Below, piece by piece: positions 1-64,000 of a stretch of 64,000 nucleotides of DNA. Both the position numbers and the translations under genes were made by a program. Under the pieces are notes generated by a model, which made no database searches, was not told the origin of the DNA, and saw only the letters and a list, made by a program, of their open reading frames with translations. Location: assembly GCA_949948735.1 (NCBI GenBank), contig CATLGV010000002.1, positions 124,001 through 188,000 of the forward strand. Direction: 5' to 3'. Positions within the stretch are counted from its first letter, which is position 1, and each line of letters starts with the position of its first letter. Source of the DNA: an uncultured Lachnospiraceae bacterium. Its GTDB lineage: Bacteria > Bacillota > Clostridia > Lachnospirales > Lachnospiraceae.

Positions 1-1
1 C

Positions 2-853
2 GGCCTTGGCAGAACGGCGGCATGGAACAGCGACGTCACGGGAGAGTGGAGCGGCGCTTTTGCGGGACAGGCGGATTACGTGCAGCTGTGGAAGCGGATT
101 GTGGACTATGCGGCCGGGAACGCGGATATGGGAGAGGACAGCGTGAATGTGGTTACGGCCGGCGGATATACGGAGGTGTCCTATGAGACGGCGGGGTACG
201 GAAGCGGCACGGAGGTGCTGGTGACGATGATAGACCCCGAAGGGAACACCTCCGAGGAAAAGCTACATGCGACGGCGCCGGGGAAATACAGCGCCAGGCT
301 CTCTACACCGCAGACGGGCTTGTATCATTTCAATATCCGGCGGACCGAAAACGGGGAAATCCAAGGCTACATGACAACAGCCGCGGCGGTGCAGTTCTCG
401 GATGAATACAAATTTGACGTGAGCACGGACGCGTTCGTGCAGTTTGTCACACAGTACGGCCGGATCATCACGGCGCAGGATACCATCTGGACGCGGCTTC
501 CGGTAAAGGCAAGAGAGAGTTACCCGCTGGCAGGCTGGCTGACGGCGTTTGCGATTCTCCTGTTTCTGGCGGATGTGGCAATGCGCCGGTTCCAATATGT
601 GCCCAGGCGGACGGTCAGGACGGGGCGAGACGGGAAAAAGCCGCAGCTTCCGGCACAGGACGTGCAGGGAGCGGAAGAGCTGCAGCCGGCGGCGGATACG
701 CAGAGCAGCCGGTCGGCGGATGCGGTAAAGAAGGACGTCGAAAAGAAGTCCGGAAAGAAAAAGAAGCAAAAGCAGCCGGAGCAGACGCTGGATACCTCGC
801 AGCTGCTTCGAAAGAAGGGGGACCGCAATACCGACGGCAAGGGCCGGGAATAA
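2..853 (+). CDS. C-terminal part of a large membrane protein (VWA/GATase-like type), 5' truncated
   Basis: The reading frame is open from base 2, so only the 3' part is in the window; a GTG at 80 is probably internal. The upstream residues (GRTAAWNSDVTGEW) resemble the glutamine-amidotransferase-like segment of large clostridial VWA-domain membrane proteins. A beta-rich extracytoplasmic stretch follows, then one membrane helix (about residues 150-168 counted from the GTG) and a highly basic cytoplasmic tail with a run of Lys (KKSGKKKKQKQ). Such proteins usually sit with MoxR and DUF58 genes, which would lie upstream of the window. The family assignment is from memory of the pattern. The function is unknown. 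Confidence 0.6.
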   Translation, partial: GLGRTAAWNSDVTGEWSGAFAGQADYVQLWKRIVDYAAGNADMGEDSVNVVTAGGYTEVSYETAGYGSGTEVLVTMIDPEGNTSEEKLHATAPGKYSARLSTPQTGLYHFNIRRTENGEIQGYMTTAAAVQFSDEYKFDVSTDAFVQFVTQYGRIITAQDTIWTRLPVKARESYPLAGWLTAFAILLFLADVAMRRFQYVPRRTVRTGRDGKKPQLPAQDVQGAEELQPAADTQSSRSADAVKKDVEKKSGKKKKQKQPEQTLDTSQLLRKKGDRNTDGKGRE

Positions 854-905
854 CGCAAGGACACAACGGGGCGCGTCGGGGTGCCTCTCACAGAGGAGGA
901 AGACA

Positions 906-1784
906 ATGAATATTGCGGTATTGTCAGACATACACGGGAATGATGTCGCGCTGGAGCGCTGTATGGATTATTTGAAGGAGCAGGAGATTGACGCGTACTG
1001 CTTTCTGGGCGATTATGCGGGTGAATTTCCGGGGATAGAGGCGGTTCTTGGCAGGCTGTACAGGCTGCGGGAGACGATGCCCTGCTGGTTTATCTGCGGA
1101 AATAAAGAGAAATATCAGATGAACGGCCTGGGAGAGGGGCATCCGGAATGGGATGCTTATCCGAGTACGGTCGGCATGATACGGTATGCAGGCCGGCATC
1201 TGACACAGGACGATTTGGATTTTTTTGCGGGGCTGCCGATATCGGACTGCATCCGTGTGGAAGGGCTGCCGGACATCCGCATCTGCCATGGTTCGCCGCG
1301 GAAGGTGAACGAGCATATTTATGCCGGAAAAGACGTAAACAGGGAAATATTGGCCCAAACAGCGGAATCATATATTGTATGCGGGCATACGCATGTGGTC
1401 ACGGATGTGCGGGAGCACGGAAAGACGATATGGAATCCGGGCTCTGTCGGCCTTCCGCTGGACGGCAGCAAAAAAGCGCAGCTTTTGATACTCCACGGCA
1501 GCGCCGGGGAGGGACGATGGCACGCCCGGTTTGTCGCGCTGGCGTATGACACGGAGCGCGTCTTTGCGGAGATGAAGGAAAACGGCCTGTACCGGGCGGC
1601 GCCGTACTGGGCGCTGGTATCGGAGAGCCTGCTCCGGGGCGGCACGGTTTCGCACGGCACAGTCTTATCGAGGGCAATGGCGCTTTGCGAGCAGGAGAAC
1701 GGCAGGTGCGACTGGCCCCAGGTGCCTGAGGCGTGCTGGGAAAGAGCATACGCGGAGCTGATCGCGGGCGTCAGCGCAAAGTAA
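906..1784 (+). CDS. Metallophosphoesterase (calcineurin-like, YfcE type)
   Basis: 292 residues. The dinuclear metal-site motifs appear in the expected order: SDIHGN (Asp8, His10), GDYAG (Asp36), GNKEK (Asn66), a CHGSPR segment and CGHTH. This is the arrangement of small bacterial phosphodiesterases/phosphatases of the YfcE/MJ0936 group. The C-terminal 90 residues extend beyond the minimal domain and are not recognised. The ATG has a GAGGAGG ribosome binding site just upstream and the gene follows the previous one by 52 bases. It is probably a soluble cytoplasmic phosphoesterase; the substrate cannot be told from sequence. Confidence 0.85.
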   Translation: MNIAVLSDIHGNDVALERCMDYLKEQEIDAYCFLGDYAGEFPGIEAVLGRLYRLRETMPCWFICGNKEKYQMNGLGEGHPEWDAYPSTVGMIRYAGRHLTQDDLDFFAGLPISDCIRVEGLPDIRICHGSPRKVNEHIYAGKDVNREILAQTAESYIVCGHTHVVTDVREHGKTIWNPGSVGLPLDGSKKAQLLILHGSAGEGRWHARFVALAYDTERVFAEMKENGLYRAAPYWALVSESLLRGGTVSHGTVLSRAMALCEQENGRCDWPQVPEACWERAYAELIAGVSAK

Positions 1785-1946
1785 GCGTAGCGCCAAGGTG
1801 CTTCCTGTTGCGAAGGATTATTCGGCGCCTGCCGCAAAGAAACAGTTGCCGGATGAAGGAAAATAGGGTACCATTTTATTATGAACGTCTGCCGTGCCTG
1901 CAGGCAGGGGCGGCGGAAAATATTTCATGGAAAAGGAGACAGGACA

Positions 1947-2486
1947 ATGAGCAACAAATACGCAGGAACACAGACGGAGAAGAATTTACAGGCCGCGTTT
2001 GCGGGAGAATCGCAGGCAAGAAATAAATATACGTATTTTGCCTCCAAGGCGAAGAAAGAGGGCTATGAGCAGATTTCCGCGATATTTTTAAAGACGGCGG
2101 ATAACGAGAAGGAGCACGCAAAGCTGTGGTTTAAGGAGCTTAACGGCATCGGGGACACAAAGGAAAATCTTGCCGCCGCGGCGGACGGTGAGAACTGCGA
2201 GTGGACGGACATGTACGAGGAGTTTGCAAAGACCGCGGAGGCGGAGGGCTTTACCGAGCTGGCAGAGAAGTTCCGGGCAGTGGGCGCTATCGAAAAACGC
2301 CATGAGGAGCGCTACCGCGCGCTGCTAAAGAACGTGGAGACGGCTTCCGTATTTGAGAAGAGCGAGGTTAAGGTATGGGAATGCCGCAACTGCGGGCATA
2401 TTGTTGTGGGGACGAAGGCGCCGGAGGTATGTCCGACCTGTAATCACCCGCAGAGCTATTTTGAGGTAAGCGCGGAGAACTATTGA
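1947..2486 (+). CDS. Rubrerythrin
   Basis: 179 residues. The N-terminal part is a ferritin-like four-helix diiron domain ([27 protein letters not shown] carry the Glu/His ligands). The C-terminal part is a rubredoxin-like domain with two CxxC pairs (CRNCGH and CPTC). Rubrerythrins reduce hydrogen peroxide in anaerobes and take electrons from rubredoxin or NADH-linked reductases. The frame extends upstream to 1881, but the ATG at 1947 has an AAAGGAG site at the right distance and begins the conserved protein. It stands alone, 160 bases after the phosphoesterase. Confidence 0.95.
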
Positions 2487-2513
2487 TGAAACGCGATATG
2501 GGGAGGCACGGGA

Positions 2514-2960
2514 GTGGACACGTATAAGGTAAGAGAAATAGAGGCTTCCGATTTTGACGGCCTGATGGCGCTGTATACGCAGCTTCATGGCAATGCGTTT
2601 CCGGAGAAGACGCCCGGGATAACGTCATTGTGGAACCGCATTCTTCAGGATAAGGACCATCATATTATTGTTGCGGAGGCCGACGGCCGGATTGCGTCCT
2701 CGTGCGTATGCGTTATCATACCCAATCTGACGCACAATCAGCAGCCGTACGCGTTTGTGGAGAATGTGATCACGGACGAACGCTTCCGGAAGCAGGGGAT
2801 GGCTACGGCATGCCTGAATTACGCAAAGGAGCTGGCGGTAAAGGAAAACTGCTACAAGCTGATGCTGCTTACAGGCTCAAAAAAGGAGAGCACGCTGGAA
2901 TTTTACCGGCAGGCGGGGTACAACAGCGAGGATAAAACGGCATTTATCCAGTGGATATAA
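2514..2960 (+). CDS. GNAT-family N-acetyltransferase
   Basis: 148 residues, the size of a single GNAT domain. The acetyl-CoA pyrophosphate-binding motif A is visible as ITDERFRKQGMAT (R-x-x-G-x-A). The downstream LMLLTGSKKESTLEFYRQAGY segment is typical of the C-terminal half of the fold. The start is GTG, chosen because GGGAGG lies 7 bases upstream and no better ATG precedes the domain. It acetylates an amine on an unknown small molecule or protein. The next gene follows within 35 bases, so the two are probably co-transcribed. Confidence 0.85.
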   Translation: MDTYKVREIEASDFDGLMALYTQLHGNAFPEKTPGITSLWNRILQDKDHHIIVAEADGRIASSCVCVIIPNLTHNQQPYAFVENVITDERFRKQGMATACLNYAKELAVKENCYKLMLLTGSKKESTLEFYRQAGYNSEDKTAFIQWI

Positions 2961-2995
2961 ATCAAAATAAGGGACAGGCGAAGGGGGAATCTGCT

Positions 2996-3562
2996 TTGAA
3001 AAAAACAACTAAAAATCTGACTTTGTCGGCAATGTTTGCCGCGATTGGATTTGTGCTGCCCTTCTTTACGGGGCAGATACCACAGATAGGGAAGATGCTT
3101 CTTCCGATGCATATACCGGTGTTTCTCTGCGGATTAATCTGCGGCTGGCAGTATGGGGCTGTGGTCGGCTTTTTGCTGCCGCTGATGCGCTCCGTAGTCT
3201 TCAGCGTGCCGGTACTGTTTCCGACGGCAATAGCGATGGCATTCGAGCTGGCAGCCTACGGACTGTTTTCGGGACTGTTCTATGAGCATTCGCGCTGGCG
3301 GTGCGTGATAGCCCTTTACCGCGCGATGATTGCGGCGATGATCGCGGGAAGACTGGTATGGGCGGCAGCGCAGATCATCCTGCTGGGAATGTCCGGGGGA
3401 CGCTTTACGGGGCAGATGTTTATCGCGGGCGCGTTCCTCAATGCCATTCCGGGCATTATTATACAGCTTACGCTGATACCGGCGATTATGGTCGGATTGA
3501 ACCGTACCGGGCTTGTGCATTTTCACGACGCCAAAACGCCCGCGGAAAAATCCAAGGGGTAA
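2996..3562 (+). CDS. ECF transporter S component (vitamin-binding membrane subunit)
   Basis: 188 residues, almost all hydrophobic, with about six predicted membrane helices. The N-terminal KKLTLSAMFAA-like opening (here KKTTKNLTLSAMFAAIG) is characteristic of energy-coupling-factor S components. These subunits bind a vitamin or similar ligand and use a shared EcfA-EcfA'-EcfT module encoded elsewhere. The TTG at 2996 is preferred over the GTG at 2951 because an AGGGGG site sits just upstream and the GTG lies inside the preceding gene. The substrate cannot be read from sequence. The kinase gene 6 bases downstream may act on the imported compound. Confidence 0.8.
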   Translation: MKKTTKNLTLSAMFAAIGFVLPFFTGQIPQIGKMLLPMHIPVFLCGLICGWQYGAVVGFLLPLMRSVVFSVPVLFPTAIAMAFELAAYGLFSGLFYEHSRWRCVIALYRAMIAAMIAGRLVWAAAQIILLGMSGGRFTGQMFIAGAFLNAIPGIIIQLTLIPAIMVGLNRTGLVHFHDAKTPAEKSKG

Positions 3563-3568
3563 GAAAGT

Positions 3569-4150
3569 ATGGCAGAGCGTCGGATAGAAGACAGACTGGC
3601 AGATGCGATTTGCGCCCTGCCGGAGTCCGGACAGACACGAATCATTGCAATTGACGGCAGATGCGCATCCGGAAAGACGACGCTTGCGGGCCGTCTGCGG
3701 GAGGCGCTGGGCTGTACGGTGGTGCATATGGACCAGTTTTTCCTGCAGCCCGGACAGCGTACGCTGGAGCGGCTTGGTACGCCGGGCGGCAATGTAGATT
3801 ATGAGCGCTTTGCCGGGGAGGTTTTGCTTCCGCTGAGGCAGGGGAAGTCCTTTACATATCGTCCTTACGACTGTAAGCGGCAGGCGCTTGCGGAGCCGAT
3901 AGCGGTGACGCCGGGGAAAATCGCCGTCGTGGAAGGCTCGTACAGCTGTCATCCCGCATTGTGGGAGGCGTATGCCCTGCGGGTCTTTGTGACAGTGGAT
4001 CATCAGGAGCAGCTGCGGAGGATACGGGTCCGAAACGGGGAACAGGCCGCAGCGGTTTTTCTTCAAAAGTGGATACCGATGGAGGAAATGTATTTTTCCG
4101 CGTATGAGATCGAAAAAAGATGTGATATACGCATATCGTCGGAGGATTAA
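3569..4150 (+). CDS. P-loop nucleoside/uridine kinase-like protein
   Basis: 193 residues. Walker A is GRCASGKT (Gly30 to Thr37), preceded by a hydrophobic strand IIAID. VVHMDQFF follows the P-loop helix, as in uridine kinase, phosphoribulokinase and pantothenate kinase relatives (D-x-F-[FY]). A Walker-B-like VVEGSYS is at about residue 130. It probably phosphorylates a small molecule. It is the last gene of a run that includes the ECF S component 6 bases upstream, suggesting import plus phosphorylation of the same ligand (inference). A terminator follows directly. Confidence 0.75.
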   Translation: MAERRIEDRLADAICALPESGQTRIIAIDGRCASGKTTLAGRLREALGCTVVHMDQFFLQPGQRTLERLGTPGGNVDYERFAGEVLLPLRQGKSFTYRPYDCKRQALAEPIAVTPGKIAVVEGSYSCHPALWEAYALRVFVTVDHQEQLRRIRVRNGEQAAAVFLQKWIPMEEMYFSAYEIEKRCDIRISSED

Positions 4151-4180
4151 AAAACGGGTGCTGACGCACCCGGTTTTTTA
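4150..4180. terminator. Bidirectional intrinsic terminator
   Basis: A six-pair GC stem (CGGGTG, 4155-4160, with CACCCG, 4167-4172) is flanked by an A-run on the left and six T on the right. It can therefore terminate both the plus-strand kinase gene and the converging bactofilin gene. Confidence 0.85.
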
Positions 4181-4597
4181 GTCATCCAGGGAGCTGGAAA
4201 CGCTGCCGGCGGAGCTTCCGAGTACAGGCGAAGCGGCCGTGGTCATGGTGCATCTGCCGTCGAAGCAGGCATTTTCGTCGATAACGAGGGACTTCGCGGA
4301 AATGTTTCCGGTCAGCTTGCCCGTGGAAAGCAGCTCCAGCTTTCCCTCGACAGAGATATCGCCGTCGACCGTTCCGGAAATAATGACGCACTGTGCGAAG
4401 ATGTTCCCGTTAATCTGTCCCTGCGGTCCGAGAATCAGGCATTTATCGCAGTTGCAGTTGCCGTTTACCGTGCCGTCGATTCGGATAGCCTCCGGTGCGG
4501 ACAGATTGCCGTTGAAGACAGCGCCCTCGCCGATCAGTGTGCCGACCTTTGCGTGCGCGTCGTCCATATAAGCTGTATTTTTGTTTTTCCCTAACAT
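4178..4597 (-). CDS. Bactofilin (polymer-forming cytoskeletal protein)
   Basis: 139 residues from the ATG at 4597, which has a perfect AGGAGG nearby; the frame continues 11 codons further upstream without a better signal. The core shows the repeated beta-helix pattern of bactofilins (GTLIGEGAVFNG, RIDGTVNGN, ISGTVDGDI, GKLTGNISA) with short polar tails. Bactofilins self-assemble into nucleotide-free filaments that organise cell-wall or morphogenetic proteins. The gene stands alone on the minus strand, converging on the kinase gene. Confidence 0.9.
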   Translation of the reverse strand: MLGKNKNTAYMDDAHAKVGTLIGEGAVFNGNLSAPEAIRIDGTVNGNCNCDKCLILGPQGQINGNIFAQCVIISGTVDGDISVEGKLELLSTGKLTGNISAKSLVIDENACFDGRCTMTTAASPVLGSSAGSVSSSLDD

Positions 4598-4789
4598 GAT
4601 AAATCCTCCTTTTGTGCGATGAATCAACAATTGAGGGTAATGAAAAGACTATGTATTTTGCAGTTACTCCCCTATAGTATCATATATTCGTCTATTTTTC
4701 AAAGTGTTTCTTTATATTTTGAATTTTCGGACTTTTGAAAATTTCCCGCAAAAAGTTTGTAAAGTCCCTTTTAATTTCATATCCTCTTC

Positions 4790-4798
4790 TGCTATAAT
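4790..4798 (+). promoter_or_regulatory. Extended -10 promoter of the lacI-type gene
   Basis: TGC precedes a perfect TATAAT (4793-4798), an extended -10 element. The -35 region (TTTAAT, 4770-4775, spacing 17) is weak. Transcription should start near 4805, right at the palindrome at 4808-4817, which suggests autoregulation. Confidence 0.65.
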
Positions 4799-4807
4799 GA
4801 ATATTCG

Positions 4808-4817
4808 AAAACGTTTT
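4808..4817. promoter_or_regulatory. Putative LacI-family operator O1
   Basis: Perfect 10-base palindrome AAAACGTTTT with the central CG typical of LacI/GalR operators. It overlaps the expected transcription start of the regulator gene and shares its core with palindromes at 5962-5985 and 12042-12057. Confidence 0.65.
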
Positions 4818-4907
4818 AAATATGTAACCGATCAGGCAAATATGAGCGTTGCGGAGACGGACAGAAAAGCGCGTGGGTTTAAACGGAAGGCAGGATGAGG
4901 GTAACGA

Positions 4908-5900
4908 ATGAATAAGGTCACGATTAAGGATGTGGCGCGGGAGGCAGGCGTTTCCATTTCAACCGTATCAAATGCATTAAACGGAGTGGATGTCGTACAG
5001 CCAAAGACAAAAGAAAGGATATTAGAAGCAGCGGGGAGGCTGAATTATATTCCGAACCTGAACGGACGGAATTTGAAGGCTGCCGGGACAAAAGCGGCAG
5101 GGCTTTTCATTTCTTCCATGAGAGGCGCATTCTACGGGACGCTTGCCGACAGTATGTATTGGGAATGCTTAAAGTATGGATATGAGCTTTATATATACAT
5201 TACCCACAAAAATACCACAATAGTGAATAATATATTGGGACGGCGCGTAGATGCGGCGGTCATTTTATACGAGGGAGTTACGGATGAAACCGTAGAACGG
5301 CTGATACAGTCGGAAATCCCCGTTATCTTTTTGGATCGGGAGGTAAAGGGGAAGAATGCCTCGAGCATTGTTTTTGATTCCTTCCATGAAGGCGAGCAGG
5401 CAGGAGAATACCTGCTTAGCCTCGGAAATAAAAGCTTTGGGCATATTTACGGAGTAGAGGGAAATTATGACAGTATAAAGCGGTATGAAGGCTTTGTCCA
5501 TGCGCTGAAGCGGGCCGGAGTCACAATGGCGCTGGAAAACGTCCTGCCCGGCAGATTTGAGAAGGACGCTGCCTATCAGGAAGTAAAAAGATTTTTGGAG
5601 GAAGGCCATAAAGCACCGGATGCTTTTTTTGCGGCGAACGATTTGAGCGCTCTTGGATGCATTAGGGCCTTGACGGAGAAAGGGCTTCGCGTGCCTGAAG
5701 ACGTGCATGTGATCGGTTGTGACGATATTGAATTATGCGAGTTTGTCGATCCGAAGCTGACGACGATTCGTACTTCCTTTGAGACGATGGGTATAACGGT
5801 CGTCGACCATCTAATGGAATTAGTGGACAAAAAGCGGGGAGGAAGCATTGAGCGGATAAGCGGGAAAATTATAGAGAGGGATTCCTGTATGGCAAGGTGA
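4908..5900 (+). CDS. LacI/GalR-family transcriptional regulator
   Basis: 330 residues, the usual family length. The N-terminal helix-turn-helix (TIKDVAREAGVSISTVSNALNG, residues 5-26) is followed by the hinge region (LNYIPNLNGRNLKAAGT) and a periplasmic-binding-protein-like effector domain (from AAGLFISS onward; GHIYGVEGNYDS and GCDDIELCEFVDP are typical). It probably represses the downstream sugar genes until a sugar ligand binds. Palindromes with a central CG at its own start, before the GH3 gene and before the first binding-protein gene are the likely operators. The ligand is unknown but presumably an oligosaccharide made by the enzymes of this locus. Confidence 0.95.
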   Translation: MNKVTIKDVAREAGVSISTVSNALNGVDVVQPKTKERILEAAGRLNYIPNLNGRNLKAAGTKAAGLFISSMRGAFYGTLADSMYWECLKYGYELYIYITHKNTTIVNNILGRRVDAAVILYEGVTDETVERLIQSEIPVIFLDREVKGKNASSIVFDSFHEGEQAGEYLLSLGNKSFGHIYGVEGNYDSIKRYEGFVHALKRAGVTMALENVLPGRFEKDAAYQEVKRFLEEGHKAPDAFFAANDLSALGCIRALTEKGLRVPEDVHVIGCDDIELCEFVDPKLTTIRTSFETMGITVVDHLMELVDKKRGGSIERISGKIIERDSCMAR

Positions 5901-5919
5901 AAACCTTGCCTCTTTTTTT
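5891..5919 (+). terminator. Intrinsic terminator of the lacI-type gene
   Basis: Stem GGCAAGGT/ACCTTGCC with a GAAA tetraloop (5891-5910), then a run of T. The stop codon lies in the stem-loop. It separates the regulator gene from the GH3 gene. Confidence 0.9.
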
Positions 5920-5928
5920 AAAAGAGTA

Positions 5929-5957
5929 TTGAAAAGGGCGAGGCAGTATGATAGCAT
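5929..5957 (+). promoter_or_regulatory. Possible promoter of the GH3 gene
   Basis: TTGAAA (5929-5934), a 17-base spacer and TAGCAT (5952-5957, four of six matches to the consensus). The 24-base palindrome begins just downstream, where a bound repressor would block initiation. The -10 match is modest. Confidence 0.4.
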
Positions 5958-5961
5958 AAAG

Positions 5962-5985
5962 AAAAATAAAAACGTTTTTATTTTT
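5962..5985. promoter_or_regulatory. Putative LacI-family operator O2 (24-base perfect palindrome)
   Basis: Perfect 24-base palindrome with core ATAAAAACGTTTTTAT (5966-5981), 93 bases before the GH3 start. The same 16-base core recurs exactly at 12042-12057. Confidence 0.75.
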
Positions 5986-6078
5986 GAAATGCGGGGAAGG
6001 CTGAAGATTACGATTTTCAATCTACAGCTTTGTCACGAGCCCGAATTATCACGTTGAGAAAGGAGTATGGTTCGTAAA

Positions 6079-8862
6079 ATGAAAGAAGCACAGATGCAAA
6101 AATACAGACAATTGGCATTGGAGACGGCGGCGGAGGGCGCGGTACTCTTAAAAAATGAGGGCAATATTCTGCCTTTTCGGGAGGGAGAGCGAATCGCTGT
6201 TTTCGGAAGAAGCCAGATAGAATATTATCGAAGCGGCACAGGGTCGGGAGGAGCCGTAAAGGCAGCCTACAGCACAAATTTATTGGAGGGATTACGGAAA
6301 AGCCATAGCGTATGCATTAACGAGGAGCTGGCCGGAATATATGAGAGGTGGATAGAAGAAAATCCTTTTGACAACGGCGGCGGCGGCTGGGCAGCCGAGC
6401 CCTGGTACCAGAAGGACATGCCGCTTACAAAGGAATTGGTGGCGCGTGCAAGGAAAAACGCTGAAAAAGCGGTCTATGTTATCGGGCGCACTGCGGGCGA
6501 GGACAAGGATAATCTGCTGAAAGAAGGAAGCTTCCTGCTGACGGATCAGGAAAAGGAAAACCTGACGGTTATTACGGAGGTTTTTGAAGAGGTTGTTGTT
6601 GTCTTAAACGTTTCTAATATTATAGATATGTCATTTTTAGAGGAAGGGGCAAACGACCACATCAAGGCTGTTTTGTATGCATGGCAGGGAGGCATGGAGG
6701 GCGGAGACGCCGTTTCCGAGCTGCTGACGGGAGGAATAACGCCGAGCGGAAAACTGACGGATACGATAGCGAAGGAATACCGTTTCTATCCGTCGGCGGC
6801 AAATTACGGTAATGAGGACGTCAACTTTTATGAAGAGGACATCTATGTGGGATACCGTTACTTTGAAACGTTTTGTACCGGGGCGGTTTTGTATGAATTT
6901 GGCTATGGCCTGTCTTACACGGATTTTTCCATGCAGGTACATAAGGCTGAGGTCGTAAAAGCGGTGGGGCAGGATGAAATAAGCTTATGTATCAGGGTAA
7001 AAAATGAAGGAGAGCATTACAGCGGAAAGGAAGTAGTACAGGTTTATTTTGAGGCGCCTCAGGGAAAGCTCGGACGTCCGGCAAAGGAGCTTGCGGCATT
7101 TGCGAAGACAAAGGAGCTTGCGCCCGGTGAGGAGACGCTGGTGTACATTTCGTTTCCGGCCTCCGCGATGGCGGCTTATGACGACAGCGGAATAACAGGC
7201 AGCAAATCCTGCTATGTGCTGGAAGAAGGGGAGTATCGCATTTATGCAGGCAACAGCGTGAGGAATGTGGAGCAGATTTTTATTGGAGAAGAGGGCGTTT
7301 ACAGAATTTCAGAAACGACAGTCGTAAAGGAGCTGGAGGAAGCAATGGCGCCTGTACAGGCGTTTAAACGTATGAAACCGGGAAAACGAAAGGAAGACGG
7401 TATCTACGAACTCGCATATGAAGAAGTGCCGACGCGCACGGTGGATTTGTCAGAGAGGATTCGCAAGCGCCTGCCGGAGGATATGGCGATCACCGGAAAC
7501 CGAAACTATCATTTAAATCAGGTGGCTGAGGGTGAAGTGACGATGGAGGAATTTGCCGCACAGCTTACAGAGGAGGAGCTTGCTTCGATTGTACGGGGCG
7601 AAGGGATGGGGCATCCCGATGTGACGCCGGGAACGGCATCTGCTTTTGGAGGTGTGGGCGACAGGTTAAAGGAATATGGGATTCCGCTTGCCTGTGCGGC
7701 CGACGGTCCTTCCGGCATTCGTATGGAAAGCGGACACTGTGCAAGACAGCTTCCGATTGGAACGCTGCTTGCCGCTACATGGAATACGGAAATAGTAAAG
7801 GAGCTCTATACCTATACGGGAATGGAAATGGTAGAAAATCAGGTAGATACGCTGCTTGGACCGGGAATGAATATTCACAGGAATCCCCTCAACGGGCGCA
7901 ACTTTGAATATTATTCCGAGGATCCGTTAGTAACCGGCGCGTTTGCGGCTGCGGCAGCAAGCGGTATCCGCGCAGGGGGAGCGCATGCCACGATCAAGCA
8001 TTTTGCCTGCAATAATCAGGAAAAACGGCGCTCTTTTATAGACGCGGCAGTGTCTGAACGGGCACTCAGGGAAATCTACTTAAAGGGCTTTGAGATAGCG
8101 GTCCGCACAGGCGGCGTCAATTCAATTATGACCTCCTATAATCCGATTAACGGACATTATGCGGCGTCTAATTATGATTTGAATACAACAATACTTAGAA
8201 GAGAATGGGGATATACGGGTATTGTGATGACGGACTGGTGGGCAAAGATGAATGACGTTACGGGAGGCGGAGAAGGCAGCGTAAAAAGGACCGGCGATAT
8301 GGTACGTGCCCAAAATGATCTGTACATGGTGGTGAACAATTACGGTGCGGAAATAAATGCGGGCGGGGACGATACCATGAAAGCGCTTGAGCAGGGCAGA
8401 CTGACATTGGGCGAGCTGCAGAGGAACGCTATGAATATTCTTCGCTTTCTGATACAGACGGAGAGTATGAAGAGAGCGGGAGCCGAAAAAAAGGAGATTA
8501 CCGTGCTGCAGCCGCTTGCATCAGCGGATGAACCCTCAACGGGCGTTGCGGTTCAGGATATTTCTCAAAATTCAGTTGTAGAAGTGGAGATGGGAAAGGA
8601 AGCCTACATAAAAATATCCGAGGAAGGTACTTATTATTTGGTTGCGGCCGTTACATCCACAGACAGCAATATGTTCCAGACAACGGCGGAAATTCTGCTG
8701 AATGGCGAGACGGCAGCCTTCATCCAGACGCAGGGTACGGCAGGCAGACAGGTGGTACAGAAGCTTCAGAAAAATAAATTACAGGAGGGGATTTACTATG
8801 TACTTCCAAAGGAGATCAAGCCCCATTTGGAAATACAGTGGATTGAATTTAAAAAATGCTAA
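6079..8862 (+). CDS. GH3 beta-glucosidase with inverted domain order
   Basis: 927 residues from ATG 6079 (AGGAG lies 13 bases upstream; the ATG at 6067 abuts AGGAG and is too close). The usual GH3 order is reversed. The alpha/beta sandwich domain comes first (AAEGAVLLKNEGNILPF at the N terminus), then a fibronectin-III-like domain (VKNEGEHYSGKEVVQVY), then the TIM barrel. The barrel has the substrate-binding KHFACNNQE segment and the nucleophile Asp in IVMTDWW (about residue 719). This permuted order is known from Butyrivibrio and Ruminococcus beta-glucosidases. There is no signal peptide, so it should act in the cytoplasm on imported oligosaccharides. It overlaps the next gene by 7 bases and sits behind operator O2. 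Confidence 0.92.
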   Translation: MKEAQMQKYRQLALETAAEGAVLLKNEGNILPFREGERIAVFGRSQIEYYRSGTGSGGAVKAAYSTNLLEGLRKSHSVCINEELAGIYERWIEENPFDNGGGGWAAEPWYQKDMPLTKELVARARKNAEKAVYVIGRTAGEDKDNLLKEGSFLLTDQEKENLTVITEVFEEVVVVLNVSNIIDMSFLEEGANDHIKAVLYAWQGGMEGGDAVSELLTGGITPSGKLTDTIAKEYRFYPSAANYGNEDVNFYEEDIYVGYRYFETFCTGAVLYEFGYGLSYTDFSMQVHKAEVVKAVGQDEISLCIRVKNEGEHYSGKEVVQVYFEAPQGKLGRPAKELAAFAKTKELAPGEETLVYISFPASAMAAYDDSGITGSKSCYVLEEGEYRIYAGNSVRNVEQIFIGEEGVYRISETTVVKELEEAMAPVQAFKRMKPGKRKEDGIYELAYEEVPTRTVDLSERIRKRLPEDMAITGNRNYHLNQVAEGEVTMEEFAAQLTEEELASIVRGEGMGHPDVTPGTASAFGGVGDRLKEYGIPLACAADGPSGIRMESGHCARQLPIGTLLAATWNTEIVKELYTYTGMEMVENQVDTLLGPGMNIHRNPLNGRNFEYYSEDPLVTGAFAAAAASGIRAGGAHATIKHFACNNQEKRRSFIDAAVSERALREIYLKGFEIAVRTGGVNSIMTSYNPINGHYAASNYDLNTTILRREWGYTGIVMTDWWAKMNDVTGGGEGSVKRTGDMVRAQNDLYMVVNNYGAEINAGGDDTMKALEQGRLTLGELQRNAMNILRFLIQTESMKRAGAEKKEITVLQPLASADEPSTGVAVQDISQNSVVEVEMGKEAYIKISEEGTYYLVAAVTSTDSNMFQTTAEILLNGETAAFIQTQGTAGRQVVQKLQKNKLQEGIYYVLPKEIKPHLEIQWIEFKKC

Positions 8863-9950
8863 AGGAAAAATGGATTGCGATATTACAGAATATATTGGAA
8901 AAGACAGAAAAAAACCTGGATGTATTTGTGAGCAAATATCCGCATGTGGGCATAAAAAACCAGTATTGCCCGGAGGAAAATGCGCTTTGGACTTCCTCGT
9001 TTCTGATCGGCATGGCATATCTTGCCTATGACGTAACGGGGGACAAAAGCTATATCAGGCATCGCCTGGAGTATTTGGAAAGCTTTGAAAACAGGCTGCA
9101 AAAAAGGATTGGAATCAGCCATGATCTGGGATTTCTTTATACGCTGACTGCCGCAGCGGATTACAAGCTGACCGGTGATGAGAGATCCGGCAGACTTGCC
9201 GGGAAAGCGGCGGATATGCTGGCAGAACGATACAATGAAAAGGGAAGATATATTCAGGCGTGGCACGAGATCGGCGCGGGATACCCGGACGCCAATATCA
9301 TTATTGATACAATGATGAATCTGCCGCTTTTATACGGCTCCGGTAATCCGGCATATTTTGACATGGCGAGAAATCATGCAATGACAGCCGCGCACACGCT
9401 CGTCCGTAAGGACTATAGCACATTTCACGGTTATCTGGTCAGGCCGGAAACCGGAGAAATGGTAAAAGGCGTGACTTATCAGGGATATGCGGACAATTCA
9501 ACATGGGCGAGAGGGCAGGCATGGGCGGTATACGGATATGCGCTTTCCTATGCTTATACGGGAGAACAGCGGTTTCTGCAGGTGGCCAGAGAAACGGAAA
9601 AGGTATTTCGCAGAAATCTTCCCAGGGACTACGTGCCTTATTGGGATTTTCATTTTACGGACGAAAATCCGGATATCCGTGACACCTCTGCGGCGGCAGT
9701 CTATTGCTGCGGATTGCTGGAGCTGGCAAAATATGCGGAGCCAAAGGAGGCAGAGGAATATCGGGAAATCGTATATGCGGTTATGACATCATTACAGGAG
9801 CATTATACTTTGGGAAAATCGTATAACGGCATATTGGCAGCGGGAATGTATCATCGGGATCACGGCGCAGACGAATGCGTTATCTGGGGCGATTATTTTT
9901 ATATGGAAGCCGCGGTTCGTCTGCTGAAGGATTGGAATATGTTTTGGTAA
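8856..9950 (+). CDS. GH88-family unsaturated glucuronyl hydrolase-like enzyme
   Basis: 364 residues, an (alpha/alpha)6 barrel protein. The pair Asp90 (ISHDLGFLY) and Asp151 (NIIIDTMMN) matches the spacing and context of the catalytic pair of Bacillus unsaturated glucuronyl hydrolase (Asp88, Asp149). GYADNSTWARGQAWAVYG and PYWDFHF...RDTSAAA are also family hallmarks. Such enzymes remove the 4,5-unsaturated uronic acid left by polysaccharide lyases. There is no signal peptide, so it is cytoplasmic. It overlaps the GH3 gene. No lyase is recognised nearby, which leaves the source of an unsaturated substrate open; the related GH105 family is the main alternative. Confidence 0.85.
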   Translation: MLKEKWIAILQNILEKTEKNLDVFVSKYPHVGIKNQYCPEENALWTSSFLIGMAYLAYDVTGDKSYIRHRLEYLESFENRLQKRIGISHDLGFLYTLTAAADYKLTGDERSGRLAGKAADMLAERYNEKGRYIQAWHEIGAGYPDANIIIDTMMNLPLLYGSGNPAYFDMARNHAMTAAHTLVRKDYSTFHGYLVRPETGEMVKGVTYQGYADNSTWARGQAWAVYGYALSYAYTGEQRFLQVARETEKVFRRNLPRDYVPYWDFHFTDENPDIRDTSAAAVYCCGLLELAKYAEPKEAEEYREIVYAVMTSLQEHYTLGKSYNGILAAGMYHRDHGADECVIWGDYFYMEAAVRLLKDWNMFW

Positions 9951-9967
9951 AGGGAATGGTAAAAAAT

Positions 9968-11872
9968 ATGAAGCGAAAGAATAAGGTGCAGACGAATCCG
10001 CTGCGCACCAGAGAAGACATGGTGGAATTGCTGCTGGATTTATGTCAGCCGTTAAAACCGCATTTTTCTGAGGGAAAGGCTTATTTATGGATTGGAGATA
10101 CCGGCGCTCATTATGGGAAGAAGGCTATTGGAATGGAGGGCTTTGCGAGGGTATTTTGGGGAATCGGTGCATTTCTTGCAGGAGGTAAGGAGGGACTGAC
10201 GCAAAAGCAGTGTGAAGAGTTTGACTTCTGGAGAACGCTTTTTCTGGAGGGAATCCGCCATGGTACGGATGAGGAGCACGAGGAGTACTGGGGAGATATC
10301 TGCGATTATGATCAGAAAATGGTAGAAACGGCAGCGCTGGTAACGTTTCTGGCATTGGCCAAAACAGAGCTTTGGGATCGTTACGATAAAGCGCAAAAGG
10401 AGAAGATAAGCCGTTGGCTGAATCAGATCAATATCCGTCAGGTACATAAAAATAATTGGCGCTTCTTTCGTATCCTGGTGAATATTGTACTGGAAAAGCT
10501 GGAAATGCCGTATGACGCCGGGAAGCTGGAAGAGGATCTGGGGATCATTGAAGGCTGTTACCAAAAGGACGGCTGGTATTTTGACGGCGTAAGTACGCAG
10601 ATAGACTATTATATTCCTTTTGCCATGCATTTTTACGGGCTGATTTATGCTCATATCAGAGAATACAAGGATCCCGGACGGGCGGAAACGTTCAGAAAAA
10701 GGGCAGAATTGTTTGCAGAGGATTTTATATATTTTTTTGGCGCGGATGGTGCGGAGATTCCTTTTGGCCGAAGCCTTACCTATCGGTTTGCCCACAGCGC
10801 TTTTTATGCGGCGCTTCTTTTTGCGGGGAAGGAGGAAGGAAAAGCGTCGCGCGGCGCTGCGAAGCATCTGCTGCTTCAAAATATTCGTTTCTGGATGAAG
10901 CAGCCTGTTTTTGATTGCGCCGGTATTCTGACAATCGGCTATTGCTATCCCGATTTGCTTATGAGTGAACGATATAATTCGCCGGGCTCGCCGTATTGGG
11001 CGTTTAAAAGCTTTCTGCTCCTGGCGCTGCCCGCCCCGCATCCTGTCTGGCAGGAGCAGGAGGTAAAGCCGTCTTTGGATAGGCTGAAGCTGCTGGAGCA
11101 TGCCCGTATGCTGATTACGCATGACCAATACGACCATGCGCAGGCATTTGTGACGGGGCAGCATTGCATTCAGCATGGAAACAGCGCGGCAAAATATGAA
11201 AAATTTGTCTATTCCAACCAGTTTGGCTTCAGTGTTTCCAGAGGGAATACACTGGAGGAAGGCGCCTTTGACAATACACTGGCAGCTTCCTTTGCGGGAG
11301 AGGATTGTTATCGCATGCGGTTTGGCACGGAAGCGTTCAGGGTAACAAAGCAGTATACCTACGGCAAATACCGGCTTCTTCCCGGAATGGACGTAGAAAG
11401 CTATATTGTTCCGCTTCCTGTCTGGCATGTGAGGATTCATAGAATCAGGACCGAATATGCAGTGGAGATTGCCGACGGCGGATATGCGCTGCCTGCGGAA
11501 GGGGGATTTTTGCGGGGGAAGGAAAGCGGTAAGTGGCGGCCTGATATGATAAAGAGAAGCGACAGGGGATTGACGGCATTATTTACATGGAGCGCGGGCG
11601 GAATCCGCGGCGATGCGCATGGTAAGTATGAATTGGTCGCAGCTTATCCGAATACAAATCTGTTCGTGAATGCGGCGGTGATACCGACTTATAAAAGGCA
11701 TTTGGAACCGGGGGAGCATCTGATTGTGACAGCCATGTTTGCAGACCGGTCGGAGGACGCCGGCTTCTGGGCAGAACATCCGCCGGAAACAGTGATAGAA
11801 AACAATCAGGCCAAAATCCGGTATTACACTTCAAAAACAGACGGAAAAAACGAAACGTCATTTTGCCTATAA
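9968..11872 (+). CDS. DUF2264-like protein, probable carbohydrate-active enzyme
   Basis: 634 residues from ATG 9968 (AAAGGG lies upstream; an ATG at 9956 is closer to it than usual). The N-terminal two thirds look like an all-alpha toroid: NPLRTREDMVELLLDL, GFARVFWGIGAFLAGG, YFDGVSTQIDYYIPFA and PFGRSLTYRFAHSAFYAALLFAG. The C-terminal third is beta-rich (VESYIVPLPVWHVRIHRI). This layout resembles DUF2264 proteins, which occur in polysaccharide-utilisation loci and may act on uronic-acid-containing glycans; I am not sure of their enzymatic class. There is no signal peptide. It is probably co-transcribed with the GH3 and GH88 genes. Confidence 0.6.
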   Translation: MKRKNKVQTNPLRTREDMVELLLDLCQPLKPHFSEGKAYLWIGDTGAHYGKKAIGMEGFARVFWGIGAFLAGGKEGLTQKQCEEFDFWRTLFLEGIRHGTDEEHEEYWGDICDYDQKMVETAALVTFLALAKTELWDRYDKAQKEKISRWLNQINIRQVHKNNWRFFRILVNIVLEKLEMPYDAGKLEEDLGIIEGCYQKDGWYFDGVSTQIDYYIPFAMHFYGLIYAHIREYKDPGRAETFRKRAELFAEDFIYFFGADGAEIPFGRSLTYRFAHSAFYAALLFAGKEEGKASRGAAKHLLLQNIRFWMKQPVFDCAGILTIGYCYPDLLMSERYNSPGSPYWAFKSFLLLALPAPHPVWQEQEVKPSLDRLKLLEHARMLITHDQYDHAQAFVTGQHCIQHGNSAAKYEKFVYSNQFGFSVSRGNTLEEGAFDNTLAASFAGEDCYRMRFGTEAFRVTKQYTYGKYRLLPGMDVESYIVPLPVWHVRIHRIRTEYAVEIADGGYALPAEGGFLRGKESGKWRPDMIKRSDRGLTALFTWSAGGIRGDAHGKYELVAAYPNTNLFVNAAVIPTYKRHLEPGEHLIVTAMFADRSEDAGFWAEHPPETVIENNQAKIRYYTSKTDGKNETSFCL

Positions 11873-12033
11873 AGAGACTGAATTGAAGCCGGGAAAAGCT
11901 CAAGGTGTGTCCTGCATTCTGCAGAGAGATGAAAAACGTGTACATTATAGACATAAAAATCCCCAAAAATCAAGCGTAAAGGTAAAAATGCACATGCTGC
12001 TAAAAAAATGACACTTTATTAAAAAATGCGCAC

Positions 12034-12062
12034 TTGTAAAAATAAAAACGTTTTTATAAAAT
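12034..12062 (+). promoter_or_regulatory. Promoter of the transport operon, overlapped by an operator
   Basis: TTGTAA (12034-12039), a 17-base spacer and TAAAAT (12057-12062). The palindrome at 12042-12057 fills the spacer, a classical repression arrangement. Confidence 0.55.
12042..12057. promoter_or_regulatory. Putative LacI-family operator O3
   Basis: Perfect 16-base palindrome ATAAAAACGTTTTTAT, identical to the core of the palindrome at 5966-5981. It lies about 80 bases before the first binding-protein gene. Confidence 0.75.
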
Positions 12063-12122
12063 AAATTTACAAGATACAGCTCTTACATAGAGGAAGAGAA
12101 AAAGGCTAAGGGAGGAATGATT

Positions 12123-13856
12123 GTGAAGAGAAAAAAATTAGCAGCTTTACTTTTGGCAGTTACCATGACAGCAGGAAGTATTGCCGGATGCGGCAGTGAC
12201 GGAGGCGGCAGCCAGAACCCGGGCAGCAGCAGCGGCGGTGCGACAGAAGCTGCAGCCGGCGGAAGCAGCGAAGGCAGCGGGCAGGGAGAAACGGAAGGCG
12301 CAGGCGGCGACGCTGCGGAAGCCTTCGTTCAGCTGGATTCCAATATACAGGGCGATATTTCCATTATGGTATGGTCCGGCGACGGGGAATATTACGAGGA
12401 TATCGGGCATCAGACCTTAGAGGCGGAAAATATTACGGCTCAGAATGTTGCATCTGTTTATGTAATGGCCAAAAAATTCAATGAAAAGTATCCGAATGTG
12501 AAGATCAACGTATATGCAAAATCAGGCGATCCCAATGCAAATGATACTTCATGGCAGCAGGAGATGGAAAACTTCAAAGCGCAGCATGGGAAATATCCCG
12601 ATATCTGGGCGTCGACAAATCTGGTCGGGGATGTGGAAAAAGGCCTGGCAGCGGATCTCTCCGTATTTGCAGACGATCCGGTTTATCAGTCTTTCAATTC
12701 ATCCATCATGGAGATGATGAATTATTACGGCATGCAGGCGGGACTTCCGCAGTTTATTCAGCCGTGGGGCGTTTATATAAACAAGCAGCTGGCAGAGCAG
12801 AATAACATCGACGTGCCGGACACAAATTGGACGATCGATGACTATACATTGTTTATCTCCGAAGGCAATAAGACGACATTCTGGGGCGCAATGGATATTC
12901 CGCTCAGCTGGATCAATACAGGAACAAAGGATATTAACTATTCTCTCAGCAATTATGCGGGCAATGGCGATTATGTCAATCTGGATTCCGATGCGGTAAA
13001 GGATATGCTTTCCAAGGTTCCCGTGTGGGCAGACAATACCATCTGGTGTCAGAATGATGTGGGCGGCGTTCCGGAAGAGGTGATGAACGACGGCTCGTGG
13101 TGGAGCTACCAGTTCTTTGTAAAGGGATACTGCCTTGTGAATGACGGGGATCCCTGGATGATGGGCGATGCCGCCAATCCGGAGGTAACAGATAATACCG
13201 TGACCTTTGACTTTGATATTTATCCCAGACCGGCAACGGATTATGTTGGCAATACTGTAGGCGTTGTTCTTGATCCGATGGCGATTCACAATTATGCGAT
13301 GGATGACGGAAATCCCGAGCTCAGTGAAAGCGAGGAAGAATCTTTGAAGCTGGCATATACCTTTGGCACATTCTGGGTAGCTTCTACAGAGGCGGCGCAG
13401 GCGAGGGCTGACCAGCAGTGGAATTCCGGCGGGGCGTTAAAGACTGCTGCCAATGATTCGCTTCCGCTGGTAACCGGAGCGGAATTTGATAAACAGATGG
13501 AGATCTGGTACGCCGTACCGACGCATGCAAAGTATGCGGATGCATCCAAAATGCCGGGCTGGCATAAATGTATTGAGCTTTGGGAGAACGGGGATACATG
13601 GGATGTATCCGACAAGGCATACCCTCTTAAAATCCAGGAGGACGGCGTGGATAAGGCATGCATGTATGAATGGACTTATTACTATCAGGACGATGTAATG
13701 ACTGCAAAACGTGCTTCTGACGGATGGCTGGATGAGATTAAATCCAAGCTGCCGGAATGGAACAAGCTGGCAAACGAGAGATTTGCGGAGGCAGATAAGC
13801 ATTTAAGAGAGGCTCTGACCGACTTTTATGGCTACACGGAGGCGGATTTCAACTAA
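12123..13856 (+). CDS. Extracellular solute-binding lipoprotein (sugar ABC transporter)
   Basis: 577 residues. A lipoprotein signal peptide (KRKKLAALLLAVTMTAGSIAGC) ends in lipobox SIAGC, so the protein is tethered outside the membrane. A Gly/Ser/Glu-rich linker follows, then a large type-1 binding-protein fold (MAKKFNEKYPNVKINVYAK, KYPDIWASTNL, GLPQFIQPWGVYINK). It presumably captures oligosaccharides for the permeases downstream. The GTG at 12123 is chosen because GGAGG lies 7 bases upstream; the ATG at 12117 nearly touches it. The length is above the usual 400-450, suggesting a large ligand. It is first in the operon behind operator O3. Confidence 0.88.
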   Translation: MKRKKLAALLLAVTMTAGSIAGCGSDGGGSQNPGSSSGGATEAAAGGSSEGSGQGETEGAGGDAAEAFVQLDSNIQGDISIMVWSGDGEYYEDIGHQTLEAENITAQNVASVYVMAKKFNEKYPNVKINVYAKSGDPNANDTSWQQEMENFKAQHGKYPDIWASTNLVGDVEKGLAADLSVFADDPVYQSFNSSIMEMMNYYGMQAGLPQFIQPWGVYINKQLAEQNNIDVPDTNWTIDDYTLFISEGNKTTFWGAMDIPLSWINTGTKDINYSLSNYAGNGDYVNLDSDAVKDMLSKVPVWADNTIWCQNDVGGVPEEVMNDGSWWSYQFFVKGYCLVNDGDPWMMGDAANPEVTDNTVTFDFDIYPRPATDYVGNTVGVVLDPMAIHNYAMDDGNPELSESEEESLKLAYTFGTFWVASTEAAQARADQQWNSGGALKTAANDSLPLVTGAEFDKQMEIWYAVPTHAKYADASKMPGWHKCIELWENGDTWDVSDKAYPLKIQEDGVDKACMYEWTYYYQDDVMTAKRASDGWLDEIKSKLPEWNKLANERFAEADKHLREALTDFYGYTEADFN

Positions 13857-13883
13857 GCAAAAACCATATTAAAAGTATTATTG

Positions 13884-13942
13884 GTCCTTCTGCTCACAGA
13901 ATTTGGTAAAACGTATACTGAAGACTGGAAAAGCGGAAGGAC
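13884..13942 (+). promoter_or_regulatory. Intercistronic stem-loop between the two binding-protein genes
   Basis: An 11-pair stem (13884-13894 with 13932-13942, one G-U pair) encloses a loop of 37 bases and is followed by four T. It may partly terminate transcription, or stabilise the upstream mRNA, so that the first binding protein is made in excess. Confidence 0.45.
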
Positions 13943-13967
13943 TTTTCATATAAAGGAGTGGGCAGCG

Positions 13968-16946
13968 GTGGAGAAACGTAAGAGAGTTATTCTCATAACA
14001 ATTGCGGCAGCAGCGGTGGCGGCCGGATTGCTGGCAGTAAGCTTTGGAATGAACCAAAAGCCGGATTATGCGGAGGCGGTATCAGACGAAGAGGTCAGAG
14101 AAGCTTTTGCCTTACTGAACAGTTCGCTCAGCTTTGAGACTGTCAGATATCAGGATTATATTGCGGGGCGGGAAATACAATATGATTTAAAGGATGAAGC
14201 GTGCGAGCCTCTGGCAGGGGACACCGAAGAAAATTATGATAAAACGGTGAAAAAGCTGGATTATCAACAGACGGCGGAATATAAGGTGAAGGTAGATAAG
14301 GCAGGAATGTACAGTCTGGGATTGGATTATCATACGGGCGGCAGCAACCTGTCGGACTACCGAATCGGAATCACCATCAACGGCGAGCGCTATTTTGAAG
14401 AAATGTCCATGATCGCGCTCCCGCTTTTATGGACGGATGAAACAAAGACCTTTCCGTTAGACAGATACGGAGATGAGACGGCGCCGGCCCAGCTGAGGAA
14501 TGACGACTGGCAGTACAGGGATTTGTATAACACATCGTATTTTACGGCGGATCCACTGTATTTTTATCTGGAGCAGGGTGAAAACATCATCGAAATAGAA
14601 AATATTTCGGCAGACGGACTTACCATAGGAACGCTTTATGTGAAGGCGCCCGTTAATACGATACCGGATTACGCAGAATACATAAGCCTCCATGACGGAG
14701 AGCCGGCTTCGGAATTTATTGAAATTAACAGCGTGGACTATGCCCGTAAAAACTCGACCTCGGCGTTGTTGTCCTATGCAAATAATCCGGCGCTAAAGCC
14801 GCATGACAGCGAGTTTAAGGAATTAAATGTGGTGTCGTGGAAAGAGGCCGGCGTGGAGGTGGAGTATGAAATAGAAGCAGGGCAGACGGGCCTGTATCAG
14901 CTTGCGCTTCATTACAGAAACGAAAAAGAAGACTTTCAGGTATTTGAAAGCATCTTAATAGACGGCGAGGTGCCCTTTAAGGAGCTTCAGAATTATGGGT
15001 TTGATACAACGGATACGTCGTGGAAAAATGAAGTGCTTTCCGATGAAAACGGCAATCCCTACCAGATATATCTGACGCAGGGAAAACATACGCTGACCAT
15101 TAAATCCGAAATGGAGCCGGTAAGCGACGAGTGGCGCTACTCCCGTCTGATTGCCGAGCATGTAACGCAGTTTGCGCTGGAGATCAAAAAGATAACGGGC
15201 GCGGAGGTCGATGAGTACCGCACATGGTATATTACCCGGTACATTCCCGATACCCTGGGATATTTGGAGGCCTATGAGACCCTGATCAAATCCATGCAGA
15301 ACAGCTTGCAGGACTATGCGCCCAACGGAGTCAATTCCGCAAAGCTTTCCGAGCTGGACAGGGCGCTTGGCATTATTGAGAAATTAAAGGAATATCCGGA
15401 TGAAATCGCACTGTATACCGAAAATCTTACCGGCTCGAGCGTCAGCACGGACAACTCTATCTTAAAGCTGATGGGTGACTTTACAACGAACATCAGCGCG
15501 CAGCCCTTTGCGCTGGATAGAATTTATGTGTACGGCGAAGCGCAGGCGCTTCCCAAAGAGGAGGCGGGATTTATGAAGGCCTTGACAAACGGGGTGAAGA
15601 CGCTTGCCTATTCGTTTATATCCGATAAATACAAGGTTGAAAACGATGAAGAGGTATTGAATATATGGGTAAACCGTTCCGTCACGCAGGTGGATCTGCT
15701 TCAGAAAATGACAGATTCCGGGTTTACGCCGCAGACAGGAATCCGGGTAAAAATCTCCGTTATGCCGGATGTAAATAAGCTGACTATGGCAGCGGCGGCA
15801 AATGAAACGCCGGATTTGGCGCTGGGGCTTCCGTCGCATCTGCCCTTTGAGCTGGCGTGCAGGGATGCGATTTATGATCTGACTCAGTTTGAAGACTTTT
15901 GGGAGGTCGCCGACCGGTTCGCGCCGGGAGCGTTTGTCCCGTATGTATTTAACGAGGGTATTTATGCGCTTCCGGAAACCTCGGATTTCAACATGCTGGT
16001 TTATCGGAAAGACATTTTTGAAAAATTAAATATAGCGGTTCCGGATACGTGGGAGGAGCTGCAGGGAATCTTACCGGAGCTGCAGCGCTATGGTATGAAC
16101 TTCTATCATAATATCGCAACGGTCGACGGGTACAAGTGGTTTTATCAGACGACGCCGCTTATCTATCAGAACGGCGGCAGCTTATATACGGAAGACGGCC
16201 TGCACACCGCAATCGATCAGCCGGAGGCGGTACGCGGCATAAAGACTCTGGGGGAATTGTTCAGCATTTATTCCGTACCTACGCAGGTGCCGCAGTTTGC
16301 GGACTCGTTCCGCTATGGCGTATATCCGATTGGCATTGTGAATCTGGAGACGTACAATCTGATTACCAACGGGGCGCCGGAGCTGGAAGGACAGTGGGAG
16401 CTTGTCGCTTATCCGGGAACAGAGAGAGAGGACGGATACATCGACAGGAGCTATATTGCAGCGGGTACGGGAGGCATTATTTTCAGCGATTCGGAAAAAA
16501 CGCAAGAGGCATGGACGTTTATGAAGTGGTGGCTGGGCCACGACATACAGGCGGAGTATTCGCATACCTTACAGGCGACTTACGGTTCGGAAAATATCTG
16601 GCTTCCGTCCAATCTGGAGGCAATCGCCGATTGCGTGCTGCCTACAGACGATAAGCTGGCGATTTTGGAGCAGCTTACTTATTTGAGGGACGTGCCAAGA
16701 ACACCCGGACAGTATATGCTGGAACGCGATATCTCTAATATCTGGAACAGCGTTGCGGTAGACGGCGAAGCGGCGCAGCCTGCAATCGATGAAAAGATTA
16801 TGGAAATCAATCGTGAAATTACAAAGAAAATGTCGGATCTTGGCTATGTAGACACAAACGGTAATTTATTAAAGGAATACCACATTCACGATGTGGACTG
16901 GATTAAGGAAAATATGGAAGCGCACAGGAAGGAGGGAGAACAATGA
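13968..16946 (+). CDS. Membrane-anchored giant binding protein: two sandwich-like repeats plus a solute-binding domain
   Basis: 992 residues from GTG 13968 (AAAGGAG 8 bases upstream; the open frame begins 29 codons earlier without a signal). An N-terminal membrane helix (residues 7-25) has no lipobox. Two beta-rich regions follow, at about 105-230 and 298-385. They share a pattern (AGMYSLGLDYH.. and TGLYQLALHYR.., then a strand with INGERYFEEM or IDGEVPFKEL, then YLEQGENIIEIE or YLTQGKHTLTIK), so they look like a duplicated carbohydrate-binding-like sandwich. The last 430 residues are a family-1 solute-binding fold (IPDTWEELQGILPELQRYG-like helices, AYPGTERED, TFMKWWLG). The 3' end overlaps the first permease gene by 4 bases. 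It probably presents bound glycan to the transporter. Confidence 0.75.
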   Translation: MEKRKRVILITIAAAAVAAGLLAVSFGMNQKPDYAEAVSDEEVREAFALLNSSLSFETVRYQDYIAGREIQYDLKDEACEPLAGDTEENYDKTVKKLDYQQTAEYKVKVDKAGMYSLGLDYHTGGSNLSDYRIGITINGERYFEEMSMIALPLLWTDETKTFPLDRYGDETAPAQLRNDDWQYRDLYNTSYFTADPLYFYLEQGENIIEIENISADGLTIGTLYVKAPVNTIPDYAEYISLHDGEPASEFIEINSVDYARKNSTSALLSYANNPALKPHDSEFKELNVVSWKEAGVEVEYEIEAGQTGLYQLALHYRNEKEDFQVFESILIDGEVPFKELQNYGFDTTDTSWKNEVLSDENGNPYQIYLTQGKHTLTIKSEMEPVSDEWRYSRLIAEHVTQFALEIKKITGAEVDEYRTWYITRYIPDTLGYLEAYETLIKSMQNSLQDYAPNGVNSAKLSELDRALGIIEKLKEYPDEIALYTENLTGSSVSTDNSILKLMGDFTTNISAQPFALDRIYVYGEAQALPKEEAGFMKALTNGVKTLAYSFISDKYKVENDEEVLNIWVNRSVTQVDLLQKMTDSGFTPQTGIRVKISVMPDVNKLTMAAAANETPDLALGLPSHLPFELACRDAIYDLTQFEDFWEVADRFAPGAFVPYVFNEGIYALPETSDFNMLVYRKDIFEKLNIAVPDTWEELQGILPELQRYGMNFYHNIATVDGYKWFYQTTPLIYQNGGSLYTEDGLHTAIDQPEAVRGIKTLGELFSIYSVPTQVPQFADSFRYGVYPIGIVNLETYNLITNGAPELEGQWELVAYPGTEREDGYIDRSYIAAGTGGIIFSDSEKTQEAWTFMKWWLGHDIQAEYSHTLQATYGSENIWLPSNLEAIADCVLPTDDKLAILEQLTYLRDVPRTPGQYMLERDISNIWNSVAVDGEAAQPAIDEKIMEINREITKKMSDLGYVDTNGNLLKEYHIHDVDWIKENMEAHRKEGEQ

Positions 16947-17866
16947 AGGCAATGACCAAAAGGAAACAGAGAAAGGTGAACAGAAGAGAAGACTTTGTAA
17001 CCTCCATGCTGCTGTTACTGCCCTATCTTTTGTTGTTTTCTCTGTTTATAGCGATTCCCGTGCTGGTTGCGATTGGGCTGTCCTTTACCTATTTTGATGT
17101 GATCAATACGCCGGTTTTTACGGGGGTTTCCAATTATATTTCGCTTATGACACAGGACGAGATTTTCTTAAAATACATCATTCCAAACACGTTTAAATAT
17201 GCGCTGATTGTGGGACCGGGCGGATGTATCCTTTCTTTCTTACTGGCATGGCTCGTGACGCAGATACAGGCGGTCCCAAGAACGGTTTTGACGCTCTGCC
17301 TGTACCTGCCGTCCATGGTAGGGACGCTGATGATTCAGGTCGTGTGGAAAACCATATTTTCAGGAGATCAGCGAGGTATTTTAAACGCTTTCCTGATCAG
17401 CCACGGCTGGATAGAGGTGCCGGTCAACTGGCTGCTTTCGCCGGATTATCTTTTAACGGTAATGATCATTGTCGCGCTGTGGCAGGCAATGGGTATCGGT
17501 TTCCTTGCCATGATAGCGGGGATTTTAAACGTAAATGAAGAGCTTTATGAGGCGGCGTATGTGGATGGCATGAAGAACCGTTTTCAGGAGGTGCTGTACA
17601 TTACCATTCCTTCCATGAAGCCGCAGATGATGTTTGCGGCGGTTATGGCAATCGTAAATGCCTTTAATACGGGCTGGATCGGACCTGCGCTTGCAGGGAC
17701 GAATCCTACGCCGGCTTATTCGGGCAACCTGATTCTGAATCATATTGAAGATTATGCGTTTTCCAGATATGAAATGGGATATGCGGCGGCGGTTTCGGTG
17801 GTACTGCTGCTTATGATCGCATTCTTCTCGAAGGTGGCAGGGAAGCTGTTTTCAGAGAAGGGCTAG
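16943..17866 (+). CDS. Sugar ABC transporter permease (MalF/LplB type)
   Basis: 307 residues with about six membrane helices and a basic N terminus. The ATPase-docking EAA loop (EAAYVDGMKN, near residue 203) is intact. The start overlaps the stop codon of the giant binding protein gene (ATGA), so the two are translationally coupled and the proteins probably form one complex. It pairs with the next permease. No ATPase gene lies in the locus; a shared MsmK/MsmX-type ATPase elsewhere is expected, as usual for CUT1 systems in this phylum. Confidence 0.93.
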   Translation: MKAMTKRKQRKVNRREDFVTSMLLLLPYLLLFSLFIAIPVLVAIGLSFTYFDVINTPVFTGVSNYISLMTQDEIFLKYIIPNTFKYALIVGPGGCILSFLLAWLVTQIQAVPRTVLTLCLYLPSMVGTLMIQVVWKTIFSGDQRGILNAFLISHGWIEVPVNWLLSPDYLLTVMIIVALWQAMGIGFLAMIAGILNVNEELYEAAYVDGMKNRFQEVLYITIPSMKPQMMFAAVMAIVNAFNTGWIGPALAGTNPTPAYSGNLILNHIEDYAFSRYEMGYAAAVSVVLLLMIAFFSKVAGKLFSEKG

Positions 17867-17919
17867 GAAGAAGAACCTGATTGACAAAGCGCCGATGGTG
17901 CGGATTGGAGTTATTATTT

Positions 17920-18798
17920 ATGGCGAAATCAAAATTAAAAGGGAAAAGAGTGGATCCAAAACATTTTTCGCGGGATCAGATCAAATTTTACTGCATATTG
18001 ATACCTGCCGCTATTTTGATGGTTCTTCCGGTCGTATACATGTTTAACGAAGCATTTAAGCCGTTGGGAGAATTGTACGCATTCCCGCCTACGCTGATTG
18101 TGAAGGATCCTACGCTCAATAATTTTAAAAATTTGTTCGAGCTGTCGGGAACGACGGGCGTTCCCATGACAAGGTATCTGCTGAATTCCATTTTTATCAC
18201 GGTAGTTACGGTGGTCTTAAATATATATATTACAGTGGCATGCGCATTTGTATTGTCGAAGAAAGGCCAGTATAAAGTAACCAAATGGTTCTTCAGCGTC
18301 AACCAGATGGCATTGATGTTCGTGCAGGTAGCGGTGGCCGTACCAAGATATATCATTATCGTAAAGCTTGGCATGATCGATACGTGGGCCGCGCACATAT
18401 TTCCGCTGATTGCAATGCCGATTGGAATATTTCTGATGAAGCAGTTTATTGACGATGTGCCGGACGCCCTGCTGGAGGCGGCTTATGTGGACGGCGCGGG
18501 AAACTTCACCGTGATACGGAAGATTATATTTCCGATGACAAAGCCGGCGGTGGCGACGGTGGCGATTCTGACATTTCAGTCGGCATGGCAGGCAACGGAG
18601 GCGTCGAATAATTTCATTACCAGTGATGTGATGAAGACGATTTACTATTATTTGAACGCCCTACAGACAAACAACGCAGTGGCGGCGAGAGGCATCGTGG
18701 CGGCAGGCACTATTATTTTGTTCATACCGAACCTGATTATGTTTATCTGCATGCAGTCAAGAGTTATGAGTACGATGAGCCACTCCGGTATTAAGTAA
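17920..18798 (+). CDS. Sugar ABC transporter permease (MalG/LplC type)
   Basis: 292 residues from ATG 17920, preceded by TTGGAG at a spacing of 9; the frame extends 13 codons further upstream without a signal. About six membrane helices and an EAA loop (EAAYVDGAGN, near residue 186). It forms the inner-membrane channel with the preceding permease. The gap of 53 bases between the two is short, so they are one operon. Confidence 0.92.
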   Translation: MAKSKLKGKRVDPKHFSRDQIKFYCILIPAAILMVLPVVYMFNEAFKPLGELYAFPPTLIVKDPTLNNFKNLFELSGTTGVPMTRYLLNSIFITVVTVVLNIYITVACAFVLSKKGQYKVTKWFFSVNQMALMFVQVAVAVPRYIIIVKLGMIDTWAAHIFPLIAMPIGIFLMKQFIDDVPDALLEAAYVDGAGNFTVIRKIIFPMTKPAVATVAILTFQSAWQATEASNNFITSDVMKTIYYYLNALQTNNAVAARGIVAAGTIILFIPNLIMFICMQSRVMSTMSHSGIK

Positions 18799-18815
18799 AG
18801 GGGGAATAGGGTGAG

Positions 18816-20843
18816 ATGAAAAAAAATAGACAGATACTGGCCGCGATACTGATCGCATTGATCTGTTTTGTAAATACGGCTACAATACGGGCCTCTGAGG
18901 CGACGAGCTATACCTATACCCAGGACGATAAAATGGATCCCATCCGTACACAGGATGCATATCTGCCGCAGCAGACCATTACGGGAATCGGGTTGAATGC
19001 GGCGGAGGATATGTTTATTGACAGCAGCAATATGATGTATATTGCCGATACCGGAAACGCGCGGATTGTAAAATATGATATTAACAGCGGGACGGCGGCG
19101 GAGGAATTTACGTATCCGGAATTTCAGACGCCAAAGGGGATTTATGTAACCCTGACTGGCGAGGTCTATGTGGCGGACAGCAAGGCAAAAGCGGTTTTTG
19201 TATTTGATAAGAACTGGGAGCTGATTCAAAAATTGGAAAGGCCGCAGGTGCCGGCGTTTGGCGATACGGCCTATGAGCCCTCCAAGGTAGCGGCGGATGA
19301 GAGCGGAAATATATATATTGTCGGCGAAGGCGTTTACAACGGCGTGATTCAAATGTCCGGGGACGGTGAGTTTTTAGGCTTTTTTGCCGTGAATAAGGCG
19401 AATCTGAGCCTGTTCCAGAAGATTCAGACGCTGGTGTTTACCAGAGAGCAGCTGGGCAGGATGTTAAACCGCAATCCTACGACCTTTGCCAACGTTATGC
19501 TGGATTACCGCGGTATTGTTTATACGGTAACCTTAGGGGAGAATCAGGATCCCATTAAAAAGCATAAGACGAACGGAAGTAATATGTTTGCGGATACAGT
19601 CTACGGATTTACGGATATCAGCGATATCTGGGTTGACGATAATCTGTTGATTTATGCTTCTTCAAAGCGGGGCTATGTGGATGTATATACGCCGGAAGGA
19701 GAATGGCTTTTTGAATTTGGCTCGTATGTCTCCAATCTGGATGTGGCGGGCCTGTACAGCTCGCTTTCTACGCTGGCAGTCGATCAGAACGGTTACATAT
19801 GGACCATAGACAGCATTAAGGGATATTTACAGTCCTATGCGCCTACTTCCTATGCGGAAAAGGTGTATGAAGCGTTAAAGCTCTATGACGGCGGACATTA
19901 CGAAGAAGCGTTAGCGGTCTGGGACGAGGTGCTGGCCATGAACCAGATGTCCGTAGTGGCGCATGACGGCATCGGAAAAGCCTATATGTCAAAGTATGAC
20001 TTTGAAAGCGCGATGGCGCATTTTGAGGTTGCCGGTAACCATGAATTGTTTTCACAGGCTTTCTGGGAGCTTCGGAATGACTGGCTTCAAAAATATCTGA
20101 AATACATCCTGATCGCGGCCGCAATAGCGTATGCTGCGGCGGTAATCGTTGGCAGGGTGGATAAGGAAGAGAGGATAAAGTCCGAAAAAGCCCGGATAAA
20201 GCAGAAAATTGTAAGCCTGAAGGGCGTGGGCGACACCTTGTACGGTTTTCAGACGGCAAGGCATCCCCTGGACGGTTTCTATGATATTCGCATACAGAAG
20301 AAGGGCACCGTGCTTGGCGCCAGTATTTTATACGGGCTGCTTTTTATCTCCTTTATGCTGTTTATGCTGGGAAAGGGATTTATTTACCAGTACTACGATG
20401 TACAGGATCTGGATATTGGCTCTATTGTGGTCGGTTTTTTTGCCTTTATCGGATTATTTGTAGTGTGCAATTACTTAGTGACCTCCATCAATGACGGGGA
20501 AGGCAGCTTAAAGCAGGTGTTTATGACGGTGGCGTATGCGGCAGTGCCGTTGATTTTGGCGCTGCTCTCCATTACAGTATTGTCCTATTTCGTTACGACA
20601 AACGAAGCGTTTTTCCTTGACGTAATAATGCTGATTGGTGCCGCATGGACGGCGGTACTGCTCTTTCTGGGGCTGCAGACGGTACATAACTATACGGTAA
20701 AGGAAACGATAAAGGGAATTCTGCTCACGGCGCTGTTTATGTTTGTGGTGGTCATAGTGGTTTTGATTGTTACGATTATGTGGGAGCAGGTCTGGAAATT
20801 CCTCAGTACGATAGGAAAGGAGCTGGTACAGAATGTATTGTAA
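18816..20843 (+). CDS. NHL-repeat, TPR and Yip1-like membrane protein
   Basis: 675 residues. A signal sequence (1-26) is followed by an NHL-type beta-propeller from about 55 to 330 (repeats such as DMFIDSSNMMYIADTGNARIVKYD, GIYVTLTGEVYVADSKAKAV and LAVDQNGYIWTIDS). A TPR-like helical pair lies at about 345-415 (YDGGHYEEALAVWDEVLAMN, YDFESAMAHF). A membrane helix comes near 425, and the last 170 residues are a five-helix Yip1-like membrane domain. The propeller and TPR would be extracellular. It sits between two permease pairs and overlaps the next gene by 11 bases, so it probably has a structural or sensing role in glycan capture. No catalytic motif is seen. Confidence 0.7.
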   Translation: MKKNRQILAAILIALICFVNTATIRASEATSYTYTQDDKMDPIRTQDAYLPQQTITGIGLNAAEDMFIDSSNMMYIADTGNARIVKYDINSGTAAEEFTYPEFQTPKGIYVTLTGEVYVADSKAKAVFVFDKNWELIQKLERPQVPAFGDTAYEPSKVAADESGNIYIVGEGVYNGVIQMSGDGEFLGFFAVNKANLSLFQKIQTLVFTREQLGRMLNRNPTTFANVMLDYRGIVYTVTLGENQDPIKKHKTNGSNMFADTVYGFTDISDIWVDDNLLIYASSKRGYVDVYTPEGEWLFEFGSYVSNLDVAGLYSSLSTLAVDQNGYIWTIDSIKGYLQSYAPTSYAEKVYEALKLYDGGHYEEALAVWDEVLAMNQMSVVAHDGIGKAYMSKYDFESAMAHFEVAGNHELFSQAFWELRNDWLQKYLKYILIAAAIAYAAAVIVGRVDKEERIKSEKARIKQKIVSLKGVGDTLYGFQTARHPLDGFYDIRIQKKGTVLGASILYGLLFISFMLFMLGKGFIYQYYDVQDLDIGSIVVGFFAFIGLFVVCNYLVTSINDGEGSLKQVFMTVAYAAVPLILALLSITVLSYFVTTNEAFFLDVIMLIGAAWTAVLLFLGLQTVHNYTVKETIKGILLTALFMFVVVIVVLIVTIMWEQVWKFLSTIGKELVQNVL

Positions 20844-23229
20844 GACGAAAAAGAAACGAATGGCCGTTATGATGGCGCTGTGCATGACGGCAGGCGCACT
20901 GCTGCCGGGCGGCAGGGTACATGCGGAATATATCAATACCAATCGAGATACGCTCCTTCCCGAGGAAGCGATGGAGATCAAGGAAGCGGATGTGACGGGG
21001 TACGAAAAGCTCTACGAAACGGATACGGCGATTTATTATTTCCGGGACGACAGAGATATTATAGCCGTGCTGGATAAAGAAAACGGCTATCTCTGGAAGA
21101 CCGGCCTGGATGCGGAGGCGTCAAAAAAGCTGAAGGCAAAGGCACTCAGCGCGTCTACGGAAGAAGACTTTGAGGAATTGGAAAATAATCCGATCGAAGA
21201 CAATATGAATGAAATCTATACGGATATGGCCAATTCCCTGATTACGGTGGAATACAGAACGCCGGACGCTGTCGAAAATCTGAAAAAGGCTTCTTCGGCG
21301 TCATCAGGCTCCGAATCTGCGCTTTCCAAGCTTGCGAAAAACCAGTATTGTCTGGATATTGATTTTAAGGAAATGGATCTGCGGATGAAGGTGTATATCA
21401 CCTTTGGGGAAAAGGAAATCCGGTATGATATTCCTTACGCGGAGCTTGACGGCGAGGGAAAAAAGAGTATGACTGCCGTTTATATTACGCCGTTTCTGGG
21501 GGCAAGCGGCGGGCAGATATTACGATTTGACAGGGAGAGCGGCGGCTACGATATTGCAGAGAAAAAGGATACGCCCTCCGGTTATGCCTTTGTACCTGAC
21601 GGAAGCGGCGCGCTGATTCGCTTCAGGGATAACAACGTAGCCTTTCAGGAATATGCAGGCGACGTGTACGGTGCGGATCCCTCGCAGGGAGAATATTATT
21701 ATACGGAGCTGACGGACGCGATTCCGCTGAAGGATCCGGTCATGCCGGTATTCGGCGTCGCGTACGGAAACGATCAGGCGGCTTTTGTGGCTTATGCGGA
21801 TGAAGGGGACGAATATATGCATATTGTCTGTACCCCTGAGGAGAACATGACATATTACACATGGACCTGCGCCAGATTTATTTATAATCTGAGGTATCAT
21901 CAGGTCTATAATAAGGCGGGAGACGGATATTTTGCGATTATGGAAGAGCCGAACGCCTTTGATATTTCCATGACGTACCGGTTCTTAAGCGGGGACGGAA
22001 GCGGAAGCACAGAGGCGGCGAATTATGTAGGAATGGCGCTTACCTACAGGGCGCATTTGATTGAGCAGGGAATCCTGACCGAGCGTACGCCCGATGATAC
22101 GAATATACCGATACGTTTGGATTTCATTATGTCCGATGCAAAGAGCAGCGTAGTGGGCATGAAAAATGTAGTGGTGACTACTACGGAGGATGTAAGGGCT
22201 GTTTTGAATGAGGTCATGGCGAAGGGCATCACCAATATTAATACCGGGTTGAGCGGATGGCAGAAAAAGGGCGCAAGCTTTTCCAGACCCTATACGCGGA
22301 AATATTCCTCCAAAATAGGAAGCAAGTCGGATTTTCAGAAGCTGATTGCGGATTTTGCCCAAAAGGGTGTGGACATTTCCTGCGAAGGAGATTATATAAC
22401 GATCAATAAGAGCATGCTCAGCTATTATAATACGGCGGTAAAGCATGTCAACTCCTGGTATGCGTTTGTAGATAAGTCCAACCTTCTGCCGTCAACGGCG
22501 CCGCTTGCCCAGTTTGGCTTTGCCAGACCTGAGAAAAGCGCGGAGTGGCTGCTGGAGCAGTATAGCCATACGAAGAATCAGGCTGCATCCATGACAATCG
22601 ACGGAATCGGTTCGGTGCTTACCGGCGATTACTCCGGCTCCCGGCACACAACCGTAAGCGATGCGGTCGTACTTTATCAGGAAACGCTTTCCTCGATGGA
22701 AGAGGTAAAAACCAATATAAAAAATCCGGGTATGTATTTATGGCAGTATACGGACAGGTATCTGCAGGCGCCGGTGGGGCATTCACAGTATATTTTCGAG
22801 ACGGACGCGGTGCCGTTCTTACAGCTGGTACTGAACGGTACGATGGAGATGTATGCGCCTTATGCAAATTTTTCATTTTACACACAGAAGGATATTTTGA
22901 AGATGATAGACTACAACCTGAGTCCGTCGTTTATTTTGACAAAGGAGCCTTCTTACAAGCTGGCGGATACGGTCAGCGCAGATTTATATTCTACGGAATA
23001 CAGCCTTTATGCCGGGCTGATTCAGGATATTTATACGCAGGTCAATACGGTTCTGAAAGAGGTAAACGGATATAGGTGGTCGAATCGAATCGTGGCGCAA
23101 AACGGTGTGATCGTAAACGTATACGAGAAGGACGGCCGGACAAAGGAAATCATCATTAATTATACCGATGAAACGGTGACCATACACGGCACAGAGGTGG
23201 CGCCGCTTAGCGCCGTATTTGCAGGCTGA
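20833..23229 (+). CDS. Secreted DUF5696-like protein
   Basis: 798 residues. The signal peptide (basic start, hydrophobic core, cleavage near GGRVHAEY at about 32) marks it as exported; no lipobox is seen. The body is one long mixed alpha/beta region with segments such as YYFRDDRDIIAVLDKENGYLWKTG, SGYAFVPDGSGALIRF and MYAPYANFSFY, which I associate with DUF5696 proteins found beside sugar ABC transporters. A barrel-type glycosidase-like fold is possible, but no catalytic pair can be named. The start overlaps the NHL-TPR-Yip1 gene and has AAAGGAG 10 bases upstream, so the two are coupled. Confidence 0.6.
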   Translation: MYCKTKKKRMAVMMALCMTAGALLPGGRVHAEYINTNRDTLLPEEAMEIKEADVTGYEKLYETDTAIYYFRDDRDIIAVLDKENGYLWKTGLDAEASKKLKAKALSASTEEDFEELENNPIEDNMNEIYTDMANSLITVEYRTPDAVENLKKASSASSGSESALSKLAKNQYCLDIDFKEMDLRMKVYITFGEKEIRYDIPYAELDGEGKKSMTAVYITPFLGASGGQILRFDRESGGYDIAEKKDTPSGYAFVPDGSGALIRFRDNNVAFQEYAGDVYGADPSQGEYYYTELTDAIPLKDPVMPVFGVAYGNDQAAFVAYADEGDEYMHIVCTPEENMTYYTWTCARFIYNLRYHQVYNKAGDGYFAIMEEPNAFDISMTYRFLSGDGSGSTEAANYVGMALTYRAHLIEQGILTERTPDDTNIPIRLDFIMSDAKSSVVGMKNVVVTTTEDVRAVLNEVMAKGITNINTGLSGWQKKGASFSRPYTRKYSSKIGSKSDFQKLIADFAQKGVDISCEGDYITINKSMLSYYNTAVKHVNSWYAFVDKSNLLPSTAPLAQFGFARPEKSAEWLLEQYSHTKNQAASMTIDGIGSVLTGDYSGSRHTTVSDAVVLYQETLSSMEEVKTNIKNPGMYLWQYTDRYLQAPVGHSQYIFETDAVPFLQLVLNGTMEMYAPYANFSFYTQKDILKMIDYNLSPSFILTKEPSYKLADTVSADLYSTEYSLYAGLIQDIYTQVNTVLKEVNGYRWSNRIVAQNGVIVNVYEKDGRTKEIIINYTDETVTIHGTEVAPLSAVFAG

Positions 23230-23248
23230 GTAAGAATGGAGGAGTATT

Positions 23249-24157
23249 ATGTCGGAAAAAAACAAAAAAGTACATAAAACAAAATCCTTTCAAAGAAGAC
23301 AGGATAAGTACGGTTATTTATTTATGCTGCCGTGGATTGTCGGTTTTGTAGTATTTACGATGATTCCCTTTGTGATGACGGTGTACTTGAGCTTTACGGA
23401 GGTAAAGCAGGATATCAGGGGATTTAACATTAAGTTTACGGGAATTTACAATTACAGGCAGGCCTTTTTCGTGAATACGGATTTTACGCCGGCACTGGTA
23501 TCCTTCCTTGGGATGATCATTCCCTATACGGTAGTAATTGTCATTATGGCGTTTATTCTTGCCATGCTGTTAAATACGATTGTGAAAGGAAAATCCGTAT
23601 TCCGGACGATTTACTTTTTGCCGGTGGTCGTTCTTTCGGGGCCTGTCATGTACCAGCTGATGAATCTGAATCCGGAGGTGGAGGGGCAGGTCAACGAGCT
23701 GTATTATACCTTTTTGATTCGGATGATATACAGCTATTCCCCGATAGCGGCAGGCGCGATGGTCTCCCTGTTTGACAATCTCTCGATTATCTTATGGTAT
23801 ACGGGTATTCCGATTGTGCTTTTTATAAACGGACTGCAAAAGATTAATCCCAGTCTTTATGAGGCGGCAAGGATTGATTCTGCAACAAACTGGCAGATTT
23901 TGTGGAAGATCACAATGCCGATTATCCGTCCTACTGCGCTGATTGTTACGGTTTTTACCATCGTGCAGTTAGGGGCAATGGATACGATCAATCCGGTGCT
24001 TGTTATGATCAAGGAGAGGACGGCAAATACCAGCGGCGGGTTTGGCTATGCGGCTACGATTTCATGGATATACAGTCTGATTGTGCTTGCAATCATCGGC
24101 GCCGCATTCTTACTGTTCCGTGAGAGGAAAATAAAAGAAACCCATAAATACTGGTAA
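23249..24157 (+). CDS. Sugar ABC transporter permease (MalF type, second pair)
   Basis: 302 residues with six predicted membrane helices and an EAA loop (EAARIDSATN, Glu205). It follows the DUF5696-like gene by 19 bases with a GGAGG site. The sequence clearly differs from the permease at 16943, so this is a second transporter and not a duplicate copy. It has no binding-protein gene of its own nearby; the lipoprotein at 12123 or the giant binding protein may serve it. Confidence 0.93.
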   Translation: MSEKNKKVHKTKSFQRRQDKYGYLFMLPWIVGFVVFTMIPFVMTVYLSFTEVKQDIRGFNIKFTGIYNYRQAFFVNTDFTPALVSFLGMIIPYTVVIVIMAFILAMLLNTIVKGKSVFRTIYFLPVVVLSGPVMYQLMNLNPEVEGQVNELYYTFLIRMIYSYSPIAAGAMVSLFDNLSIILWYTGIPIVLFINGLQKINPSLYEAARIDSATNWQILWKITMPIIRPTALIVTVFTIVQLGAMDTINPVLVMIKERTANTSGGFGYAATISWIYSLIVLAIIGAAFLLFRERKIKETHKYW

Positions 24158-24170
24158 AGGAGGCAATGTA

Positions 24171-25067
24171 ATGGCAAAACGCATAGGAAAAGCAGTAACA
24201 TATTTTCTCTTAATCTGCATTGGATATATATATTTGGAGCCGATTTTCCAGATGGTTTCCAAATCGCTGATGTCCGCGTCGGATGTAATCGATCCCTCCA
24301 TAGAGTGGCTGTCGAAATCGCCCACGTTAAACAACTTTAAGGTGGCGGCAAAGGTATTGAAAATGCCGAAAAGCCTGATCAACTCTATTTGCTTTTCGGC
24401 AGGGCTTGCGATATTACAGACAACGGTAGCGGCAATGACGGGATACGCGCTTTCCAGATTTAAATTTCGACTCAAAAATTTCTGGTTTGTTATGATTCTG
24501 CTGGCATTTATTATTCCGACGGCCCTTTTGATGATTCCGAGACTGATCATCTTTATTACGGTGCAGCAGAGCACAGGCGTACAGCTGATTGGCACGCCGG
24601 TTCCGCAGGTGCTTATGGCGATACTGGGGCAGGGCGTAAACGGGACGATTTTGATTCTGATATTTTGGAACTTTTTTAACTTAATACCGTACTCTCTGGA
24701 TGAGGCGGCAATGATTGACGGCGCGGGACCGTTTCAGATTTTCTTTCATATTGCCGTGAAGCTGTCCTTTGCCACGGTGCTGATCGTATTCCTTTTTGCC
24801 TTTGTATGGAACTGGAATGAAACGTATCAGACCTCCACTTTCCTGGGCGGCACGATGGAGCTGCTGCCGATGAAGCTGTCCGTATTTGACAGTCAGTTTG
24901 AAACTGCGTCCAGCTCGGGTATCGGCGCGGGCGGAACCTTTAAGATCAATGAAGCGTATAAAATGGCTGCGACCTTAATATCGATTGTGCCGTTATTGCT
25001 TTTATACGCCTGCGTACAGAAGCAGTTCATACAGGGTATCGAAAATACGGGCATTACCGGAGAGTAG
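24171..25067 (+). CDS. Sugar ABC transporter permease (MalG type, second pair)
   Basis: 298 residues, about six membrane helices, EAA loop EAAMIDGAGP (Glu178). It follows its partner by 13 bases with an AAAGGAGG site. It completes the second permease pair of the locus and precedes the GH16-GH5 lipoprotein gene by 11 bases. Confidence 0.92.
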   Translation: MAKRIGKAVTYFLLICIGYIYLEPIFQMVSKSLMSASDVIDPSIEWLSKSPTLNNFKVAAKVLKMPKSLINSICFSAGLAILQTTVAAMTGYALSRFKFRLKNFWFVMILLAFIIPTALLMIPRLIIFITVQQSTGVQLIGTPVPQVLMAILGQGVNGTILILIFWNFFNLIPYSLDEAAMIDGAGPFQIFFHIAVKLSFATVLIVFLFAFVWNWNETYQTSTFLGGTMELLPMKLSVFDSQFETASSSGIGAGGTFKINEAYKMAATLISIVPLLLLYACVQKQFIQGIENTGITGE

Positions 25068-25078
25068 GAGATCGGCAT

Positions 25079-27277
25079 ATGAAAAAATGGAAGAAGGCAA
25101 TGTGCCTTGTGATGACAGTGGCCCTGACAGGCGGCTGCGGAAAGGCGGAGCGCACGGCAGAGAATGCGGAAACGGCAGGAGCGGCACAGTCGGAGGAGGC
25201 AGAGGGCAGCCCGTTTCAGACAAGGGTGGGGACGAAGGTACCCGATGCCTTTCTGGAAAAAGAAGAGGGAAAGGAAGAGGATGTGAAAGCAAAGAACGTT
25301 ACTTATGATTCGGAGCACATGGACTACAGGCTGGTGTGGTGTGATGAGTTCGATTATGAAGGAAAACCTGATGAAACCAAATGGGGGTATGATACAGGCG
25401 GAAGCGGATGGGGAAACCAGGAGCTTCAATACTATACGGATGACGGGAACGCGTGGGTGGAAGACGATAAGCTGATTATAGAGCTTCGCAAAGAGGACAT
25501 GGGGGAGCGGGAATATACTTCTGCGCGTCTGATCTCCAAGGGGAAAGGGGACTGGACATACGGAAAGCTTGAGGTGCGTGCAAAGCTGCCTTCGGGGCTT
25601 GGCACATGGCCTGCGATTTGGATGCTCCCCACCGACTGGGTATATGGCGGCTGGCCTGCCTCCGGTGAAATCGATATTATGGAGCATGTGGGATATGATC
25701 CGGATGTAATTCATGGATCCATCCATACGCAGTCCTATTATCACAGCATCGGAACGCAGAAGACCGGTACCGTTAAGGTAGAAGGAGTCAGTGAGGACTT
25801 TCATGTGTATGCGGTGGAATGGCTTCCCGACAAAATTCGCTTTTTTGCGGATGATGAAGAGTATTTTTCTTTTACGCCCACGGATTTTAAGGAAAGCCCG
25901 ACGTATAAAGAATGGCCCTTTGATGCCAAAATGCATCTGCTCTTAAATATTGCGTACGGCGGAAGCTGGGGTGGAGCGAAGGGCGTGGACGACGAGGTGC
26001 TTCCTGTCAGGATGGAGGTAGATTATGTGCGTGTATACCAAAGTCCCCAGGTCAGCGACATAAAACGTGAGGAAAAGGAAGTGGAAAATCCGATGTTGAA
26101 AGCAGATGGAAAAGTATTGCGCGACGATGGAGGAAACGGCGATATTGTGCAGCTTAAGGGTGTGAATGCGGGAGGGTATCTTTTGCAGGAATTCTGGATG
26201 ACGCCTACAGGGTGGAGCGAGAATGTAAGCGCGGAGGAAGATATTTTTGCGGTTTTGGAGGAACGCTTCGGCAAAGCAACAAGAGAGGAGCTGGTAGCAC
26301 TTTATCAGGACAACTACTGGACGGAGGAGGATTTTGACTTTTGCAGGGAGCTTGGCATAAATTGTATCCGGCTTCCGTTTTGGTACCGCAATCTGGTGGA
26401 TGAGAACGGTGACTTTTATCCTGACTGGAGCAAGAGGATCGACTGGTTTGTGGAGGAGGCGGGAAAGCGGCAGATCTATGTCATTCTGGATATGCACGGC
26501 GCGCCCGGCTCCCAAAACGGATCTGACCATTCCGCAAAAGACGGGGGAGATCACAAAGAGGAAGCTTCGGCGTTTTTCTTTGGTGATACAGCGGAAGAAA
26601 ATCAGGCGCTTTACTATAAAATCTGGGAAGAACTGGCAGCCCATTATAAAGACAATCCCTGGGTAGCCGGCTATGACCTGCTGAACGAGCCCTACTGTAC
26701 CTATCGGTATCATTCCTCTAAATCGGCGGATGAATTGCACAGGATGCTTTGGGATATTTATCATACTGCTTATGAAAAAATCCGCAGGATTGACGGAAAT
26801 CATCTGATCATTATGGAGGCCACGTGGGACCCGGCGGATCTGCCCGACCCCAAAGCGTACGGCTGGGAAAATATTATGTATGAGTACCACAATTATCTCT
26901 ATGACGATTATGATAATAAAGCGGGCAGACAGATTACAAATATGCAGAATAAGCTGAAGCTGATTGCAGAGGCGGACTACAATGTGCCAAGCTATATGGG
27001 GGAATTTGCCTACTTTAACAATTTAGAGGCATGGGATGAAGGGTTGGCGCTGATCAACGACTGCGGACTTAACTGGACGACGTGGACTTACAAAGTAGTG
27101 GAGGAGTACGGAAACTGGGGACTGCGCAACCAAAAGAATGCCAATCTGAATCTGGAGACGGCGTCTTTGGAGGAGATTAAAGAAGCCTGGTCCAGGGTAG
27201 GTGAATCGGAGGAAAATACAGGGCTGCGGCAGGTATTGGAAAAATACTGTCAAAAGGTGTATATTTCCGCAAAATAA
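25079..27277 (+). CDS. GH16-GH5 fusion lipoprotein, probable beta-1,3-glucanase
   Basis: 732 residues. The lipoprotein signal ends at Cys20 (ALTGGC), so it is displayed on the cell surface. The GH16 domain (about 75-325) has the catalytic E-x-D-x-x-E as GEIDIMEH (Glu197, Asp199, Glu202) and TWPAIWMLP, typical of laminarinases. The GH5 domain (about 340-715) has acid/base Glu537 in LLNEPY and nucleophile Glu642 in YMGEFAYF. LDMHGAPGSQNGSDHS resembles exo-1,3-glucanases of the yeast Exg1 group. The fusion could cut beta-1,3-glucan internally and trim the ends. It is the last gene of the LacI locus. Confidence 0.9.
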   Translation: MKKWKKAMCLVMTVALTGGCGKAERTAENAETAGAAQSEEAEGSPFQTRVGTKVPDAFLEKEEGKEEDVKAKNVTYDSEHMDYRLVWCDEFDYEGKPDETKWGYDTGGSGWGNQELQYYTDDGNAWVEDDKLIIELRKEDMGEREYTSARLISKGKGDWTYGKLEVRAKLPSGLGTWPAIWMLPTDWVYGGWPASGEIDIMEHVGYDPDVIHGSIHTQSYYHSIGTQKTGTVKVEGVSEDFHVYAVEWLPDKIRFFADDEEYFSFTPTDFKESPTYKEWPFDAKMHLLLNIAYGGSWGGAKGVDDEVLPVRMEVDYVRVYQSPQVSDIKREEKEVENPMLKADGKVLRDDGGNGDIVQLKGVNAGGYLLQEFWMTPTGWSENVSAEEDIFAVLEERFGKATREELVALYQDNYWTEEDFDFCRELGINCIRLPFWYRNLVDENGDFYPDWSKRIDWFVEEAGKRQIYVILDMHGAPGSQNGSDHSAKDGGDHKEEASAFFFGDTAEENQALYYKIWEELAAHYKDNPWVAGYDLLNEPYCTYRYHSSKSADELHRMLWDIYHTAYEKIRRIDGNHLIIMEATWDPADLPDPKAYGWENIMYEYHNYLYDDYDNKAGRQITNMQNKLKLIAEADYNVPSYMGEFAYFNNLEAWDEGLALINDCGLNWTTWTYKVVEEYGNWGLRNQKNANLNLETASLEEIKEAWSRVGESEENTGLRQVLEKYCQKVYISAK

Positions 27278-27279
27278 AG

Positions 27280-27390
27280 CCTGGCCGCGTATATCTTTCG
27301 GTCAGGGGTAAACTTTTCGCACAGATCTGCCGATATACGTCCTAGAAACGTTATATCATGCAAACGGAATTGCGTGCAGGGAAACCTGCA
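27280..27390. other. Leader with nested inverted repeats
   Basis: An eight-pair stem (27280-27287 with 27299-27306) could end the sugar operon but lacks a T-run. CGTATATC (27288-27295) is repeated inverted as GATATACG (27332-27339), and GCAGG/CCTGC forms a small hairpin at about 27376-27390. The first two pairings are mutually exclusive in part. Possible terminator or regulator-binding region. Confidence 0.3.
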
Positions 27391-27413
27391 GGATACATTA
27401 AGGAGGATGGGGT

Positions 27414-28607
27414 ATGCAGATCAGAATCAATCAAGGCGCCGGCGCGCATATAGCGTCGAAGGCGGTTCCAAATAATCTGTCGGCCGGAAAGGCACATGGA
27501 AAGGTTTCGGGGCTGGACGCAGGCCCGCAGTGCAAGGTTACCATTTCACGGGAGGGCAGGAGGCTCAGCGTACAGGCGGGACAGATGGAGCGGGTGCTGC
27601 TGCGCCAGCAGGATCAGAAGGAGAAGTACAAGGAGGAGCATTCCAGGCTTGTCGATGAGATTGCCAGCCTGAAGAATACCTTAAATAACACCGGCGCTGT
27701 AGCAGATAAGGAGACCGTCGAGAAGAAGCAGATGGCGCTTGATGAGATGGAGAGCCTGAAAAAATTTCAGGAGGAAGAGAACAAGCAGCGCCTGAAGGCC
27801 GCGGCGGGCGGCTTAGCGGGTATTTCCGAGGAGCAGGGAGAGGTTGACAAGGAAAACGCCGACCTGTATGTGATGCTCAAGAGCTTTGAGGAAGAAGAAG
27901 AGGACGGAGAAGGGCAGGAGGTCTCCGGCGAGGCGGAGAACGGAGAAGCTGCCGCAGAGAACGCGGACAGCATGAGCGACAAGATTCGCCAGTCGGCGGG
28001 AATGCTCGGCGTTTCCGCGGCAAGACGCGAGATGGCTTCGAAGGACGTTGTTGAGGAGCTGCGGCAGGACGGCATGGATAAGCTGGCGCAGGTAAAAAGC
28101 ATAATGAACGAGATCACCGGAGGGCTGAAGGAAGCGGAGGAAATTATGCGCGACGACAGCTACGGGGACGCGGAGCGTTATCAGCTTGCGACGGAGGCGC
28201 TGGGCAGAAGCAGGGACATTCTGATGAGCAGCATGGGGGACTTGATTGAGATGCGCGGCAAGGCGCTGCAGGAGCTGCAGGACGCCAGAGAGCTCAAGCT
28301 TAAGCGGCTTGAGATGGATCCGCTGGAGAACGTGGGCGGCGCGCGGGAGCGCCTGATGACGCTTGCGTCGGAGGCAGCGTTTAGCGAAGCGTCGGAGAAG
28401 GTGCTTAGCGAGGCGTCGCAGGAGCTTGCCGACAGGGTGCAGGAGGAAATCGACAAACGCAACGATGCTGCGCCCGATACGAAGGACGAGGTGCAGGAGG
28501 AAGAAAAGACCGCCGAGGCGATTCGGGAAGAGCAGCAGGAGCAGGAAGCGGTTGATAACAAAACAACGCCGGAAGGGCCGGAAGAAACACTTTCGCAGAT
28601 CGTATAA
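27414..28607 (+). CDS. Unknown charged coiled-coil protein
   Basis: 397 residues, not recognised. A short basic N-terminal part (1-60) is followed by long, strongly charged helices with heptad-like patterns (EKYKEEHSRLVDEIASLKNTL; KKQMALDEMESLKKFQEEEN) and an acidic stretch of consecutive Glu near 160-170. The C-terminal tail is Glu/Gln-rich. No signal peptide or membrane segment is seen, so it is probably cytoplasmic and oligomeric. A strong AAGGAGG site precedes the ATG, and a perfect terminator follows, so it forms its own transcription unit between the sugar locus and glgP. Its high GC content matches the flanking chromosome better than the sugar locus. Confidence 0.75.
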   Translation: MQIRINQGAGAHIASKAVPNNLSAGKAHGKVSGLDAGPQCKVTISREGRRLSVQAGQMERVLLRQQDQKEKYKEEHSRLVDEIASLKNTLNNTGAVADKETVEKKQMALDEMESLKKFQEEENKQRLKAAAGGLAGISEEQGEVDKENADLYVMLKSFEEEEEDGEGQEVSGEAENGEAAAENADSMSDKIRQSAGMLGVSAARREMASKDVVEELRQDGMDKLAQVKSIMNEITGGLKEAEEIMRDDSYGDAERYQLATEALGRSRDILMSSMGDLIEMRGKALQELQDARELKLKRLEMDPLENVGGARERLMTLASEAAFSEASEKVLSEASQELADRVQEEIDKRNDAAPDTKDEVQEEEKTAEAIREEQQEQEAVDNKTTPEGPEETLSQIV

Positions 28608-28619
28608 CCACCGGATTGC

Positions 28620-28660
28620 AGGAACTTATTTGGAAAAAATTTTCAAATAAGTTCCTTTTT
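28620..28660 (+). terminator. Intrinsic terminator of the coiled-coil gene
   Basis: Perfect 13-pair stem (28620-28632 with 28644-28656) and an 11-base loop, followed by a T-run. Confidence 0.9.
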
Positions 28661-28697
28661 CGCGAATTAAGTTGTTTAAAAATATAAGATTGTATAG

Positions 28698-28703
28698 TAT
28701 AAT
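28698..28703 (+). promoter_or_regulatory. Probable -10 box before glgP
   Basis: Perfect TATAAT. TTTAAA at 28675-28680 would be a weak -35 at spacing 17. Transcription would give a leader of about 120 bases before the preferred glgP start. Confidence 0.45.
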
Positions 28704-28832
28704 GATGAAATGAAAGACAATTTTTTTAGAATATTCGAGAAATTAACAAGACAAAATGTTCCCCCAAAGCAGGAGAAGGCAAAGGGGCCGCTCGCTGCGG
28801 GAGCATATCGCAAAAGTGGAGGTAAGAGCGAA

Positions 28833-31286
28833 ATGCCCAAGAAACCAATTATTGACAAGGAAATGTTTAAAAGAAGCGTATTGTACAATGTAAAGACACT
28901 GTACCGCAAGAGCCTTGAGGAGGCGACGGACCAGCAGATTTTCCAGGCGGTATCCTTTGCGGTAAAGGACGCCATCGTGGACAACTGGCTCAAGACGCAG
29001 GCGGCCTACGACGAGAAGGATCCCAAGATTGTATACTATATGTCCATGGAATTCCTGATGGGGCGCGCGCTTGGGAATAATATGATCAACCTGATGGCGT
29101 ATAAGGAATTTTCCGAAGCGCTGGAGGAGCTGGGGCTCGACGTCAATGTTATTGAGGATCAGGAGCCGGATGCGGCGCTGGGCAACGGCGGTCTGGGGCG
29201 GCTTGCGGCCTGCTTTTTGGATTCCCTTGCCACGCTTGGATATTCGGCGTACGGCTGCGGCATCCGTTACAGATACGGCATGTTTAAGCAGGAGATTCGG
29301 GACGGCTTCCAGCGGGAGGTCCCGGATGACTGGCTTCGCGACGGCAACCCGTTTGAGCTGCGGCGTCCGGAGTATACCAAGGTCATCAAGTTCGGCGGCA
29401 ATGTTGCCTGCAGGGAAGAGGACGGCAGGATGATCTGGTATCAGGAGAATTATCAGTCTGTTAAGGCAGTGCCCTATGACCTGCCGGTTGTCGGCTACGG
29501 CAACGGCATTGTAAATACGCTCCGAATCTGGGATGCGGAGCCGATGGACTGCTTCAGCCTCGATTCCTTCGACAAGGGCGACTATCAGAAGGCGGTAGAA
29601 CAGAATAATCTGGCCAAGAACATCGTCGAGGTGCTGTATCCGAACGATAATCATGTGTCGGGCAAGGAGCTTCGCCTGAAGCAGCAGTACTTCTTTATTT
29701 CCGCGTCCGTTCAGACGGCCATCGAGAAATATATGGCAAAGCATGACAATATACACCGCTTCTACGAGAAGGTGACCTTCCAGCTCAACGATACGCATCC
29801 TACGGTAGCGATTGCGGAGCTGATGCGGATACTGCTGGACGAATACAAGCTCGAGTGGGATGAGGCATGGGCGATTACGACAAAGACCTGTGCGTATACC
29901 AACCACACGATTATGGCGGAGGCGCTTGAGAAATGGCCTGTGGATCTGTTCCAGCGGCTGCTTCCCAGAATTTATCAGATTGTGGAGGAAATCAACCGCC
30001 GCTTCCTGCTGGACATTGTCAACAGATACCAGGAGCCGGCAGATAAGATTAAGAAGATGGCGATTATTGCCGACGGCCAGGTAAAGATGGCGCATCTGGC
30101 GATTGTTGCCGGCTACAGCGTAAACGGCGTTGCAAGGCTGCACACGGAAATCCTCAAGAAGCAGGAGCTGCGGGAGTTCTACGAGATGTTCCCGCAGAAG
30201 TTTAACAATAAGACCAACGGCATCACCCAGAGAAGATTCCTGCTGCACGGCAATCCGCTGCTGGCGGACTGGGTAACGGAAAAGGTCGGAGAGGACTGGA
30301 TTGTAGATCTTCCGGTGATTGAGGGCATCGCGAAATACGCGGATGACGCGGGCGCGCAGAAGGAATTTATGGCGATTAAGCGCAAGAATAAGGTGCGTCT
30401 TGCGAAATATATCAAGGAGCATAACGGCATTGAGGTGGATCCCGACTCCATCTTTGACGTGCAGGTAAAGCGTCTCCACGAATACAAGCGGCAGCTTTTG
30501 AATATTCTGCATGTGATGTATCTGTACAACCAGATTAAGGCGAATCCGGGCATGGAGTTTTATCCGAGAACCTTTATCTTCGGCGCGAAGGCGGCTGCAG
30601 GCTATCAGAATGCGAAGCTGACGATCAAGCTGATTAATTCGGTGGCGGATGTGATCAACAACGATCCGGCTGTAAAGGGCAGAATCAAGGTTGTATTTAT
30701 CGAGAACTACAGGGTTTCCAATGCGGAGCTGATCTTTGCGGCGGCGGATATTTCCGAACAGATTTCCACGGCAAGCAAGGAGGCCAGCGGCACCGGCAAC
30801 ATGAAGTTCATGCTCAACGGCGCGCTGACGCTGGGCACAATGGACGGCGCCAACGTGGAGATTGTCGAGGAGGTCGGACAGGAGAACGCGTTTATTTTCG
30901 GCCTGAGCTCCGACGAGGTTATCCATTACGAGAACAACGGCGGATACAATCCGATGGATATTTACAACAGCGACGCCGATATCAGGAAAGTAGTGGAGCA
31001 GCTGGTGGACGGCACATATTCCAGCGACAAGGAGCTGTTCCGCAGCCTCTACAATTCCCTGCTCAATACACAGAGCACGGATAAGGCGGACCGGTACTTT
31101 ATCCTGAAGGATTTCCGCGCTTATGCGGAGGCGCACAGGAAGGTGGAGAAGGCTTATAAGGATGCCGACAGCTGGGCAAAGAGCGCTATGCTGAATGTGG
31201 CGAAGGTCGGCAAGTTTACCTCCGACAGAACCATTCAGGAATACGTAGACGAGATCTGGCATCTGGATAAGGTGGAGATTCAGTAA
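28833..31286 (+). CDS. glgP: Glycogen phosphorylase (GT35)
   Basis: 817 residues from ATG 28833, which has GGAGG 10 bases upstream; this matches the normal family length. An in-frame ATG at 28710 would add 41 residues of unusual composition. Hallmarks: YYMSMEFLMGRALGNN, DAALGNGGLGRLAACF, and the pyridoxal-phosphate lysine in ASGTGNMKFMLNGALT (about Lys658). It releases glucose-1-phosphate from glycogen in the cytoplasm. With glgC and glgD downstream it forms a glycogen storage and mobilisation region. It also gives a route for glucose taken up by the sugar locus. Confidence 0.97.
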   Translation: MPKKPIIDKEMFKRSVLYNVKTLYRKSLEEATDQQIFQAVSFAVKDAIVDNWLKTQAAYDEKDPKIVYYMSMEFLMGRALGNNMINLMAYKEFSEALEELGLDVNVIEDQEPDAALGNGGLGRLAACFLDSLATLGYSAYGCGIRYRYGMFKQEIRDGFQREVPDDWLRDGNPFELRRPEYTKVIKFGGNVACREEDGRMIWYQENYQSVKAVPYDLPVVGYGNGIVNTLRIWDAEPMDCFSLDSFDKGDYQKAVEQNNLAKNIVEVLYPNDNHVSGKELRLKQQYFFISASVQTAIEKYMAKHDNIHRFYEKVTFQLNDTHPTVAIAELMRILLDEYKLEWDEAWAITTKTCAYTNHTIMAEALEKWPVDLFQRLLPRIYQIVEEINRRFLLDIVNRYQEPADKIKKMAIIADGQVKMAHLAIVAGYSVNGVARLHTEILKKQELREFYEMFPQKFNNKTNGITQRRFLLHGNPLLADWVTEKVGEDWIVDLPVIEGIAKYADDAGAQKEFMAIKRKNKVRLAKYIKEHNGIEVDPDSIFDVQVKRLHEYKRQLLNILHVMYLYNQIKANPGMEFYPRTFIFGAKAAAGYQNAKLTIKLINSVADVINNDPAVKGRIKVVFIENYRVSNAELIFAAADISEQISTASKEASGTGNMKFMLNGALTLGTMDGANVEIVEEVGQENAFIFGLSSDEVIHYENNGGYNPMDIYNSDADIRKVVEQLVDGTYSSDKELFRSLYNSLLNTQSTDKADRYFILKDFRAYAEAHRKVEKAYKDADSWAKSAMLNVAKVGKFTSDRTIQEYVDEIWHLDKVEIQ

Positions 31287-31303
31287 ACGGAATAACGGTA
31301 TAG

Positions 31304-31338
31304 AAAACCTCCGAAAGCTGCAGCTTCCGGAGGTTTTA
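31304..31338 (+). terminator. Intrinsic terminator of glgP
   Basis: Inverted repeat AAAACCTCCG...CGGAGGTTTT with an inner AGCTGCAGCT helix, ending in TTTT. Confidence 0.85.
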
Positions 31339-31486
31339 CAATTTTTAACGCGATTTCACATTATTTCCATTGCGCAGTGACAGGCGGATATAGTATATTT
31401 ATTCATAGTTGAATATCTTTAAATCGACAAAATAAACATTTCATTTTAATGAATTTTAATCTATATAAAGAAAGGATGGATTTTCC

Positions 31487-33775
31487 ATGATTCAATTATC
31501 ACAGACAGGTGTATACCTGGTAAACGGTACAGAGCTGATTGCGGACGACGCGGAGGCTGCGGCTGCCTTATCGGCAAAAACAGGCAGGGCGCCGGATAAG
31601 GAGGAAGCCAGAAAAGCAACAATCGCATACGGCATATTGGCGGCGCACAACACCTCCGGCAATATGGAGAAGCTCAAAATCAAGTTTGACAAATTGACCT
31701 CGCACGATATTACCTTTGTGGGGATTATCCAGACGGCGCGCGCATCCGGACTGACGAAGTTCCCGGTGCCGTACGTGCTGACCAACTGTCACAATTCGCT
31801 CTGCGCGGTAGGCGGTACGATCAATGAGGACGACCACATGTTCGGGCTTACCTGCGCAAAGAAATACGGCGGCGTCTATGTGCCGCCTCATCAGGCCGTA
31901 ATCCATCAGTTTGCGCGCGAGATGCTCGCGGGCGGGGGCCGGATGATCTTAGGCTCCGATTCGCATACGCGGTACGGCGCTCTGGGAACGATGGCAATGG
32001 GCGAGGGCGGCCCGGAGCTGGTAAAGCAGCTGCTGGGACAGACCTATGACATCAATATGCCCGGCGTGGTAGCCGTCTATCTGGAGGGCGCGCCCGTAAA
32101 GGGCGTCGGGCCGCAGGATGTGGCGCTCGCGATTATCGGCGCGGTATTTGGCAACGGCTATGTCAAGAACAAGGTTATGGAGTTTGTAGGCCCCGGCGTC
32201 TCGGCGCTGTCGGCGGATTTCAGAATCGGCGTCGACGTAATGACTACGGAGACGACATGCCTCTCCTCTATCTGGCGGACGGACGACGCGGTTCGGGAAT
32301 TTTATGATATTCACGGCAGAAGCGGGGATTTTGAGCTGCTGGAGCCGGGAGAAACCGCTTATTACGACGGCTGCATCCGGGTAGACTTAAGCAAAATCAG
32401 GCCCATGATTGCGATGCCGTTCCATCCGAGCAATACATACACGATTGAGGAGCTCAACGCGAACCTCATGGATATCCTGGACGACTGCGAGAAGAAGGCG
32501 CTGGTCAGCCTGGACGGCGCCGTGGACTTCAGGCTGAAAGACAAGGTCAGGGACGGAAGGCTGTATGTGGAGCAGGGCATTATCGCCGGCTGCGCGGGCG
32601 GCGGCTTTGAAAATATCTGTGCGGCGGCGGATATTCTTGAAAATGCGAGTATCGGGCCGGATGCGTTTACGCTCAGCGTATATCCCGCATCCATGCCGGT
32701 CTATATGGAGCTTGTGAAAAACGGCTGCGCGGCGAAGCTGATGCAGACCGGGGCAGTGCTGAAGACGGCCTTCTGCGGCCCCTGCTTTGGCGCCGGGGAT
32801 ACGCCGGCCAACAACGCGTTCTCGATTCGCCATTCGACAAGGAACTTCCCCAACCGTGAGGGCTCGAAGCTCCAGAGCGGGCAGATTGCCTCCGTCGCGC
32901 TGATGGATGCGCGTTCCATCGCGGCTACGGCAGCCAACAAGGGGTATCTGACGCCGGCGACGGACTTTGACGGAAGCTTCAGTCAGTACCGGTATTTCTT
33001 TGACAGCAGGATTTATGAAAACCGGGTGTTTGACTCCCACGGCGTGGCGGATGCGTCCGTTGAAATCCAGTTTGGCCCCAATATCAAGGACTGGCCGGCG
33101 ATGGCGGCGCTGACGGACAATCTGATGCTGAAGGTGGTTTCGGAAATCCATGATCCCGTTACGACGACGGATGAGCTGATTCCCTCCGGGGAAACCTCCT
33201 CGTACCGCTCCAACCCGTTAGGGCTTGCCGAGTTCACGCTTTCGCGCAAGGATCCCAACTACGTGCGGCTTGCAAAGGAAATACAGGCGGCGGAGAAGGC
33301 GCGGGAGGAGAATGTGTGTCCGGTTCAGCGGTTTGCGGAGCTGGAGGACGCGTGGAGCACGATGAAGACCATCACGCCGGACGCGGACAGAAGCAATACG
33401 GGCATCGGCAGCACCATCTTTGCGGTAAAGCCCGGAGACGGCTCCGCGAGAGAGCAGGCCGCAAGCTGTCAGAAGGTGCTTGGCGGATGGGCGAATATCG
33501 CCAACGAATACGCGACCAAGCGTTACCGCTCCAATCTGATCAACTGGGGCATGCTCCCGTTTATTATTCAGGAAGGGGAGCTTCCGTTTAAGAACCTGGA
33601 CTATATTTACATTCCCGGTATCAGAAGGGCCGTGGAGGAGAAGGCGGATGTGATTAAGGCGTACGTGGTAGGAAACGGGCAGAAGAAGGCGTTTGAGATG
33701 ACGCTTGGCGAGCTGACGGACGAGGAGCGCCAGATTATCCTGAAGGGATGCCTGATTAATTACAACCGCGTTTAA
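31487..33775 (+). CDS. Aconitase-family hydratase (YbhJ-like)
   Basis: 762 residues. The three [4Fe-4S] cysteines of the aconitase family appear in order: Cys369 in [10 protein letters not shown], Cys430 and Cys433 in [28 protein letters not shown] is the conserved substrate-site segment. The length and the N-terminal part ([20 protein letters not shown]) fit the YbhJ group of putative hydratases rather than classical aconitase, isopropylmalate isomerase or homoaconitase. It should isomerise or hydrate a carboxylic acid; the substrate is unknown. It has its own promoter region and sits between glgP and glgC without an obvious metabolic link. Confidence 0.85.
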
Positions 33776-33971
33776 AAAAGTGCGAAGCCTGTTCATATTA
33801 CGGACAGGCGCGCATATATTTAAAAGAACGCGGGTGACAAAGGAAAAAGCAGGAAAGCATACAGCAGAAAAAGCAACAAAATTGCACAAAAGACTACCAT
33901 TTTTGAAAGATTTATAGTATAATTTCAATAAATCTAAAAAGTAGATATTTCAATAAACAGGAGGGAGAAAT

Positions 33972-35180
33972 ATGGCAAAAGAAATGATAGCAATGCTGCT
34001 TGCCGGCGGTCAGGGCTCACGTCTGTACACGCTGACGCAGAAGCTGGCAAAACCTGCGGTTCCCTTTGGGGGAAAATATCGCATCATTGATTTTCCGCTG
34101 TCCAACTGTGTGAATTCGGGTATCGACACAGTGGGCATACTGACGCAGTATCAGCCGTTAGTGCTGAATGAGTACATAGGAAACGGACAACCCTGGGATT
34201 TGGACCGGCTGCATGGAGGCGTCCATGTACTGCCGCCGTACCAGAAGGCGACGGGGTCGGATTGGTATAAGGGAACGGCCAATGCGATTTATCAGAATAT
34301 CAATTTTATTGAGCGGTATGATCCCGAGTATGTTATTATCCTGTCAGGCGATCAGATATGTAAGCAGGACTACAGTGATTTCCTCCGCTTCCATAAGGAA
34401 AAGGGCGCGGAGTTCAGCGTGGCTGTTATGGAGGTTCCGTGGGAGGAGGCAGGCCGCTTCGGACTGATGGTTACAGACGAAAACGACAAGATTACCGAGT
34501 TCCAGGAAAAGCCGAAGGAGCCCAAGTCCAATCTTGCTTCCATGGGTATTTATATCTTTAACTGGAATATTTTAAAGCAGTATCTGATTGAGGATGAGAA
34601 TGACCCGAATTCCGAGAACGACTTCGGAAAGAACGTCATCCCGAATCTGCTTCGGGACAAGCGCGATATGTATGCGTACCGGTTTGACGGCTACTGGAAG
34701 GACGTCGGAACCATCTCTTCCCTGTGGGAGGCGAACATGGAGGTTCTGGATCCGGAGAACAGCGGCATCAATCTCTTTGACGAGGACTGGCGTATCTACA
34801 GCCGTAACAGCGGTATGACCGGCCACCGCATCGGCGAGAGCGCATCGCTTGAGAATTCCATGATTACCGACGGATGCAGCATTGAGGGTACTGTAAAGCA
34901 CTCTATTCTTTTTGCCGGAGTCAAGGTGGAAAAGGGAGCGGTAATAGAAGACGCCGTTATTATGGGCGGCAGCACCATCAAGGCAGGCGCGCAGGTGAAG
35001 CATTGTATTATTGCGGAGAATGTCGTGATCGAAAAGGATGCCGTGGTAGGCGCGATGCCCGAGGGCGATGAAAAGGGCGTAGCGACCGTCGGCTCGGATA
35101 TTGTTGTCGGAGAGGGCGCTCTTATCGGGCCAAGCGCAATGGTTTCAGAAGACGTAAAGGGAGGTGACAAGGTATGGTAA
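33972..35180 (+). CDS. glgC: Glucose-1-phosphate adenylyltransferase, catalytic subunit
   Basis: 402 residues. The N-terminal nucleotidyltransferase motif ([21 protein letters not shown]), [11 protein letters not shown] and the C-terminal left-handed beta-helix repeats ([20 protein letters not shown]-type hexads) are complete. It makes ADP-glucose from ATP and glucose-1-phosphate, the committed step of glycogen synthesis. A TATAAT box lies at 33918-33923. The stop overlaps the glgD start by 7 bases, so the two subunits are translationally coupled. No glgA is in the window. Confidence 0.97.
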
Positions 35181-36322
35181 ATTCAAATGCAGATTCAGCA
35201 ATGGGTATTTTGTTTCCGAACAGTTATGATTCGCTGGTGCCGGAGCTTGTTACGGAACGTCTGATGGCTTCCATACCGTTTGCAAGTCGTTACAGATTGG
35301 TTGACTTCCTGCTCTCGAGCATGGTCAACTGCGGCATTGATAATATTTCATTGATTGTCAGAAAGAATTACCATTCCCTGATGGATCATCTGGGATCGGG
35401 CAGAGAGTGGGATTTGGCCCGCAAGGTGGGCGGACTCAATATTGTACCGCCGTTTGCGCAGAAGACGGTAAACGTTTATAACGGCCGTGTCGAAGCGATT
35501 GCGAGCATCATCGCGTATTTGAAGCGTCAGAAGGAAAAGTACGTCATCATGGCGGACACGAACATCGTTGTGAACTTTGACTTCAGCGCGCTTTTGCAGC
35601 AGCACATCGACAGCGGTGCGGATGTTACGATTGCCTATGTGAAGGAAGAGATTCCGCAGGGGCTTCTCGACATCGACGTAACCAAGAAGGATTTGTACTA
35701 TACGCTTGGCATTGACGAGAGCGGCAGAGTCCGGAACATTGTCGTAAATGACAAGGATAAAGGCGTCAAGAACGTATCCATGAACATTTATGTGATTGAT
35801 AGAGAGCTCCTGATTGAGCAGATCAGAGAGGCCTATGTGAACGGCCTGACATACTTTGAGCGCGATATTATCTCGCCGCAGCTCGATAAGCTGAATGTAC
35901 AGGGCTATGAGCATCAGGGCTACTATGCGCGGATTATCAGCGGCAAGAGCTACTTCCAGGAAAATATGAAGATGCTTGACGAGAAGAATGTGGAAGAGCT
36001 GTTTGCGCGCAATCCGATTTATACCAAGATTCGTGACGACAATCCGACCCGTTATATGACCGGCGCGCATGTGAAGAATGTGATGGCGGCGGACGGCTGC
36101 GTGATTGAGGGCGAGGTAGAGAACAGCATCCTCTTCAGGGGCGTTAAGGTGAAGAAGGGCGCAAAGGTGCGCAACTGCGTATTGATGCAGGATACGGTAA
36201 TTGAGACCGGCGCTACGGTGGAGTACACGATCACCGACAAGAACGTAACGGTTTCCTCCTATAAGGAATTAAAGGGAACGGAATCCTTCCCGGTATTTGT
36301 GGAGAAGAGAAAGACCGTATAA
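35174..36322 (+). CDS. glgD: GlgD, regulatory-type subunit of ADP-glucose pyrophosphorylase
   Basis: 382 residues. It is homologous to GlgC in the [17 protein letters not shown] and beta-helix regions, but the glycine-rich triphosphate-binding loop is replaced by [16 protein letters not shown]. This fits the Firmicutes GlgD group, which modulates GlgC in a heterotetramer rather than catalysing well by itself. A GGGAGG site lies within the end of glgC. It is the last gene of the operon. Confidence 0.95.
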
Positions 36323-36352
36323 CGCAAAGAAGCATGGCTTAACAGGCGAATG

Positions 36353-36381
36353 TTGACTTATTTCCGATAAATGGGTATATT
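36353..36381 (+). promoter_or_regulatory. Sigma-A-type promoter of the acyltransferase gene
   Basis: TTGACT (36353-36358), a 17-base spacer and TATATT (36376-36381), about 36 bases before the start codon. Confidence 0.75.
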
Positions 36382-36416
36382 GGTTTTATACAAATAAATT
36401 CAGCGGGGATGTCAAC

Positions 36417-38162
36417 ATGAAAGAAAACCTTCAAAAATCAAATAAAAAAGCAGGAATACGATACACAGCGCTGGCAGCGGTAATATTGCTGGCGCTGTTT
36501 GTCGTGTTCTGCGAAAACATAGAGTATGCGTACACGATGCAGGGAGAGCCCGTCGATCTCCTTGAGAACGGCATACCGGCGACGAGCGGCTATGAGGTTA
36601 CGGCGGGAGAGCAGGGCTACAGCTTTACGGTAAAGGGGGCGGATCCGCAGTTCTATATAACGCAGATTGCGCAGCCGGCAGGCGGTATCGAGATTTGCCT
36701 GGACAGGCCCTGTGCGCAGGGGCCTGTTGCGGTACAGGTATTTTATGTGCGCGCGGGGGAGGATTACGCTGAGAAGCGCTCTGTGAAAGCGACGCTGGAG
36801 GCGGGGATGACCTCCTGCAGCCTTGCGCTGCCGCCGGCGCAGTACGCCGCGCTGCGGTTTGACATAGACGGCGACGTGACAATCCGGGAAATCCGGGCAT
36901 ATCCTTTGGAGACAGCAAGGACGCCGGTGGTGTCGCAGCGGACCCTGCAAAAGTGCATGTGGTATTTTCCGGCCGTGATCATCGGGTGCTGTTTGGTATT
37001 CTGGGCGCACGGCGCGCGAAGGCGGGAGCGCGGACTGACGGCGCGCGCATATGCGCAGGAGATACTCTTTGGCGCAAAGCCGCAGGCCGGCAGGGCGGTG
37101 CATCTGGATTATCTGCGGGTGCTTGCGGCGGTTCTGGTTATTCTGGCGCATACGTGTTCGCCGATGGTGGATCTTGCCGACGCGGGCTGGAAGCGCCTCA
37201 TACTGGTGTGCGGCCTGAGCCTTGGGCTGTGCTGCAATCTGCTATATGTCATGCTGTCGGGCGCGCTGCTGCTTGCGGACAGAGGCGGCAGGGAGGAGAG
37301 CGTCGGTGGCTTTTATCTGCGGCGGGCATCCCGCGTGATTATTCCGCTGGCGGCATATTATCTGCTGATGCTGTCCCTGAACAACGAAGTGGCGTTTCTG
37401 CCGCCCAGAAACATTGCGGCAGCGCTGAAGCGGATTGTGACGGGGGCTCCGGATGTCGGACCGCATCTGTGGCTGATTTACACCATCGTCGGGCTGTATC
37501 TTGTGACGCCGTTTTTCCGGGTGATGATGCGGCAGATGAGCGACAGAATGCTTTTTTCCCTTGCGGCGGTGATTATCGTGCTCAATGCCCTGACAACGTA
37601 TCTGCCGTTGCTTGGCATGACCTTTGGCGCAAGTACGTTTCTTGCGGGCTGGGAGGGCGTATTTCTGCTGGGTTGCATTCTGGTGCGGCAGGATAAGGCG
37701 CCGGGCGGCGCCAGGCGCAGACGGATGCTGATACTTGCGGCGGCAGTCTCCTATATCATTATGGTCGCGGCAGTGTTTGGGGATTCGTCCCGGATGAATT
37801 ATGTGTATGGCAGCACGCCGCCCATCGTTCTGGCCGCATGCGGCATTTTTACGTTGTTTTTAAGCGCTAAGGGCTGGTTTGCGAATAAAGAAAACCGCAT
37901 GGTGCGCCTGCTCTCCAAGTACAGCTACTCGATTATCCTGATTCACTGGTATGCGCTGTTTGTAGTTGTGCAGGGAAAGCTTCATATTACCGCGCTGCGC
38001 TTCGGGTGCGCAGGCGGTATCGCTGCGACCGTGGCGCTGACGCTTATCGTATGCCTGCTTATGGCGCTTATCTTTGACAATACGGTGGTAATTGTCTGTA
38101 ATTTGATTTTTGACAGATTTGTACAAAAAATTCAAGGTATTTTTGCGCGCAGACGCGAATAG
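36417..38162 (+). CDS. Acyltransferase-3 family membrane protein with an extracytoplasmic N-terminal domain
   Basis: 581 residues. One membrane helix (about 18-38) leads into an extracytoplasmic beta-rich region (about 45-165) and a second helix near 178-196. The acyltransferase-3 domain follows (RAVHLDYLRVLAAVLVILAHTC carries the conserved Asp and His), with about ten more helices. These enzymes O-acylate surface polysaccharides or peptidoglycan. The target is unknown; the nearby ddl and murF genes make a cell-envelope role reasonable. It has its own strong promoter. Confidence 0.85.
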   Translation: MKENLQKSNKKAGIRYTALAAVILLALFVVFCENIEYAYTMQGEPVDLLENGIPATSGYEVTAGEQGYSFTVKGADPQFYITQIAQPAGGIEICLDRPCAQGPVAVQVFYVRAGEDYAEKRSVKATLEAGMTSCSLALPPAQYAALRFDIDGDVTIREIRAYPLETARTPVVSQRTLQKCMWYFPAVIIGCCLVFWAHGARRRERGLTARAYAQEILFGAKPQAGRAVHLDYLRVLAAVLVILAHTCSPMVDLADAGWKRLILVCGLSLGLCCNLLYVMLSGALLLADRGGREESVGGFYLRRASRVIIPLAAYYLLMLSLNNEVAFLPPRNIAAALKRIVTGAPDVGPHLWLIYTIVGLYLVTPFFRVMMRQMSDRMLFSLAAVIIVLNALTTYLPLLGMTFGASTFLAGWEGVFLLGCILVRQDKAPGGARRRRMLILAAAVSYIIMVAAVFGDSSRMNYVYGSTPPIVLAACGIFTLFLSAKGWFANKENRMVRLLSKYSYSIILIHWYALFVVVQGKLHITALRFGCAGGIAATVALTLIVCLLMALIFDNTVVIVCNLIFDRFVQKIQGIFARRRE

Positions 38163-38196
38163 TTGTTACATAAGAGGGAAAAATAAGGATAAATCA

Positions 38197-38829
38197 ATGA
38201 AGAATTTATCGAGGCTTCTTATTTTCATATTATGCGTGCCGCTGCTTGCAAGACTTTTTATCAAACCGGATACGGAGGGACAGGAACGGGAGAGGCAGCC
38301 GGCTGAAGGGGAGCCGCCTTTTACGGTTGCGGTTGACGGGGACAAGGGAAGCTTCCGGTATGAGCCGGAGCATACCGTGGATTACATGATGGCGGCTGTA
38401 GTGCCGTGGGAGACGCTTTCCGGGGAAATTGCACTCGAAAACGTCAGGCAGGAGTATTTAAAAGCGCTTGCGGTGCTGTGCCGCACCAATCTGATATATG
38501 AATGGCAGCAGGCCGGGTATCCGGAGGTCCTTGCGTGGAAGGACTGCGGGCTGTATATGAAAAGGCTGCGCGCGGATTCCCCGGAGCTGTGCGAGATTCG
38601 AAGCGCGGTGGAGGCCACAAGAGGAGCGGTGATGACCGATGAGAGCAATGCGGTGATCGCGGCCCCTTTTTTTACTTCCTCGGATTGGGAAATGCAGATA
38701 CACAGCGTGGGGGAAGGAGAAGGCTTTTCGTTAAATTACGGGGTTCTTATGGCGCGGGACGGCGCGGACTTTGCGGGAATTCTCAACGGTTTTTTTGAGA
38801 ATATAAAAATTATCGTGATGTATAAATAG
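38197..38829 (+). CDS. SpoIID-like sporulation protein (short form)
   Basis: 210 residues from ATG 38197 with AAGGA 7 bases upstream. One N-terminal membrane helix (about 5-20). The segment VDYMMAAVVPWETLSGE...EYLKALAVLCRTNLIYE resembles the SpoIID/LytB core, including the Glu that serves as catalytic acid in Bacillus SpoIID. It is clearly shorter than Bacillus SpoIID (about 340 residues). SpoIID cleaves glycan strands during engulfment of the forespore. The next gene encodes a SpoIIQ-like protein, which strongly supports the assignment. Confidence 0.75.
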   Translation: MKNLSRLLIFILCVPLLARLFIKPDTEGQERERQPAEGEPPFTVAVDGDKGSFRYEPEHTVDYMMAAVVPWETLSGEIALENVRQEYLKALAVLCRTNLIYEWQQAGYPEVLAWKDCGLYMKRLRADSPELCEIRSAVEATRGAVMTDESNAVIAAPFFTSSDWEMQIHSVGEGEGFSLNYGVLMARDGADFAGILNGFFENIKIIVMYK

Positions 38830-38939
38830 CCTCCGATCAGGCAATGCTAGTTATTGCAATAAGCATTGCATTAAATATTCACGACGATAGAATTTTTGCG
38901 AAGCGCATATTCTATTGTTTAGCACAATGGAGGTTGAAG

Positions 38940-39818
38940 ATGAATAGACGTAATGGGAAGCGTCCCGCTATGCAAAAGGAAAAGATGAGTGTAATAGCCG
39001 CGTCCGTGTTTGTACTGTCAGCGCTCACACTTGCAGGGGTGTACATGGCAGCACAGGATGACCCGAAAACCGAGGAAAACCGGATAGATTTTGCAAAGCT
39101 TGAGGAACAGCAGAATGCAGACGCCAAAGAGAAGGAGGAAAGTCCGGTAGATACCAGATTTGTATCCGGCAGGGCCGACATGGGAAACGCACAGGCAGAT
39201 GAGCGGTTTGTAAGACCGGAAGCGGAGACAAACGATTTAAGCAATAATAATGATATGGATGTAGATCCGGAATATACGGAGGTGAATTCCGGACAGGTTA
39301 CGAATACGCCGATAGCGCTTACGGCTGAGGAGGATGCGCAGGAGAGCGAGCCGCTTGTGCAGACGGACGAGCCTGCGGCACAGGAGCCTGCGGCCCCGTT
39401 ATCCTTTGGCACGGGAGATGTACTCCAGCTTCCGGTAGTCGGCAAGGTGATTATGAATTACAGCATGGACAAGGCGGTTTACCACGGAACCATGCAGCAG
39501 TATCGATATAATCCGGCATTGATTGTAGCCGCCGAGGAGGGCGATATTATTACGGCCGCCGCGGAAGGCATTGTCACAAATATTTACAGGGATGCACAGA
39601 CCGGAAATACCATTGTCTTTGACCTTGGCGACGGCTATGTGCTGACTTACGGGCAGCTTGAGGACATCGCAGTCAGCGTCGGCGACAGAGTTGCGGCCGG
39701 CGATATGGTAGGAAAGGTTGCAAAGCCGACCATCTACTATACGGAGGAAGGCGCGAACGTATATTTCAAGCTGACAAAGGATGGCGTACCCATGAATCCG
39801 CTGGACAAGGTTCAATAG
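38940..39818 (+). CDS. SpoIIQ-like M23-family protein lacking metal ligands
   Basis: 292 residues from ATG 38940 (GGAGG 6 bases upstream). A membrane helix near 18-38 is followed by a long acidic linker and a C-terminal LytM/M23 domain (VIMNYSMDKAVYHGTMQQY to PLDKVQ). The zinc ligands of active M23 peptidases are missing: the HxGxD site reads YNPALIV, and the HxH site reads ANVYFKL. Bacillus SpoIIQ is likewise inactive and forms the forespore half of the engulfment channel with SpoIIIAH. The position directly after a SpoIID-like gene supports this role. Confidence 0.8.
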   Translation: MNRRNGKRPAMQKEKMSVIAASVFVLSALTLAGVYMAAQDDPKTEENRIDFAKLEEQQNADAKEKEESPVDTRFVSGRADMGNAQADERFVRPEAETNDLSNNNDMDVDPEYTEVNSGQVTNTPIALTAEEDAQESEPLVQTDEPAAQEPAAPLSFGTGDVLQLPVVGKVIMNYSMDKAVYHGTMQQYRYNPALIVAAEEGDIITAAAEGIVTNIYRDAQTGNTIVFDLGDGYVLTYGQLEDIAVSVGDRVAAGDMVGKVAKPTIYYTEEGANVYFKLTKDGVPMNPLDKVQ

Positions 39819-39830
39819 GAGAAAGCACAG

Positions 39831-41021
39831 ATGATTTTGTTAAAGAATGCAGTAATCCGCAGCATGAGTGACACGATATGTGCAAAATATAAGGCAAGTA
39901 CCCTTGAGGGAAGTATACTTATTAAGGACGGTAAAATCCTTGAGGTGGCTCCTGAAATAACGCTCCCCGAATCCGCGGACTGTAAGATCATTGATGTCAA
40001 CCACAATTTAGTGATGCCGGGGCTGATTGAAGCCCACTGCCATATGGGTATTACCGAGGAAAAAAAAGGGCAGGAGGGAGACGACTGCAACGAGACAGTG
40101 CATCCCGTCACGCCTGTGCTTCGGGCAATTGATGCCATTAATACGATGGACGCGGCCTTTCACGATGCGGTGAGAGCAGGCATCACGTCAGCCAATATTG
40201 GCCCCGGCAGCTCGAATGTTGTCGGTGGTCAATTTGCGGTTTTAAAGACCAGCGGCCGCCGCGTAGACGACTTGATTATGAAAGCGCCCTCCGCGATGAA
40301 GGTTGCCTTTGGGGAGAATCCGAAGGTCAACTATGCGGGAATCGGCACGTCGCCGGTCACGAGAATGGCCATCGCGGGCATGCTGCGGGAGGAGCTTGTG
40401 CAGGCCCGCCGGTATTTGGAGGATTATCAGAAGGGTGATACCGCGTACAACCTTCACTACGAGGCGTGGCGTCCCGTTTTTGAGCGGGAAATACCGCTGA
40501 AGGCGCATGCGCACCGGGTGGACGATATTTTTACGGCAGCGCGCATTGCGTCTGAGTTTGGCCTGAAAATGACGCTGGATCACTGCAGCGAGGGGCACCT
40601 GATCGCGCAGGAGCTTGCGGCGCTGGGGTATCCTGCGGTAGTCGGTCCGGATTTGGCAAGCCGCAATAAGATAGAGGTGCAGAATGTCGCTTTTAAGACA
40701 GCCGGCGTTTTGGCGAAGGCAGGGGTCATGGTCGCGATTACGACGGATCATCCGGTTTCCCTGATACAGTCGCTTCCGCTGTGCGTGGGCTTAAGCGTCA
40801 AGCAGGGGCTTTCCATGGAAGACGGGTTTAAGGCGATGACGATTTGCGCTGCCCGGATATGCGGAACACAGGACCGGGTAGGCAGCCTGGAGCCTGGAAA
40901 GGATGCGGATATCGCGGTTTTTGACGGGAATCCGATGGAGGTTTTTACAAGGACCGTGATGACAATGATCAACGGTGAAATCGTATATGACGCGCAGTGG
41001 GAGGATTCCGACGGAAAATAA
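39831..41021 (+). CDS. Amidohydrolase (imidazolonepropionase-like)
   Basis: 396 residues. The metal-binding HxH is His69/His71 in GLIEAHCHMG; later ligands include HxxS-type segments (LDHCSEGH) and the catalytic Asp in ITTDHPVS. The C-terminal AGSLEPGKDADIAVFDG-like strand (VGSLEPGKDADIAVF) is typical of the cyclic-amidohydrolase superfamily. It hydrolyses a C-N bond in an unknown small molecule. There is no signal peptide. It follows the SpoIIQ-like gene by 12 bases, so it may be co-transcribed with it, which is unexplained. Confidence 0.88.
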   Translation: MILLKNAVIRSMSDTICAKYKASTLEGSILIKDGKILEVAPEITLPESADCKIIDVNHNLVMPGLIEAHCHMGITEEKKGQEGDDCNETVHPVTPVLRAIDAINTMDAAFHDAVRAGITSANIGPGSSNVVGGQFAVLKTSGRRVDDLIMKAPSAMKVAFGENPKVNYAGIGTSPVTRMAIAGMLREELVQARRYLEDYQKGDTAYNLHYEAWRPVFEREIPLKAHAHRVDDIFTAARIASEFGLKMTLDHCSEGHLIAQELAALGYPAVVGPDLASRNKIEVQNVAFKTAGVLAKAGVMVAITTDHPVSLIQSLPLCVGLSVKQGLSMEDGFKAMTICAARICGTQDRVGSLEPGKDADIAVFDGNPMEVFTRTVMTMINGEIVYDAQWEDSDGK

Positions 41022-41100
41022 CTTGGAATAAAGCCGGCGGGGACTTTACTTGCGTTCAAAATACGTGTAGAATAATAGAGGTCGAGGAAGGAAACGGAAG

Positions 41101-42531
41101 ATGAGGAAAAATAAAAGCACGGCGCTTTTATGCCTGGGGCTGGCGCTGCTGCTGTCAGGCTGCTGCGGCAGCGCGTTGAACAATAATCAATCGAATATGC
41201 CCAATACGGCGCAGGGAACGGAAACGGGAGACAGCCCGGCCGTAAAGGACGAGGTATACGCCGCGCATCTGAAAAATCACGGGATAGAGCTGCCGGTAAG
41301 CCGTACCAGGATTTCCGTAAACCAGTCGGGGTATCCGGCTGACCGCGAAAAGAGGGTGGTGTTTCTGGGGGATTCCTACGGGGATACCTTTCGGGTAATC
41401 CGGGCCTCCGACAAAAGCATCGTGTACATCGGACGCATTCATCAGTCCCAGACGGACAACCTCAGCGGGCAGGTAGTGAGTATCTGTGATTTTTCGCGCG
41501 TAACGGAGCCGGGGAGCTATTACATAGAGACAGATATTATCGGGCAGTCCTATCCGTTTGAAATCGCCCAGGACGCCTATGAGAAGCTGTTTCTGGGGCT
41601 GCTGGCCAATATATCCAATGTGCGTCTGGAGGAAAGTCCGCAGGGCGTATGCGACGTAAGCTTTGGCATGCACATTCTGATGTACTCCCTGCAGAAGAAC
41701 GGGGCCCTGTATGAGGAGGCCTACGCGCATCTGGGAGAAGAGGCGGCGGACAGCGATATGGTGGCCAGGCTCCTCTATATGGCGCAATGGCTCTTGACGA
41801 AGCAGGACGCGGACGGAAGCCTTTACGGGGATTATGAGGCTACGGCGGCATTCTGCGGCGCTATGGCCATGGGGCGCGATACTTTCGGGAAGTATGAGGA
41901 GACTGTAGCGAGGGAATTTCAGGATGCCGCGCAGCGGGCGTGGCAGTGGCTGTACGACAGCGCGTGCGACAGCGATGCGAAAGAGGCCGCGCGCTTTTAT
42001 GCGGCGGTGCAGCTGTCCAAGTCGGTGGGAAACAGTGAATGCCGGCGTATTGCCAATGAGTTTCTTTCGGGATATGATGGAAGCTATACGGACGACAGGT
42101 ACGTCTTTTACGGCGTATGGGCATATCTGAATATGGAGAAGAACGTAGACAGGGATATGTGTACCCATATTATGCTGTGCCTTGTGGACGAGACGGAGCA
42201 GATTTGCGATGAGGCTGAAAATGATATGCTTTTCGGGATAGGGAGGCGTTCCCTTGAAGAAAATCTGCGCAGGATCCTGCTGCTGAGCTTCGTCAACTAT
42301 ATCACACCGAACAAGGAGTACACACTTATTGTCGAAAACAGCATACAATATATAGGCGGACTGAACGAGAACGGCGAGTGCCATATCGGGAAAAACGGCG
42401 TCTGGCGCGATACCGATGCGGCCCTGGGAAGGAACTTCGAATGGAACGGTATTATTTTGTTTTGCTTTAGCGATATGCTGAAGAATTTGAATGACATGGC
42501 AGAGGGAGAAGCGGACGGAGGTAATTTATGA
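41101..42531 (+). CDS. GH9-like lipoprotein without the catalytic motifs
   Basis: 476 residues. A lipoprotein signal ends at the Cys of LLLSGCCG. An Ig-like domain of the type that precedes GH9 cellulases follows (RISVNQSGYPADREKRVVF to SYPFEIAQDAYEK). The rest is an all-alpha toroid-like region. GH9 enzymes need the DAGD aspartates and a late catalytic Glu with an ARG-YV-G context; none is visible here. It is thus probably a non-enzymatic glycan-binding or scaffold protein on the cell surface. The end overlaps the ddl start by 4 bases (ATGA), so it is coupled to peptidoglycan precursor genes. Confidence 0.75.
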   Translation: MRKNKSTALLCLGLALLLSGCCGSALNNNQSNMPNTAQGTETGDSPAVKDEVYAAHLKNHGIELPVSRTRISVNQSGYPADREKRVVFLGDSYGDTFRVIRASDKSIVYIGRIHQSQTDNLSGQVVSICDFSRVTEPGSYYIETDIIGQSYPFEIAQDAYEKLFLGLLANISNVRLEESPQGVCDVSFGMHILMYSLQKNGALYEEAYAHLGEEAADSDMVARLLYMAQWLLTKQDADGSLYGDYEATAAFCGAMAMGRDTFGKYEETVAREFQDAAQRAWQWLYDSACDSDAKEAARFYAAVQLSKSVGNSECRRIANEFLSGYDGSYTDDRYVFYGVWAYLNMEKNVDRDMCTHIMLCLVDETEQICDEAENDMLFGIGRRSLEENLRRILLLSFVNYITPNKEYTLIVENSIQYIGGLNENGECHIGKNGVWRDTDAALGRNFEWNGIILFCFSDMLKNLNDMAEGEADGGNL

Positions 42532-43565
42532 AAATTGTTGTATTGGCAGGAGGAATCAGCACGGAGCGGGATGTATCGCTGGTGACGGGCGCTATGATTT
42601 ACAGGGCTTTGAAGGAAAAGCTGCATCAGCCGGTGCTGCTGGATGTATATCTGGGATACGAAGGCGATATGGATAACATTTTCGAGCAGGAGAAGGACTG
42701 GAGTGAAAACTTTGGCGCGATTGCGGAGCAGGATCCCGATATTGATAAGGTCAGGGCGCTCAGAAAGGATAATCCCAGGTGCCTGATAGGGCCCAATGTG
42801 ATAGAAATCTGCAGCCAGGCGGACATTGTTTTCCTTGCGCTTCACGGGCAGAACGGAGAGGACGGGAAGATTCAGGCAATGTTTGATTTGCTTGACATCA
42901 AGTACACGGGTACGGACTACCTTTCCAGCGCGCTTGCAATGGATAAGGCGATTTCCAAGGCGCTGTTTGACAAGTATAATATCCCGACCGTAAAAGGAAT
43001 CACGCTTACCAGAGAGGAAGCGCAGACAGTTACGCCGTGGTATATTTTCCCGTGTATTGTCAAGGTCAACTGCGGCGGCTCCAGCGTGGGCGTATACCGC
43101 GCCGACAATAAGGAGGAGCTGGACGCGGCGTTGGACGCGGCCTTTCGGCTGGAGAACCGCGTGATTATCGAACAGTACATAGACGGGAGGGAGCTTTCCA
43201 TCGGCCTGATGGACGGCAAGGCGCTCCCTATCATAGAGATTATGCCGAAGGTCGGATTTTATGATTACAAGAATAAATACCAGGCGGGATCGACCATCGA
43301 GGTCTGTCCGGCTCAGCTGGACCCGAATGTCGCCAAAGCGATGCAGTCCTGTGCGGAGTCGGTTTACCGCGCGCTCAGGCTGCGCACCTATGCGCGCGTG
43401 GACTTCAGAATGGATCACAACGGCAATTTCTACTGCCTTGAGGCCAATACGCTTCCGGGGATGACGCCCACCTCGCTCCTGCCGCAGGAGGCCGCGGCGG
43501 TCGGAATGGATTTTGCGGCGCTTTGCCAGCAGATTGTTGAGATTTCCTTAAAGAAATATGATTAA
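42528..43565 (+). CDS. ddl: D-alanine-D-alanine ligase
   Basis: 345 residues with the ATP-grasp fold. LAGGISTERDVSLVTG is the N-terminal motif; FLALHGQNGEDGKIQAMFDLL, PCIVKVNCGGSSVGV and VDFRMDHNGNFYCLEANTLPGM are the family segments. It joins two D-Ala residues in the cytoplasm for the peptidoglycan pentapeptide. CLEANTLPGMTPTS keeps the metal-binding Glu and Asn. The gene is translationally coupled at both sides: to the GH9-like lipoprotein upstream and to murF downstream. Confidence 0.96.
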   Translation: MKIVVLAGGISTERDVSLVTGAMIYRALKEKLHQPVLLDVYLGYEGDMDNIFEQEKDWSENFGAIAEQDPDIDKVRALRKDNPRCLIGPNVIEICSQADIVFLALHGQNGEDGKIQAMFDLLDIKYTGTDYLSSALAMDKAISKALFDKYNIPTVKGITLTREEAQTVTPWYIFPCIVKVNCGGSSVGVYRADNKEELDAALDAAFRLENRVIIEQYIDGRELSIGLMDGKALPIIEIMPKVGFYDYKNKYQAGSTIEVCPAQLDPNVAKAMQSCAESVYRALRLRTYARVDFRMDHNGNFYCLEANTLPGMTPTSLLPQEAAAVGMDFAALCQQIVEISLKKYD

Positions 43566-43581
43566 TACAGGTGGGGGCGAA

Positions 43582-45045
43582 ATGGGAAAGCATCATATGA
43601 AGAATATGACACTCAGGAATATTGCCGCGGCCGTACACGGCGTGCTTCATACTGAGAATATTGCGCGCGGCGTGGACGCGGATACGACATTGGCGCAGGG
43701 GGTGGTGCTGGATTCCCGTCAGGCAGGCCCCGGATGCGTGTTTATCGCGACAAAGGGAGAGCGCGTGGATGGGCACAGCTTTATCCGTCAGGTATGGGCG
43801 GCAGGCGCTATCGGGGTAATCTGCGAGAAGGCCCCGGATAATCTCGAGGGGAACCCTGAGGGGAGCCCTTCAGGGAACCCTAAAGGGAGCCCATTAGGGG
43901 CGTACATTCTGGTGGAAGACAGCTTTCAGGCGCTCAAGGATGTGGCCGAATTTTACCGTCAGCAGCTTTCGTTGAAGGTGGTCGGCATCACCGGGAGCGT
44001 AGGCAAGACCAGCGCGAAGGAGTTTATCGCGCACGTTCTCGCCCGGAAATACCGGACGCTGAAAACAGAAGGAAATCATAATAATGAGGTAGGGCTTCCC
44101 CTCACGGTGCTGCAAATCCGGGAGGACTGCGAGGTGGCCGTGCTGGAGATGGGCATCAGCGATTTCGGGGAGATGCATCGTCTGAGCAAAATTGCGCGGC
44201 CGGACATCTGCGTGATTACCAATATCGGACAGTGCCATCTTGAGAACCTTGGGACGAGGGATGGGATTCTGAGAGCAAAGAGTGAAATCTTTGACTTTAT
44301 GGATGACGACGGATACGTCTGCCTGAACGGGGACGACAACAAGCTGGCGACCGTGCAGGAGATCAAAGGGAAAAAGCCGCTGTTTTTCGGCATGGAGGAG
44401 CGCAATGACGTCTTTGCCGCAGATTACAGGCATGTGGGACTCGAGGGCAGCCGGGTTATGATACACGTCCAAACGGCAGAGCCGGTTTCCTTTGAGGTGT
44501 TTATACCGCTTCCGGGAGAGCATATGGTGTATAACGCGCTGGCGGCCGCGGCGGTCGGAACGCTTCTGAACGTCACGCCTGCGCAGATACAGGAGGGAAT
44601 CCAGGCGGTCGAGCCGGTTGGCGGAAGAAGCCACATTATCCGTACCGGCAGCTTTACCATTGTAGACGACTGCTACAATGCGAATCCCGTATCCATGAAG
44701 GCGGCGGTTGACCTGCTGACGCAGATTACCCAGACGCGGGCGGTGGCGGTTTTGGGCGATATGTTTGAGCTGGGAGAACGGGAGCGGGAGCTGCACCGGG
44801 CCACTGGCGAGTATGCGGCGGCCAAAGGCATTGACGTGATAATATGCGTCGGCGCATTATCCGAAAGCATGGCGGATGGCGCCAGAGCTGCGGCGCATGC
44901 CGGCAGCAGCGTATATTACTTTGAAAATAAAGAGAAGCTGATTTTACAGCTGCCGGGACTGCTTCGCAGAGGAGATACCATACTTGTCAAGGCTTCGCAC
45001 GGGATGCATTTTGAAGAGCTGGTTCAAATCATTGAGCGGGAATAG
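43582..45045 (+). CDS. murF: UDP-MurNAc-tripeptide-D-alanyl-D-alanine ligase
   Basis: 487 residues from ATG 43582 (GGTGGGGG lies 5 bases upstream; an ATG at 43558 overlaps ddl). The Mur-ligase ATP site is GITGSVGKTSAKEF, followed by LKTEGNHNNEVGLPLTVL and NIGQCHLENLG. The C-terminal domain has VDDCYNANPVSMKAAVD. It adds the D-Ala-D-Ala made by Ddl. A 24-base tandem duplication inserts GNPEGSPSGNPKGSPLG into the N-terminal domain, at residues near 90-106, in what should be a surface loop. Confidence 0.96.
   Translation: MGKHHMKNMTLRNIAAAVHGVLHTENIARGVDADTTLAQGVVLDSRQAGPGCVFIATKGERVDGHSFIRQVWAAGAIGVICEKAPDNLEGNPEGSPSGNPKGSPLGAYILVEDSFQALKDVAEFYRQQLSLKVVGITGSVGKTSAKEFIAHVLARKYRTLKTEGNHNNEVGLPLTVLQIREDCEVAVLEMGISDFGEMHRLSKIARPDICVITNIGQCHLENLGTRDGILRAKSEIFDFMDDDGYVCLNGDDNKLATVQEIKGKKPLFFGMEERNDVFAADYRHVGLEGSRVMIHVQTAEPVSFEVFIPLPGEHMVYNALAAAAVGTLLNVTPAQIQEGIQAVEPVGGRSHIIRTGSFTIVDDCYNANPVSMKAAVDLLTQITQTRAVAVLGDMFELGERERELHRATGEYAAAKGIDVIICVGALSESMADGARAAAHAGSSVYYFENKEKLILQLPGLLRRGDTILVKASHGMHFEELVQIIERE
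43849..43896 (+). repeat. 24-base tandem duplication inside murF
   Basis: Two adjacent in-frame 24-base units (43849-43872, 43873-43896) differ at about six bases and encode GNPEGSPS and GNPKGSPL. The next codon begins a third GGG. The unit has internal dyad symmetry (CCCTGA/TCAGGG). Confidence 0.85.
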
Positions 45046-45061
45046 CCTCCGGCAGGCACGG

Positions 45062-45100
45062 CAAAGCGCAGGCTGTTTCAGACCTGCGCTTTGTTTTTTT
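45062..45100. terminator. Terminator shared by murF and plsC ends
   Basis: Perfect 11-pair stem (CAAAGCGCAGG, 45062-45072, with CCTGCGCTTTG, 45083-45093) followed by a T-run on the plus strand. The hairpin covers the plsC stop codon region. Confidence 0.85.
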
Positions 45101-45812
45101 CATAGGTATCCCGGATAATATTCTGAACATACGGGCCAAGCTGCTTCTGCGTCTCTCTGGGAAGGTCGTTTGGGTAGATTGGCTTTCCGTATTCAATAAT
45201 GACATGAGACCTTTTGATTTTGGGAAACTGGTTTTCAAAAACAGCCGCGCTGTTGTTGATGGTCATCGGAACAATAGGGCAGCCTGATTTTGTTGCGATT
45301 CGGAAGCTTCCCTCATGGAACGCAAGGAAGGTTCCCTCCTCCCTGTTCCGGGTCCCTTCCGGAAAAATACAGATGGAAATCCCGCTTTTTACCATATCGA
45401 TTGCCTGCACAATGGTTTTGAGCCCGGCCTTGACGTCATCCCTGTCGAGAAACACGCAGTGCAGGTTTTTCATCCATATATTCAGGAGCGGCACCTTCTC
45501 CATCTCCTTTTTGGCAACATAGCCGGTGGGACGCGGCACTCTGGGGTATGTAAGGACAATATCAAAAAAGCTCCGGTGGTTTCCGACATACAATACGCTG
45601 GTGTCCTTTGGAATATTTTTCTCCCCGATATAGTCAACCCGGGTCCCGGCCAAAAACCGCACGCACCGAAAGGCCCAGTTTACAATGGCCAGACTCGACC
45701 GGCTCTTGACGGACGGACTGATTTTGCCGATAAGCCATTCAAGCAGCATGAGCGGAATGCTTAAAATCAGGAAGAGAATGACAAACCCTCCCACAAAAAT
45801 AAATCTGATCAT
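45078..45812 (-). CDS. plsC: 1-acyl-sn-glycerol-3-phosphate acyltransferase (PlsC type)
   Basis: 244 residues with an N-terminal membrane-associated helix (1-25). The acyltransferase block HX4D is NHRSFFD (His79, Asp84), and FPEGTRNREEG is the glycerol-phosphate-binding block. It transfers an acyl chain to lysophosphatidic acid at the membrane. It converges on murF and ends within the shared terminator. Other lysophospholipid acyltransferases share these motifs, so the exact acceptor is not certain. Confidence 0.92.
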   Translation of the reverse strand: MIRFIFVGGFVILFLILSIPLMLLEWLIGKISPSVKSRSSLAIVNWAFRCVRFLAGTRVDYIGEKNIPKDTSVLYVGNHRSFFDIVLTYPRVPRPTGYVAKKEMEKVPLLNIWMKNLHCVFLDRDDVKAGLKTIVQAIDMVKSGISICIFPEGTRNREEGTFLAFHEGSFRIATKSGCPIVPMTINNSAAVFENQFPKIKRSHVIIEYGKPIYPNDLPRETQKQLGPYVQNIIRDTYEKNKAQV

Positions 45813-45957
45813 ATTCTTTTACCTTTCCTTGCACAACAGCGTTTTCTGTTTTCTGCCTTGCTTTTCTTAATACATTTTAACATGATTTGTATGTTCAGGC
45901 TACCACATTTTTACCTTTTGTATGAAAGTATACGGGCTGCGGCTGAAACTGAAATTT

Positions 45958-46830
45958 TCAGAAATCAAATTCGCCGCTGTATTTTTTGAAAAACTCATAA
46001 TAAGCCCGGACATTGGGAAGCTCGGTCCACCTTTTGAGATCTACGGGATCTTCATCCATATCGTAGATTCGGGCGCCTTTCATGGAGAGCAGGAACGGGG
46101 AATGGGTGGCAATGATAAACTGGCATCCGAAAAACCGTGCGGAATCCTCTAAAAGCTTTAAAAGCTCCTGCTGCTTTTGCGGTGAGAGGCTGTTTTCGGG
46201 CTCATCCAGTAAATATAAGGCATTGTCACGGATATTTTCGGTAAAATACAAAAATGCGCTCTCCCCGTTGGAGTGTTCCCGCACATTGTCCACAAGAGTC
46301 TCCCGCACATATTTTGACTGCGTCTTCTGCCGCGCGCGGTTTTTCTTTTTGAGCTGTTCGTAATCGTCAAGCGATTTCATCTGAAAATGCGAGTATTTTG
46401 TATCCAGATAGTCCTGAAACAGCTCCTCGCGTCTCAGGTCAATGCCATTGTTGATGCTGCGCAGATTCAGCATAAAGTCAAAGACATCGTCGCTTGTTAT
46501 GATTCTGCTGTCCGCGGGAACGGCGCTTCCGGCTCCCGGCTCCATTTCATAGCTGCACAGATTGACATAATCCTCAAAGAAATTGGAACGGTTGTAGAGC
46601 GTATCGCGGGTTACGCCCAGCTTTTCGGCAATCACATTCAATGCGGTCGTCTTGCCGGAGCCGTTTCCGCCATACAGAATCGTGACAGGCTCAAAGCAGA
46701 GCGTGGTCAGGTGGCGCCGCGATAAGACCTGAAACGGATAAAAAGTATCATAACAGGTGCGTTTTATATTCATTGTGAAGGTGTATTCCCGTTCGACATC
46801 GGGAAAATTGAATTGTGACAGATAAACCAT
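45958..46830 (-). CDS. Orphan AAA (ABC-type) ATPase
   Basis: 290 residues. Walker A is GGNGSGKTT (Lys60), Walker B is LYLLDEPENSLSP, and the switch His is in IIATHSPFLLSM. The ABC-signature region is short, and the middle segment lacks the long coiled coil of RecF/SMC proteins. This fits the small AAA_21-like group, some members of which belong to toxin-antitoxin or defence pairs. Here both sides hold unrelated genes, and no partner nuclease or toxin is seen. The ATG has AAAGGAG upstream on the minus strand. The role is unknown. Confidence 0.85.
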   Translation of the reverse strand: MVYLSQFNFPDVEREYTFTMNIKRTCYDTFYPFQVLSRRHLTTLCFEPVTILYGGNGSGKTTALNVIAEKLGVTRDTLYNRSNFFEDYVNLCSYEMEPGAGSAVPADSRIITSDDVFDFMLNLRSINNGIDLRREELFQDYLDTKYSHFQMKSLDDYEQLKKKNRARQKTQSKYVRETLVDNVREHSNGESAFLYFTENIRDNALYLLDEPENSLSPQKQQELLKLLEDSARFFGCQFIIATHSPFLLSMKGARIYDMDEDPVDLKRWTELPNVRAYYEFFKKYSGEFDF

Positions 46831-47014
46831 GGAAAGCTCCTTTCTGCTGCGGGGACGTCCAGGGCGTCGTAATCATTATAGCAGAGCCGGCCTTCTACTG
46901 GCAAGGGCGTCGGAAAATCATTGAAACAAAAAACAGCTGCGTCATATTTCTCCGGATTGCCACATATTTATTCATAAGAGAAAAGAAGCTACAGCGTCTG
47001 CGAGGAGGCAGTCT

Positions 47015-47443
47015 ATGCGAAAAAAACGGCTGAAAAAGTATTTGTGCTTAGCGATAACCCTTACCATTACAATGCTCTTATTGAGCGGATGTACCGCCGG
47101 CTCCGGGGATTCGGAACGGCTTCGGGAGCTGGATTTTACGGTGCTGGGGGAAAATGAACAACCGGATACCCTAAAGGAGATTATTGGGGAAAAGCGAACG
47201 TCCCCGTTCCAAATCAGCTATGTCCTGGGCGAGGACCTGTATATTGCCGTCGGCTATGGGGAGCAGGCAAGCGGCGGGTACAGCATCAGCGTGAACGACC
47301 TTTATGAGACAGCGGATGCGATTGTGATTGATACGACGCTGACTGGCCCCGGCAGCGCGGAAAACGTTACGCAGGTCGTAACGTATCCGTATATTGTGAT
47401 AAAAACCGAAAATATAGCGGATAAGCCGATAGTTTTCCAATGA
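47015..47443 (+). CDS. Small lipoprotein with a PrcB-like domain
   Basis: 142 residues. The signal peptide ends in a lipobox (LLLSGC), so it is membrane-tethered. The C-terminal 80 residues (GYGEQASGGYSISVNDLYET to YPYIVIKT) match the pattern of the PrcB C-terminal domain, first described in a spirochaete protease complex. The function in Firmicutes is unknown. It has a GGAGG site and is followed by the pyrC promoter, so it is probably a single-gene unit. Confidence 0.8.
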   Translation: MRKKRLKKYLCLAITLTITMLLLSGCTAGSGDSERLRELDFTVLGENEQPDTLKEIIGEKRTSPFQISYVLGEDLYIAVGYGEQASGGYSISVNDLYETADAIVIDTTLTGPGSAENVTQVVTYPYIVIKTENIADKPIVFQ

Positions 47444-47449
47444 AAAAGA

Positions 47450-47458
47450 TGGTATAAT
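47450..47458 (+). promoter_or_regulatory. Extended -10 promoter of pyrC
   Basis: TGG followed by a perfect TATAAT (47453-47458), 35 bases before the start codon. No clear -35 is seen. It lies directly after the stop of the PrcB-like gene. Confidence 0.6.
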
Positions 47459-47493
47459 AAAGAACAGAACGAGAGAATAACGGAGGAAAGCAC

Positions 47494-48786
47494 ATGTTAT
47501 TGATAAAGAACGGATTTGTGGTAGATCCTGCAAATGGCGTTGCCGGGAAGGCAGACGTCGCGATACAGGACGGAAAGATTTTAAAGGTAAGCGACAGCCC
47601 TTCGGAAATCGGGTCCGCCCTTTTGCCGCAGGACTGTGAAGTGATTGACGCAAAGGGATGCGTTGTTGCGCCCGGGCTTGTGGATGTGCATGTGCACTTC
47701 CGCGATCCCGGGTTCACGCATAAGGAGGATATAGAGACCGGCGCAAGAGCAGCGTTAAAGGGCGGCTTCACCAGCGTGGTGCTGATGGCAAATACAAAGC
47801 CCCCCGTGGATAACGTAGAAACAATCACATATGTTATTGAAAAGGGGAAAGCGACGGATTTAAAGGTCTATACCTGTGCGAATATTACAAAGGGAATGGC
47901 GGGCAGAGAGCTGACGGAGATGGACAAGCTCTGCAGACACGGGGCTGTGGGCTTTACCGACGACGGGATTCCCATTATGGACGCCGGGCTTCTGGAGCGG
48001 GCGATGACAGAGGCGGCCGGTCTGGGCGTGCCGCTGAGCCTGCATGAGGAAAATCCTGCGTTGATTGTCAATAACGGGGTGAATCGGGGAAAGGCATCGG
48101 AATACTTTGGCATAGGCGGTTCTCCGCGGGAAGCGGAGATTTCGTTGATTGAGCGGGATCTGGAGCTTGCTTTGAAAACGAATGTTATTTTAAATATTCA
48201 GCACATCAGCACGAAGGAGGGCGTGGCGCTTGTGCGGCAGGCCAAACGCCGCGGCGCCAACATTCATGCGGAGGCTGCGCCGCATCATTTCAGCCTGACC
48301 GAGGATGCGGTTATTGAATACGGCACACTGGCCAAAATGAATCCGCCCCTGCGTGAGGAGGCGGACCGGCTTGCGATTATAGAGGGCCTGAGGGACGGGA
48401 CGATCGATGTGATTGCGACGGACCATGCGCCGCACAGCAGGGAAGAGAAGGAGCGTCCGCTGACGGAGGCGCCAAGCGGCATTATCGGCCTGGAGACGGC
48501 GCTGCCGCTTGGCATAACCAACCTGGTCGATAAGGGACAGCTGACGCTGGATGCACTGATTGCCTGCATGACAGTCCATCCGGCCAGGCTTTACCGGCTG
48601 GATGCGGGGACCCTTTCGGCGGGGGCGCCGGCGGACATCGTTATTTTTGACGCGGACGCCGTACAGACAGTTGGAGGCTTTGCTTCAAAGTCCGCCAACT
48701 CTCCCTTTACGGGGCAGCGCCTCAAGGGTGTGGTGCGGTATACGATTGTCGACGGAAGGGTGGTTTATGCGGCAGCTGCAGGCTGA
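47494..48786 (+). CDS. pyrC: Dihydroorotase
   Basis: 430 residues, the type I long form of the bacterial enzyme. The metal site HxH is in DVHVHFRDPGFTHKEDIETG. ATDHAPHSREEKERP carries the catalytic Asp. The C-terminal strand (SAGAPADIVIFD) closes the amidohydrolase fold. It cyclises carbamoyl-aspartate to dihydroorotate in pyrimidine synthesis. The genes for the next step, pyrK and pyrD, lie 7 kb downstream, beyond a sugar module. Confidence 0.96.
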   Translation: MLLIKNGFVVDPANGVAGKADVAIQDGKILKVSDSPSEIGSALLPQDCEVIDAKGCVVAPGLVDVHVHFRDPGFTHKEDIETGARAALKGGFTSVVLMANTKPPVDNVETITYVIEKGKATDLKVYTCANITKGMAGRELTEMDKLCRHGAVGFTDDGIPIMDAGLLERAMTEAAGLGVPLSLHEENPALIVNNGVNRGKASEYFGIGGSPREAEISLIERDLELALKTNVILNIQHISTKEGVALVRQAKRRGANIHAEAAPHHFSLTEDAVIEYGTLAKMNPPLREEADRLAIIEGLRDGTIDVIATDHAPHSREEKERPLTEAPSGIIGLETALPLGITNLVDKGQLTLDALIACMTVHPARLYRLDAGTLSAGAPADIVIFDADAVQTVGGFASKSANSPFTGQRLKGVVRYTIVDGRVVYAAAAG

Positions 48787-48827
48787 CCGCAGACCTTTGC
48801 CGACCGGGAGTATATGTCCGCAAGGGT

Positions 48828-51110
48828 TTACTTCTCCTCCCGCATGGCGCTTGGCGTCACGCCGAAAATCTTCTTAAATGCGCGCCGGAAGCTGTTGGCA
48901 TTGTTGTAGCCTACGGAGAGATACAGCTCATTCAGGCTGGTATCCGTCTCTCTGATCAGGCGCGCAGCCTCATTCATTCGAATATTTTCCAGATAATTTG
49001 AAAAGTTAATTCCTGTCTTTTCCTTGAACATATGGGAGAAATAACTCTCCGAGATCTGAAATTCATCGGAAATCTTGTTCAGGCTCATGGACGGATCCAT
49101 ATAATTCTCCCGGATGTAGTTCTCGATGGCGGAAACCGGGTTCGTATCCTCGGTCTCTACGGTAAACAGCCGGCACAGGCGCAGCGCGATATCTTCACAC
49201 AGCTTAAAGGAAACATGCTGGTTAAAGCAGGCGTCCAATGCACGAATCTCCTCCTCGGGTGTATTCTGCGGCAGTGCAAATCTTGCCTTCAGAAGAGAAT
49301 TGCGGATATCCGACAGCAAAAACTGCAGCATATTGATGGGGAGCGAACGCTCCTCGATATTCTCCTGATGCAGCAGATTGAACAGCTCGAGTACCTGCGG
49401 CGTATTGCCCGACGTAATAAAGCGGATGAGCTTCGTGGAAAGCTCCGGCGGATAGTAAAAGGCGTTGGAATCCTTCTTAATAAAGCTGTAAGGGTAGAAT
49501 ATGTAATTCTTGCTGGTATAGCTCACGGCTTCCACAGCCTGTTGATACGCCTCCCAGACATTCATAATGCTGTCCGTGCTTTTCCCGATGCCTGCAAGAA
49601 GCCATATGCCGTAAGTGTCCAGAAGATGGTTGTGCAGCTTGACAACCGCCTCGTTTGTCCGGATAATCAGATCCTTTTCCGCTTCCCTGCCGCAGACAAG
49701 CATGACGGCGTAGGTCCTGTCGGAGGGGCTGAAGCAGTAGAGCGGTGTTCCCAGATATTCCTGCAGGCCGTCCAGAACCAGATCATTGCATTCGGCGGGC
49801 GTACGCGCCTCAGCGGCGGCTTCGCTTTCCTCCGTTACATTATTGTATGCGACGACATACAGGCTGTTGTAGCACAGGGAATCGTCGTCGGGAATGCCAA
49901 GAAAGGCTTTTATATAGTCGGCCTCCTCCTCGGAGGCAATCCAGCCCTTGATCAGCTGACGCACATAGGAGGTACAGATAATCGGCCGCTGGCTGTCCAT
50001 GACCTCCTGTAAATGAGAGGTCTCCTGCCTGGCTACCTGAAGCTCCTGCCCCAGCTTAAGAATCGGCTGCATATTGCGCCTGGAAAACAGCAGGATTAGG
50101 ACGCCTCCTATTATCAAAGCGGCAAAAAATAATACAAGGTGCATAATTTGCGTACGTGCAATCCTTGCGGTCGTCTCAAAGTCAGGGTAGGTATAATAAT
50201 AGGTAAAGCCGGTCCTGGGAGAGCTGTACTGCCCAAGCGTGACAGGGACAGAGGCGAAATATTTATCAGAGGCTTCCGTATCGCCATGAACAAGCCTGCC
50301 AATCAGAGCTTCGGTAATGCCTGCGCTTTCCGGCGTATAGATGGACAGGGCGGGTTCATTATTTTGATTAAACATAGTGAGATTCCGATATTCATTATCC
50401 GTCTCGAGACAGGTAAAAAGGCTGGAAAGCTCCGACTTCTCCAGCACGAAGCAGACAACGGCGTCAATATTCAGATAATAGAGGTCGTTCAGATTAATAA
50501 TATACATATAATACTGCTTGCTGTAGTTGGCGGCAATATTATCTATAGGAAGAAATTGGTAATAATATTCGGAGGATGTAAGAGCTTTCAGCCAGTTGTG
50601 ATATTCCTGCTCGGAGTAGCGCTTCTCCCAGTCGTAATATCGGTACTGTGAAATAAACGTATTCTGGGAAAGAATATAGCCTGATTGGGGCAGATAGCAG
50701 AATACTTCATAAATCGGAAGCAGGGATTCCGGGTATACGTCCGTGGAGAGCTCCGTATAAAGGGAGAAGCCCAGATCCATAAAGCGCGGGTCATCGGGGG
50801 GAAGCTTCGCAAGCTTTTTGAAGTCGCCGTTCTGTAACAGCTGGCGGCAATAGGCGTCCATGATGTTCAGATCCTTCTCAAAAAGCTCCACATCGCTCAT
50901 CAGGGTGGCCTGCATCTGGTTCTCATACTGCAGACGTGCATTTTTTACGGTGAGGCTGTATAAGTAAAACAGCAGCATCAAAATAACAAGCAGAAAGACG
51001 CTGTAGGAAGTTGCCAACTTCATCATAAGATTCTGCTTATTCTTTGGTGAATTTGTATTGTTGTCGGTAGATTCTATGTCAAGCTGTATAGCATTTGCGT
51101 CAGTTTTCAC
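48828..51110 (-). CDS. Membrane-bound AraC-family sensor-regulator
   Basis: 760 residues from GTG 51110, which has AGGAG 8 bases upstream; an ATG at 51158 is possible. Two membrane helices (about 30-50 and 325-345) flank an extracellular sensor region of about 270 residues. A cytoplasmic linker leads to a C-terminal AraC domain with two helix-turn-helix motifs (LNKISDEFQISESYFSHMF; LNELYLSVGYNNANSFRRAF). Such one-protein receptors regulate neighbouring sugar transporters. It is divergent to the LplA-like gene, so it probably activates that operon on binding a sugar or binding-protein complex. Confidence 0.9.
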   Translation of the reverse strand: MKTDANAIQLDIESTDNNTNSPKNKQNLMMKLATSYSVFLLVILMLLFYLYSLTVKNARLQYENQMQATLMSDVELFEKDLNIMDAYCRQLLQNGDFKKLAKLPPDDPRFMDLGFSLYTELSTDVYPESLLPIYEVFCYLPQSGYILSQNTFISQYRYYDWEKRYSEQEYHNWLKALTSSEYYYQFLPIDNIAANYSKQYYMYIINLNDLYYLNIDAVVCFVLEKSELSSLFTCLETDNEYRNLTMFNQNNEPALSIYTPESAGITEALIGRLVHGDTEASDKYFASVPVTLGQYSSPRTGFTYYYTYPDFETTARIARTQIMHLVLFFAALIIGGVLILLFSRRNMQPILKLGQELQVARQETSHLQEVMDSQRPIICTSYVRQLIKGWIASEEEADYIKAFLGIPDDDSLCYNSLYVVAYNNVTEESEAAAEARTPAECNDLVLDGLQEYLGTPLYCFSPSDRTYAVMLVCGREAEKDLIIRTNEAVVKLHNHLLDTYGIWLLAGIGKSTDSIMNVWEAYQQAVEAVSYTSKNYIFYPYSFIKKDSNAFYYPPELSTKLIRFITSGNTPQVLELFNLLHQENIEERSLPINMLQFLLSDIRNSLLKARFALPQNTPEEEIRALDACFNQHVSFKLCEDIALRLCRLFTVETEDTNPVSAIENYIRENYMDPSMSLNKISDEFQISESYFSHMFKEKTGINFSNYLENIRMNEAARLIRETDTSLNELYLSVGYNNANSFRRAFKKIFGVTPSAMREEK

Positions 51111-51252
51111 CGGTTTTTCTCCTGATTTCACAAAAAAATGTATGAGGGATAAGCTCATTTTATCAGTTCCGGAGAAAAATTACAATACGTAAATGCGCCT
51201 CTAACGCCTTAAAATTCAACAATGTACAAATGGAGAACGCAAAATATGTATG

Positions 51253-51272
51253 CGACCTAAAATATTGTCGCT
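51253..51272. promoter_or_regulatory. Dyad in the divergent araC/binding-protein region
   Basis: GCGAC and GTCGC flank a 10-base AT-rich centre, midway between the two divergent genes. It is a candidate site for the AraC regulator, based on position and symmetry only. Confidence 0.3.
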
Positions 51273-51379
51273 TGCGTGTAAGCTCTTTCAATGCTAAAGT
51301 ACAAAGCAGGCAGGGGAAGACCGGAATGAGGCGTCTGCGCCTGCCACGCAAGAAAAACTAATTTTTAGGGAGGAAAGAA

Positions 51380-53053
51380 ATGAAGAAGAAAGCATTATCT
51401 TTACTTTTGGCATCAACAATGGTTGTTTCATTGGCTGCATGCGGCGGCAAATCCGACGCACCGGCAAGCGATACAACCGACAATTCCAATTCGACTGCTA
51501 CAGATAACAGCAGCACAACGACACCGGCGGCTGACACCAATACAAATACAGAAGCGCCGGCAGACACAGCAAGCGGTGAGAAGGCAGATTACCATGAGGT
51601 ACTCAAGGACGGTATCACTATCGTAGTAGACGGTACCCTGACCGCTTCCGCTGACAACGGCCAGGCTGACTTTGAGAAGCAGTGGGAAGAGGCCGTAGGC
51701 ATCGACCTGACAATCCAGCAGCTTGACCACTCTGGTTATCAGGATGCGGTAGGACGTCTTTTCGCGGGCGGCGATTACCCCGACGCGATGATTATGGCTG
51801 CCGGAATGTTCAAGCAGTACGCGCCGACAGGCCTTCTGTGGGATTTGTCAGACGCTTACGCAAACGCAGAGTTCCAGAACAGAATCACTTTAACGGCAAT
51901 CAATGAGAATCTGAAGGATAAGGACGGCCATCTGTACGGCTTTGCGCCGGCATATGGTAACGGCTGCGTTACATATGTAAAGAAGGCTTGGCTTGACGCG
52001 GTTGGCATTGATGCAAGCTCTATCAAGACCTATGATGATTACTATAATATGTTAAAGGCATTCCATGACGGCGATCCCGACGGCAACGGCGTGGACGGCG
52101 ATACCTACGGCGTTATCGCGGCAGGCTTCCTTGGCAACGAAGCTCCTTACATCAACTATCTGCCGGAGTTCTGGCAGGGCGCATATCCCGCTCTTTATCA
52201 GAAAGACGGCAAGTGGGTTGACGGCTTCCAGGAGGACGCGACAAAAGAGGCGCTTCTGAGATTGCAGCAGGCATACGCAGACGGCGCAATTGATCCGGAG
52301 ACGCTGACGGCATCTACCAAGATTGCGCGTGAGAAGTGGTTCTCCAACGATCAGAAGGGTTCCGCAGGCGTGTTCACATACTGGGCAGGTACATGGTATC
52401 AGAATCTGACGGATAACCTGATTAAGAATGAAGTGAATGAAGAGCTGGTACAGCTTCCGCCTATTAAGGAAATTACGGATACCTTCGGTGGCTACCTTAA
52501 CAGAGAGGCGCCGGTATGGGTTATCATCGATCAGGGCGATCCCGTACGCAATCAGGCAGTTTTCGACGCATTGTTTGACACGATGTTAGACGGCGACGTT
52601 GTACAGACCCTCTGGGTATACGGTGCAGAGGATGTTCACTGGTCCACAAAGGCAGAGGAGTTTACAACCAACGCAGGTACGGACAAAGAGAAGTCCTATT
52701 CCTATGCGGATGGCGAGTTCCATATGAAGCCGTCACCGAACGACCCGAATACGCTTTGGAAGAAGAACCACTTGGATTCAGCGCTCGTAATCAGCCCGTT
52801 GACAAACGGATTTACAGCGGAGTCTGACCTTATGGCGGAAGGTAACAAGTTCTTTACGGAGAACTGCGTAGACGCTCCTTCTACACCGGTTTCCGAGACT
52901 TATACGAACGAGTCCGGTACCATCTATGACGCGAAGCTGGCAGTTGTTACCGCAGTAGTAGTAGACGGCGGCGACGTAGACGCGGCAATGCAGACCTATG
53001 TTGATACGGTAGGCAGCATCGTTGACCAGTGCTTAGCTGAGCTGAATCAGTAA
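51380..53053 (+). CDS. Extracellular solute-binding lipoprotein (LplA-like)
   Basis: 557 residues. The lipoprotein signal ends at Cys21 (VSLAAC), followed by a Ser/Thr/Asp/Asn-rich linker to about 70. The mature part has the long binding-protein fold of the LplA/YtcQ group (GLLWDLSDAYANAEFQNRI, NGVDGDTYGVIAAGF). A Ca-type loop DGDPDGNGVDGD occurs near 230. It should bring oligosaccharides, probably of pectin type, to the two permeases downstream. A GGAGG site lies close to the start. Confidence 0.92.
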   Translation: MKKKALSLLLASTMVVSLAACGGKSDAPASDTTDNSNSTATDNSSTTTPAADTNTNTEAPADTASGEKADYHEVLKDGITIVVDGTLTASADNGQADFEKQWEEAVGIDLTIQQLDHSGYQDAVGRLFAGGDYPDAMIMAAGMFKQYAPTGLLWDLSDAYANAEFQNRITLTAINENLKDKDGHLYGFAPAYGNGCVTYVKKAWLDAVGIDASSIKTYDDYYNMLKAFHDGDPDGNGVDGDTYGVIAAGFLGNEAPYINYLPEFWQGAYPALYQKDGKWVDGFQEDATKEALLRLQQAYADGAIDPETLTASTKIAREKWFSNDQKGSAGVFTYWAGTWYQNLTDNLIKNEVNEELVQLPPIKEITDTFGGYLNREAPVWVIIDQGDPVRNQAVFDALFDTMLDGDVVQTLWVYGAEDVHWSTKAEEFTTNAGTDKEKSYSYADGEFHMKPSPNDPNTLWKKNHLDSALVISPLTNGFTAESDLMAEGNKFFTENCVDAPSTPVSETYTNESGTIYDAKLAVVTAVVVDGGDVDAAMQTYVDTVGSIVDQCLAELNQ

Positions 53054-53085
53054 TCGGTTTGTATCCGAATGAGATGAATAAGATG

Positions 53086-53113
53086 ATATCCTGCCCCATC
53101 CGGGGCGGGATAT
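53086..53113 (+). promoter_or_regulatory. Strong intercistronic hairpin after the binding-protein gene
   Basis: A stem of about 12 pairs (ATATCCTGCCCC with GGGGCGGGATAT, minor mismatch) around ATC. There is no T-run. A second inverted repeat (ATGAACTG, 53115-, with CAGTTCAT, ending near 53162) follows. Such structures protect or partly terminate binding-protein mRNA. Confidence 0.6.
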
Positions 53114-53257
53114 GGATGAACTGTCCGGAATACGCTTTATAAAGTAATTTGGGGCAGTTCATTACGCTAAGGAGCTGTTTGGTTCCTAAGGAAGTGTGGC
53201 CGTTCCTATCCGGTCACGGCAAAGGTGATATAAGGAAGCAGAAAGGAAGAGAACGGT

Positions 53258-54220
53258 ATGGCTAAGAAAAAAGTTATGACCTCCGGCGGCGTGGAAGTTC
53301 GTCAGAAACCGCTCGGGCTTCGGATATGGAATAACAGGGGTTATTACATTATGTTTATCCCTGTGCTCGTGTTTTTGTTGATTATGCATTATTGGCCGAT
53401 GCTGGGCGTGCGCTACGCGTTTTACGATTATAAGCCGGTAGGAACGCCGACGCCTGTCGGGTTCGCACATTTTCAGAAGATGTTCTCAACGCCGGCGTTC
53501 TGGACAGCGTTCTGGAATACGCTGGAGCTGAGTATTGCCAACCTGCTGTTGACGAATGTTGCGGCGGTGGTGGTATCCATTTTCCTGAACGAAATGAAAA
53601 ATCTGTTTGCAAAGAAGACCCTGCAGACTATTATATATTTACCGCACTTTATGTCCTGGGCGGTAGTGGCGTCCATCTTCAGCTTGTTCCTGTCCCCGTC
53701 AAGCACCGGTATGGTAAACGGTATCCTGAGAGACTGGGGGATCCTGGGGGAAGCGGATAAGAATATTTATTTCCTCGCAAACACCTCGTGGTGGCGGCCG
53801 ATTTACTGGTTTATTCAGGTGTGGAAGGAGACCGGCTGGGGCACGATTATTTATCTGGCGACCTTGTCCGGCATCAATCCGGAGCTGTATGAGGCGGCCG
53901 ATATCGACGGCGCGAGCCGCATGCAGAAGATACGCTTCGTAACGCTGCCGGCGCTGGCGAATACGATTATCACCGTATTGATTCTGAACCTTGCAAAGGT
54001 TATGAACCTGTTTGAGTCCGTATTCGTACTTTACAACAACGCGGTTTATGAGGTATCGGACGTTATCGCTACATACATCTATCGCCAGACCTTCGCGATT
54101 GCGCTGCCCAATTACGGATATTCAACCGCGGTAGGCTTGTTCCGTTCACTGGTGGGCTGTGTGCTTGTTCTGGCTTGTAACCAGGCCAGCAAGAAGGTTC
54201 GCGGCCGCGGTATCGTATAG
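53258..54220 (+). CDS. Sugar ABC transporter permease (LplB-like)
   Basis: 320 residues with about six membrane helices and EAA loop EAADIDGASR (Glu212). The N-terminal part (WNNRGYYIMFIPVLVFLLIMHYWPMLGVRYAF) is characteristic of the LplB/YteP group, which imports pectin-derived and similar oligosaccharides. It pairs with the next permease, which starts 11 bases after it. No ATPase gene is nearby. Confidence 0.94.
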   Translation: MAKKKVMTSGGVEVRQKPLGLRIWNNRGYYIMFIPVLVFLLIMHYWPMLGVRYAFYDYKPVGTPTPVGFAHFQKMFSTPAFWTAFWNTLELSIANLLLTNVAAVVVSIFLNEMKNLFAKKTLQTIIYLPHFMSWAVVASIFSLFLSPSSTGMVNGILRDWGILGEADKNIYFLANTSWWRPIYWFIQVWKETGWGTIIYLATLSGINPELYEAADIDGASRMQKIRFVTLPALANTIITVLILNLAKVMNLFESVFVLYNNAVYEVSDVIATYIYRQTFAIALPNYGYSTAVGLFRSLVGCVLVLACNQASKKVRGRGIV

Positions 54221-54231
54221 GAGGTGTGAAG

Positions 54232-55098
54232 ATGGCAGAGGAAAAGTTAGTCTATAAAAAGCCAAAGACGAAAGTACATGTCTTTGACGTTGTGAACTAT
54301 ATCGTATTTATCTTGGTCGGCCTGATTATCATCGTGCCGATTTGGAAGGTTATTGTGGACTCCCTGAATGCGGTCGGCGTATATCAGTTCCAGCTGTGGC
54401 CCAATTCCTTTACGCTGGACGGATACAAGACCATTATTCACACCAAGCTGCTGTATATGCCGTTTGTTATATCGGTTGTCAGTACGTTGCTGGGAACGCT
54501 GTTAGGATTGGTATTATCCACACTTGGCGGCTATGTGCTGGTTCAGTTTGAGATGCCGGGGCGCAACATTTTCGCGTATATCCTGCTCTTCACGATGATT
54601 TTCTCGGGCGGTATGATACCGGAGTATCTGGTTATGAAGCAGTTGGGACTGGTAAATAACTGGTGGATTTTGGTTGTAAAACACGGTATGAACGTGTATA
54701 ATCTGGTATTGATGAGGAACTTCTTTGAGGGTATTCCCGGATCCCTGTACGAGGCGGCAAAGATTGACGGCTGTTCCCCGATGGGAATATTCTTCAGGAT
54801 AGTCCTTCCGCTTTCCAAGGCGGCGCTGGCGTCCATCGGCCTGATGTTCTCCGTAGCGGTTTGGAACGATTACTCGACGGTGAAGATCTATATTACCGAC
54901 CCGGATCAGGTAAACTTCCAGTATAAGCTGCGAAACATGGTTATGGACGGCGATACGCCGACAACGGCATATAAGGTGTCGCAGACAACCTTGTATAATG
55001 CGGGTATCATCGCGGCGGTACTTCCCTTCATGGTATTGTATCCGTTCCTGCAGAAGTATTTCGTTAAGGGCGTTAATATCGGTGCCGTTAAGGAGTAA
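54232..55098 (+). CDS. Sugar ABC transporter permease (LplC/YtcP-like)
   Basis: 288 residues from ATG 54232 with TAGGAGGTG upstream; a GTG two codons earlier lies within that site. Six predicted helices and EAA loop EAAKIDGCSP (Glu174). It is the partner of the LplB-like permease. A terminator follows, but the CE12 gene comes only 76 bases later. Confidence 0.94.
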   Translation: MAEEKLVYKKPKTKVHVFDVVNYIVFILVGLIIIVPIWKVIVDSLNAVGVYQFQLWPNSFTLDGYKTIIHTKLLYMPFVISVVSTLLGTLLGLVLSTLGGYVLVQFEMPGRNIFAYILLFTMIFSGGMIPEYLVMKQLGLVNNWWILVVKHGMNVYNLVLMRNFFEGIPGSLYEAAKIDGCSPMGIFFRIVLPLSKAALASIGLMFSVAVWNDYSTVKIYITDPDQVNFQYKLRNMVMDGDTPTTAYKVSQTTLYNAGIIAAVLPFMVLYPFLQKYFVKGVNIGAVKE

Positions 55099-55114
55099 AA
55101 CCAAGAGGAGCATG

Positions 55115-55143
55115 AAAAGGGAAACGTTTTGTTTCCCTTTTTT
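55115..55143 (+). terminator. Intrinsic terminator after the permease operon
   Basis: Perfect 11-pair stem AAAAGGGAAAC/GTTTCCCTTTT around a GTTTT loop, ending in further T. Confidence 0.8.
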
Positions 55144-55174
55144 GTCCTTCACGAAGAATATAAGGGAGGCAGCA

Positions 55175-55876
55175 ATGAAAAAAATTTTTTGGGCGTCGGA
55201 CTCGACGGTGCAGACAAATAAGGTCTTTACCTATCCGCAGACCGGCATTGGACAGATGCTTTATCTGTATCTGAAGGATGATGTGACGGTGGTAAACCGC
55301 GCAAGAAACGGCAGAAGCACAAAGAGCTTCATTGACCAGGGGCGGCTTGCAAGGATTGAAGAGGAAATCGGGGAAGGGGATTTTCTGTTTATCCAGTTCG
55401 GGCATAACGACGAAAAAATCGACGATCCCGCCCGTTATACGGAGCCGTTTTCGACCTTTATGGAAAATCTGGAGACTTATATCTGTGTGGCGCACGCCCA
55501 CGGCGCGTATCCGGTCCTGATAACCCCGCTCGAGCGCAGATGCTTTGTGGATGAGAAGCATCTTGGCAATGGGGATCACTCCGAGTATGTGGCCGCAATC
55601 AAGCAGACGGCCGAGAAAAACAAAGTGCCACTCATAGACCTGTACAGCATGAGCCGCGCAGCGCTCAAGCAGGCGGGAGAGGAAAAAAGCCGCGCGTGGT
55701 ATATGAACTTTGACAAGGGGCTTTACGACAATTATCCGGACGGAAAGGACGACAATACGCATCTGCGGTACGAGGGCGCCGTGATGTACGCGGGGCTGAT
55801 CGCCAAAGGGCTTGAGGAGCTTGGCGGCGTTTACGGGGCGCTGCTGACCAGTGCGGAAGAAGAAGCAGAAAAATAA
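55175..55876 (+). CDS. Rhamnogalacturonan acetylesterase-like SGNH hydrolase (CE12)
   Basis: 233 residues from ATG 55175 (GGGAGG 5 bases upstream). The SGNH blocks are clear: SDST near the N terminus (Ser10 nucleophile), QFGHND (Gly76, Asn78) and DNTH (Asp193, His196). The short form and KIFWASDSTVQT opening fit YesT/CE12 enzymes, which remove acetyl groups from rhamnogalacturonan. There is no signal peptide, so it would act on imported oligosaccharides. Its place after the LplABC-like transporter points to acetylated pectin fragments as the substrate. Confidence 0.88.
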   Translation: MKKIFWASDSTVQTNKVFTYPQTGIGQMLYLYLKDDVTVVNRARNGRSTKSFIDQGRLARIEEEIGEGDFLFIQFGHNDEKIDDPARYTEPFSTFMENLETYICVAHAHGAYPVLITPLERRCFVDEKHLGNGDHSEYVAAIKQTAEKNKVPLIDLYSMSRAALKQAGEEKSRAWYMNFDKGLYDNYPDGKDDNTHLRYEGAVMYAGLIAKGLEELGGVYGALLTSAEEEAEK

Positions 55877-55891
55877 TCTGCTTCTTTTTTT
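55861..55891 (+). terminator. Intrinsic terminator of the CE12 gene
   Basis: Stem AGAAGCAGA/TCTGCTTCT (55861-55869 with 55877-55885) around a loop that contains the stop codon, then a T-run. Confidence 0.9.
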
Positions 55892-55904
55892 ATGCAAAAG
55901 GATG

Positions 55905-55913
55905 TGGTACGAT
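55905..55913 (+). promoter_or_regulatory. Possible extended -10 of pyrK
   Basis: TGG followed by TACGAT, 36 bases before the preferred pyrK start. The -35 is a featureless T-run from the preceding terminator. Confidence 0.4.
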
Positions 55914-55948
55914 AGGAGAGAAACAAAAGGTCTTTTGGAGGGATGCTT

Positions 55949-56734
55949 GTGGAGGGAAAGAAAAAAGAAACAGGTGTTGTGTATCGACAGCAGGAGATTG
56001 CGACAGGGATTTTTGACATGTGGATAGAGACTACGCTTGCCGCGCAGGCAAGAGCTGGACAGTTTATCAGCGTGTATACGCAGGACAAGTCCATGCTGCT
56101 GCCGCGGCCGATCAGTATTTGCGAGGCGGATGCGGCAAACGGCAGGCTGCGCATTGTGTACCGCGTGGCGGGGAAGGGCACGAAGGAGTTTTCCGGCTAT
56201 CGCGCGGGAACGCGGGTGGACATCCTCGGGACGCTGGGAAACGGTTTCCCGTCGGCTGAGGCTGTGGGAAAGCGGGCCTTTCTCATCGGGGGCGGCATCG
56301 GGATACCGCCGATGCTTGCGCTTGCGAAGGAAATGGAGGGCGCCGCATCCAGAGATATTATTCTGGGATACCGGAATAACGAGCTGTTTCTGTCGGAGGA
56401 GCTGATGCGGTACGGCATGGTGCATATCGCGACCGAGGACGGCAGCGCGGGGGTAAAAGGAAATGTGATGGATGCGATTGCGGCAAACGAGATGCAGGCG
56501 GACGTGATTTTTGCGTGCGGGCCGCTGCCGATGCTCAGGGCCGTAAAGGAATACGCGCAGGCGCACGACATTCCCGCATATATTTCGCTGGAGGAGCGGA
56601 TGGCCTGCGGCGTGGGCGCCTGCCTTGGGTGCGTGGTAAAGACCCGGGAAAAGAACCATCATTCCCATGTAAATAACGCGCGTATTTGCACGGACGGACC
56701 GGTATATTTAGCGACGGAGGTGGAGCTTCCATGA
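55949..56734 (+). CDS. pyrK: Dihydroorotate dehydrogenase B, electron-transfer subunit
   Basis: 261 residues from GTG 55949 (GGAGG 7 bases upstream; an ATG at 55943 nearly touches that site). The N-terminal FAD domain has RPISICEAD; the NAD-binding domain has LIGGGIGIPPML. The [2Fe-2S] cluster cysteines are Cys220, Cys225 and Cys228 (ACGVGACLGC), plus Cys247 (ARICTDGP). It passes electrons from PyrD to NAD+. The stop overlaps the pyrD start (ATGA). Confidence 0.95.
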   Translation: MEGKKKETGVVYRQQEIATGIFDMWIETTLAAQARAGQFISVYTQDKSMLLPRPISICEADAANGRLRIVYRVAGKGTKEFSGYRAGTRVDILGTLGNGFPSAEAVGKRAFLIGGGIGIPPMLALAKEMEGAASRDIILGYRNNELFLSEELMRYGMVHIATEDGSAGVKGNVMDAIAANEMQADVIFACGPLPMLRAVKEYAQAHDIPAYISLEERMACGVGACLGCVVKTREKNHHSHVNNARICTDGPVYLATEVELP

Positions 56735-57633
56735 ATACGACAGTTACAATAGCAGGTGTTACATTTAAAAATCCGGTAATGACGGCTTCGGGAACCTTTG
56801 GCTCCGGTATGGAATATTCGGAATTTGTAGACTTAAACCGCCTTGGAGCGGTCGTAACCAAGGGCGTGGCGAACGTGCCGTGGGAGGGGAATCCGACGCC
56901 GCGGATACAGGAGACCTACGGCGGCATGCTCAATGCCATCGGCCTCCAAAATCCCGGCATCGACGTGTTTATCGAGCGCGATATTCCTTTCCTGCGCCAG
57001 TTTGACACGCGCATTATCGTCAACGTCTGCGGGCGCTCGATTGCGGATTATGTCGAGGTGGTGGAGCGTCTTGGCGACCAGCCGGTTGATATGCTGGAAA
57101 TCAACGTCTCCTGTCCCAATGTCAGTCACGGGGGGATCGCCTTTGGACAGAATCCGGACTGTCTTTTTGAGATTACAAAGGAAATCAAGGCCAAGGCGAA
57201 GCAGCCGATTATAATGAAGCTGTCCCCGAATGTCACGGATATTGCAGAGATGGCGCGGGCGGCGGAGGCGGGCGGCAGCGACGCGCTCTCGCTGATCAAT
57301 ACGATTACCGGTATGAAGATTGACATTCACAAAAGGACGTTTGCCCTGGCCAATAAGACCGGCGGCTTGTCCGGCCCTGCGATAAAGCCGGTTGCGGTGC
57401 GGATGGTGTACCAGGCGGCAAACGCCGTGAAGCTGCCGATCATCGGTATGGGCGGTATCTCAAACGCCGAGGATGCGATTGAATTTATGCTTGCCGGGGC
57501 GACAGGGGTTGCGGTCGGCGCGATGAACTTTGTGAATCCGTACGCCACGCAGGAGGTCGCGGCAGGGATAGAGGACTATATGCGGCAGTACCACATAGAA
57601 GCGCTTTCCGAGATTATCGGAGGCGTCCGTTAA
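56731..57633 (+). CDS. pyrD: Dihydroorotate dehydrogenase B, catalytic subunit
   Basis: 300 residues from ATG 56731; the frame extends 15 codons upstream inside pyrK. TIM-barrel FMN enzyme with KNPVMTASGTFG at the start, the catalytic Cys128 in NVSCPN, and IIGMGGISNAEDAIEFMLAGA at the phosphate site. It oxidises dihydroorotate to orotate together with PyrK. The preceding enzyme, PyrC, is encoded 8 kb upstream. Confidence 0.96.
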   Translation: MNTTVTIAGVTFKNPVMTASGTFGSGMEYSEFVDLNRLGAVVTKGVANVPWEGNPTPRIQETYGGMLNAIGLQNPGIDVFIERDIPFLRQFDTRIIVNVCGRSIADYVEVVERLGDQPVDMLEINVSCPNVSHGGIAFGQNPDCLFEITKEIKAKAKQPIIMKLSPNVTDIAEMARAAEAGGSDALSLINTITGMKIDIHKRTFALANKTGGLSGPAIKPVAVRMVYQAANAVKLPIIGMGGISNAEDAIEFMLAGATGVAVGAMNFVNPYATQEVAAGIEDYMRQYHIEALSEIIGGVR

Positions 57634-57660
57634 GGAAGCGTGATTTAATCGGCGCTTCCT
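57633..57660 (+). other. Stem-loop after pyrD
   Basis: AGGAAGCG/CGCTTCCT eight-pair stem with a 12-base loop, beginning at the pyrD stop codon. No T-run follows, so terminator function is uncertain. Confidence 0.45.
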
Positions 57661-57738
57661 CAGGCATAAACGAGACCTCTGAGACATACACTTTTAACAG
57701 ATTACCATGTGTTCTGATAAAGTCTTGGAGGTTTTTAT

Positions 57739-59319
57739 ATGGAGTTGGTGAGGAAAAGTATTAATACCGAACGCATAAAGTCAAAGGCGCTCTTGCAGAT
57801 TCCTTTGGAGGAGGACATTAACGTATCCGATGCAAAGCCGGATGTGGCGCGGATTATCTACAGCAGCGGAGACGTCAGGATTGACGAGATTAAGACCGGC
57901 ATGAACAAAATCTGGGTCAAAGGACAGCTTGCCTATCAGGTCCTGTACCAGACGGAGGGGACGGGACAGGGAGAGCTTGCCGGAATGGAAGGCAGCCTGC
58001 CTTTTATGGAAGAGATTTATCTCGATAAAATCGAGGGGCAGGACCGCGTAATCTGCAGAGCGGATTTGGAGGATATGCGCATACATATGATTAATTCCAG
58101 AAAGCTCAGCATCCAGTCGGTGATCAGCCTGGAGCCGCGCGTGGAAGAGACGGTGGCTGACGAGCTCTGCGTGGAGCTCGAGGGTGCGGCCGACGCAAGG
58201 CCGGATAACGGCGACAGGCTTGAATATCGCAAGAAATCGCTGGACTATCTTGAGACAATTGTGAAAAAGCGGGATCTGCTGCGAATCCATGAGGAGGCAA
58301 AGCTCCCTGCGGGAATGCCGGATATCGGCGCCGTGCTGTGGAAAAGCATGGACATCGGCAGCGTTGCGTTTCGGCCGATGGAGGATAAGCTGGCTGTCAC
58401 GGGTGAGATGAATGTGTTTATCATATACCGGGAGGATAACGGAGACAGAATCAACTGGTATGAGACATCCCTGCCCTTTGGTGGAAACGTGGAGTGTCAG
58501 AACAGCCGTGACAATATGGTGGCGGATATCAGCTATGACATCGGACATGAGGAAATCAGCGTGCGCGACGATTCGGACGGCGAGCCGCGGGTTATCGGTG
58601 TTGAGACTTCGCTCGAGCTGGAGATTAAGCTCTTTGAAAAGGGGACGACGCCGATTGTGGCGGATGTGTACGGCGTCAGCTGCGATGTGCGCGCGACAGC
58701 GGAGACAAAGGATTTCAGGAATCTGCTGGCAGAGCTGAATATTGAGGAAAAGCTTGCAAAGAACGTGCAGCTGGAGGCAACGGACCCGAAAATCCTGCAG
58801 ATCTGCCACAGCAATGCAAAGGTTGAGATAGAAGATACCGTCTTTGACGAGGAAGAGCTTAAGGTGAGCGGCAATATTATATTACAGGTGTTATATACAT
58901 CGAGCGAGGACACTAAGGGCTTTTATCCGGTGAAGGATACCATTCCGTTTGAGATTATCAGGCCGGTTCCCGGACTGGCAGCGGCGGAGGTGGAGCAGTA
59001 CTCCGTATGCGCGGAGACGGGCAGCCCTTCGATAACCATAAAGGACGGCGCGCAGCTTGAGGCAAGGCTGGCAGTCAGCATGCGCGTCCTCGTCTACAAT
59101 ACGCAGCGGGAGGATATTCTGACGGACCTGAAGATTCAGCCGATAGACGCCGCCGTGCTGGAGAAGCTTCCCGGTTTTGTGATTTATTATGTAAAGCAGG
59201 GCGATTCCCTGTGGCAAATCGGCAAGAAATACTACGTAAGCGTTGAGCGCATCAAGGAGATTAACAATCTGACCGGGGAAGATATCCGCGCGGGCGACAG
59301 GCTTTTAATCGTAAAATAG
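57739..59319 (+). CDS. SipL-like spore-coat protein (DUF3794 repeats and LysM)
   Basis: 526 residues. DUF3794-type beta-rich repeats fill most of the protein (EEDINVSDAKPDVARIIYSS; a similar VSGNIILQVLYTS segment recurs near 375). The last 45 residues are a LysM domain (YYVKQGDSLWQIGKKYYVS...IRAGDRLLIVK). This is the layout of SipL of Clostridioides difficile, which links SpoIVA to the coat around the forespore. There is no signal peptide, as expected for a mother-cell protein. It supports sporulation ability. A GGAGG site lies 10 bases upstream. Confidence 0.88.
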   Translation: MELVRKSINTERIKSKALLQIPLEEDINVSDAKPDVARIIYSSGDVRIDEIKTGMNKIWVKGQLAYQVLYQTEGTGQGELAGMEGSLPFMEEIYLDKIEGQDRVICRADLEDMRIHMINSRKLSIQSVISLEPRVEETVADELCVELEGAADARPDNGDRLEYRKKSLDYLETIVKKRDLLRIHEEAKLPAGMPDIGAVLWKSMDIGSVAFRPMEDKLAVTGEMNVFIIYREDNGDRINWYETSLPFGGNVECQNSRDNMVADISYDIGHEEISVRDDSDGEPRVIGVETSLELEIKLFEKGTTPIVADVYGVSCDVRATAETKDFRNLLAELNIEEKLAKNVQLEATDPKILQICHSNAKVEIEDTVFDEEELKVSGNIILQVLYTSSEDTKGFYPVKDTIPFEIIRPVPGLAAAEVEQYSVCAETGSPSITIKDGAQLEARLAVSMRVLVYNTQREDILTDLKIQPIDAAVLEKLPGFVIYYVKQGDSLWQIGKKYYVSVERIKEINNLTGEDIRAGDRLLIVK

Positions 59320-59447
59320 AAAAATTTTTCTAAGATTTTCCTAAAGCTTTCCGTGGAAGCTGCCGATATAAATAAAAAGAATAGCATTACTGTGCGTATT
59401 CTGCGAAACCACGGATGGGATAATTTTAGAAAGGAAGGGATACCAAT

Positions 59448-60131
59448 ATGAGTTTAGACGCGATTACAGGAACCAATGTCAATGATGTGCTTACGACGAA
59501 TACCGCTGCATCCGGCAGTACGGCCAATGTTGACAGCACTGTTTCCGCAGGCCAGACAACGGGAACGACTACAAATAAGGATACGGTTGTCGAGACACCC
59601 AAGCAGGACGACACAGCGGCGGTATATGACAAGAGAAAGCTCTCTGAGGAGGACAGAAAGACCATTGTTGCGCAGTTAAAGGCAGATCAGGAGAAGCGCG
59701 AGGCGCAGCTGGCTGATTTGGTAAGCAGCATGATGTCAAAGCAGACCAATACGTTTGGTCAGGCGAATAATATCTGGCGCTTCCTGGCAAAGGGTGATTT
59801 TACGGTTGACGCTGAGACGAAGAAGAAGGCGCAGGAGGCTATCTCAGAGGACGGCTACTGGGGCGTAAAGCAGACCTCCGACCGTATTGTCCAGTTTGCT
59901 ACGGCGCTTGCGGGGGATGACCCCAAGCAGCTTGAGAAGATGCGCGACGCATTCCTCAAGGGCTATAAGCAGGCGGAGAAGACATGGGGCGGCGAGCTGC
60001 CGGATATCTCAAAGAAGACCTACGACGCAGTGCTTGAGAAGCTTGATAAGCTGATGGAGCCGAAGACGGAGGAGCCATCCAAGAACGTTACGACAACAGA
60101 AGACGGAACCGTTGTTGCAAAGGACAACTAA
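59448..60131 (+). CDS. Unknown protein with a Thr-rich N terminus
   Basis: 227 residues, not recognised. Residues 1-55 are rich in Thr, Ser, Asn and Val with no signal peptide. From about 60 the protein is helical and charged (EEDRKTIVAQLKADQEKREAQ), with aromatic patches (NNIWRFLAKGDF, EDGYWGVKQTSDRIVQFA). The C-terminal tail is again polar. The strong ribosome binding site and a perfect terminator show it is a real, well-expressed gene. It is flanked by the SipL-like gene and ispE, each with its own signals. No function is proposed. Confidence 0.75.
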   Translation: MSLDAITGTNVNDVLTTNTAASGSTANVDSTVSAGQTTGTTTNKDTVVETPKQDDTAAVYDKRKLSEEDRKTIVAQLKADQEKREAQLADLVSSMMSKQTNTFGQANNIWRFLAKGDFTVDAETKKKAQEAISEDGYWGVKQTSDRIVQFATALAGDDPKQLEKMRDAFLKGYKQAEKTWGGELPDISKKTYDAVLEKLDKLMEPKTEEPSKNVTTTEDGTVVAKDN

Positions 60132-60139
60132 AGCTACAG

Positions 60140-60167
60140 GGGATGTGCAGGAGCACATCCCTTTTTT
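60140..60167 (+). terminator. Intrinsic terminator
   Basis: Perfect nine-pair stem GGGATGTGC/GCACATCCC around AGGA, then six T. Confidence 0.95.
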
Positions 60168-60243
60168 ATGTATGCGGGCACCCGTCAGCGCGAGTAGGGA
60201 AAGCTCGCTCTTCCCTGCCCGATTGCCGTAAGAAATAGCGGAA

Positions 60244-60257
60244 GCGGAATATTCCGC
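60244..60257. promoter_or_regulatory. Perfect 14-base palindrome upstream of the ispE promoter
   Basis: GCGGAATATTCCGC, 32 bases before the -35 box of ispE. Possible regulator site; no matching second copy was noticed in the window. Confidence 0.35.
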
Positions 60258-60289
60258 GCGCTTTATGGCAAAATTGAAAGTGGGAAATG

Positions 60290-60319
60290 TTGACGAAGGC
60301 CGTATTTATGTTATATAAT
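60290..60319 (+). promoter_or_regulatory. Sigma-A-type promoter of ispE
   Basis: TTGACG (60290-60295), an 18-base spacer and a perfect TATAAT (60314-60319). Confidence 0.8.
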
Positions 60320-60387
60320 AGTTAAAATTGTACTGAAAAAAATACAATCATGCATCGCACAGGACGCAGGAAACAAAGGGAATGCGG

Positions 60388-61293
60388 ATGGAAAGATTAG
60401 AATGGAAAGCAAGGGCAAAGATAAATTTGGGGCTTGACGTGTGCAGAAGGCTGGAGAACGGCTACCATGAAGTAAAAATGGTCATGCAGTCGGTGGATAT
60501 TTACGACGAGCTGGAATTTAAGCAGCGCAGGGATCCGGATATTATTCTGTCGGTGGACAGCAGATACGGGCTTGGCGAGCTGAGCAGTAATCTGATATTC
60601 CGCGCGGCGAAGCTGATGAAGGAATATTACGGAATCAGGGGCGGCATTGAGATTCACTTAAAGAAGAACATTCCGGTTGCGGCGGGGATGGCCGGCGGGA
60701 GTACGGATGCGGCGGCAACCATGCTTGCGATGAACCGGATGTTTGGGCTGAATCAGCCCAGGGAGAAGCTGATGGAGCTTGCCCTGCGGCTGGGAGCGGA
60801 TATTCCCTTCTGCATTCTCGGGGGGACGGCGCTTGCCGAGGGCATCGGGGAGAAGCTCAGACCGCTCCCGCCGCCGCCGCAGGTATCCCTGCTGGTGGCA
60901 AAACCGCCGATTATGGTCTCCACAAAGTGGGTTTATGAGACGCTCCGCGTTGACAGGCTGATGCATCATCCCGATATTGACGGGATGGTTGCGGCGCTGG
61001 AGGCCGGGAGCCTGCCGGACATTACGCGGCGCATGGAGAATGTGATGGAGAATGTCACGCAGACCAAGTATCCGATTATCGCGGATATTAAGGAGGCAAT
61101 GCTGGAGAAGGGCGCTCTGAGCGCGCTTATGAGCGGGAGCGGGCCGAGCGTCTTCGGGGTATTTGAGCGGGAGGCGCAGGCGCAGGAGGCTTATGACGAT
61201 CTGAAGAAAAGCTGGAATGCCAAAAAGAACGCTCCGGAGATGTTTGTCACAGGCTTTTATAACGCGGAGGCGGGCGAGGATGAAACAGCGTAA
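60388..61293 (+). CDS. ispE: 4-diphosphocytidyl-2-C-methyl-D-erythritol kinase
   Basis: 301 residues from ATG 60388 (AAAGGG 7 bases upstream; ATG 60382 is too close to it). GHMP-kinase motifs: KINLGLDVCRRLENGYHEV, the ATP loop PVAAGMAGGSTDAAATM, and SGSGPSVFGVF. It phosphorylates CDP-methylerythritol in the non-mevalonate isoprenoid pathway. The GntR regulator gene follows after 35 bases and is likely co-transcribed. Confidence 0.95.
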   Translation: MERLEWKARAKINLGLDVCRRLENGYHEVKMVMQSVDIYDELEFKQRRDPDIILSVDSRYGLGELSSNLIFRAAKLMKEYYGIRGGIEIHLKKNIPVAAGMAGGSTDAAATMLAMNRMFGLNQPREKLMELALRLGADIPFCILGGTALAEGIGEKLRPLPPPPQVSLLVAKPPIMVSTKWVYETLRVDRLMHHPDIDGMVAALEAGSLPDITRRMENVMENVTQTKYPIIADIKEAMLEKGALSALMSGSGPSVFGVFEREAQAQEAYDDLKKSWNAKKNAPEMFVTGFYNAEAGEDETA

Positions 61294-61328
61294 AACGGCT
61301 TTATAAAACGTATAAGGCGGGAGAGCAT

Positions 61329-62018
61329 ATGAGTATAACCATGATGAACGATGAGGAATATTTACCGCTTAGGGACGTGGTGTTTAACACATTACGTCAG
61401 GAAATTCTTACGGGAAAGATGAAGCCGGGAGAGCGTCTGATGGAAATCCATCTGGCGAATAAGCTCGGCGTGAGCCGCACGCCCATACGTGAGGCGATTC
61501 GCAAGCTGGAGCTGGAGGGGCTTGTCATAATGATACCCCGGCGCGGCGCGGAGGTAGCGCAGATAACATGGAAAAACCTCAAGGATGTACTGGAGGTAAG
61601 ACGTGCGCTGGACGTGCTGGCGATAGAGCTTGCGTGTGAACGGATGCCGCAGGAGAGTATCGGAAGCCTGTACAGGGCCTGCGAGACCTTTGAAGCCGCG
61701 ACAAAGACGCAGGATACGCGCAAAATTGCGGAGGCGGATGTCGCGTTCCATGATATTATCGTGGTTTCCACCGGCAATAACCGCCTGATGCAGCTTGTCA
61801 ATAATCTGGCGGAGCAGATGTACCGTTACCGTTTTGAATACCTGAAGGACGACAGCCAGCACCGGATGCTTGTCCGGGAGCACCAGGAGATGTACCAGAG
61901 TATTTTAAACGGGGATAAGATTGCCGCCGCCAATGTGGTCAAAAAGCATATCGACAACCAGGAGGAGGCCATTATCCGCCAGCTTCGACTCGAAAAAGAA
62001 GAAAAGAAGCATAATTAA
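61329..62018 (+). CDS. GntR-family regulator (FadR/FCD subgroup)
   Basis: 229 residues. The winged helix (MEIHLANKLGVSRTPIREAIRKLELEGL) is followed by an FCD effector domain (LEVRRALDVLAIELAC, ADVAFHDIIVVSTGNNRL, HQEMYQSILNGD) with the usual Asp/His metal-ligand pattern. It probably responds to a carboxylic acid. It is the second gene after the ispE promoter. The target genes are not evident here. Confidence 0.93.
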   Translation: MSITMMNDEEYLPLRDVVFNTLRQEILTGKMKPGERLMEIHLANKLGVSRTPIREAIRKLELEGLVIMIPRRGAEVAQITWKNLKDVLEVRRALDVLAIELACERMPQESIGSLYRACETFEAATKTQDTRKIAEADVAFHDIIVVSTGNNRLMQLVNNLAEQMYRYRFEYLKDDSQHRMLVREHQEMYQSILNGDKIAAANVVKKHIDNQEEAIIRQLRLEKEEKKHN

Positions 62019-62071
62019 ATAAAAATATGCCCATACTCTTTTTAGAATATAAGAGAGGAGTATGGAAACAT

Positions 62072-62314
62072 ATGAAATATAGCAGCATGAGAAAATGGAT
62101 GGCCGCATTCGGCGTTATTCTGTGGGTCGGCGCGCTGAGTCCCGAAATATTGATGAAGACAGGCGACGGATGCATTTTTGATGAGAACGGGGAAGCGCTG
62201 ACGCAGGAAGAGGCAGCGGATTTTATGGAGTCCTATTTTTTCGGAAAAGGCAGTGCTGACGCCGGGGATGTGAAATACAAGATCGCGATAACCGAGCTTT
62301 TTAAGCACTGGTAA
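62072..62314 (+). CDS. Small unknown protein with one membrane helix
   Basis: 80 residues from ATG 62072 (GAGGAG 12 bases upstream, rather far). A basic start (KYSSMRKW) leads to a hydrophobic helix (about 9-24) and a polar tail of about 55 residues (ALTQEEAADFMESYFFGKG). It could be exported or membrane-anchored. The short gap to the DUF1934 gene and coherent codon use suggest a real gene. No family is recognised. Confidence 0.55.
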   Translation: MKYSSMRKWMAAFGVILWVGALSPEILMKTGDGCIFDENGEALTQEEAADFMESYFFGKGSADAGDVKYKIAITELFKHW

Positions 62315-62325
62315 GGGGGAGCACG

Positions 62326-62790
62326 ATGACAAAGGATGTACTGGTTTCTATACGGGGGCTGCAGTTTGCGGACGCGGAGATGAAGAATGCCGCCTCCGAT
62401 GAGGAGCTTGACAAGATTGAGACGATTTGCCCCGGAGAATATTACTTCAGGAATGACGCGCATTTTGTGCTGTATGAGGAGCTGGTGGAGGGCTTTTCCG
62501 AGCCGATTAAGAGTATGATAAAGCTTCGGGGGAAGGAGTTTACGCTTTCCAAGAAGGGCCCGCTGAACGTACAGATGGCTTTTTCGGAGGGCAAAAAGAC
62601 AATGACCGATTACTGCACGCCCTTTGGCAATATTCTGATAGCGATGGACACGCATTCCATTGATGTCAGAGAGACGGAGGAGGAGCTTGGCATACATATC
62701 AGCTATGGTCTGGAGGCAAATTACCAGTTCATCGCAGACTGCGATATACATATCCGGCTTTCCTGCGTAACGCCGCAGGCGCCGTCGTAG
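62326..62790 (+). CDS. DUF1934 (YwiB-like) protein
   Basis: 154 residues. The pattern KDVLVSIRGLQ at the start, GEYYFRNDAHFVLYEE in the middle and the calycin-like beta strands (TPFGNILIAMDTHSIDV, EELGIHISYGLEAN) fit the DUF1934/YwiB family, which has a small beta-barrel of unknown function. It is cytoplasmic. It follows the small membrane gene by 11 bases. Confidence 0.8.
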   Translation: MTKDVLVSIRGLQFADAEMKNAASDEELDKIETICPGEYYFRNDAHFVLYEELVEGFSEPIKSMIKLRGKEFTLSKKGPLNVQMAFSEGKKTMTDYCTPFGNILIAMDTHSIDVRETEEELGIHISYGLEANYQFIADCDIHIRLSCVTPQAPS

Positions 62791-62797
62791 CGTATAG

Positions 62798-62876
62798 ACT
62801 GCTGTTTTCACGATTTCTCTGAGGGAGCGCTTTTAAGAGCGGCTTCCCGGGAGAAGGGGACGTGATGAACAGCAGT
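62798..62876. other. Long imperfect hairpin between the DUF1934 and XRE genes
   Basis: ACTGCTGTT (62798-62806) pairs with AACAGCAGT (62868-62876), and CACG with CGTG just inside. An inner helix involves TTCTCT/GGGAGAA and GGGAGCG/CGGCTTCCC. About 80 bases fold on themselves. No T-run follows, so it may be a structured RNA element or a binding site rather than a simple terminator. Confidence 0.5.
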
Positions 62877-62989
62877 TAATTTTGGGGGAAAATATCTGAC
62901 GTCTGTTCAGTTGTGAGCGGCTTTACCGCGTGTTAAGCTTAAGGTGTCCTTATCAATTGAGGACTCAGAAGAGCAGAAGGGGGTATTTT

Positions 62990-64000
62990 ATGCAGATAGG
63001 ACAGGTGATACGCAGGTACAGGAAGGAAAAAGCGCTTACACAGGAGGAAATGGCAAACCGTCTGGGCGTGACGGCCCCGGCGGTAAATAAATGGGAAAAC
63101 GGGGCTTCCATGCCCGATATTATGCTGTTAGCGCCGATTGCGAGACTGCTGGGGATTTCTCTGGATACGTTGCTTTGCTTCCACGAACGGCCTGCAGACG
63201 ATGAGATCAAGGCGACGCTTTGCGAGCTTGAATCGGTGCTGACAGAGCGCTCTTATGAAGAGGCGTGGATATATGCCGAAAAAAAGGCGGCGCAGTATCC
63301 GGACTGTGCGGAGCTGATGCTCGGAATGGCGCTGACGCTCAACGGATGGCAGATAATGAAGCGAATCGCCCGGGAAGAGCGGTATGATGCGCTTCTTGCC
63401 GGGTGGTATGAGCGGGCGCTTCAGGGCGGCGGCGAGGCGCTTCGCCAGAAAGCGGCCGATGCGCTGTTTGGCTTTTATTGTGTGAGGGAGCAGTATGGGC
63501 AGGCCGAAGAATATTTGGCATATTTTTCGGAGCAAAATCCGGATAAAAAGCTTAAGCAGGCGATTATTTACAGTGAAACGAACCGCCGGACCGAGGCCTA
63601 CAGAGCTTATGAAGAGCTGCTGTATGCCCAATATCAAACGACCAGTGCACTTTTGCATCATATATCCAGACTGGCGGCGCAGGACGGGAATCTGGAGAAG
63701 GTGCAGGCGCTGGGCCAAAAGCAGCGCGGGCTGGCGCAAATCTTTGAGATGGGGGAATACTACGAGGCCATATGGATGCTTGAGGCCGCGGTGGAGCAGA
63801 AGGATGCGGAGGCCGCGATCGAATTTGCGGGAAAGGCGCTCGCCGGCATTGAAAAAGCAGGTGACGCAGCCAAATCTGCCCTTTATGAGCACATGGCGTT
63901 TCAGGGAATACGGGAAGTATTTCTGGCACAATTAAAGAATAATCTGCGGGACAACCTTCGCGATGAGGAAAGCTTCGGCTTTGTAAAGGGGGATAAGCGG
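62990..64000 (+). CDS. XRE-family regulator with a helical repeat region, 3' truncated
   Basis: 337 codons are visible and the frame runs off the window. The helix-turn-helix is at residues 6-60 (VIRRYRKEKALTQEEMANRL, then VTAPAVNKWENGASMPDIMLL), the standard XRE form with the W-E-x-G signature. The rest is helical with TPR-like pairs (SYEEAWIYAEKKAAQYPDCAE; TEAYRAYEELLYAQ). This layout is common in clostridial regulators of unknown ligand. The ATG at 62990 has AGAAGGGGG upstream. Confidence 0.85.
   Translation, partial: MQIGQVIRRYRKEKALTQEEMANRLGVTAPAVNKWENGASMPDIMLLAPIARLLGISLDTLLCFHERPADDEIKATLCELESVLTERSYEEAWIYAEKKAAQYPDCAELMLGMALTLNGWQIMKRIAREERYDALLAGWYERALQGGGEALRQKAADALFGFYCVREQYGQAEEYLAYFSEQNPDKKLKQAIIYSETNRRTEAYRAYEELLYAQYQTTSALLHHISRLAAQDGNLEKVQALGQKQRGLAQIFEMGEYYEAIWMLEAAVEQKDAEAAIEFAGKALAGIEKAGDAAKSALYEHMAFQGIREVFLAQLKNNLRDNLRDEESFGFVKGDKR

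Follow-up and report, generated by a model that had tools for sequence, protein, structure and literature searches.

The window, a 64,000-nucleotide stretch of genome from an uncultured Lachnospiraceae bacterium, carries one copy of a core module of eight or nine genes that is strongly conserved in gut and soil bacteria. We read this module, with a probability of roughly 0.55, as a composite ABC carbohydrate importer, in which two CUT1-type importers would be combined with a GH129-like barrel protein serving as a binding or scaffold part. Compact and conserved, the module addresses the question of how single-membrane gut bacteria without SusCD capture polysaccharide fragments. It also supplies a precise gene set to work on, whose distinctive parts bear names without a function in this setting (DUF5696, Yip1, NHL).

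Nine co-directional plus-strand genes extend from 12117 to 27277, separated by intergenic gaps of −11 to 111 bases. The first encodes SBP-B, a second solute-binding protein and lipoprotein (12117–13856; lipobox Cys25; family HMM, 267 bits), and is followed by the gene for SBP-A, a giant solute-binding protein of 992 aa (13968–16946; Pfam SBP_bac_8/1), which has a GTG start with AAAGGAG shortly 5′ of it. Permease A1 (16943–17866; BPD_transp_1) overlaps the SBP-A gene by 4 bases and precedes permease A2 (17920–18798; BPD_transp_1 by Pfam), for which the ATG at 17920 is a likelier start than the TTG at 17881 given in the open reading frame list. The genes for the NHL-TPR-Yip1 protein (18816–20843) and the GH129-like DUF5696 protein (20833–23229; Pfam DUF5696, 7.8e-139) overlap by 11 bases. 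Downstream lie permease B1 (23249–24157), a divergent BPD_transp_1 protein that scores 21.6 bits against a Pfam cut-off of 26.4 and 274 bits with its family HMM, and permease B2 (24171–25067; BPD_transp_1). The ninth gene, 11 bases past permease B2, encodes a two-domain GH16-GH5 enzyme (25079–27277) that we regard as variable cargo outside the core, as are three plus-strand genes upstream in the same locus: GH3 (6067–8862), GH88-like (8856–9950), and DUF2264 (9875–11872). A LacI-type gene on the same strand (4908–5900) is possibly the local regulator. Re-reading the sequence bore out the gene positions and both overlaps reported in the first-pass annotation, which had singled out the giant binding protein, the NHL protein, and the DUF5696 protein as a linked trio between two permease pairs. 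The linkage stands, but the set is larger, taking in the lipoprotein SBP-B and both permease pairs; and while the NHL and DUF5696 genes do lie between the pairs, the SBP-A gene precedes the first.

Three DUF5696 genes are present in the host genome, each marking a copy of the module, and in both other copies the core runs SBP-A, A1, A2, NHL, Yip1, DUF5696, B1, B2, followed by SBP-B as the last gene. Module HMMs were built from the three host copies and extended on named loci, and a scan of named genomes yielded 80 loci, the best 80 of 193 as chosen by DUF5696 similarity. Among these best 80, a near-constant map recurs in Lachnospiraceae, Oscillospiraceae, Paenibacillus, a Bacillus, Acholeplasmataceae, a Limnochordia MAG, and Treponema. 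The most similar named DUF5696 proteins (72% identity) come from Lachnospiraceae and Acetatifactor MAGs. Wherever these best 80 of 193 left room for the count, NHL was found within two genes upstream of DUF5696 in 71 of 71 loci, SBP-A and A1 upstream in 63 of 64 each, A2 in 60 of 64, and, downstream, B1 in 72 of 72 and B2 in 71 of 72. Of the loci among these 80 with room on both sides, all 56 carry SBP-A and NHL upstream, along with one permease or more, as well as B1 and B2 downstream; 50 of the 56 have an SBP-B. The sole SBP-A exception (L027) lacks the gene in 6.6 kb of upstream sequence. At least two of the four A2 misses are an effect of the overlap filter, as L007 and L008 do have a listed A2, and a third (L036) shows a 612-base gap in place of A2, which reflects either the filter or open reading frame calling.

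The first-pass annotation had proposed a search for conserved co-occurrence of the three large proteins across genomes. We carried this out in 398 genomes from the phylum, sampled without regard to DUF5696 similarity. Full-length DUF5696 occurs in 37 of the 398, and all 37 also carry the giant SBP and NHL families, the opposite of the rare co-occurrence that the first-pass annotation had named as refuting its reading. Taken singly, a long-type SBP-A match was found in 40 of 398 genomes and an NHL match in 38 of 396 that were re-searched. The inclusion limits behind these counts were set after the lists had been viewed: 58 of 75 DUF5696 rows were used and 17 weak or short ones dropped (DUF5696 reaches E 0.001 in 46 genomes and passes the cut-off in 39); 52 of 62 SBP-A rows were used, the other 10 coming from five one-family genomes with the SBP domain only, which left 40 of 45 genomes; and 51 of 64 NHL rows were used, 13 being Yip1-only. 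In three genomes with SBP-A only (G080, G104, and G154), the gene lies on contigs of 3112, 3788, and 4307 bases and is followed by permease genes and then the contig end; the partners are unseen because contigs of 3.1–4.3 kb are too short to hold them. G243 is a real exception of a different sort: its NHL match is a fragment at the end of a contig, with about 7.7 kb beyond it and no other module gene. A hypergeometric figure of 5e-49 for the co-occurrence ignores kinship and conveys scale only. Distance correlations, lacking an unlinked control, are given no weight here.

Physical linkage in the same sample follows the map. An NHL gene lies within 2.5 kb upstream of DUF5696 on the same strand for 43 of 58 matches (35 of 37 genomes) and never downstream, and SBP-A lies within 9 kb for 34 of 58 matches (29 of 37 genomes; 28 upstream, 6 downstream). 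Scoring for SBP-A and NHL was confined to two candidates per genome and short contigs are common, so these linkage counts are lower bounds; some of the 15 of 58 matches without a scored NHL within 2.5 kb, and of the 24 of 58 without a scored SBP-A within 9 kb, may nonetheless be true exceptions. A chance neighborhood is excluded by the recurring gene order in relatives together with the phylum-wide co-occurrence. A search of 200 genomes from the host family at E 1e-30 detected DUF5696 in 44 of them, a single genome having as many as six matches, which marks the module as accessory and sometimes multi-copy.

An SBP plus two BPD_transp_1 permeases are the parts of a CUT1-type ABC sugar importer, and the module contains them. 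SBP-A opens with an N-terminal hydrophobic segment without a Cys, continues through two CBM-like domains (D1, about residues 36–232; D2, about 258–385) and a helical linker, and ends with the SBP domain (about 559–968). The CBM-like assignment comes from profile searches, in which D1 matched exo-β-D-glucosaminidase (7.1e-5) and D2 matched CITase (4.4e-10) in the PDB, over stretches that we take to be CBM35. The window's SBP-A has no Pfam CBM match at E 0.01. Across 42 SBP-A sequences, Pfam assigned D2 to CBM_6 in 7 and CBM_35 in 6, and D1 to Golvesin_C in 14, CBM_35 in 8, and CBM_6 in 1. The Foldseek and VIA lists are taken up by hits to the SBP domain, so the N-terminal region does not appear in them. 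SBP-B has no Pfam match at E 0.01, and a lipobox is present in 46 of 55 of its relatives. Its gene stands ahead of the core in the window and last in the genome's other two copies; among the mapped loci it is likewise found either upstream or downstream of the core. An ATPase gene is absent from the window module, and the genome (84% complete) has one OB_MalK match, outside the window. A single MalK-type ATPase from elsewhere in the genome probably serves both importers, A and B, a pairing that we infer.

For the protein encoded between the two importers at 18816–20843, Pfam confirmed an NHL propeller and a C-terminal Yip1 domain (residues 480–649), preceded by a membrane segment (428–446). 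The intervening TPR match is weak, falling under the Pfam cut-off (20.1 versus 26.8 bits). In the window Yip1 is fused to the NHL protein, whereas 50 of 82 mapped loci, including L004 and L005, encode it separately, in a gene of about 219 codons; Pfam verified the separate gene in L030 and L005. Occurrence in both fused and separate form argues that the products act together. The NHL propeller has a PDB sequence match to the outer domain of PknD, a kinase with a sensor role. That match is compatible with a rather improbable account of the whole locus, in which the genes are merely co-regulated and co-transferred, the NHL-TPR-Yip1 protein acts as a sensor in the membrane or helps in assembly, and each importer handles its own sugar with no standing complex. 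Co-occurrence and synteny could arise from joint regulation and transfer as a unit, and the presence of two complete importers with differing binding proteins, along with the shifting placement of SBP-B, would suit this account. It fits less well with an NHL gene that keeps within two genes of DUF5696 in every one of the 71 loci with room (best 80 of 193), with genes that overlap, and with mapped loci in which no further gene, a regulator or kinase included, is constant.

The DUF5696 protein consists of a β-sandwich, a (β/α)8 barrel, and a C-terminal β domain, which is the overall fold of GH129. A structure model and profile comparisons of two kinds both group the protein with GH129, so we reject its description as a protein of unknown fold and regard it as a GH129 relative on this modeled fold. 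Pfam gave a single match for the window protein at E 0.01, DUF5696, and none to the GH129 model PF11308, which also has no match in the whole genome at E 0.001. Alignment A2, which draws on 68 of the 80 loci as well as the window (alignments A3 and A4 comprise 53 and 57 proteins), gave an uninformative hhalign result against the single sequence L115 (E 0.027 over 74 columns), and comparison with the seven-member GH129 alignment A7 resolved the relationship. An ordinary GH13-like enzyme was also considered and rejected; where the DUF5696 model matches weakly in T. maritima and L. lactis, the shared barrel is the probable reason. Short DUF5696 matches in the phylum sample are GH13-like by length, and there too the shared barrel is probably the cause. 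A strongly hydrophobic N-terminus is present in 73 of 76 DUF5696 relatives, with AxA just after it in 7. The window protein has no N-terminal segment above the hydrophobicity cut-off, and its N-terminus may be cleaved rather than serve as an anchor.

The active site appears to have diverged. The GH129 nucleophile Asp (NagBb Asp435, equivalent to DagB Asp486) aligns with column 591, which holds Asp in 44 of 69 proteins; the window has Gly591, with Asp590 adjoining. Over positions 590 and 591 together, 51 of the 69 have an Asp, 10 have Glu only, and 8 have neither. The general acid/base Glu, which we take to be Glu478 in NagBb, sits in the SEGGND/SEEVND motif of the A7 members, although L121 of that alignment is without it. 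The corresponding column is Asn631 in the window, and a Glu occurs at 631 in 1 of 69 proteins and at 630 in 4 of 69. The close relatives L006 and L009 have a Glu adjoining the acid/base position, yet lack the nucleophile acid. The first-pass annotation had seen no known enzymatic motif in the three large proteins, which was incomplete: DUF5696 has a full GH129-type fold, albeit with a defective acid/base site. A non-catalytic binding or scaffold role is most likely.

DagB, a GH129-like enzyme, urges caution. It is active without the second catalytic residue of NagBb, which is absent from its homologues too, and uses other acids, one of which (Asp202) comes from the partner monomer (PMC5698469). 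Loss of one Glu is thus no proof of inactivity. DUF5696 might, like DagB, work with a rewired acid catalyst and act as an exo-glycosidase that shortens chains at the membrane ahead of their import, so that the module would amount to two importers plus a membrane-bound hydrolase. We consider this unlikely. The complete fold and the Asp or Glu at or beside the nucleophile column in 61 of 69 proteins speak for it, as does the window's Asp282 (Asp in 60 of 69, Asn in 9 of 69), which precedes a 'PVFG'-type strand by about as much as Asp202 does in DagB, by residue count rather than superposition. An acid/base position without a conserved Glu or Asp argues the other way, as do the eight proteins with no acid at the nucleophile site and the window's own Gly in that column, with its Asp beside it. 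A further point against it is that the acids of the active site differ between members, unlike the gene order, which is constant.

The preferred reading, a composite importer for carbohydrates, draws further on the flanking genes. Flank scans covered 72 of 83 and 63 of 66 proteins, picked from 106 and 140 plus-strand flank proteins of at least about 800 bases. These scans show the 25 commonest families. Flank proteins include GH16, GH5, GH3, GH2, GH13, GH43, GH10, GH26, and CBM65 members, and this variety suggests that different copies probably serve different glycans. A GH16-type gene follows the module in the window, L006, L009, and L011 (in L009 by 74% identity to L006), which suggests a β-1,3-type glucan as the putative substrate at all four loci. 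At the window locus, GH16, GH5, and GH3 point to a β-1,3-type glucan as the putative substrate. The third host copy (L004) has no obvious hydrolase in about 6 kb downstream and shows only a protein of the CBM65 family, encoded within the module. At least eight loci are adjoined by HlyD-type genes and by a large gene that is probably a permease. Capture of large glycans, as first proposed for the three proteins, fits the tandem CBM-like domains found by profile, the polysaccharide hydrolases near many copies, and the varying copy number. A long shot among the alternatives is a non-dietary cargo, for example envelope glycans or exopolysaccharide fragments, with the adjacent hydrolases coincidental in many loci. 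Occurrence of the module in Treponema and Acholeplasmataceae would suit such a cargo, as would L004 and the loci next to HlyD-type genes; the several polysaccharide hydrolase families in the flanks, the CBM-like domains of SBP-A, and the LacI-type regulator at the window locus weigh against it.

In the mechanism that we propose, neighboring secreted hydrolases would cut the polysaccharide and so set the substrate. SBP-A, anchored beside permeases A1 and A2 through the membrane segment at its N-terminus, would catch the chain with its CBM-like domains and present its end or a released fragment to these permeases through the SBP domain, while the lipoprotein SBP-B would feed permeases B1 and B2. 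The DUF5696 barrel, together with NHL-TPR and the Yip1 membrane domain, would form an extracytoplasmic, mostly membrane-tethered framework that organizes import, with DUF5696 binding or positioning glycan through its former active-site cleft, or stabilizing the importers, without hydrolysis. Both importers would be made together and powered by the common MalK-type ATPase from elsewhere. DUF5696 gains a fold and a probable non-catalytic role, and the bacterial Yip1 domain would be placed in a defined machine. There is a real chance that this variant of the ABC sugar importer represents a new type of transport machine.

Among known systems, the GH129 enzymes NagBb (5wzn) and DagB/ZgGH129 (5opq) are related to DUF5696 by fold. 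The acid/base Glu is missing in 64 of 69 DUF5696 proteins, and the NagBb motifs YLHLDGW and GIHDQYRD are not kept; HLDGW and HDQYRD in NagBb have a metal role. Unlike GH129, DUF5696 is encoded between ABC permeases and is unmatched by the Pfam GH129 model. DagB has itself been put forward by its authors as a family of its own (PMC5698469). The heavy transporter subunits 4F2hc and rBAT, whose ectodomains are called 'fake or orphan' glucosidases in the title of PMC8537225, likewise pair a single-anchor extracellular glycosidase-like barrel with a transporter. They differ in being of the α-amylase (GH13) type, vertebrate, and partnered with amino-acid transporters, and the analogy is one of role, with no homology claimed. 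By this analogy one may picture, as a tentative extension, a standing supercomplex, and with it a new class of sugar importer, in which an NHL-TPR-Yip1 scaffold joins two permease pairs and the degenerate glycosidase DUF5696 is a fixed subunit, handing or threading fragments from SBP-A to one importer, with SBP-B supplying the other; we think this less likely than not.

The CUT1-type ABC sugar importers of Gram-positive polysaccharide utilization loci (gpPULs; PMC5320581) resemble the module in gene content: a single locus without SusCD brings together a regulator, hydrolases, an SBP, and a pair of BPD_transp_1 permeases. Strains of R. intestinalis and E. rectale are reported in PMC5320581 to have ABC systems and to lack SusCD homologues, and the terms NHL and Yip1 are absent from its main text. 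Relative to gpPULs, the module brings two importers together, places NHL-TPR, Yip1, and a GH129-like protein between them, and has an SBP-A without a lipobox that is fused to CBM-like domains. We also count the β-1,2-glucooligosaccharide-binding protein Lin1841 (5ysb) among the closest known systems. A search of a set of openly licensed papers found no published description of the gene module; the first-pass annotation likewise knew of no described function for the set. The SusC/SusD systems of Bacteroidota couple glycan capture to uptake and occur in several copies per genome with differing neighbors. The module had been likened to a Gram-positive counterpart of SusCD, which does not hold beyond analogy of role: its energetics are those of an ABC system, and neither a TonB-dependent outer-membrane barrel nor a SusD lipoprotein is among the scanned window genes (4908–27277). 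Treponema has two membranes, so the module there is probably at the inner one, and Acholeplasmataceae have no cell wall; occurrence in both means that the module is not specific to a Gram-positive surface. What it does share with SusC/SusD is a putative capture tied to uptake, in several copies per genome, each with differing neighbors.

Among the components of the predicted composite sugar importer, the second, lipoprotein solute-binding protein (SBP-B) was the least conserved, with a median identity of 22% across 53 loci. A Pfam search of the window SBP-B (12117-13856) at an E-value of 0.01 returned no match; its counterparts in the other two module copies of the host genome, L004 (copy 3) and L005, matched SBP_bac_1. 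In L004, a 628-residue protein carrying three CBM65 repeats is encoded on the reverse strand (7893-9779) between permease B2 and SBP-B. A CBM65 protein is likewise present at locus L072, and proteins of similar size occupy the B2/SBP-B position at L045, L073, and L050.

Gene order also varied. Six copies, from genomes G180, G205, G385, G331, and G342, place the giant solute-binding protein SBP-A downstream, not upstream, of DUF5696 and are a rearranged form of the module. Downstream of the module at locus L033 (15618 onward), genes encode an adaptor of the HlyD type, then another, large protein resembling HlyD, and a large permease that is probably of the FtsX type, placing exporter-like genes beside an importer module. 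Gene sizes after the module resemble this set at L028, L032, L057, L066, L069, L079, and L083.

Near the window module, a GH3 protein (6067-8862) has a swapped domain order, with the C-terminal domain (residues 26-284) preceding the N-terminal catalytic domain (residues 493-793). The GH16-GH5 enzyme gene is followed by a charged, probably coiled-coil protein of 397 residues (27414-28607), for which no NCBIfam model matched near its cut-off. Judged by eye, the product encoded at 28710-31286 resembles a glycogen phosphorylase; the 839-codon open frame antisense to it (28743-31262, reverse strand) is likely a codon-usage artefact.

The GH129-type protein at locus L121 (genome G325) displays SVGGHD instead of the acid/base motif SEGGND. 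It also matches the DUF5696 model weakly (25.7 bits) and may be intermediate between the two families.
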